A stretch of 25,151 nucleotides of DNA from a virus, in IMG/VR virus record IMGVR_UViG_3300027291_000046, positions 1 to 25,151 of that record, one strand, 5' to 3'. Each line of letters begins with the position of its first letter. Positions within the stretch are counted from its first letter, which is position 1. The notes under the pieces are model-generated. The model made no database searches and was not told where the DNA came from. It saw nothing but the letters and a program-made list of their open reading frames with translations. This document shows positions 1 through 25,151 of this stretch, piece by piece. The translations under genes and the position numbers were made by a program.

Positions 1-1031
1 GCCTTAATCTCAACAACACCACCAGAGTATAATTCAACTGATGTATTGTTTATTGATTGTATATGTGTATTTGTACCAGGAAGATATATGTCACTAGGTA
101 CAGTAACTCTACCATTAGCTTGGGATAAACTTACTGTAAATCCATTACTAATTAACTGTCTTGCTGATCCAACAGATGCATTAGCGATATCAGTATTAAG
201 GAAACCTGTAGCATTAATGGTAAGCTCATTACCTACTTTAATAATACCAGCTGATGTTGTATTAGCAGTTCTAATATTTGCACTAAGCTGGAATGTGGTG
301 TTACTCATTGCAAGTTGGTCACCAACTATTATAATACCAGGAGCTGTTGTGTTAGCAAAGTTAGTATTAACATTAAGTATTCCATTTGCAATAGCCATTG
401 TATTACCGACTATAATACTACCTGCTGAGTTAAAAGTTGCAATCGGGAGAGTAGCACTTAAATGACCACTAGCATTGATAGTCATGTTATTGCCAACTTT
501 AACAATACCTTCTGATGTTGTATTGGCATATCTGAGATTTGCGCTCAGGAATCCTGTAGCATTAATAGATAACTGATCACCAACACCAACCTTACCAAGG
601 ACTGTTGTATTAGCAATAAATACATTGGCACTGAGATATCCAGTAGCATTAATGGTAAGATTATTACCTACAGCAATGATACCAGCTGTAGAGTTTGATG
701 CAGCTACTATATTAGCTACTAAGAAGCCATTCTGATCAATTGCAAGTTGACTACCAACTTTAATAGTACCAAATGATGATGTGTTAGCTGCTCTAATATT
801 AGCACTAAGAACACCATCTACAGTGATAGCAAGCTGACTTCCAATCTTGACGATACCTGCATACGTTGTATTAGCATAGTCAGGAAAGGTAACCGTATCT
901 CTAAACGTACTGACAGTCAACTTCCTTGTTGTCAACGTACCTGCAACGTTAGCAACAAGGACGAAGAAATCACTATTGTTTATAGTATTAGCGGTTGTTA
1001 ACTCGCTGATCTTCTTGGCTCTATTACTCAT
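1..1031 (-). CDS. Fibre-like structural protein with tandem 29-residue repeats (partial, C-terminus missing)
   Basis: The reading frame opens with ATG at 1031 (MSNRAKKISELTTAN) and stays open for 343 codons to the window edge, so the C-terminus is missing. Residues 1-50 form a short head. Residues 53-284 are eight tandem units of about 29 residues, each close to ANTT-x-x-G-I-x-x-V-G-x-x-L-x-I-N-A-T-G-x-L-S-A-N. After the repeats comes a non-repeat stretch with a SDIYLPGTNTHIQ segment, which looks like the start of a distal domain. Repeats with a conserved Gly and alternating hydrophobic residues are typical of trimeric beta-structured phage fibres, so a host-contacting fibre or appendage is the best reading. 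The start lacks a clear Shine-Dalgarno and lies 6 nt after the stop of the upstream structural gene, which suggests translational coupling. The structural role is fairly secure; the exact appendage is not. Confidence 0.75.
   Translation of the reverse strand, partial: MSNRAKKISELTTANTINNSDFFVLVANVAGTLTTRKLTVSTFRDTVTFPDYANTTYAGIVKIGSQLAITVDGVLSANIRAANTSSFGTIKVGSQLAIDQNGFLVANIVAASNSTAGIIAVGNNLTINATGYLSANVFIANTTVLGKVGVGDQLSINATGFLSANLRYANTTSEGIVKVGNNMTINASGHLSATLPIATFNSAGSIIVGNTMAIANGILNVNTNFANTTAPGIIIVGDQLAMSNTTFQLSANIRTANTTSAGIIKVGNELTINATGFLNTDIANASVGSARQLISNGFTVSLSQANGRVTVPSDIYLPGTNTHIQSINNTSVELYSGGVVEIK
180..875 (-). repeat. Eight tandem in-frame repeats of about 87 bp inside the fibre-like gene
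   Basis: The translated frame repeats every 29 residues, with an ANTT or AN-x-x start, a central VGxxL and a final LSAN-type segment. Unit 6 is one residue short and unit 7 one long. The DNA units have diverged considerably, so this is an old protein-level repeat rather than a recent expansion. Confidence 0.8.
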
Positions 1032-1037
1032 ATTTTA

Positions 1038-1895
1038 TTATGCGTCTGGTAAGTAAGCATCATCGGATGCATCGCTAGTGATTGAACCCATAGCTACTAA
1101 TGTTTCATATTGAACACGTCCAGCACGACCACCAGTACCTTCTGTTCTAATATTCCAACCAGCATGTGTAACACCTCTATTCTTTGCACCACCAACAACT
1201 ACAACTGCTGTTGCTGTCTGACCAGTGATCGAGTGACCAGCTTGGGCAGTTGCTGCAGCGGATGTCAAGTTAATAGCAGGACCACCAGATGTAGTAGCTA
1301 ATTGGATTGCTGTTGAGTTAGCAGTGATTACAAAGTATTGGGTTCCGCTAGCAAGACCACCAATAGCTGTATTAGCGGCTGCAACAGTGTAAGTTACGAT
1401 GTCATTATTAACAAAGAATGCTCTGTTAGAACCTAATGATATAAAACCATTTACTGTTGAGTTACCAACTGTGACTGCTGATGTATTACCTGCAAATGTC
1501 TGCGCAGCTGGAGCAGCAATAGAAGCGATTGGAGAAGCAGTGTAGCCTGTTCCGTTAGCTGTTACTGTAAATGCTGTGATTCTACCAGTTGCATCAGCAG
1601 TTGTATTAGCAGCCGCATCGGCACCAGTGTTATTTCCTGAGAATGTAACAGCTGCATTACCACTATATCCTGAACCTGCGAAGGTTAAAGTACCAGAGAT
1701 AATTGGACCAGCACTAACACTCATCTCTGTCGTATCGACACCATACTGTCCAACAATCTGGCCAGCAATAAATGCATCGGCTGTTGTATTACCAAATAAA
1801 GCTGTTCTATTAGCAGTGTTTGGTGCTAGTTTAAATTGACCAGCAGCAGAAATTACCGAGTTTCCTGCAGCGTCTGTGTTTCCCCATAAAGGCAT
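1038..1895 (-). CDS. Virion structural protein, T4-like marine phage type
   Basis: This 285-residue protein starts MPLWGNTDAAGNS. ATG at 1895 is preceded by AAGGAG at good spacing. The middle is rich in Ala, Thr, Asn and Gly, with GSGYSGNAAVTFSG and GTGYTASPIASI segments that look like short beta-rich modules. The C-terminus carries HAGWNIRTEGTGGRAGRVQ followed by ETLVAMGSITSDASD. From memory, proteins with this MPLWGN start and HAGW...GGRAGRVQYETLVAMG end recur in cyanophage and pelagiphage genomes as structural proteins. It is transcribed just ahead of the fibre gene, which fits a tail, neck or fibre-associated role. The domain calls rest on pattern recognition only, and the precise location in the virion is unknown. 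Confidence 0.7.
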   Translation of the reverse strand: MPLWGNTDAAGNSVISAAGQFKLAPNTANRTALFGNTTADAFIAGQIVGQYGVDTTEMSVSAGPIISGTLTFAGSGYSGNAAVTFSGNNTGADAAANTTADATGRITAFTVTANGTGYTASPIASIAAPAAQTFAGNTSAVTVGNSTVNGFISLGSNRAFFVNNDIVTYTVAAANTAIGGLASGTQYFVITANSTAIQLATTSGGPAINLTSAAATAQAGHSITGQTATAVVVVGGAKNRGVTHAGWNIRTEGTGGRAGRVQYETLVAMGSITSDASDDAYLPDA

Positions 1896-1925
1896 TTTTG
1901 TACTCCTTGATTTACGTTGTTATAG

Positions 1926-2132
1926 TTATTTATCTTTGTTAGAATGTAGCATATCAGCATGAAAAGCAGAATGTCTATGTTCAATTAATGGTTCATCAAC
2001 TACTCTTATCTTCTTCATAGCCTGCTGCCTAGCCATGGATCGTATATCTTCCATGGTACGGACAGGTTCACCATCAGGATCTCTTACTACGGGATCACCC
2101 TGTATAATGATATTGGCAGCTGAAATTCCCAT
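1926..2132 (-). CDS. Small hypothetical protein, 68 residues
   Basis: ATG at 2132 shares its A with the TAA stop of the upstream gene (TAATG), and AGGAAAG lies just upstream, so it is probably translated by coupling. The protein begins MGISAANIIIQGDPVVRDPDG, followed by a charged helical C-terminal half (EDIRSMARQQAMKKIR). I recognise no family. It lies between the putative internal-protein block and the structural genes. A late-promoter-like GATAAATA overlaps its end. Confidence 0.55.
   Translation of the reverse strand: MGISAANIIIQGDPVVRDPDGEPVRTMEDIRSMARQQAMKKIRVVDEPLIEHRHSAFHADMLHSNKDK
1927..1934 (-). promoter_or_regulatory. Possible T4-type late promoter (GATAAATA)
   Basis: On the minus strand the sequence is GATAAATA, one mismatch from the T4 late box TATAAATA, placed 32 nt before the start of the structural gene at 1895. 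No sigma-70 -35 element is seen. One-mismatch boxes are common in AT-rich DNA, so position is the main support. Confidence 0.4.
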
Positions 2133-2902
2133 TACTTTCCTGTAATCATCTTGTGAACAGCCATAAGATTCTCATGTGACTTATGAATCTCATCATGGAC
2201 ATTCATTCTATGCTCTGGTTTCAATCTATCTGTAGCACTGAGAATAGTCTTTGCAACATGCTGAGGCACTGGATGCTTCTTACCATTCTTGAATGTTACA
2301 TGGAATGGTTTCATATCCGAATCAGACGCTTTCTTTAACTGGACGTGAATATGTTGATCCGCTTCCATACCGTTATCCTCACCGTGCTCTTCATGATCTT
2401 CGGAATCATCATTACTACGAATAGACATCTTCTTAGGACGACCACGGGCTTCATCAAGACCAACTTCTTCCTTGACTTCGCTCTGCATATAGTCAGCCAC
2501 TGTGCTAATATAGTCAGCGGATAAAGTAATTTTATTCTGTACCCATTCAGCCATGTTGGTATTATCTTTTAGCATGTCATGGACTTGTTGAGCATTGGCC
2601 ATGATAGAACGTAACTGACTCTTAGCCATGTCACCTTCGTAGTCATATTCTCTAGGATCTTTGGCTTCTGTGAATCTAAGTAGTTTTGTTTCTGAACTCT
2701 TCGTCTGAGCATTCTTTGCTGTAGCTGCAATCTGCTTTAGACGCTTTTTGTTCTCTGTCTCATATCCCATGGCTTCCTTGATACCATCGTAAGGATTACC
2801 ACCCATGAGTTTACGATGAGCCTTGTAGCGTTTACCACTGCTACTTAGTTTAAAATCGGAAGAGGCTACAACCCCTTCCTGTATTTGTTTAAGTGTTTTC
2901 AT
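2132..2902 (-). CDS. Putative capsid-targeted internal protein
   Basis: A 256-residue charged protein starting MKTLKQIQEGVVASS. The first ten residues resemble a T4-type capsid targeting sequence with an I-Q-E/G site fitting the gp21 protease rule (L/I-x-E). Residues around 80-145 contain AKDPREYDYEGDMAKSQLR and EWVQNKITLSADYISTVADY, a segment I remember from other marine T4-like phages but cannot tie to a function. The C-terminal part is His- and Lys-rich. Its start overlaps the upstream stop by one base (TAATG), and it follows another putative internal protein. Role inferred: packaged head protein or morphogenesis factor. Confidence 0.6.
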   Translation of the reverse strand: MKTLKQIQEGVVASSDFKLSSSGKRYKAHRKLMGGNPYDGIKEAMGYETENKKRLKQIAATAKNAQTKSSETKLLRFTEAKDPREYDYEGDMAKSQLRSIMANAQQVHDMLKDNTNMAEWVQNKITLSADYISTVADYMQSEVKEEVGLDEARGRPKKMSIRSNDDSEDHEEHGEDNGMEADQHIHVQLKKASDSDMKPFHVTFKNGKKHPVPQHVAKTILSATDRLKPEHRMNVHDEIHKSHENLMAVHKMITGK

Positions 2903-4845
2903 TAGAAGTCACTCCCTTGCATACCTTGACCACTAAAGCTATTTGATCTCTGTAGCGGTTTAGCTGCTGCAGCTTTCTTTGCCTTCTCTTCAGGAGTCTC
3001 ACCAGCAGGAGCTGGAGCTGGAGTAGCTGCTGGAGCTGGAGCTGGAACAGCTGCAGCCATTGGCTTATTAGCAGTGGCCACTGGAGCTGGTGCAGGAGCA
3101 GGTGTTGCTGCAGGAGCTGCTGGTTTAGCTGCAGGAGCAGGTGCAGCTGGCTTCTCAGACTGAGAAGCCATGGCTGCATTAGATACACCTGATGTGTCAC
3201 CCTGAACAAAAGCAGCTTGTTCTGGTGTTTTAGTGTCGATTGTACCTACATTGAAACCAAGACCCTGCCTAGCTCTTTCTCTCATTTTAGCTATCTGTGC
3301 ATTCATTTTAGCATCTGCAGCTCTTGCCATCTCAATATCTCTTAATTCATTAACTGCCTTCTTACGCTTGGAGTGCATGTGCATTTCGGAAACAAGAATC
3401 TCTAGTTCAGCTGTTGGAACATACTTTTCAATACCATGTTCAAACATGACATCATACCAAGCAATGTGACCATCTTGATCTGGATCAGCATGTTGAGTAG
3501 TAACAGTACGGCCTTCACCAAACGATTCACTCTTTACATGAATAGCACATTGATGCTCGTAGCTGTTGCCTGGAGTGTCTTTATTCTCTTTAACAGATGT
3601 TTTTTTCTTGTTGTAGAGACCAAGTTTCATTTTCATCTTAGAAGACATCTCTTCTTCAACATCTATCGCCTTTTTACCCATCTTAACAGGGCTATTGCTT
3701 TTAACTACTCCACGAGCAACAAGAATATCACCATGAGTGATGCGTTTTGGATCTCCATGCTGTGCTGCCAGATCTTGCTCTTTATCATTACGAGGAATAG
3801 TACCTTCTTTCTTCTTCATAACTTCCATGATATCAGCAACTAGATCTTTTGATACACCAAAGGTCTTATTAACATAAGATTCTTCTGCAGTAACTTTACC
3901 GTTAACATTACCTTTGCCTCTGATCTTATTGATAAAATCACCAACCGAAGCATATGAACGATTCTCTGTATCTGGACCACCCATCACACCTTTTTGACGA
4001 ACATATGTTCTACCATCTGTATCAGTTCTTGTATTACCTTTACCATATTTGGTATCAAGTTCTTTGTCTGCAGGACGACCAGTACTGTAGTCTTTATCGT
4101 TAGCCTTAGGTGTTTCAGCTTTTGGCTCTTCTGCTTTTGGTGTCTCTACTTTAGCAGCTTGTGGCTTGGACTCTTCATCGTCACTATTGTCATTGCCAAA
4201 TGCTTTATTAACTGTATCACGAGTACTTGCTATTTGTTTAGCCATCGTATCTGCAGGCAGAATTGAAGCTCTCTTCGATGGTGTAGCCATTGCTCGAGCT
4301 CCACGATCATCTGGTTCTGCGTCTGGTTTTGATGACATCGAAGCCATTGCTCGTGCTCCACGGTCATCCGGCTCTGCACTTGTTTCTTTACCTTGAGCTT
4401 TTGCTAATGATGAAGCATCCATTGCTGCTGGCTTTGGAGCATCGTTAGATGTAGGAGCTGCAGCAGCTGGAGTTTCAGGTTTCTTAGCTGTAGTAGCGGC
4501 AGCAGTAGGCGCTTTGGTTGTACGTGGTTTAGGTATTGAGGCTGGAGAAGCTTTGTCACCTACAGGCTTAATATCAGAATCAGGAGTCTTCTCGTTACCT
4601 GGTTTAACACCATTATCACGAACTGCAACAGGAGCTGTTTGAGTTACATCATGTTTAGAATTCCACTTATCTTTCGAAACAGTCTTAGGTAAAGTATTTT
4701 GTTTACCCTGTGAGTAGCTACGCCATGATTGAGCTGCACCGCTCATCTTTGATCTGGCTTCAGCATCAACATCATCAGAGCTAGTTTGGGCTCCCCTACT
4801 ACCCATTTCCATAATATTTTTGATTGATTCGTAAAGTGACTTCAT
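2902..4845 (-). CDS. Large low-complexity putative internal virion protein
   Basis: A 647-residue protein starting MKSLYESIKNIMEMGSRG, with a short N-terminal peptide ending I-M-E/M that could be a capsid targeting and cleavage site. ATG at 4845 follows AAAGGAAA. Residues 60-260 are disordered in appearance and rich in Lys, Ala, Pro, Asp and Glu, with a duplicated AEPDDRGARAMA at 157-168 and 176-187. Residues about 430-490 form an ordered island (EHQCAIHVKSESFGEG, AWYDVMFEHGIEKYVP) that I recall as recurrent in marine T4-like phages. The C-terminus (about 567-630) is Ala/Pro-rich, like a flexible linker. The function is unknown; neighbours suggest a late, virion-associated protein. Confidence 0.6.
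   Translation of the reverse strand: MKSLYESIKNIMEMGSRGAQTSSDDVDAEARSKMSGAAQSWRSYSQGKQNTLPKTVSKDKWNSKHDVTQTAPVAVRDNGVKPGNEKTPDSDIKPVGDKASPASIPKPRTTKAPTAAATTAKKPETPAAAAPTSNDAPKPAAMDASSLAKAQGKETSAEPDDRGARAMASMSSKPDAEPDDRGARAMATPSKRASILPADTMAKQIASTRDTVNKAFGNDNSDDEESKPQAAKVETPKAEEPKAETPKANDKDYSTGRPADKELDTKYGKGNTRTDTDGRTYVRQKGVMGGPDTENRSYASVGDFINKIRGKGNVNGKVTAEESYVNKTFGVSKDLVADIMEVMKKKEGTIPRNDKEQDLAAQHGDPKRITHGDILVARGVVKSNSPVKMGKKAIDVEEEMSSKMKMKLGLYNKKKTSVKENKDTPGNSYEHQCAIHVKSESFGEGRTVTTQHADPDQDGHIAWYDVMFEHGIEKYVPTAELEILVSEMHMHSKRKKAVNELRDIEMARAADAKMNAQIAKMRERARQGLGFNVGTIDTKTPEQAAFVQGDTSGVSNAAMASQSEKPAAPAPAAKPAAPAATPAPAPAPVATANKPMAAAVPAPAPAATPAPAPAGETPEEKAKKAAAAKPLQRSNSFSGQGMQGSDF
4285..4377 (-). 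repeat. Duplicated 12-residue segment AEPDDRGARAMA
   Basis: Two in-frame copies lie at 4342-4377 and 4285-4320. The protein copies are identical, but the codons differ at several third positions. This points to an older duplication kept under protein-level selection rather than a fresh slippage product. Confidence 0.8.
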
Positions 4846-4868
4846 TTTATTTCCTTTTTTAATTAATG

Positions 4869-5444
4869 TTAGTCTGCATCGATAATTTTAAGTTTTCTTT
4901 GTGCTTTTAGATTTCTGGATAAGACGAACTTAGAGCTATCGATGTCGCTATCCTTTGGTCCAATATTTGGAGATGTTGGGGGTGTTTGTAACCTCTTCAT
5001 TATTTCTGGTGTTATCTTATCTACTGGTCCTGAGTCAGATTGTTCGTATGATTTAATATCATCCAAGTGGCCATCAAGGTATCCGAGTTTATCACTAACA
5101 CCAATCCGATCACCTAGCATACGAATCTTCTCAACAATTTGACTTGCTTCTTTCGAGTCATCACTTGTTGATCGTTCTGCAGCCAGTGTATGCTTTTTGA
5201 TACCAAACAACTGATCATGAAGAATAGCCATCTTCTCTGCCAAATCAGGATTAGCATCACGTGGTAGGTTTACAAATAACATCTGTGCCTTTGGGCACAT
5301 TTCAAAATTCTTGGTACGATAGGTGCCAGCAGCAATTTGATCTGATTGATCTTTCTCTATCTTACTACGCTGCTCAAACAAACCCTTCCTGGATTTGCGA
5401 ACAACATCCCTAATTCTGTTTTCTAGTGTAACGTACTTTTTCAT
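4869..5444 (-). CDS. Hypothetical protein in the putative internal-protein cluster
   Basis: The best start is ATG at 5444 (MKKYVTLENRIRD), which overlaps the upstream dps stop as ATGA with an AGAGAAG stretch before it. A start 33 nt further upstream is less likely. The 191-residue product has a basic N-terminus (RDVVRKSRKGLFEQRSK), a middle segment FEMCPKAQMLFVNLPRDANP, a helical region (EKMAILHDQLFGIKKH; VEKIRMLGDRIGV) and a polar C-terminus. A possible L-F-E/Q protease site lies near residue 20. I recognise no enzyme family. It is coupled to dps and lies among putative packaged proteins, so a virion or head-assembly role is an inference. Confidence 0.55.
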   Translation of the reverse strand: MKKYVTLENRIRDVVRKSRKGLFEQRSKIEKDQSDQIAAGTYRTKNFEMCPKAQMLFVNLPRDANPDLAEKMAILHDQLFGIKKHTLAAERSTSDDSKEASQIVEKIRMLGDRIGVSDKLGYLDGHLDDIKSYEQSDSGPVDKITPEIMKRLQTPPTSPNIGPKDSDIDSSKFVLSRNLKAQRKLKIIDAD

Positions 5445-5887
5445 TGTCTTCTCTTTAGTAGAGAGTTTAACATCCATGCATGCTTCTTATGGGCGTCATA
5501 TCTATCTTGTATGAAATTAGAAAGTCCAATCTCATCAAATTCTTCTGCCAATTCGTATGCTTCTCTTAGAGAGGCTAACACTATCTGATTATCACCTGAT
5601 AACGTATTAAACATCTCTCCAGCTGATGGAGCACCTGTACTATCGGCGATGCTTGATAATTCTTTAAATCTTGAAAATGATCCTGGAGCATATTCCCCAA
5701 GAGCTCTAATCTCTTCTGCAATCTTATCAACTGCTCCGTAGACTTCTTCATATAGGTTACCAAGGAATTCATGGTACTGAGGAAAGTCCGGACCTTCTAC
5801 ATTCCAATGAAACTGATGTGCTTTCAAATAGAAAGCAAAGCTATCAGCAAGTACAACTTTCATCTTTTCTGTTAATTGTTCTCTCAT
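5441..5887 (-). CDS. dps: Dps-like ferritin (DNA-binding, iron-oxidising)
   Basis: A 148-residue Dps-family protein. The start is taken at ATG 5887, because AAGG lies 7 nt upstream and the codon overlaps the previous stop (TAATG); an ATG two codons earlier sits too close to the Shine-Dalgarno. The ferroxidase residues are intact: H27 (HQFHWNVEGPDF), H39 (QYHEF), D54 and E58 (GAVDKIAEEIRALG), with the spacing of bacterial Dps proteins. Known family members form 12-subunit shells that oxidise Fe(II) with peroxide and protect DNA. The gene lies among genes whose products carry capsid-targeting-like N-termini. Its own N-terminus contains Q-L-T-E/K, a possible but very short protease site. It may protect phage or host DNA, or be packaged. 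Confidence 0.88.
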   Translation of the reverse strand: MREQLTEKMKVVLADSFAFYLKAHQFHWNVEGPDFPQYHEFLGNLYEEVYGAVDKIAEEIRALGEYAPGSFSRFKELSSIADSTGAPSAGEMFNTLSGDNQIVLASLREAYELAEEFDEIGLSNFIQDRYDAHKKHAWMLNSLLKRRQ

Positions 5888-6156
5888 TACCATGCCTTAC
5901 ATGACCAATATCTTGGCGTTGTTTTATCAGATGCAGTATCGCAATTATGACGAGCTCTAAAGCTCTTGCGACGTGCAGGTATATGTTTCTTGATAGAAAG
6001 ATTCTTATCTCCGAAGTTTACCTTCTGAGCCTTACCATCTCCATCAGGATCAACAAATACTTTAGACTTCTTAACATCACCAGCCATAGGCTTGTTAAGA
6101 GGTACTTTCTTACCTTGAAACTCAGCTTCTGTGATAAACTCTAAAAAACTTAGCAT
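5887..6156 (-). CDS. Small basic protein with capsid-targeting-like N-terminus
   Basis: An 89-residue protein starting MLSFLEFITEAEFQG. The leader ends I-T-E/A, a close match to the T4 internal-protein pattern (IPIII starts MKTYQEFIAEA). The remainder is compact and basic: KKVPLNKPMAGDVKKSKVFV, then KVNFGDKN, ARRKSFRARHNC and KTTPRYWSCKAW. I recall this ARRKSFRARHNC...YWSCKAW end as a recurrent domain in cyanophages and other marine phages. Two conserved Cys near the end could pair or bind metal. It overlaps the upstream gene by 7 nt and is followed by dps with a 1-nt overlap. Its charge would suit DNA binding inside the head, but that is inference. Confidence 0.65.
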   Translation of the reverse strand: MLSFLEFITEAEFQGKKVPLNKPMAGDVKKSKVFVDPDGDGKAQKVNFGDKNLSIKKHIPARRKSFRARHNCDTASDKTTPRYWSCKAW

Positions 6157-8315
6157 TGGTTATTTGCCTTTCTTTTGGCACGTAACATTCTTGCAAACGC
6201 TTCAACAGCTTCACCTGGAGTATCTTTTTTATATTTATTTGTTAGTTTATTTGTGCCTTCATCACCAGCACCATCTTCTTCCATGACAGAAGGATGTAAC
6301 TGGAACCCACCTTGTATCTTCATACCTAAATCAGCTGCAGTATAAACTCCACTATAACCTGACGCACGATCAACTATGAAACTCTCATCAACAGACTCTT
6401 TTCTAACACCAGTTGCTTGCTTCTTTGTCTTTACTCTATCCTGATAAGACTTCTCATCAAACGGTCTATAATCAGCTGCGGCTGCTACAACAGTATTTGC
6501 TGCTGATTCAAGTGATTTTCTTGCTGCAGCACCAGCATTAACAATCTTATCTGCTAATGAAGGTTCAGAACCTTCTGTATACAGATGACCGTACTTCTTT
6601 TCATGATCCTCACGCTGCTTCTTCTGCTTAGCAATTAGATTAAGTAAGCGGTCAGCACCTTTATCAGCATCGTACCCATGTTTCTTTAAACTATCTTTAA
6701 ATTTATCACGTGGTGACTTTGGTTGTACTGCTTCCTGAGCATCAATGAAGTTTTGTTTTGTTGGAGCACCTTCTGAACCAGGCTTTCTCATCTTCTCACC
6801 AGATCCACGAGCAATACGCTTACGCTTAGCGTGAATGTTATCCCACAGTCCAGCTTCTGCTAAATGAGAGTTAACTCTCTGCATTGCAAACTGATGTGCT
6901 GTGGCATTATTTCTACCATCATAGTCAGCTAGACCTTGTTCAAAAATATCTTTGACTTCTTCAAAAGTAACTCCATACTTTTCTGCTTTCTTAGCAAGAG
7001 CAGTATTAGCCTTCTCTTGTAAATATGCTCCGTGATCCCATTCTCTATGAGATACAATGGTAGTAGCTGCGTTCGGAGTCTTTGTCTTGTATGTTTGAGG
7101 AATAATAATAGAAGAGGATGTATTAGCAGTAGGAGTCTGCTTAGCTGGCATTGAACCTACTTTGGTGTAGGTTGCTATCTGCGACTTACCTTTGTTCTTT
7201 CTATTAAAGTCACCAATCTTCTGATTAACAGTCTTCTTGATGTCACCAAGAGCATTAGCTTTGTCTTGATCAGCCTTCTGTTGATCTTTTGGATTCAAAG
7301 ACTGCTTTGCTTTTGCTATTGAAATCTTTCCTAACTCAGTCTTTTGTTTAGACTGGATGACAGCCTGCTTTTGAAGTTCTTTTTGATTCTTAGATAGCTC
7401 CGGAGCTTTAGTGCTACCAGATGACTTAGAATCTGATTCAGGAGGTTTTCCTATTGTTGATAGTTTCTTAGCAGCAAGTCCAGCGCCAATCAGCGTAGAA
7501 CCAAGAGCTCCTCTGGGAGTTGACATGGTATGAGCTAAAGCACCAGCTGCCAATCCTGCCTTAGCTATGTTACCAGCTACACGGAAAGGAGCACCTGCTA
7601 TAGACTTCAAGTTTTGGCCAATAGTGGCCTCATACATTGAGAAGAAGTTGTTTAGATCTTCAACGGTAAGCTGTTCACCAATTAAATTACTATAAATTGG
7701 AATATATTCTGAATTGATATTTCTCGCAGCACTGTATACACCTTTTGTGGATCTACCTGTCTGAACCGCATACAATCTCTTCTGCTCACCTTTTCTAACT
7801 GTTGGCATCATTCTACGAGCCATGTTTCTAATCTGAGCTTCACGACCCTTCAAACGGTTATCAATATTAATCTTTTCTGCAGCAGATAACGAATTATATT
7901 TTACACCGCGTGCACCAGCAATCCTTCTTCTGAGATTCTGTTTAGCCATTCTCATAGCTCTCTGCTTCAACTTTTCGTTCGATGCAAGTCTAGTTCTAAG
8001 AATCTTACGCTTCATCTTCATCTTTGGCATTCTACGTCTTAGAGCCATAGCACGCTTACGACGCTGAATAAGATTTACAGTGCGTTCAATTAGAGTTTGT
8101 TCTGTCTGAAACTTCGTTGGTTTTTCTTCTGGATTAACGACAATTTTATCAAGTCTGCTACCAGTCAACGAAGCTAATCCCTGCTGAGCACGCAATTGTT
8201 GCTGCTGCTGTTGTATTTGCTCAGGAGTAAGAGGAGCTGGTTGCGCAGGCGCAACTCCAGCTGGAGGTGGGGGTGGTGGCAAGGCTTGCTCGCCGAATTC
8301 TTTAAATGTAATCAT
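6150..8315 (-). CDS. Large basic putative internal virion protein
   Basis: A 721-residue protein starting MITFKEFGEQALPPPPPP, with a T4-like targeting leader and possible F-G-E/Q site, then a Pro/Gln-rich linker. Residues about 80-185 are extremely rich in Arg, Lys and Met (RRKRAMALRRRMPKMKMKRK; ARRMMPTVRKGEQKRL). Residues 235-285 are Ala/Gly-rich and hydrophobic (AGNIAKAGLAAGALAHTM). Residues 486-520 carry GLWDNIHAKRKRIARGSGEK followed by MRKPGSEGAPT, a segment I remember as nearly invariant in marine T4-like phages. The Shine-Dalgarno GGAAGAAA precedes ATG 8315, and a perfect late-promoter box lies 45 nt upstream. A DNA-condensing or core/scaffold role inside the head is likely but unproven. 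Confidence 0.65.
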   Translation of the reverse strand: MITFKEFGEQALPPPPPPAGVAPAQPAPLTPEQIQQQQQQLRAQQGLASLTGSRLDKIVVNPEEKPTKFQTEQTLIERTVNLIQRRKRAMALRRRMPKMKMKRKILRTRLASNEKLKQRAMRMAKQNLRRRIAGARGVKYNSLSAAEKINIDNRLKGREAQIRNMARRMMPTVRKGEQKRLYAVQTGRSTKGVYSAARNINSEYIPIYSNLIGEQLTVEDLNNFFSMYEATIGQNLKSIAGAPFRVAGNIAKAGLAAGALAHTMSTPRGALGSTLIGAGLAAKKLSTIGKPPESDSKSSGSTKAPELSKNQKELQKQAVIQSKQKTELGKISIAKAKQSLNPKDQQKADQDKANALGDIKKTVNQKIGDFNRKNKGKSQIATYTKVGSMPAKQTPTANTSSSIIIPQTYKTKTPNAATTIVSHREWDHGAYLQEKANTALAKKAEKYGVTFEEVKDIFEQGLADYDGRNNATAHQFAMQRVNSHLAEAGLWDNIHAKRKRIARGSGEKMRKPGSEGAPTKQNFIDAQEAVQPKSPRDKFKDSLKKHGYDADKGADRLLNLIAKQKKQREDHEKKYGHLYTEGSEPSLADKIVNAGAAARKSLESAANTVVAAAADYRPFDEKSYQDRVKTKKQATGVRKESVDESFIVDRASGYSGVYTAADLGMKIQGGFQLHPSVMEEDGAGDEGTNKLTNKYKKDTPGEAVEAFARMLRAKRKANNQC

Positions 8316-8359
8316 GTTTTCTTCCGCAGGTTTACCTAGGCCTTACTGCCGGGACTTAC

Positions 8360-8367
8360 TATTTATA
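8360..8367 (-). promoter_or_regulatory. T4-type late promoter (TATAAATA)
   Basis: Exact match to the T4 late-promoter box on the minus strand, in the gap between the FkbM gene stop and the start of the 721-residue gene at 8315. There is no -35-like hexamer 17 nt upstream, as expected for late promoters read by a gp55-type sigma factor. Confidence 0.65.
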
Positions 8368-8369
8368 AA

Positions 8370-9005
8370 TTACACTACTGCAAACAGCTTGTCGGCATGG
8401 CCGAAATGTCCTTGTATATTCTTATAACCAAGAGGGTCTAATAACATACTTATCTCTTTGCTAACCGTCTCCATCGTAATTACAGGTAGAAATCGAGAAA
8501 TAGTATCCATTCCCCCAGCAATCACATTTGGTTCATATCCTTCACAGTCTAAACTAATATAATCACACTGCTCTAGTGCTAGTTGGTCAATCGTAAAAGT
8601 TGGGATAAAAGTATCGCCTTTATCAGATACTCTATGAGCACCAACGTTTCTCATATCATTTCTATACATACTTAATAATTTATTAGTCTCACCGAGTGCA
8701 GCATTGATCTTATAGATATTGTCTTTTTGACAATTGTGAGCTAGACAATGGAAGTTAAGTGGGTCTGGTTCGAATGTATATACTCGTTTGAACATATCAG
8801 AAAGTAGTCTTGGGTACATTCCACAATTACCACCAGCTTGAATACAAACCTCAAACTTCTTAACATGATTAAGGATTCCTTGCTTGAGTGGTCCCCAGTC
8901 AGATTTAGGACCATCCCATGCTCCACTATCCTCTGTTATCCAGAGCCAGTTTCTTATTCCTTCTATTTCATCATCTTTAATAGATACTAACTCACTGTAA
9001 TCCAC
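8370..9005 (-). CDS. FkbM-type SAM-dependent methyltransferase
   Basis: A 211-residue protein starting at GTG 9005, which overlaps the upstream TAG (TAGTG) and has GGAG 7 nt before it. The Rossmann methyltransferase core is visible: motif I CIQAGGNCGMY (about 54-63), acidic loop VYTFEPDP (75-82), an N-A-A-L-G-E segment near 101-106, and DYISLDCEGYEPNVI (about 148-162), matching the LD-x-EG signature of the FkbM family. FkbM enzymes methylate hydroxyls on polyketides, sugars and lipids; phage copies are often guessed to modify glycans. Unlike its neighbours it lacks a targeting-like leader, so it may act in the infected cell. The substrate is unknown. Confidence 0.8.
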   Translation of the reverse strand: MDYSELVSIKDDEIEGIRNWLWITEDSGAWDGPKSDWGPLKQGILNHVKKFEVCIQAGGNCGMYPRLLSDMFKRVYTFEPDPLNFHCLAHNCQKDNIYKINAALGETNKLLSMYRNDMRNVGAHRVSDKGDTFIPTFTIDQLALEQCDYISLDCEGYEPNVIAGGMDTISRFLPVITMETVSKEISMLLDPLGYKNIQGHFGHADKLFAVV

Positions 9006-9613
9006 TATTCAACTCCCATTCCAGATCTAACGTCTTTGTATATTTCTCTCGAGTGTGATTCGTTCTTCTTGATCTTACTTGGAAGACCAGCTTTGAATTT
9101 ACCGTAGTTACCACCTGATGCATGGTTACGCATATCTGTACCACTAACACCAGCTTTACGTTCACCAGTATTTGCTACAGAAATTGAATCAAAATGATAC
9201 TCACCATGTGGCTTACCTTTCACTCCATTATACTTATGGAGTAAAGTCTTATACTCTTCTGCTCTATCACTACCACCAGCAATCACTAAATGCTTGGCAC
9301 CGGTCTTAGCAATCTCTGCTGCATGATGCATAATAGTAGGGTGTGCTTTAGAAGCTGTAGAGATAGTTGTATTATCAAGATGTCCAAAAGCACGTTGTAG
9401 ATGCTTTTGTTTTTGTTCTGGAGATAGTGGATTCTTCTTGGCATCATGAGATCCACTTGCTACTACGTGAAGCTGAGCATTATGTTTAGTTGCAAGATCA
9501 TGAGCAGCATTTACATTCTCTTCATGACCACTGGTGATAGGATTCATTCTACCAAATAGTAGAACAGCGGACTTAGCCTTTTCTTCTAATAGAAAACTTA
9601 TAAATGATTTCAT
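9005..9613 (-). CDS. HxGH-type nucleotidyltransferase with capsid-targeting-like leader
   Basis: A 202-residue protein starting MKSFISFLLEEKAKS. The first ten residues match the T4 internal-protein leader pattern, ending L-L-E/E. The enzyme follows at once: AVLLFGRMNPITSGHEENV (16-34) has the (H/T)xGH nucleotide-binding motif as T27-S-G-H30, and GVSGTDMRN (155-163) is the ISxTxxR-like second motif. These belong to the cytidylyl/nicotinamide-mononucleotide adenylyltransferase superfamily. The HLVIAGGSDR segment (108-117) fits the core fold. The substrate could be NMN, a sugar phosphate or a nucleic-acid end, and cannot be decided here. It overlaps the HAD gene by 4 nt (ATGA) and the methyltransferase by 1 nt. 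Confidence 0.82.
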   Translation of the reverse strand: MKSFISFLLEEKAKSAVLLFGRMNPITSGHEENVNAAHDLATKHNAQLHVVASGSHDAKKNPLSPEQKQKHLQRAFGHLDNTTISTASKAHPTIMHHAAEIAKTGAKHLVIAGGSDRAEEYKTLLHKYNGVKGKPHGEYHFDSISVANTGERKAGVSGTDMRNHASGGNYGKFKAGLPSKIKKNESHSREIYKDVRSGMGVE

Positions 9614-10221
9614 CTGCTTGTCGTCTTTGATATTCCATCGCCCTCAACATGGTGAGCATGGAATGATGTGTTTGGATGCTGATCCTTCAACCCTAAGAAG
9701 GAGTGCAGGTTTGTTTTACTATCATCGTACATATGAACATCCTTATACTTATGCTTGGCAACATAACCATGAATCACTTTAGCTTTTTTCTCAGCAGGTA
9801 AAGTATCTTGATTTATATTACCAGCTCTAATCACATGGATGTTCTTCATATTGATACCATGCTTCTTAAATGTATGTAAGAATTTATTCTTATTATCAAA
9901 GTTAGCACGTGCAGTGTTGAAGATAACATGATTGTGAGGATTAGCTGATACTCTCTTTAGGTGATTAACCATATTTGGCATCGGCTTTGATTCTTTATTA
10001 AACTTCTCAGCATTTCTAAACTCACCAAAGTCATAGCTATGACCTTTTGGAAGTTTGTGGTTATTAAACTCTTGATTACTCAAAGTCTTAACTACTTTAC
10101 CTTGTGGATCTTTTACATGGATCTGAGCCGTAGTGTGCATTAATGTATCGTCAATGTCAAAAATGTGAAGAGACTTCTTCTGCGTAGTACCTTCTGATAT
10201 AAATTCTTTAAAGCCGATCAT
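9610..10221 (-). CDS. HAD-family phosphatase with capsid-targeting-like leader
   Basis: A 203-residue protein starting MIGFKEFISEGTTQ; the leader ends I-S-E/G, very close to T4 MKTYQEFIAEA. The HAD motifs are in order: LHIFDIDDTLMHT (18-30, nucleophile D22, acid D24), VIFNTARAN (99-107, T103), a Lys around 145-148, and VHMYDDSKTNL (162-172, D166/D167). The arrangement recalls the 3'-phosphatase domain of T4 polynucleotide kinase (PseT) and similar phage HAD enzymes, but there is no kinase domain. Adjacent ligase-like and nucleotidyltransferase genes, each overlapping by 1 to 4 nt, suggest a nucleic-acid end-processing role. The substrate is inferred. Confidence 0.82.
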   Translation of the reverse strand: MIGFKEFISEGTTQKKSLHIFDIDDTLMHTTAQIHVKDPQGKVVKTLSNQEFNNHKLPKGHSYDFGEFRNAEKFNKESKPMPNMVNHLKRVSANPHNHVIFNTARANFDNKNKFLHTFKKHGINMKNIHVIRAGNINQDTLPAEKKAKVIHGYVAKHKYKDVHMYDDSKTNLHSFLGLKDQHPNTSFHAHHVEGDGISKTTSR

Positions 10222-11411
10222 TATTGTCTCGCTGCAAAGTTTTGTCTACTAAATTCTGCTCTATCAACAACCTTAGTTGGTCTATTATTTATTACTGCAA
10301 CATATCCCTCTGGTTTAGAAGGCTGGCCATTAATTGTTGTATTGAACATAGGACTAGCTGCCATAGCATGATTATGCACATCCTTGGCCTGCTGTAGGTG
10401 ATGATGAATTTGAAATACTTTATCGATAGTATCAGAGTGACCTCTAAGAGTACCAAGTTGGTTATTCATTGCCAGAGTCTTACGATCAATAGCTCCTTGC
10501 GTCTTTACCTTGGCTATTTCTTTTTGATGCTGACTTTGTACATGATCATATAGATCAGTAGCATTAGGAGTAGTGCCATCTCTAACTGTCTTGTTAATAT
10601 ATGTCTTAATATGATCTAGGTGAGGTTCCACCTTCTTGTAATCCTCTGGCTTCATACTTCTATGAAGCTCATCTGCCTGAGCCATGTGTTCTTGAAAGTC
10701 TGCCTGACGAGCGGGGTTGTAATCTGCCTTCGTCGAATCAAACTTATTGTTAATTACATGCACATCCGGATGTTCATTAAAGTGTGAAAGATCAGGATCG
10801 TAGTCTGCTTTCATTGTTTCAAAGTTACCACCCTTGTACCCAGTATGAACTGCAATACCAAATTGAGATTGAGCTACTTTCTGACCTTCTTCTGAATTAG
10901 CAGGTGCATGATACTCAACTAGGTTTGGTTTAAAGCTATGAACTTTACCATTAGTATTTACATCACCGTGTGGATTGGTATCAGAGTTGATACCAGCATG
11001 CATTACATCACCCTGAAATATTCCTGTCTTAGGAGTTACCTTTGGGAGATGATATAGTGCAAGATTTAACTTGTTGACAAGACCTGGAGCATGTCCATGA
11101 TTCTTTTGAACATCATCGTAATCATAATTTAACTTAGGCTCTTTGTTGAAAGCTGATTTGGTAGCAACAAAGAACTGACCTGTTGCTGGATGATGACCAA
11201 ATACAATAGAAGGACTTCCATCCATCTTTTCATACAAAGCTGCACCACCCTTTTGACCTGTTAGTGTTTTATGTACTGCATTCAATGTATTCTTTGCATG
11301 CTGATATCCTTCAGCACCAGCATTAAGTACATGATCTTCTGCATGCTCAAGGTGAGTCAGCTTCTCTTCGTTAGCAGCTGATTCTTTCAGCAATGTGAAT
11401 ATATGACGCAT
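10221..11411 (-). CDS. Predicted ligase-like (KxDG) nucleotidyltransferase with capsid-targeting-like leader
   Basis: A 396-residue protein starting MRHIFTLLKESAANEE; the leader ends L-K-E/S. Residues 58-70 read ALYEKMDGSPSIV, matching motif I (KxDG) of ATP-dependent DNA/RNA ligases and capping enzymes, with K62 as the expected AMP-accepting lysine. FVATKSAFNK (81-90) and GIFQGDVMHAG (130-140, motif III-like F-x-G-D) follow, then FGIAVHTGYKG (184-194, possible motif IV). A C-terminal VINNRPTKVVDRAEF could hold motif V. The length suits a small RNA ligase plus an extra helical domain (about 240-340). I believe related proteins in marine phages are filed as a domain of unknown function. It abuts the nuclease-like gene and overlaps the HAD gene by one base. 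Confidence 0.65.
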   Translation of the reverse strand: MRHIFTLLKESAANEEKLTHLEHAEDHVLNAGAEGYQHAKNTLNAVHKTLTGQKGGAALYEKMDGSPSIVFGHHPATGQFFVATKSAFNKEPKLNYDYDDVQKNHGHAPGLVNKLNLALYHLPKVTPKTGIFQGDVMHAGINSDTNPHGDVNTNGKVHSFKPNLVEYHAPANSEEGQKVAQSQFGIAVHTGYKGGNFETMKADYDPDLSHFNEHPDVHVINNKFDSTKADYNPARQADFQEHMAQADELHRSMKPEDYKKVEPHLDHIKTYINKTVRDGTTPNATDLYDHVQSQHQKEIAKVKTQGAIDRKTLAMNNQLGTLRGHSDTIDKVFQIHHHLQQAKDVHNHAMAASPMFNTTINGQPSKPEGYVAVINNRPTKVVDRAEFSRQNFAARQ

Positions 11412-12377
11412 TTAGTGTCCTAAGGTCTTTTTAAATGATTCTAGATGCTCATCATTATCAAGGTTTACATGGCTTGGAGCAAGACCTGCTTTACCTGCAG
11501 GTTGGAACATTACTGTACGATGGGATGGGTTGTCGGTCTTTTGACGTACAGTCCACTTTCCTTTTCCAGACATTCTTGGAAGACCATGGCCTGTAACATC
11601 TTTACTACCGACTCTATATGTACCGTGACCTTCTCCAACTTGTAGTACATGAACTCCGTGATCTTTTAAATATGATTCAGCTGGACCTAAGTTTGAATGG
11701 TCTTTATAAACATTCTGTGCTTTACCTTTTGCTGACTTCTTTATCTGACCTTCTTTATCAGGATTGTGGTGAGTATTGAGATGATCTATAATTCCAGCAT
11801 CTTCAATTTCTTTAGCATATCTAGGCCTTAGTTGTTTTGCCTTGTCCGGAATATGCCAACCTCCTTTTTTTGGATCGTGGTGGATTGTCAATTGGCCAAA
11901 AGCTGCCTTAGTGTTGAGCTTGACTTCACCAGAATGAACTGTACCAATAATCGAACCCTGATGTACTTCTTTTTTCTTTTTGTTTAGAATAGGCACATCA
12001 GTACCAGCAGAAGATCCTGCTGGCTTATGTCCTTCTGGAACAAGACCATGCTGCTTAAATCGGTTGAAGGTGTGCTCTTCATATTCATGACCTTTGTTAA
12101 CGACCTTTGTTCCAGGTTTATTCAACTTACTCAAAGGCACCCTCATCTTCTCACTAGATCCAACTTTTGATACAGTGGCTGAATGATTGCCATCTTCTTC
12201 GTGGTGTGCATGAAGAACTACAGACTCCCCTGAACCAGCAAGAGTATGAGTTCCTTGTTCGGAATGTTTAGATCCACCAGGTAGATATGGTTTAATGTAA
12301 CTATCAACATGCCTGTTAACTTTAAGACCAGATCCTGCAATAGTTGCTTCTTTTAAGAAAGTTATAAATGTTTTCAT
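11412..12377 (-). CDS. Predicted PD-(D/E)XK nuclease with capsid-targeting-like leader
   Basis: A 321-residue protein starting MKTFITFLKEATIAGSG; the leader ends L-K-E/A and is the best match in the window to T4 MKTYQEFIAEA. In the middle, HEYEEHTFNRFKQHG (97-111), AGTDVPIL (124-131) and HSGEVKLNTKAAFGQ (148-162) give E98/E101, D127, E151-x-K153 and Q162. This is the order and spacing of a PD-(D/E)XK catalytic core with a type-II-restriction-like Q. The flanks are Lys/His/Gly-rich and probably bind DNA. The stop is directly followed by the ligase-like start (TAAATG). A CATAAATA box lies upstream. The catalytic call is motif-based and should be tested structurally. Confidence 0.62.
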   Translation of the reverse strand: MKTFITFLKEATIAGSGLKVNRHVDSYIKPYLPGGSKHSEQGTHTLAGSGESVVLHAHHEEDGNHSATVSKVGSSEKMRVPLSKLNKPGTKVVNKGHEYEEHTFNRFKQHGLVPEGHKPAGSSAGTDVPILNKKKKEVHQGSIIGTVHSGEVKLNTKAAFGQLTIHHDPKKGGWHIPDKAKQLRPRYAKEIEDAGIIDHLNTHHNPDKEGQIKKSAKGKAQNVYKDHSNLGPAESYLKDHGVHVLQVGEGHGTYRVGSKDVTGHGLPRMSGKGKWTVRQKTDNPSHRTVMFQPAGKAGLAPSHVNLDNDEHLESFKKTLGH

Positions 12378-12420
12378 TCGGTTACCAATCGTCGTCGTTG
12401 AGTTATATTCACAATCTATG

Positions 12421-12428
12421 ATTATTTA
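12421..12428 (-). promoter_or_regulatory. Possible late promoter (TATAAATA with one mismatch)
   Basis: The minus strand reads ACATAAATAAT here; its box differs from TATAAATA at the first base only. It lies just downstream of a terminator and 45 to 50 nt before the nuclease-like gene start at 12377, where a promoter for the cargo cassette would be expected. The box edges are accurate to within two bases. Confidence 0.45.
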
Positions 12429-12447
12429 TGTCATAATATAATACGAA

Positions 12448-12469
12448 GAAACCCACCGAAGTGGGTTTC
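12448..12469 (-). terminator. Hairpin terminator with UUCG loop
   Basis: On the minus strand, GAAACCCAC, loop TTCG, GTGGGTTTC: nine perfect pairs closed by the very stable UUCG tetraloop, followed by T-rich sequence (TTCGTATTATATT). It lies after the 131-residue gene and before the late-promoter-like box of the nuclease-like gene, separating the two transcription units. Confidence 0.8.
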
Positions 12470-12491
12470 CTGATCTCATGAAGCTTCTTCT

Positions 12492-12887
12492 TTAATCGTC
12501 TAAACTTAGGTGCTTCAAACCTGAAGTAGCCTGCTTTAGTACTTTAGCATGAACCTCTGGAGGAAGAGTAGGATGTGCTTGCTTCAAATCTCTCTTAATA
12601 TCCTTTGCGGTAGGATCAAGGTTTCTCTTGCTAGCTGGATTAGAAACAAAGTTAATTTTATGACCATCCATCTTACCGTGAAACTTGATATTACCTGGAT
12701 CTTCATTGTGATGAGTCATGGTTAAATGGCTACTACCACTATTGTGAAGAACTCTATGAGTTATATCTCCATCACTACTGAAACGAACACTACCTTCTTT
12801 AGCAGCCTCTTCTAAAGATCTCATCCCAATGGTTTTAGTCTTCTTTTCGTGTATTGAAATGTACTGTGAGTACTTATCGATTGACAT
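12492..12887 (-). CDS. Hypothetical late protein, 131 residues
   Basis: The start is ATG 12887 (MSIDKYSQYISIHEKK), with AAGGAG 6 nt upstream; a TTG 15 nt earlier in the same frame is not needed. The protein has a polar His-rich middle (SSHLTMTHHNEDPGNIKFHG) and a Lys-rich helical C-terminus (AKDIKRDLKQAHPTLPPEVH). The N-terminus has possible L/I-x-E sites (SIHE, SLEE), but the leader fits the capsid-targeting pattern less well than its neighbours. A perfect TATAAATA box lies about 40 nt upstream and a strong terminator just downstream, so it appears to be a single-gene late unit. I do not recognise the family. Confidence 0.6.
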   Translation of the reverse strand: MSIDKYSQYISIHEKKTKTIGMRSLEEAAKEGSVRFSSDGDITHRVLHNSGSSHLTMTHHNEDPGNIKFHGKMDGHKINFVSNPASKRNLDPTAKDIKRDLKQAHPTLPPEVHAKVLKQATSGLKHLSLDD

Positions 12888-12925
12888 TCTTTTCTCCTTC
12901 AAATGCGACTTATTCAGTAATATAC

Positions 12926-12933
12926 TATTTATA
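12926..12933 (-). promoter_or_regulatory. T4-type late promoter (TATAAATA)
   Basis: Exact late-promoter box on the minus strand, 3 bp beyond the clpP stop and about 40 nt ahead of the start at 12887. No -35 hexamer is seen at 17 nt. It marks the switch from the replication block to the late block. Confidence 0.68.
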
Positions 12934-12935
12934 AG

Positions 12936-13490
12936 TTAGAAAATTGCGTCCGCTACACCCAAATCTACACATTCCTGCGCAGTTAACCAAACATCTGATG
13001 GTGGCAGCAGCTTTCGCTTAATCACCTTCTCATCCATTGAACAGCTATCTTTTACAATATCCAGCATACGCTGTTTAATATACTTCGTCTCTTTTTCATA
13101 TGCCTTAGCATCATGCTCTTTACCTTCATAATAGGTAGAGAACTGGTGGCACATAACGCTTGTGTTTTTAGTAACTCTACGACGACCTTTGGTACCAGTA
13201 ATGAATATCAAGAATGCAGCACTCATTAGTGAGCCTACACCAATTGTTGCAACAGGTATCTTACTAGCCTTGATCATATCAATCAAACCAAAAGCACTAT
13301 AAAGATCCCCACCAGGACTATTAATTACAAGAGTAAGTTCTTTACGTTTACCTTCGCAATTTTCAGCCATAATCCATCTAATACAATCACCTATGTTATC
13401 ATCGTTAATTTCACTAGAGAGATAAAATGTGCCACTCTCATATAGTACCATGTCGATACTATCCAATACATTTGAAGCTTCACTAGTCAT
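12936..13490 (-). CDS. clpP: ClpP-like serine peptidase
   Basis: A 184-residue protein; start ATG 13490 (MTSEASNVLD), with TAGGA 5 nt upstream. The longer frame would run 15 codons further and lacks a better ribosome site. ClpP-fold features: TFYLSSEINDDN (21-32), LVINSPGGDLYSAFGLIDMI (54-73), GVGSLMSAAFLIFITGTKGR (84-103) with the likely nucleophile in the S-L-M-S segment (S90, or S87), SVMCHQFSTYYEG (111-123) with H115, and LPPSDVWLTAQECVDLGVAD (162-181) with D166. The serine motif is unlike the usual A-A-S-M-G, so the nucleophile is not certain. Phage ClpP-like enzymes may work with host Clp ATPases or act as prohead-type peptidases. It follows the secreted peptidase gene by 10 nt. Confidence 0.82.
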   Translation of the reverse strand: MTSEASNVLDSIDMVLYESGTFYLSSEINDDNIGDCIRWIMAENCEGKRKELTLVINSPGGDLYSAFGLIDMIKASKIPVATIGVGSLMSAAFLIFITGTKGRRRVTKNTSVMCHQFSTYYEGKEHDAKAYEKETKYIKQRMLDIVKDSCSMDEKVIKRKLLPPSDVWLTAQECVDLGVADAIF

Positions 13491-13500
13491 AAAATTCCTA

Positions 13501-13983
13501 TCAAGGAGGGCAGTTAATAGTCTTAGCAGCGTCAACTACAACCTTATCGCTACTACCTTGTTTACGAAGGTACGAAGCTTGAAGGTCATATGCTTCACGT
13601 TCCTTCTTATACCAAACATCACAGGTTCTAGTACTACCCTGTCTTACATACTGAACATGATGTACCATCTCGTGGAAAATAATGGATCTCCACAAAGGGT
13701 GCTTTGCATCATAATCTTCATCAAAATATATCGCACCATCTTTATATATGGCGGTTACAGTATCACACTTAGGTGCACCTTCGCAGTATAGTGCTTGTAG
13801 ATCTTTCTCGTTAAGTGAGTACATACGCGGCATAGGAACAGAGCCTTCATACTTCATCATCTTCTTGGCTTCTTCCAATAACGATATCATCGCAGGGGAA
13901 GGAGTAATAGTATACTGCGTCTTAGGAGCAGCAACTGCCAGCGTAGATATACATAATAAAATAGTAACTAAAAGGCGTGTCAT
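13501..13983 (-). CDS. Secreted zinc metallopeptidase-like protein (HExxH)
   Basis: The start is set at ATG 13983 because it gives a clear signal peptide (MTRLLVTILLCISTLAVAAP, likely cut after an Ala at 18-19); the frame is open 75 nt further but that region is promoter. The mature part of about 140 residues has IIFHEMVHHVQYV (101-113) with zinc ligands H104 and H108 and catalytic E105. E130 in KEREAYDLQASYL is a likely third ligand, giving a gluzincin pattern. Four Cys (67, 73, 121, 158) could form disulfides, consistent with periplasmic export. A sigma-70 promoter lies just upstream. Possible roles are envelope modification, superinfection exclusion or lysis; none is shown by the sequence. 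Confidence 0.75.
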   Translation of the reverse strand: MTRLLVTILLCISTLAVAAPKTQYTITPSPAMISLLEEAKKMMKYEGSVPMPRMYSLNEKDLQALYCEGAPKCDTVTAIYKDGAIYFDEDYDAKHPLWRSIIFHEMVHHVQYVRQGSTRTCDVWYKKEREAYDLQASYLRKQGSSDKVVVDAAKTINCPP

Positions 13984-14013
13984 AGATATTCCCAATGAGT
14001 TGTCAGTATTATA

Positions 14014-14042
14014 ATTATACGGGAATGGTGAAAAAAGGTCAA
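14014..14042 (-). promoter_or_regulatory. Sigma-70-type promoter of the secreted peptidase gene
   Basis: Minus strand: TTGACC (14042-14037), 17-nt spacer, TATAAT (14019-14014). The expected start point is near 14007, giving a leader of about 24 nt before ATG 13983. The match is near-consensus and suggests early transcription by unmodified host polymerase. Confidence 0.78.
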
Positions 14043-14076
14043 CGGTTAAACACCGCATAGAACGTGGTATTTATTA

Positions 14077-14526
14077 TTATTCGAACTGCAATCTACCAGT
14101 CGCATAACACTCAGAAAGGAAGTCGTGATAAAGGTCTTCATCAATACTAAACGCTTCTTTTTCCCACGGTTGATCACTGTATTTGACATTACGATACCGC
14201 TTACCCATCCACACATCAACAATATCATCTTTTACATATATTATCTTGAGCTCTTTTTGAACGTACTGTTTGACATGGACTATCTCGTGAGCTAATGTGA
14301 TTAGAGCTAACTCAAGTGACATTCCTTTCTTGAGTTCAATTAAATACTTAGAAGCACTCACTCTTTCACATGATCCATCAGAGTCCATTGAATCATATCC
14401 GATGATATCAATTTGAAGTTTTGATCGTTTATCTGATGGAATAAGCTGTTGAAGATAGAAGTCAGCAGCTTCACGGATATATCTAATCAGTGTCCTGTCT
14501 TTGAACTTTCTTGTCTTTATTTTCAT
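14077..14526 (-). CDS. Putative zinc metallopeptidase-like protein (HExxH), cytoplasmic
   Basis: A 149-residue protein without a signal peptide. ALITLAHEIVHVKQYVQKEL (74-93) holds H80-E81-x-x-H84. PWEKEAFSIDEDLYHDF (120-136) supplies E124 as a plausible third ligand, a layout seen in SprT-like and related minimal gluzincins of phages. The N-terminus is basic and helical (RTLIRYIREAADFYLQQL). The start at 14526 overlaps the small membrane-protein gene by 44 nt and has a weak ribosome site, so the exact start is uncertain. It precedes the secreted HExxH protein, but the two show little similarity outside the zinc motif and are probably not recent duplicates. Confidence 0.68.
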   Translation of the reverse strand: MKIKTRKFKDRTLIRYIREAADFYLQQLIPSDKRSKLQIDIIGYDSMDSDGSCERVSASKYLIELKKGMSLELALITLAHEIVHVKQYVQKELKIIYVKDDIVDVWMGKRYRNVKYSDQPWEKEAFSIDEDLYHDFLSECYATGRLQFE

Positions 14527-14695
14527 TTTGTGCTTTGATTTCTCGCATTGCTAAAATTACATCAACAGGAAGGTCAAACAATTTCCTTAGATAGACATAA
14601 GCTGTCTTAACAGTTAATAGAATTATTGAGAGGAATAATACCCATGTAAAGTTTATTAGGAAGCCGATCATATTAACTAAATGTGCTAAACGCAT
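14483..14695 (-). CDS. Small membrane protein, 70 residues
   Basis: The start at ATG 14695 overlaps the gp41 gene end by 23 nt; an internal ATG (residue 9, MIGFLINFTW) is an alternative. One long hydrophobic segment (IGFLINFTWVLFLSIILLTVKT, about 10-31, shown here only as evidence of a membrane span) could form one or two short helices. A charged tail follows (MREIKAQNENKDKKVQRQDT). No family is recognised. A membrane anchor or small regulator is all that can be said. Confidence 0.5.
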   Translation of the reverse strand: MRLAHLVNMIGFLINFTWVLFLSIILLTVKTAYVYLRKLFDLPVDVILAMREIKAQNENKDKKVQRQDTD

Positions 14696-16061
14696 CTTTG
14701 AATTTACTCTTTTCTGATTTTAGTCGTAGTCCAGTATCAGACTTATCAAATACGGGACCATCATCAACTACATCTTCTTGAGCGCTCTGTTCTACATCAT
14801 ACAGCCTCATTTTAGATTTATCAACGCCTATAACAAATCTTCTATGAATACCTGGATCACCAAAACGGTTCTTTAACTGCTTGACCATGAATTGGTTTAG
14901 TTCTTGTAACTCCTCTGAACTTATTAGTGCGACCATAAAGTCAGCAGTGGCTGGTAAACCAAAGGACTCTGATGTATCTTCTAACCCAAGATCACTACTT
15001 GTAAAACCACTTCTGGTTGTCTGAGTAGCTGTAACTATGGGTACATCAAACTCGACAGCAAGACCACGAAGTTCTTCTGCAATTGCCTTAATGTATGTAT
15101 ATGAGTTTACATTCGCCCCATATTTTAATCTTGAAGATACACATATGTTTAGATAGTCGATATAGATTATATCTGGTTTGAAGTTTCTCTTTAACTTTAA
15201 CTCATTGAGAAGATGGCGCATATGTCCAGCACCAGCAGAAGCTGTAGGATACTCTTTAATAATCAACTTACCATTAGTCTTCTCACGAACACGATCAATT
15301 TTCTTTTGATATGAATCACGAGGTAGCAGTGATAAATCATCTACCGTAACATTGAGCATGTTAGCATCAATACGTTCTGCAATACGCTCTTCAGCCATCT
15401 CCATTGTTACATAAAGAACATTAAGACCTTTGGAAAGGTTAGATGCAGCACAATGACACATGAAGAGAGACTTACCAACACCAGTACCAGCAAGTACAAC
15501 ATTAAGAGTTTTATTCGGTAGTCCACCTTTGGTGATCTTATTAAAGTACTCCAAGTCAAAAGGGACACGTTTTTCTTTCTTATGGTAAAAGTCATATCGG
15601 GAATCATAGTCTTCTAAGAAGTCATGTCCGATATGTGAATCGAATGATACAGCAAGAGCATCAGACAGCAGCTGTGGTATTGCTCCCTTACTATGTGCAT
15701 CCTTATCACCATCAAGAATCTGGATCGATTTCATGACAGCATTATAGATTGCTTTATCTTGACAGAACTTCTCTGTCTGATTAACTAGCCACTCCATGTT
15801 AGTGTTAGGAGTATCATCCAACTCACCAACCATTGTTTCTAACTCACTAAAGTAACCAGCTATCTCTCTATTATTATCAAGCTCGATAATGAGAGCTTCT
15901 TTAGTTGGGAACTTGTTATACTCCTTAACAAACCCATCAATGCCTTCATATAGAGCTCTTACAGTTTTATCCTGAAAGTATTCAGACTTTAAAAAAGGAA
16001 TGGCCTTGCGGCCATACTCCTCATTATTTAATAGGCTGGAAAGTATTAGTTTCTCTATCAT
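14673..16061 (-). CDS. 41: Replicative DNA helicase, T4 gp41-like (DnaB superfamily)
   Basis: A 462-residue protein, close to the length of T4 gp41. The N-terminal helical domain (1-140) is followed by a RecA-type motor: Walker A AGTGVGKS (191-198), LYVTMEMAEERIAERI (216-231, motif H1a-like), Walker B PDIIYIDYLN (296-305), VPIVTATQTTRSG (H3-like) and an arginine-rich late segment (KNRFGDPGIHRRFVIGVDKS). In T4 the gp41 hexamer encircles the lagging strand, unwinds the fork and recruits gp61 primase; gp59 loads it. Neither gene 61 nor 59 is in this window. The start overlaps the small gene upstream by 38 nt, and order after uvsX matches T4-like phages. Confidence 0.95.
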   Translation of the reverse strand: MIEKLILSSLLNNEEYGRKAIPFLKSEYFQDKTVRALYEGIDGFVKEYNKFPTKEALIIELDNNREIAGYFSELETMVGELDDTPNTNMEWLVNQTEKFCQDKAIYNAVMKSIQILDGDKDAHSKGAIPQLLSDALAVSFDSHIGHDFLEDYDSRYDFYHKKEKRVPFDLEYFNKITKGGLPNKTLNVVLAGTGVGKSLFMCHCAASNLSKGLNVLYVTMEMAEERIAERIDANMLNVTVDDLSLLPRDSYQKKIDRVREKTNGKLIIKEYPTASAGAGHMRHLLNELKLKRNFKPDIIYIDYLNICVSSRLKYGANVNSYTYIKAIAEELRGLAVEFDVPIVTATQTTRSGFTSSDLGLEDTSESFGLPATADFMVALISSEELQELNQFMVKQLKNRFGDPGIHRRFVIGVDKSKMRLYDVEQSAQEDVVDDGPVFDKSDTGLRLKSEKSKFKDAFSTFS

Positions 16062-16206
16062 ATTGTTCCAATGTAATTACACGAGTACCACTAGGTGTTT
16101 TTCCAAGATAGTCAAGTAGTTCTCTGTCATTAAAGAAGTACCTGAATCCTTCTGCATTACTCTGACTCAGAAACTTGATCTTGTACTGCTCCGACTTGGG
16201 ATCCAT
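16024..16206 (-). CDS. Small hypothetical protein between uvsX and gene 41
   Basis: The start is set at ATG 16206 (MDPKSEQYKIKFLSQSN), with GAAGGA 8 nt upstream; a longer frame begins 30 nt earlier. It gives 60 residues and overlaps uvsX by 50 nt and gene 41 by 38 nt. The sequence FRYFFNDRELLDYLGKTPSG followed by TRVITLEQYD looks like a compact alpha/beta fold. Both overlaps and a decent ribosome site support it as real. The function is unknown; a partner of UvsX or gp41 is possible from position only. Confidence 0.6.
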   Translation of the reverse strand: MDPKSEQYKIKFLSQSNAEGFRYFFNDRELLDYLGKTPSGTRVITLEQYDRETNTFQPIK

Positions 16207-17212
16207 AACTATATTCCTTCTTTGCACATTCTTCAAGTTGATCTAAGATTTCTTGGGTGAAGTAGTTAGCAGGGTTAGTGTTGATCTCCTTACCAAATAC
16301 TTTACGACCATCAGGGAGCTCATACCGTGTGGATACTTTCTTAATGATGTTGTACTTCTCTGCTAGTTCTAATAAACCAAAGTAGCGATCTAAGCCTTTG
16401 TCGTAAGTAAGTAACACAGTTGCGTCTTGGTTCTCTTTTGAGAGTCTGGACTTGTATGTTTTGATTTTAATTTGGTTACCGATGATGTCACCATCTCCAT
16501 CCTTTTCTTTCTTTTTGGAGAGCATAGCAATAGTGCTGGCAGCATACTTGAGACCTGTTCCGCCTCCGAGTTCTTTTGTGGGTACATAGGATCCAATCAC
16601 TTCATAGACATGGTTAGTAACTAGCATTGGTACTTTCACCTTTGCCAACTTCAATGTCAGAACACGGAAAGCAGCTTTAATGACTTGCGACTTTGTCATA
16701 TCCCTAACATCTTTACCATCAAGAGAATCTTCCATCTCTTTTGATGTTGATAGTAATCCTAAGCTATCCAGAACGAACATCATCTTTGGACGAGTATCTT
16801 CTGGCTGCTTCTCATAAGCCTCTATTAACTTTAAGGCATGAGTCTTAAACTTTTGTATGGTATCTGGTTCTGCGATAATGACACGTGTAGTATCAATACC
16901 ACGTGATTCCATCATTGCTTTCGTGACTGCTGCTTCGGTGTCGTAGTATACGACTGCTGCGTTTGGGTTCTTGTCAAGGAAGGCTCTAACGATACCAAGT
17001 ACGAAGAAAGTTTTACCAGTAGCGGACTCTCCTGCAAAAGCAGTAATTTTGTTATCAGGTACGCCGCCATAGATGCTACCAGAGAGAAGAGCGTTGAGAA
17101 TATAGCTGCCAGTATCAATACAACCAGAATACTCAGCACTACCACCGCCGTCACTGGCCAAATAAGTATCCTCATCACCAATCTCCTTAATCAAACTTTT
17201 CAAAAAACTCAT
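16157..17212 (-). CDS. uvsX: UvsX RecA-like recombinase
   Basis: A 351-residue protein, the usual length for T4-like UvsX (T4: about 390). The ATPase core shows Walker A AGESATGKTFF (60-70), VVYYDTEAAVTKAMM (87-101, with E93 as the expected catalytic Glu), Walker B MMFVLDSLGLLS (144-155) and the L2-region VPMLVTNHVYEVIGSYVPT with GGGTGLKYAAST. UvsX forms filaments on single-stranded DNA with UvsY and gp32, drives strand exchange and starts recombination-dependent replication. It lies between the membrane-protein pair and the gene-41 region, as in other marine T4-like phages. The start MSFLKSLIKEIGDE is the normal UvsX N-terminus and should not be mistaken for a capsid leader. Confidence 0.95.
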   Translation of the reverse strand: MSFLKSLIKEIGDEDTYLASDGGGSAEYSGCIDTGSYILNALLSGSIYGGVPDNKITAFAGESATGKTFFVLGIVRAFLDKNPNAAVVYYDTEAAVTKAMMESRGIDTTRVIIAEPDTIQKFKTHALKLIEAYEKQPEDTRPKMMFVLDSLGLLSTSKEMEDSLDGKDVRDMTKSQVIKAAFRVLTLKLAKVKVPMLVTNHVYEVIGSYVPTKELGGGTGLKYAASTIAMLSKKKEKDGDGDIIGNQIKIKTYKSRLSKENQDATVLLTYDKGLDRYFGLLELAEKYNIIKKVSTRYELPDGRKVFGKEINTNPANYFTQEILDQLEECAKKEYSYGSQVGAVQDQVSESE

Positions 17213-17215
17213 ACT

Positions 17216-17437
17216 TTATCCTTTACTCTTAGGTGCAAAACGCTCCGAGGCTGTAAAACCCAATCCACCAATCACAATGTAAACCATTGTATCATATAAA
17301 AACTGATCAATCTTTAGTCCCCATCCTAAATTGGCAATGAATGCTATACTACATAAAATGAATGCAAAGAAGGTAATGGTTCGTTTACTACTGATCTCGC
17401 CGTCACCATCTCCTAACATACTACTAAAGAAACTCAT
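17216..17437 (-). CDS. Small membrane protein, holin-like
   Basis: A 73-residue protein: polar start (MSFFSSMLGDGDGEISSKRT), two hydrophobic helices (about 21-40, TFFAFILCSIAFIANLGWG; about 47-65, LYDTMVYIVIGGLGFTA) and a basic tail (ERFAPKSKG). Size, two transmembrane helices and a charged C-terminus match class II holins. It overlaps the 300-residue membrane protein gene by 4 nt (ATGA), so the two are co-translated. The location in the replication block rather than next to an endolysin argues for caution; an accessory membrane factor is equally possible. Confidence 0.62.
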   Translation of the reverse strand: MSFFSSMLGDGDGEISSKRTITFFAFILCSIAFIANLGWGLKIDQFLYDTMVYIVIGGLGFTASERFAPKSKG

Positions 17438-18336
17438 GTTATCTTCCTTATCTGATTTTTATCTATCGTTACCTTACTACGGTTAATCTTTCCAGTCAAC
17501 TCTTGTAACTTCTTGTGACGTATCTCAGCAGCTTTGTCGATACCCTGTTCAAGATTATATCTTCTTGTTGTATTCATCTTGTTGATACGCTTCTGTCTAA
17601 CCAATCCGTTATTAGCAGCAATCAATAACAACACTGCTAGCGGATCAAAAACAGTGACGATAATGATGATGACCCATCGTACCGTTTTCTCCAGAAACGA
17701 ATCATCAGCCCTGTCCACAAAGAGCTCTGCGATATACTTGATAGGACCGACCTCCTTCTCAATAGATTTAACTTGCGAGACAAGTGGGGCTTTCTCAACA
17801 TTAAGTTTCCCGACCTCTGCTTGTAGAGTCGAAATCTCTTCCATGATTCTGCTACGTTCCTTCTGTTGGGAGCGTCTGATTGCAACTGCTCTCTCTGCAC
17901 CCTTCGAGTCTTCTGTCCGTGCCATGACCTGTTCAACCGCCTGGTCAAACTGTTTAAGAAGTGTGCGATTGGCATCGATGTTTTCATTTATAGCCTTTAT
18001 CTTCTCTTCGTAGATACCTAGCTTAGCAGATACGTCACTTACAGATGCTGCTTGCTCTAAGTGTGCCTTTGATAGATATCCAAAAGTTCCCATTGATGTA
18101 ATAATCATCAGTATTATGATTGATGCAACGAGGTAATATCTGATGACAGCTGGAGCAGCTTTCCAGTTTCGATATGTCCATGATGTGGCAATCACCTTAG
18201 CTGCCTCCAACATTGAACCCATTACAACAACAGGCCAAAAGGACGCAGCAAAGATAGCTGTCAAGCCAAGTATGGAAAAGTAGGCTGCTACAGAGGATAA
18301 ACCAACGGCAACCAATAGGGCTAGGTAGTTAATCAT
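17434..18336 (-). CDS. Membrane protein with periplasmic or cytoplasmic coiled coil
   Basis: A 300-residue protein with about four membrane helices: 3-22 and 25-48 (rich in Ala, Leu and Val, ending in GSMLEAAKVIATSW), 65-86 (YYLVASIIILMIITSMGTFG) and 218-243 (VRWVIIIIVTVFDPLAVLLL). Between helices 3 and 4, residues 95-210 form a long charged coiled coil (KIKAINENIDANRTLLKQFD; SRIMEEISTLQAEVGKLN). The C-terminus is basic. I recall similar proteins near uvsX and gene 43 in marine T4-like phages, always unnamed. The coiled coil could span to a partner or oligomerise. Coupling to a holin-sized gene and to the upstream 99-residue gene (8-nt overlap) points to a shared membrane function. Confidence 0.72.
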   Translation of the reverse strand: MINYLALLVAVGLSSVAAYFSILGLTAIFAASFWPVVVMGSMLEAAKVIATSWTYRNWKAAPAVIRYYLVASIIILMIITSMGTFGYLSKAHLEQAASVSDVSAKLGIYEEKIKAINENIDANRTLLKQFDQAVEQVMARTEDSKGAERAVAIRRSQQKERSRIMEEISTLQAEVGKLNVEKAPLVSQVKSIEKEVGPIKYIAELFVDRADDSFLEKTVRWVIIIIVTVFDPLAVLLLIAANNGLVRQKRINKMNTTRRYNLEQGIDKAAEIRHKKLQELTGKINRSKVTIDKNQIRKIT

Positions 18337-18628
18337 TTTCGACTATTTTGTTTACCTTTGCAATGAATGTGGTCATCTTCTTAGTCCTATCTGGCCAGTA
18401 GATATATTCCTTACTATCATCTTTCTGCAGATTCATTAACAGAGGCATAATTAGTTTATAAAGAGCCTCCAGTTTATCTTTATACTCTTTGGAAGTCAAC
18501 GATAATTCTTCTTCCTTCTGTTGAACTTGTTGTTGGAGCTGACGCTCCATTGATCTCAGTTCATCTTCGCTTACAGCTGAAAAGCCAAAGTCGTTACTAT
18601 CATCTAACTCTATACTGATTTTAGCCAT
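18329..18628 (-). CDS. Conserved small coiled-coil protein, 99 residues
   Basis: The start is ATG 18628 (MAKISIELDDSNDFGFSAVS), with AGGA 5 nt upstream; a start five codons earlier overlaps gene 43 more. The N-terminus is acidic. The middle is a Gln/Glu-rich helix (MERQLQQQVQQKEEELSLTS), followed by YKLIMPLLMNLQKDDSKEYI and WPDRTKKMTTFIAKVNKI. The Y-I-x-W-P-x-R segment is, from memory, recurrent in proteins next to gene 43 of marine T4-like phages. The stop of gene 43 lies 8 nt upstream, and the gene is coupled to the membrane protein downstream. The function is unknown; a replication-membrane link is a guess. Confidence 0.62.
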   Translation of the reverse strand: MAKISIELDDSNDFGFSAVSEDELRSMERQLQQQVQQKEEELSLTSKEYKDKLEALYKLIMPLLMNLQKDDSKEYIYWPDRTKKMTTFIAKVNKIVEND

Positions 18629-18635
18629 TGTAGTC

Positions 18636-21167
18636 CTATCCAAAGAATTGTTCTAGTGTTGCTCTACGGGTTTCGTTTATATCCCAGCCAATAACATCAA
18701 GGATACCTTTAATTGGATCCAGGAACGACTTTTCGAATTGGATGTCGTAGTCAATGTAAGGTTCTATTTCGAACTCTCTGGGAATTGCTGATGCACAAGA
18801 AATAACTGTATCTCTTGCTGGGTTTGGTGTTTTTAGATATGCAAACTTGATTTTATCACCATCTCTTATGACCTGATATTTATTATCTAAATTACGTTCC
18901 TTTAATAGGTTATTATATATCAGAGAACCTTTCACATGGATTGGTGTAGACTTCTTGTATATTGAAGCAGGGTCTTGCCACTTCTTCATATCTCTTACTG
19001 ATCTTGGGAAAGCAATATCTTCAAAAGGTAAGAGCATGTACTCTTGTTTGAAATCTTTAACGAACTTCTTCATAGCTGGTTCATCTTGATTCATAATTAC
19101 ATCAAGAGCCTTCTTGAAGTTCTTTCTACAGATAGATGGTGTAGATGATCTGACAGCCTCAATACCTTGCATCTTTAACTTGGGCTGAGCATACGCAACG
19201 CCTTCGTTATTGTATACGTTAAGAATGTAATGCTTCTTACCTGTCCATATTCCTTTGTTAGCAATCGCTTCACGCTTCATGATCATCTTCTGTTTCATTA
19301 CAAGCATGTAATCTGCTAGTTCACCAAAAGTGTTATCAATGAATGGCTGTAGCTTCTTTTCACAAACATCATCTAAGAACTTGACAACCTTTTGATGATC
19401 GGTACCATCTTCAAACGTAGTCTTTACCAATCTATCAAGCCGGATATACATGGAGTCCGTATCACAGGCAATTACATAATCCTCATTATCCGTTTTGAAT
19501 ATCTTGTTTAAGTATTGGTTAATATTCTTTTCCATCCAACGAATGGATAGTTGACCAGACATTGTAATAGCTTCTGCGAGATCACGTTGATACCATCTAA
19601 AGTATACATTACCAAGAGCACCATAAGCAGAGTTTAATTGAATCTTCTTTGCCATCTGCATATTGTTACAACGTGCAATCTCATTCTCTAGCTCACGTGT
19701 TGGACTCTTCTCATATAACTTCTTTGCTTCGATCATTCTCTTCTTCCATGCAGAACGATCGTTATACATTGTTTCCATAAGCTCTGCTAAGAAACCAACA
19801 CTCTCTTTAGAGAAGATAGCACCGTTAGGAGTGATCGTACAGTTATTCTCTTTCAGCTTTTGTTGTAGCTCATCACCCATTCCACGATCAAGCATTCGCT
19901 CTATTGTAATGTCTTCCTTCATAGCTACAAAGGTATCAGGACTAATATTGTACTGCATGATCAAATGCGGATAGAGAGAGTTCAAGTCGAACGAGCAAAC
20001 CCAATCATGTAACCCAACCTGTGGATCTTTGACGTAAGCTCCAACAATAGGACCAAGTTCTTTATCAACAGCACTACGATGTTCCAACTCAGGTCTCTCA
20101 ACGTTAGGTACGATGATACCACGATCCATCAAGTAGTTTGTAATGATGATATCCCAGATACGGACAGTAGTGAACGTATCGGCGTAGTTTACTTTAGCAT
20201 CATAAGCAATAGCAAATACTTGCTCGATGAACTTCAGCTTCTCTTCTAGCTTATCAACAAGAACAACGTCGTGGATGTTATAGTCTACAAACTTTTCAAA
20301 GTTCTGCATATAGAAATCATGCATAGTCTCATACTCAGAATAGTCTAGCTTCTTTTCACCAAGTTCATACTCTGCAATATGATCTAACTTATATGATTCT
20401 TGTGGAGTGTATGAGAACTTCTTATAGAGTGCTAAGTAATCAAGAACAGCAATACCATTCAACTCATATACGACAAGGTTACTATCACCACCAACAGCGC
20501 GCTCCCATACCATTCCCCATGGTGATAGTCTATCTGCTTCTTTCTTACCAAGTATGTTTGTGATTCGACGATACAGATAAGGTATATCGAAGTACTCAAT
20601 ATTCCAACCAGTAACTACATCTGGTTTCCATTTAGAAGAATTCCATATCATAAGGAACTTGGTTAGAAGATCAACCTCATTCTTACATTGGAAGTAGGAA
20701 ACATCTTCTGACTTTGGAGTGTAAGGTCTGGTACCAAGTACTACCACTTTACCCTTCTTACGAATAGATAAAGTAATGATTTCTTTGTCAGCCAACTTAT
20801 GGTCAGGGAAGCCACCCTGTGTAGATGTTTCGATATCGAGTGACACTACAGATATCTGATCAACATCGTAGTTCACCTCACCTTGGTAGAAATCATAGAT
20901 TGCTTGATATGTGAAGAGGTTGGATCCATGGATTTGGAATCCATCAACACCAGCGTAAGTTTTAATAAACTCTTTAGCTATCTTGACACTATCAAAGTCC
21001 ATACGGGATACATGCTTCCCATCTAGAGTCTTGTATTTTGTTGGTTTGTTTGAATTGACAAATAGGTATGGCTGATAGGGTGCTTTCAACTCAAAGCGTT
21101 GACCGTTGTTATACCCACTCGTATAAACATTATCACCAGCAACAAACACATTAGTATAGAAACGCAT
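18636..21167 (-). CDS. 43: DNA polymerase, T4 gp43-like (family B)
   Basis: An 843-residue family-B polymerase. The 3'-5' exonuclease motifs are intact: Exo I SLDIETS (109-115, D111/E113), Exo II GWNIEYFDIPYL (187-198), Exo III VDYNIHDVVL (294-303, D300). Polymerase motifs: A SFDLNSLYPHLI (392-403), B AKKIQLNSAYGALGN (506-520), C ACDTDSMYI (567-575, D569/D571). The final residues ATLEQFFG match the sliding-clamp-binding tail of T4 gp43. It is somewhat shorter than T4 gp43 (898), as in other marine relatives. GAGG lies just before ATG 21167, and a sigma-70 promoter lies 20 nt further upstream. Exonuclease and clamp-binding features predict a normal proofreading replicase. Confidence 0.97.
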   Translation of the reverse strand: MRFYTNVFVAGDNVYTSGYNNGQRFELKAPYQPYLFVNSNKPTKYKTLDGKHVSRMDFDSVKIAKEFIKTYAGVDGFQIHGSNLFTYQAIYDFYQGEVNYDVDQISVVSLDIETSTQGGFPDHKLADKEIITLSIRKKGKVVVLGTRPYTPKSEDVSYFQCKNEVDLLTKFLMIWNSSKWKPDVVTGWNIEYFDIPYLYRRITNILGKKEADRLSPWGMVWERAVGGDSNLVVYELNGIAVLDYLALYKKFSYTPQESYKLDHIAEYELGEKKLDYSEYETMHDFYMQNFEKFVDYNIHDVVLVDKLEEKLKFIEQVFAIAYDAKVNYADTFTTVRIWDIIITNYLMDRGIIVPNVERPELEHRSAVDKELGPIVGAYVKDPQVGLHDWVCSFDLNSLYPHLIMQYNISPDTFVAMKEDITIERMLDRGMGDELQQKLKENNCTITPNGAIFSKESVGFLAELMETMYNDRSAWKKRMIEAKKLYEKSPTRELENEIARCNNMQMAKKIQLNSAYGALGNVYFRWYQRDLAEAITMSGQLSIRWMEKNINQYLNKIFKTDNEDYVIACDTDSMYIRLDRLVKTTFEDGTDHQKVVKFLDDVCEKKLQPFIDNTFGELADYMLVMKQKMIMKREAIANKGIWTGKKHYILNVYNNEGVAYAQPKLKMQGIEAVRSSTPSICRKNFKKALDVIMNQDEPAMKKFVKDFKQEYMLLPFEDIAFPRSVRDMKKWQDPASIYKKSTPIHVKGSLIYNNLLKERNLDNKYQVIRDGDKIKFAYLKTPNPARDTVISCASAIPREFEIEPYIDYDIQFEKSFLDPIKGILDVIGWDINETRRATLEQFFG

Positions 21168-21188
21168 GTAGCCTCACTTAAAACAACC

Positions 21189-21217
21189 ATTATACAGCAA
21201 AAATAATATTACTTCAA
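21189..21217 (-). promoter_or_regulatory. Sigma-70-type promoter of gene 43
   Basis: Minus strand: TTGAAG (21217-21212), 17-nt spacer, TATAAT (21194-21189), about 20 nt before ATG 21167. The -35 half overlaps the end of the Sm-like gene. The sequence predicts early transcription of the polymerase and the genes coupled to it. Confidence 0.75.
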
Positions 21218-21499
21218 CGATCCTGCAGAAGCGATCTGAATACCAGAGCCGAACATCTTGTTATAGTTGTTTCGAAGATCTATAGATGGTTCAAAGGATG
21301 TGATGATATGCTCATTCTTAAATGAGAACTTACTTTCCTCTGCATATGGAGCAAAGGGATACAGGGACATACCAACCCCAGTTTGAGTAGGTACTAGTTG
21401 AACAATACCAACGTTTGTGAGTGTAACATATGCTGGTTGAATCTCAATCTCACCAATAATTTCTTCACCGGTGATTAATTTGATTACTGCGATTGTCAT
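21209..21499 (-). CDS. Small Sm-like (Lsm-type) protein, tentative
   Basis: A 96-residue protein starting MTIAVIKLITGEEIIGEIEI, followed by a beta-rich YVTLTNVGIVQLVP and MSLYPFAPYAEESKFSFKNE. Opening with I-K-L-I-T-G-E-E-I-I-G-E resembles the first strands of an Sm/Hfq-type barrel, and small proteins of this shape recur in cyanophages and pelagiphages. The C-terminal 30 residues are polar (FEPSIDLRNNYNKMFGSGIQ). AAGGA precedes ATG 21499, which follows a strong terminator by about 18 nt. If Sm-like, RNA binding would be expected, but no RNA partner is visible. The fold call is from sequence pattern only. Confidence 0.5.
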   Translation of the reverse strand: MTIAVIKLITGEEIIGEIEIQPAYVTLTNVGIVQLVPTQTGVGMSLYPFAPYAEESKFSFKNEHIITSFEPSIDLRNNYNKMFGSGIQIASAGSLK

Positions 21500-21516
21500 T
21501 ATGATTCCTTAATTAA

Positions 21517-21537
21517 GAGGGGACACGAAGTCCCCTC
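21517..21537 (-). terminator. Hairpin terminator after the Hsp20 unit
   Basis: Minus strand GAGGGGAC, loop TTCGT, GTCCCCTC: eight GC-rich pairs, then TTAATTAAGG. It lies between the 51-residue gene and the Sm-like gene. The T-run is weak, so it may only partly terminate or may protect the 3' end of the upstream message. Confidence 0.68.
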
Positions 21538-21543
21538 GTTCAG

Positions 21544-21699
21544 TTAAATCATACCCCTACGTTGTAGAAGTGTGATACGTCTTTCGACATCATAGTGATC
21601 TTTGGACTCTGCTAAGTAGTCCTCGATCTCTTTCCTATATTGCGGAGTAAATGTTTTCTTGACCCATGACCAAAATTCGTCGATGGTTACAGAACTCAT
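21544..21699 (-). CDS. Small helical protein coupled to Hsp20, 51 residues
   Basis: A short frame from ATG 21699 to TAA at 21544: MSSVTIDEFWSWVKKTFTPQ, then YRKEIEDYLAESKDHYDVER and RITLLQRRGMI. The ATG overlaps the Hsp20 stop as ATGA, GGAGG sits just upstream, and a terminator follows directly, so the gene is well framed. The YLA-x-S-x-D-x-x-D-x-E-R-R layout is like the DUF3563 type of small bacterial proteins. Predicted structure is two helices. Function is unknown; coupling to a chaperone gene makes a shared early stress role possible. Confidence 0.68.
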   Translation of the reverse strand: MSSVTIDEFWSWVKKTFTPQYRKEIEDYLAESKDHYDVERRITLLQRRGMI

Positions 21700-22223
21700 T
21701 TATCCTCCACTAGGTACTCTTTTGAAGTTGGAGTCTTTTCGTTGATTGGAATAGACTTAGGCTTCTTGTGCTCAGGAATAATCCTTTCCAAGAATACTTT
21801 AAGCATACCGTTCAACAGTTCAGCATTCTTAACTTCAACTTGATCGTTGAGAACAAATGTACGAGTGAACGCACGATTTGCAATACCCTTCCAAAGATAC
21901 ATTGCATCTTCTTTGGTTTCGTTTTCGGCACCATCAGTAAGACCAGTGACGATTAGTTTATCATCTTCAAGATCAATCTTAATGTTCTGTTTTGCGAAAC
22001 CAGCAACAGCAAGCTCAATCTCATAAGAGTTATCGTCTGTCTTCTTAATGTTGTACGGTGGGTAGTTAGGAATGTTTTTTGTTACTTCGTCGTGCAGTTT
22101 AGCCATCTTATTGAAAGACTCGTCGAAACCAACGAAGAACTTATCAATATCTTTTGTACCAAGTTTGAAACCGGGACCGAAAGCAATGGAATTAGCTAAT
22201 GCAGAAAATGCGTCTTTAGTCAT
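21696..22223 (-). CDS. Small heat shock protein Hsp20 (alpha-crystallin family)
   Basis: A 175-residue protein. After a variable N-terminus (1-55) the alpha-crystallin domain runs about 56-150: YPPYNIKKTDDNSYEIELAV followed by AGFAKQNIKIDLEDDKLIV, YLWKGIANRAFTRTFVLND and the closing AELLNGMLKVFLERIIPE with the G-x-L-x-V signature (GMLKVFL). The C-terminal I-P-I motif (KSIPINEK) used for oligomerisation is present. These chaperones hold unfolding proteins without ATP. T4-like cyanophages commonly carry one. Strong AGGAGG precedes ATG 22223, and a sigma-70/late-like promoter and a hairpin lie upstream. It is translated together with the 51-residue gene. Confidence 0.92.
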   Translation of the reverse strand: MTKDAFSALANSIAFGPGFKLGTKDIDKFFVGFDESFNKMAKLHDEVTKNIPNYPPYNIKKTDDNSYEIELAVAGFAKQNIKIDLEDDKLIVTGLTDGAENETKEDAMYLWKGIANRAFTRTFVLNDQVEVKNAELLNGMLKVFLERIIPEHKKPKSIPINEKTPTSKEYLVEDK

Positions 22224-22259
22224 GAAGACCTCCTATTAAGCAAGGTTAAAATAAATTGA

Positions 22260-22284
22260 AGTGTACCCCCGAAGGCAGTACACT
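22260..22284 (-). promoter_or_regulatory. Stem-loop at the predicted 5' end of the Hsp20 message
   Basis: Minus strand AGTGTAC, a short TGCC-TTCG-GGG apical part, GTACACT, then TCAATTTATTTT. It begins within a few bases of the start point expected from the promoter at 22289-22317, so it could cap the hsp20 mRNA. It may alternatively terminate phoH transcripts. It does not cover the AGGAGG, so it is not an obvious ribosome-site thermometer. Confidence 0.55.
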
Positions 22285-22286
22285 CC

Positions 22287-22317
22287 TATTTATACATCAG
22301 TCACATCTGGAAGTCAA
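22287..22317 (-). promoter_or_regulatory. Hybrid promoter of hsp20: sigma-70 -35 plus TATAAATA
   Basis: Minus strand TTGACT (22317-22312), 17-nt spacer, TATAAA (22294-22289), extended to a full TATAAATA box (22294-22287). The -10 is preceded by TG. The same site thus fits both a host sigma-70 promoter and the T4 late box, and could be used throughout infection. The -35 overlaps the phoH stop. Confidence 0.68.
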
Positions 22318-23054
22318 CTTTTTATTGATTCTACGTGTAAATTTGCTACAATAAACTCTTTGACAAGGGAGCTGCGTACGATGTCATCAACTTCAAACTC
22401 CACGTTTCTGAATGATGGCATTCTGTTGATAACCTCTACAAAGTCTCTGAGGCCAGATTGATCATGCCTTTTACATAGATCTGTCTGTTTAAAATCACCA
22501 CAAAATATAATCTTTGATCCTTCTCCAACTCGAGTTATAATTGAACTCAACTCTTGGAAGGTCATATTCTGGCACTCATCAACAATAATTACTGAATTGT
22601 CTATAGTGATACCACGAATGAAAGATGTAATCATAAATTCAATATTCTTTTGTTCAACTAGTCTTTCATATGCTTGTTCAGTTTGGAATAGGTCTTGACA
22701 GATTGCTTTGTAGGGAGCAAGATATACGTCAGTCTTCTCTTTCTCATCTCCTGGTAGATGTCCAATTTCTCTTGAAGGTACTACTGATCTTACTAATACT
22801 ACCTTATCGTATGTGTTACTTTTATCCATCACCTCTTCTAATGCTTTGTAGAGTGCAATGAATGTCTTTCCTGTACCAGCTGCACCGTGCAGCATGATTG
22901 CTTGTGTTCCTTGTTTGTAGAGGTCGAAGAATTTGGATTGGTTTTTTGTTAGGGGTTCAAATGTCAGAAGATCGTCGATTCTAAGTTTGAGCTTTCTTCT
23001 TGGTTGATCAGGGAGATGATGAATGGAGGCTTCAGCAAGTCGTGCTTTTTTCAT
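22314..23054 (-). CDS. phoH: PhoH-like P-loop ATPase
   Basis: A 246-residue protein. Walker A AIMLHGAAGTGKTFIALYKA (52-71) and Walker B NSVIIVDECQNMTFQEL (153-169) are intact, with VVLVRSVVPSREIGHLPGDE (85-104) and KIIFCGDFKQTDL (a sensor-like segment). These are the PhoH hallmarks, related to superfamily I helicases. phoH is common in marine phages whatever the host; its role there is unclear, with RNA metabolism and phosphate stress both proposed. AAGGA lies 6 nt before ATG 23054. A terminator lies between this gene and the genes upstream. Confidence 0.93.
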   Translation of the reverse strand: MKKARLAEASIHHLPDQPRRKLKLRIDDLLTFEPLTKNQSKFFDLYKQGTQAIMLHGAAGTGKTFIALYKALEEVMDKSNTYDKVVLVRSVVPSREIGHLPGDEKEKTDVYLAPYKAICQDLFQTEQAYERLVEQKNIEFMITSFIRGITIDNSVIIVDECQNMTFQELSSIITRVGEGSKIIFCGDFKQTDLCKRHDQSGLRDFVEVINRMPSFRNVEFEVDDIVRSSLVKEFIVANLHVESIKS

Positions 23055-23087
23055 GCGCTGTCCTTCTTGTTAGAGTTAAAAACAAAA

Positions 23088-23117
23088 AAGGCGCATAGAC
23101 TTTCGCCTGTGCGCCTT
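23088..23117 (-). terminator. Long hairpin terminator upstream of phoH
   Basis: Minus strand: AAGGCGCA pairs with TGCGCCTT; the inner AGGC-GAAA-GTCT extends the stem with a GNRA tetraloop and one C/A mismatch. The run TTTTTGTTTTT follows at once. A canonical intrinsic terminator ending the gp62-regA-cd group. Confidence 0.85.
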
Positions 23118-23174
23118 CTCCTACTACTGCTATGCTTCTTTAATGTGCATACAATAATCCTGTGGTGTTTTTAG

Positions 23175-23182
23175 TATTTATA
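23175..23182 (-). promoter_or_regulatory. T4-type late promoter box (TATAAATA) upstream of phoH
   Basis: Exact TATAAATA on the minus strand near the end of the 73-residue gene, without a -35 hexamer. It lies upstream of the terminator, about 120 nt before phoH, so transcripts would have to pass the hairpin. Function is doubtful, though the sequence match is perfect. Confidence 0.45.
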
Positions 23183-23399
23183 ATCCAATCACTCCCGGCT
23201 TGAAGTGTAAGCCCTTAGCAGGAGTAAATTCTTGCTGGAGATACTCTCTAATACATTCAAAGCGGAATGCCTCATCTTCCTGGCCTCTAGCACTCAGAGC
23301 TAGCTCACAGTTTAGAATGAACTCTGTCAGTGCACCTAGAGGGATACGGACATTATCGTCGAGTACAGCTGGTTTCATATTGGCTTTACGCTGGTACAT
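23178..23399 (-). CDS. Small hypothetical protein, 73 residues
   Basis: The start is ATG 23399 (MYQRKANMKPAVLDDNVRIP), with GGAGA 6 nt upstream; a start ten codons earlier would overlap the neighbour more. It overlaps the preceding gene's end by 14 nt. The sequence continues LGALTEFILNCELALSARGQ, FRFECIREYLQQEF and a C-terminal KGLHFKPGVIGL. Mostly helical. No family recognised. Confidence 0.6.
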   Translation of the reverse strand: MYQRKANMKPAVLDDNVRIPLGALTEFILNCELALSARGQEDEAFRFECIREYLQQEFTPAKGLHFKPGVIGL

Positions 23400-23664
23400 T
23401 GTTATTCTCCATATTGACGTGAACCCCAATTATACTATCAATTCGAAAAGATCTCCACGCATTCTTTTCACAATCCCAAACAGCCAGAACTTCCTCATTC
23501 ACTTCTTTCACACGATCGGTAGTCTTTTCGTGAGGAACTACAACGTCTTCGCGTAGAGTGCATATCATCTCACGAAGTTCACCATTCTTCTTAGTGAATA
23601 TAACTTTACATATGTTCGACTTTAGGGTCGAGCGGATCGAATCCACGGATGTCGCTTGGGTCAT
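23386..23664 (-). CDS. Small SH3-like beta-barrel protein
   Basis: Start ATG 23664 (MTQATSVDSIRSTLKSNICK), with GAGG 7 nt upstream; a TTG 15 nt earlier is less likely. The 92-residue protein contains VIFTKKNGELREMICTLRED and AVWDCEKNAWRSFRIDSI, the layout of a widespread phage family with an SH3-like fold (the DUF2693 type: F-T-K-K-x-G-x-x-R and W-R-S-F-R). No function is established for it. Its first 59 nt are inside the dCMP deaminase gene in another frame, so this stretch codes twice. Confidence 0.7.
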   Translation of the reverse strand: MTQATSVDSIRSTLKSNICKVIFTKKNGELREMICTLREDVVVPHEKTTDRVKEVNEEVLAVWDCEKNAWRSFRIDSIIGVHVNMENNNVPA

Positions 23665-24118
23665 TTTTCCACCTCTCAAATAAAATATAAGCGAGCTGAT
23701 GAAGTTCTACACCAGCCTCTTTAAGCATTATATACGAAAACCCATGATTAAACAACAGTTGTTTTCCTGGCGGGGGAACAAATGTTACTACTCTTTTAAC
23801 TCCCCTCTGGATAATACTTTTGACGCATTCGTTGCAGGGGAAGAATGTCGCGTACAACGTTGACCCTTCAACACTCCCCGGCGCATTGTCAAGTGCATTA
23901 CGTTCTGCATGGCAAACTAACTTTAACTTTAGTTCGCGATCTTGATATCGATAATCATCATCAACTACCCCGCGTGGAAAGCCGTTGTACCCCATTCCAA
24001 TAACTCTACGTTTGGAATCTACAATTACACTTCCTACTTTTGTAGATGGATCCTTTGACCACGATGCTACTGTTTCTGCTAACTGCAAGAAACGGTAATC
24101 CCATAATAAATCACTCAT
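23606..24118 (-). CDS. cd: dCMP deaminase
   Basis: A 170-residue zinc enzyme that converts dCMP to dUMP, feeding dTMP synthesis. Key features: DPSTKVGSVIVD (23-34), GYNGFPRGV (43-51), zinc ligand and catalytic pair in VCHAERNAL (68-76, H70, E72) and FFPCNECVKSII (92-103, C95, C98). Typical length for the phage enzyme (T4 Cd: about 190 residues). It sits four bases after regA. In T4 this enzyme is part of the dNTP synthesis complex; no thymidylate synthase or reductase is in the window. The last 20 codons overlap the next gene. Confidence 0.93.
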   Translation of the reverse strand: MSDLLWDYRFLQLAETVASWSKDPSTKVGSVIVDSKRRVIGMGYNGFPRGVVDDDYRYQDRELKLKLVCHAERNALDNAPGSVEGSTLYATFFPCNECVKSIIQRGVKRVVTFVPPPGKQLLFNHGFSYIMLKEAGVELHQLAYILFERWKNDPSDIRGFDPLDPKVEHM

Positions 24119-24121
24119 ATG

Positions 24122-24517
24122 TTATCTCTTTTTACCAATATTGTATTTGGCAACCAACTCCCACTCATCCTTCTCTTTGTGTGTGATAACTTTAACTTGA
24201 GAGAAAGGAGCAACTGGTGTGCTTGATTTTTGTGGGTTGATCAATTTCACTAGACCCCATTCTGCGATCAAGTTAATAATTGTGTTGCGGCGCGCCTTAT
24301 CATCATCTGAGAAGTTAGATGGTTTACCATCAAGAGCAAATAGCTCTTTGAAGTGCACAATATAATACCTACCTTGCTTATGCAAGATATGGCATGATTG
24401 AAATAGTTTTTTATCTTTACGCGATGCAACACCGATACGTGTCAGTGTTTCTTTGATCTTGAGAAAGTCTTCTTCAGAGGCCAGCGCAACTTCCACCAGA
24501 CTGTCAATAATGTTCAT
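24122..24517 (-). CDS. regA: RegA translational repressor
   Basis: A 131-residue protein, about the same length as T4 RegA (122). The core EEDFLKIKETLTRIGVASRK, KLFQSCHILHKQGRYYIVHF with KELFALDG, and the tail EWELVAKYNIG are recognisably RegA. RegA binds ribosome-binding regions of early mRNAs and blocks their translation; in T4 it also binds its own message. Its position next to gene 62 is the T4 arrangement. The 4-nt overlap with gene 62 (ATGA) implies coupled translation. Confidence 0.95.
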   Translation of the reverse strand: MNIIDSLVEVALASEEDFLKIKETLTRIGVASRKDKKLFQSCHILHKQGRYYIVHFKELFALDGKPSNFSDDDKARRNTIINLIAEWGLVKLINPQKSSTPVAPFSQVKVITHKEKDEWELVAKYNIGKKR

Positions 24518-24891
24518 AATCGTCCACCTTTTTCTAATTTTTGTTTTATAGTGATCAGTTGATCTGAAGAAAGGATGGATAATGCGCTTTTTGCCTTTTC
24601 TGGCCCGTAACCATAATATTCCATGACAGCAGTAAGGTCATTATCTTCTTGTTTCTTCACCCACTTTGCAAATCGCTTTGCAGGTCTTATACTATTTAGA
24701 AAAAAGTAAAACTGGAGCTTTCCATCTAGGTGATGGTGCCGATTCATCTCATTAGCGTACAATAACGTGTCCGGGAAATAAGATAGTGCCTTGTTTACCA
24801 TGAAGGCTGGGTAGTGCTTTTCTGCTTCCGACTCTTTAAGTAGATCCTGTTTAGAACTGTTTATCGCATTTACATAATCAAAGGGATTCAT
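24514..24891 (-). CDS. 62: Clamp-loader small subunit, T4 gp62-like
   Basis: A 125-residue protein starting MNPFDYVNAINSSKQDLLKE, with YPAFMVNKALSYFPDTLLYA and NEMNRHHHLDGKLQFYFFLN, the recognisable core of marine T4-like gp62, here shorter than in T4 (187 residues). gp62 with four gp44 subunits loads the gp45 sliding clamp. Genes 44 and 45, upstream of 62 in T4, are not seen: the next gene is a metallopeptidase-like frame that leaves the window. It overlaps regA by 4 nt. Confidence 0.93.
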   Translation of the reverse strand: MNPFDYVNAINSSKQDLLKESEAEKHYPAFMVNKALSYFPDTLLYANEMNRHHHLDGKLQFYFFLNSIRPAKRFAKWVKKQEDNDLTAVMEYYGYGPEKAKSALSILSSDQLITIKQKLEKGGRL

Positions 24892-24895
24892 GTTA

Positions 24896-25151
24896 TTATA
24901 ATGTTAACTCTGGGTTATCGGTGACCAGACCAACTAAGGCGTGAGTCAGATGTACTACTTGCTTCTCGGTAAGACCAAGACCATAGGTACTATCCAATAT
25001 GTGCAACGTTTCATGCAACAGGGCAATACGTTGTGTTTGACTAGTATGATCACGATTGATCATTATGCGTTGTTTATTGAAGTCTGCAAGGCCAATATTG
25101 CCTTTCATTTCTTCATTACTCAGGTAGTCAACTTGATATAATATTCCAGAG
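24896..25151 (-). CDS. ImmA/IrrE-like metallopeptidase (partial, N-terminus missing)
   Basis: The frame is open to the window edge: codons upstream of the internal ATG at 25108 read SGILYQVDYLSNEE, so the true start lies outside and about 84 residues are seen. RIALLHETLHILDSTYGLGL holds an HExxH zinc motif (H-E-T-L-H). LADFNKQRIMINRD before it and LTEKQVVHLTHALVGLVTDN after it fit the ImmA/IrrE-type layout common in phages and their repressor-cleaving relatives. The stop lies 4 nt ahead of gene 62. Whether it cleaves a regulator cannot be judged from this fragment. Confidence 0.72.
   Translation of the reverse strand, partial: SGILYQVDYLSNEEMKGNIGLADFNKQRIMINRDHTSQTQRIALLHETLHILDSTYGLGLTEKQVVHLTHALVGLVTDNPELTL

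Follow-up and report, generated by a model that had tools for sequence, protein, structure and literature searches.

The gene cluster at positions 2132-12377 of a 25,151-nucleotide viral sequence (IMG/VR record IMGVR_UViG_3300027291_000046; hereafter the window) is very likely a capsid cargo operon of a T4-like phage, whose tagged enzymes would be packaged into the head, cut by a gp21-type protease, and injected with the DNA. Because unrelated enzymes share T4's head-loading tag, each infection probably delivers a prepared set of enzymes together with the viral DNA.

Five proteins of the cluster begin with a T4-type leader

The cluster comprises 11 genes, every one on the – strand. In the mutational map of the T4 IPIII capsid targeting sequence (CTS), residues 4 and 7 serve targeting and residues 8 and 10 serve processing (section 2.6 of PMC9026906), and the same source gives the gp21 cleavage rule as L/I-x-E. 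A full leader, fitting the T4 CTS at positions 4, 7, 8, and 10, is present on five of the 11 proteins. These are encoded at 11412..12377 (321 aa; MKTFITFLKE^A at 12348-12377, with ^ marking the predicted cut), 10221..11411 (396 aa; MRHIFTLLKE^S at 11382-11411), 9610..10221 (203 aa; MIGFKEFISE^G at 10192-10221), 9005..9613 (202 aa; MKSFISFLLE^E at 9584-9613), and 5887..6156 (89 aa; MLSFLEFITE^A at 6127-6156). The leaders agree with the IPIII map at both 4/7 and 8/10: hydrophobic or aromatic residues stand at 4 and 7 in five of the 11 proteins, plus those encoded at 6150-8315 and 2132-2902 for that half only, and the gp21 site (L/I at 8, Glu at 10) is found in five of the 11. In both AlphaFold2 (AF2) models (11412-12377 and 10221-11411), the leader region falls below pLDDT 50.

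A strict regular expression matched six of the 34 gene calls in the window, namely the five full leaders and UvsX, while 200 residue shuffles gave 0.3 +/- 0.5 matches with a maximum of 2. We then scored 35 starts with a leader profile trained on environmental DUF6267 N-termini from other phages, with the window excluded, and derived p values from a background of 47,885 internal positions. The proteins at 5887-6156 (score 20.3), 11412-12377 (17.5), 9610-10221 (16.6), and 9005-9613 (14.6) all had p <= 6e-5, and these four top-scoring proteins belong to families other than the training family; the DUF6267 protein itself (10221-11411) scored 4.0 (p 0.007). On the shuffles and the profile, we reject a chance origin of the shared leader. 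UvsX (MSFLKSLIKEIG) matched the regular expression yet scored only 1.1 with the profile, and we regard its start as a look-alike.

The original prediction had placed the leader on at least eight of the 11 proteins; we count five firm cases and one probable one, the 721 aa protein at 6150..8315, whose start MITFKEFGEQ has the hydrophobic residues at 4 and 7 but Glu at 9 (profile 3.3, p 0.009). The other two claimed cases fared less well. The 256 aa protein at 2132..2902 (MKTLKQIQEG) likewise has hydrophobic residues at 4 and 7 but Glu at 9, and is doubtful (profile -1.2, p 0.05), and the leader of the 647 aa protein at 2902..4845 (start MKSLYESIKNIMEM) is unsupported by the profile (-8.4, p 0.45). 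The cluster further holds three leaderless genes, encoding a 202 aa protein (4869..5477; by gene call and profile), a Dps/ferritin-like protein (5441..5893; PF00210, 5.2e-25; profile 1.3), and an FkbM-type methyltransferase with a GTG start (8370..9005; PF05050, 2.2e-11; profile -10.1).

The leader profile retrieves T4 internal proteins

When the DUF6267-only leader profile was run on 272 T4 gene calls, gp61.1, IPIII, and IPII ranked first to third and gp24 fifth. IPI and Alt were missed, being absent among the nine best T4 matches; Alt does match the regular expression. Across eight phage genomes, 18 gene calls scored at least 8. The original prediction would have been refuted by a leader on many clearly non-virion early proteins, but only one clearly unrelated protein appeared among these 18, an ORF of S-PM2 whose CPYC motif suggests a glutaredoxin; the others were T4 IPII, IPIII, and gp61.1, members of the cluster families, virion proteins of S-CREM2, or proteins left without a functional call.

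The original prediction also proposed looking for a gp21-like protease in the rest of the genome. Among relatives, all 11 of the complete T4-like phages that we searched, T4 being one of them, encode gp21/S77 (PF03420). Neither the window nor its near-identical 63 kb contig, both genome fragments, yielded gp21 or gp23, and in a fragment the absence of gp23 is uninformative. It is quite improbable that T4-like packaging is paired with cleavage by a different protease, for instance the ClpP-like protein that adjoins the cluster at 12936-13535. That protein matches phrog_94 (head maturation protease; 1.1e-24) and PF00574 (1.9e-31), and the 63 kb contig shows no S77, but the presence of S77 in all 11 complete phages argues for gp21, as does the leader site itself, which obeys the gp21 L/I-x-E rule (PMC9026906).

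The mature proteins are predicted to be unrelated enzymes

The protein at 11412-12377 had no match in Pfam or PHROG, and its AF2 model is weak (pLDDT 60.7). Its leader is kept in all six aligned homologs (33-90% identity), the leader of L156 is joined straight onto the core domain, and D127, E151, and K153 are invariant in seven sequences. From these motif residues, it is a candidate PD-(D/E)xK nuclease.

The protein at 10221-11411 belongs to DUF6267 (PF19782, 3.8e-90), and its AF2 model reaches pLDDT 89.6, with residues 1-15 below 50. K62, D64, and G65 (KxDG), E368, G369, K380, and R384 are invariant in 28 aligned sequences, and we take these residues to correspond to the named ligase motifs. 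The alignment consists of the window protein and 27 sequences picked from 66; because these were picked mostly with leaders, the invariance of Glu10 in it is not independent evidence. In a fold comparison (VIA), all 50 matches shown were ligases, the best being a Naegleria RNA ligase (Z 10.9, rmsd 3.5, 183 aligned), and T4 RNA ligase 2 (2hvq) gave Z 8.8. Foldseek alone returned no match at E <= 0.001 (best E 0.048), a sequence search of the PDB gave no relatives and only two weak chance matches, and the literature search found no mention of the term DUF6267. The predicted structure has a ligase-like fold.

The 203 aa protein (9610-10221) is HAD-type phosphatase-like: it matches the polynucleotide kinase family phrog_415 (8.2e-9) and contains FDIDDT, while PF03767 reaches 16.5 bits, below the cut-off of 27. 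Most of its listed homologs have the HAD motif FD(I/V)D(D/E)T; among them, full leaders that differ from its own are present on L113 and L172, and a degenerate one on L106. The 202 aa protein at 9005-9613 appears to be a cytidylyl- or nucleotidyltransferase (phrog_3041, 5.5e-45; PF01467 from residue 19, below the cut-off), with G29-H30 and S157/R162 invariant in eight sequences. The 89 aa protein (5887-6156) has an EFQGKK domain (phrog_7595, 2.9e-14). The nuclease call of the original prediction stands on motif residues.

These enzyme signatures bear on whether the prohead-targeted proteins act as assembly factors rather than as injected enzymes, much as IPIII affects head shape. T4 IPIII mutants do change head assembly (PMC9026906), and by eye the proteins of 721 and 647 aa seem to be of low complexity. 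The ligase KxDG and its partners are invariant and the ligase fold is present, however, the HAD motif and the nucleotidyltransferase residues are conserved as described, and the leader-bearing proteins of S-CREM2 include a SAM hydrolase as well as a kinase. We therefore consider a role in assembly unlikely and favor an injected cargo.

The leader is gained and lost as a module

IMG/VR gave at least 597 matches to DUF6267, and we tallied the leader in the 80 that rank highest in similarity to the protein of the window. Unlike the picked alignment, this tally counts as independent evidence, within the limits of that ranking. Among these 80, 45 passed the strict pattern, 23 failed, one was a truncated protein, six lacked the domain motif, and five were fused. 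The 23 failing starts were split by eye into 10 longer variants, six short remnants, and seven leaderless proteins, and full leaders were visible in five of the six loci without the domain motif. In the fused relatives, an (L/M)-x-E site is retained ahead of the domain, and among the junctions of the EFQGKK domain (one pattern, eight unique, including the leader of L005), six of eight read (L/I/M)-x-E-(A/S). The leader is not universal: S-PM2 has none on its cluster-family proteins, and HTVC008M has weak ones only (profile 3.8 and 3.1). Across relatives, the leader is gained and lost as a module.

In Melnitz-3, HTVC008M, Syn9, S-SZBM1, and S-SM1, the cluster is flanked by the genes for helicase and primase. 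This position, and the fact that the enzymes by family act on nucleic acids or nucleotides, would suit a leader that binds the replisome or the clamp and so keeps repair enzymes close to the neighboring gp41/gp61 replication machinery, and we take its FxxFL to resemble a hydrophobic clamp-binding motif. We consider such a tether very unlikely, since the profile retrieves T4 IPII and IPIII, the IPIII leader being a proven CTS, the (L/M)-x-E portion is retained alone at fusion junctions, and leader-bearing relatives occur in virions.

T4-type late promoter sequences (TATAAATA, – strand) lie at 12926..12933, where 41 b separate the sequence from the start codon (ATG, 12884) of the gene heading the cluster, and at 8360..8367, 44 b before 6150-8315. 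Intergenic gaps hold three such sequences against 0.067 expected, a statistic that depends on the chosen gene starts; the whole-window count (four against 2.17 expected) is not unusual, and only the placement in gaps is significant.

Leader-bearing relatives occur in published virion proteomes

In Table 3 of the S-CREM2 paper, the virion proteins that carry the leader are ORF6 (SAM hydrolase), ORF14 (kinase), ORF154 (cytidylyltransferase), ORF13, and ORF136. Leader-bearing nucleotidyltransferases were detected in four published virion proteomes (S-CREM2, S-SZBM1, S-SM1, and S-SCSM1), and leader and virion detection coincide in S-SZBM1_140, S-SM1 T4-GC190, and S-SCSM1 ORF91. Three relatives without a leader were also checked, and none is recorded in virions: the DUF6267 proteins of S-CREM2 and S-SZBM1 are absent from those phages' virion tables, and the S-PM2 cytidyltransferase is said not to have been detected.

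Enrichment in S-CREM2 was computed twice, with different profiles and start rules, on mechanical gene calls to which 50 of 52 virion proteins could be mapped, two being lost at piece borders. All three gene calls scoring at least 8 were virion proteins (p 0.013), and a looser score of at least 5 gave five virion and five non-virion calls, a modest enrichment (p 0.058). With the earlier profile, five of seven were virion proteins (p 0.009), one of the five (structural ORF123) being a spurious internal start. The leader is not required for virion presence, because several leaderless proteins of the same locus are virion-detected (S-SCSM1 89, 90, 92, and 93; S-SZBM1_139 and 136; S-CREM2 155, 156, and 160). 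S-CREM1 has an NMNAT gene according to a figure legend, and the available text names no nucleotidyltransferase among its 14 detected proteins. The part of the pf16 paper available (PMC5587285) yielded no virion proteomics. S-CBWM1, a non-T4 phage said to carry NMNAT in its virion, falls outside the argument because it has no match to the nucleotidyltransferase alignment and no S77.

The authors of the S-CREM2 and S-SCSM1 proteomes allow that the enzymes may be contaminants, and UvsX shows that a look-alike start can arise. Even so, it is extremely unlikely that the detections reflect contamination by abundant enzymes and that the shared start is a convergent amphipathic sequence: four virion preparations made independently contained leader-bearing nucleotidyltransferases, whereas the single leaderless one that was checked (S-PM2) went undetected, the shuffle counts and profile p values speak against convergence, and leaders have been swapped between domains. 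The central claim of the original prediction, that unrelated enzymes carrying a T4-type capsid targeting leader make up a packaged cargo, is supported by the profile, the mutational map, PF03420, the virion proteomes, and the fusion junctions.

Discussion

In the mechanism we propose, the cluster would be expressed late from the TATAAATA promoters, and hydrophobic residues 4 and 7 would bind the scaffold core, drawing the proteins into the prohead. A gp21-type prohead protease would then remove the tag by cutting at (L/I)-x-E, residues 8-10, and the trimmed proteins would remain beside the DNA in the head and pass into the next cell together with it. The cargo would comprise the ligase-like DUF6267 protein, the putative HAD phosphatase, the nucleotidyltransferase, and probably the PD-(D/E)xK nuclease. 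As a guess, its task might be nucleic-acid repair or protection in the first minute, before phage gene expression.

More tentatively, and with somewhat less than even confidence, we suggest that many marine and freshwater T4-like phages carry an interchangeable CTS-tagged repair or counter-defense kit, mostly at gp41-gp61, with fused forms packed as polyproteins and cut by gp21 in the prohead at conserved (L/I/M)-x-E domain borders. Such a kit might include nuclease, ligase, end phosphatase, and nucleotidyltransferase; in other phages its members might be a SAM hydrolase, a kinase, and a nuclease resembling Cas9.

Cyanophage virion proteomes repeatedly list cytidylyltransferase/NMNAT, kinases, and SAM hydrolase, and their authors were unsure whether these are carried or are contaminants. 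A shared T4-type tag offers a sequence-level reason for virion carriage of such enzymes, and it predicts exact mature N-termini that can be searched for in existing mass-spectrometry data. The leader may also offer an inexpensive way to pick out injected effectors from among hypothetical proteins, and it predicts that T4 gp61.1 is an unrecognized internal protein. DUF6267, for its part, receives a ligase-like fold.

Of 311 matches listed by a literature search, one, a T4 review, combines capsid targeting, cyanophage, and T4-like. Among cyanophages, the virion cytidylyltransferase/NMNAT, kinase, and SAM hydrolase (of S-CREM2, S-SZBM1, S-SCSM1, S-SM1, and S-CRM01, the last with a virion kinase by citation) resemble the cluster's proposed cargo in the nucleotidyltransferase family, found in purified virions, in the leader, as shown here, and in the locus as well, except for S-CREM2. 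The S-CREM2 paper differs in making no mention of leader, propeptide, N-termin, targeting, gp21, or internal protein.

With T4 IPI, IPII, and IPIII (the Mullaney-Black CTS, with gp21 processing), the cluster shares an N-terminal tag of 10 residues, of which 4 and 7 are hydrophobic, 8 is L/I, and 10 is Glu, together with unrelated mature parts and an S77 protease, here in relatives. The T4 cargo consists of small restriction inhibitors, whereas here an enzyme operon stands beside replication genes, and relatives of the cluster are fused into larger proteins that retain internal sites. T4 Alt, an ADP-ribosyltransferase, is likewise a packaged enzyme that is trimmed by gp21 and injected, as we infer for this phage, but it is a single enzyme, and its propeptide has seven residues. 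Our reading would extend the internal-protein system of the T-even phages, familiar from small restriction inhibitors and Alt, to multi-enzyme cargo in T4-like phages of marine and freshwater bacteria. The polyvalent proteins of phages are a further known concept of this kind. They are mentioned in the available part of PMC9503650, and they resemble the cluster as likely injected, multi-domain enzyme cargo; here, by contrast, the cargo consists mostly of single domains, each with one tag.

Gene content and late promoters of the cluster

The window, a viral fragment of 25,151 bases, carries T4-type replication genes on the - strand: a DNA polymerase (18636-21167), assigned from its own sequence and position, UvsX (16157-17212), and a DnaB-like gp41 helicase (14673-16061). 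Downstream of the helicase, with a few small genes between, lies a cluster of eleven genes (2132-12377) encoding a DUF6267 protein (gene 10221; PF19782, 3.8e-90), a nucleotidyltransferase (gene 9005; phrog_3041, 5.5e-45), a HAD-like protein (gene 9610; phrog_415, 8.2e-9), an FkbM methyltransferase, a Dps/ferritin-like protein, and several unknowns. The ClpP-like protein at 12936-13535, which directly adjoins the cluster, matches head maturation protease PHROGs (phrog_94, 1.1e-24) and is a candidate second processing enzyme.

The sequence TATAAATA, the T4-type late promoter, occurs four times in the window, always on the - strand, a plain count that is nothing unusual. Three copies lie in intergenic gaps, at distances of 41, 44, and 63 bases upstream of gene starts, compared with 0.067 expected from shuffled gaps (the gaps make up 2.9% of the stretch, depending on the choice of starts). 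Two of the gap copies stand at the head of the cluster (12926) and at the head of its second half (8360).

Leaders in the window and their likeness to the T4 targeting sequence

A full leader opens five proteins: the candidate nuclease (11412), DUF6267 (10221), the HAD-like protein (9610), the nucleotidyltransferase (9005), and an EFQGKK domain protein (5887). A strict regular expression matched 6 of the 34 window gene calls, the sixth being UvsX, while residue shuffles (200 trials) gave a mean of 0.3 matches and a maximum of 2. We also scored 35 window starts with a profile trained on DUF6267 N-termini of environmental contigs only; the window was left out of training because the independence of the leader match was under test. 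Proteins of families other than DUF6267 scored 20.3 (5887), 17.5 (11412), 16.6 (9610), and 14.6 (9005), with p ≤ 6e-5 each, and DUF6267 itself and gene 6150 scored 4.0 and 3.3 (p < 0.01). Among these 35 starts, 2132 and 2902 did not pass. The original prediction had counted at least eight leaders; from the regular-expression and profile results together, we therefore regard five as firm, one as probable (6150), one as doubtful (2132), and one as unsupported (2902).

UvsX matched the regular expression, yet its profile score was 1.1, and we rejected it as a look-alike. The starts of UvsX from the window phage and HTVC008M and of the probable UvsX of S-CREM2 (MSFLKSLIKEIG, MANFLKQIIKETG, MSFLNDIAKEIG) are a source of false positives for simple patterns.

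In T4, gp21 removes N-terminal peptides from IPI, IPII, IPIII, Alt, and gp24 (PMC9958956), cutting after L/I-x-E (PMC9026906). The first ten residues of IPIII are sufficient: targeting depends on positions 4 and 7, and processing on positions 8 and 10 (reviewed in PMC9026906). The five window leaders have F/I at 4, F/L at 7, L/I at 8, and E at 10, in agreement with this map. When the DUF6267-trained profile was run on 272 T4 gene calls, IPIII and IPII ranked second and third (9.8 each), behind gp61.1 (16.2), and gp24 ranked fifth (4.3); IPI and Alt were absent from the best nine rows. The proposal of a T4-type leader is supported, and we read the window leader as the T4 capsid targeting sequence (CTS).

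The gene for gp61.1 (NC_000866 18966-19130; 54 aa, hypothetical) lies beside the gp61 primase gene, and its product, which outscores IPII and IPIII, starts MKTFKEFIKED. We predict that gp61.1 is an unrecognised internal protein.

Leaders on virion proteins of relatives

Table 3 of the S-CREM2 study lists 52 virion proteins (PMC10665884), a prohead protease among them. Reading starts from the genome, we found leaders on ORF6 (SAM hydrolase; MKDFDSFLEEF), ORF14 (APH/ChoK kinase; MKRFDAFLTEE, from a GTG start), ORF154 (cytidylyltransferase; MKNFSSFLTEA), ORF13 (MKDLHSFLTEQ), and ORF136 (MQTFSMFFSED), and a shorter start, MNFSEFNES, on ORF15; all are virion proteins. A further virion protein, ORF12 (7704-10313; locus L095), annotated as a CRISPR-Cas9 nuclease, has the leader-like LRFASFMAEAA 17 residues in and adjoins ORF13, 14, and 15.

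With the DUF6267-trained profile, virion proteins accounted for 3/3 S-CREM2 gene calls scoring ≥8 (p 0.013) and for five of those scoring ≥5, alongside five non-virion calls (p 0.058); none of the 23 mapped structural proteins, as labelled by the authors, reached 5. Virion proteins without the structural label outscored non-virion gene calls (27 vs 162, Mann-Whitney p 0.006). At the cut-off of an earlier profile, virion proteins made up 5/7 gene calls (p 0.009); one of these came from a spurious internal start in structural ORF123.

Leaders also open S-SZBM1_140 (MRFRQFIIEA), listed in the S-SZBM1 virion (Table 1, PMC9146016), T4-GC190 of S-SM1 (MKKFSAFLNEA), detected in the virion by Sullivan and colleagues (PMC3037559), and the virion protein ORF91 of S-SCSM1 (MKSFLQFLKEA; PMC9602691). 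Its neighbours 89, 90, 92, and 93 share the virion-protein annotation but lack full leaders. Of the five consecutive genes annotated in this way downstream of the helicase gene (MK867354 86357-91835), only one carries a full leader. The introduction of the S-CREM2 study (PMC10665884) mentions a kinase reported from the virion of S-CRM01; this protein is probably SCRM01_130c, whose start is MISFDQFLSEK.

Conversely, S-CREM2 and S-SZBM1 have DUF6267 proteins without a leader, and these are absent from the respective virion tables. In S-PM2, the cytidyltransferase has no leader, follows the DUF6267 end in a fused protein, and is described as undetected in the virion; this is a weak point, because several proteins of the head and tail escaped detection in that older study as well. 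For S-CREM1, the text examined names no nucleotidyltransferase among 14 detected proteins, even though an NMNAT appears in the genome figure.

The leader as a removable module

DUF6267 had at least 597 matches in IMG/VR. Among the best 80 of these, 45 starts passed the strict pattern, 23 failed, one was shortened by truncation, and five were fused; split by eye, the 23 comprised 10 longer variants, 6 short remnants, and 7 without a leader. In the same best 80, six starts were missed by the domain motif, with full leaders visible in five and a weak one in locus L112. The fused proteins have (L/M)-x-E directly before the domain in 5/5 cases and a strong targeting half only in L153 (score 18.0; others -0.2 to 4.7), a split as predicted for a protease site at the domain border.

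In the candidate nuclease, MK(T/S)F and Glu10 are kept in 7/7 aligned sequences while junction length varies, and in L156 about 90 residues are lost, joining the leader straight to the core. Homologs of the HAD and nucleotidyltransferase proteins have different leaders or none. For the EFQGKK domain, one pattern found (L/I/M)-x-E-(A/S) at 6/8 unique preceding junctions, one of them the leader of locus L005; the other two, PEEDA and LQEEA, did not fit exactly. In both AF2 models, leader pLDDT is below 50, over residues 1-15 in one and 1-18 in the other, and the leader contains a short helix (5-9 or 4-10). These comparisons suggest that the leader is a removable module.

The EFQGKK domain occurs either by itself after a leader or as part of a larger protein, where it often directly follows (L/I/M)-x-E-(A/S); one of these larger proteins is the Melnitz nucleotidyltransferase, which has the domain at its C-terminus. 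On environmental contig L154 (407-7179), 8/18 neighbouring gene calls have leader-like starts scoring ≥6. In several environmental relatives (L110, L112, L116, and L126), sugar-epimerase and glycosyltransferase-like genes, judged from start sequences only, lie upstream of the leader cluster.

Prohead protease and predicted cargo functions

The gp21 family (PF03420) was found in 7/8 and then 4/5 records, comprising all eleven complete T4-like phages searched (DLP6, Melnitz-3, C48C1, HTVC008M, T4, Syn9, S-PM2, S-SM1, S-SCSM1, S-CRM01, and S-SZBM1). It was not found in the window, in a 63 kb contig near-identical to it, or in the non-T4 phage S-CBWM1.

The DUF6267 model is of high confidence (pLDDT 89.6), and its best structural alignments are with RNA and DNA ligases (Z 10.9, 3.5 Å over 183 residues); K-x-D-G and its partner residues do not vary. 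For the HAD protein, the nearest family is PHROG 415, polynucleotide kinase. In the nucleotidyltransferase, G29-H30, S157, and R162 are conserved across 8 homologs, and D127, E151, and K153 are invariant in the 321 aa candidate nuclease. Our guess is that a nuclease, a ligase, an end phosphatase, and a nucleotidyltransferase acting together might heal the incoming genome or host-cleaved RNA, or might protect against restriction, an analogy being the block of GmrSD enzymes by IPI-IPIII (PMC12373910).

Comparison with known internal proteins

The CTS has been proposed as a possible route for the loading of various proteins in T4-like phages (PMC9026906), and at least ten internal proteins have been reported from T-even phages (PMC12373910); this kind of system is therefore already known. 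No report of the leader on this locus was found in the part of the literature searched, and the S-CREM2 paper (PMC10665884) makes no mention of leader, propeptide, N-termin, targeting, gp21, or internal protein. What we rate as new is a proposed cargo operon that consists of enzymes, is partly fused, and lies outside the T-even group.
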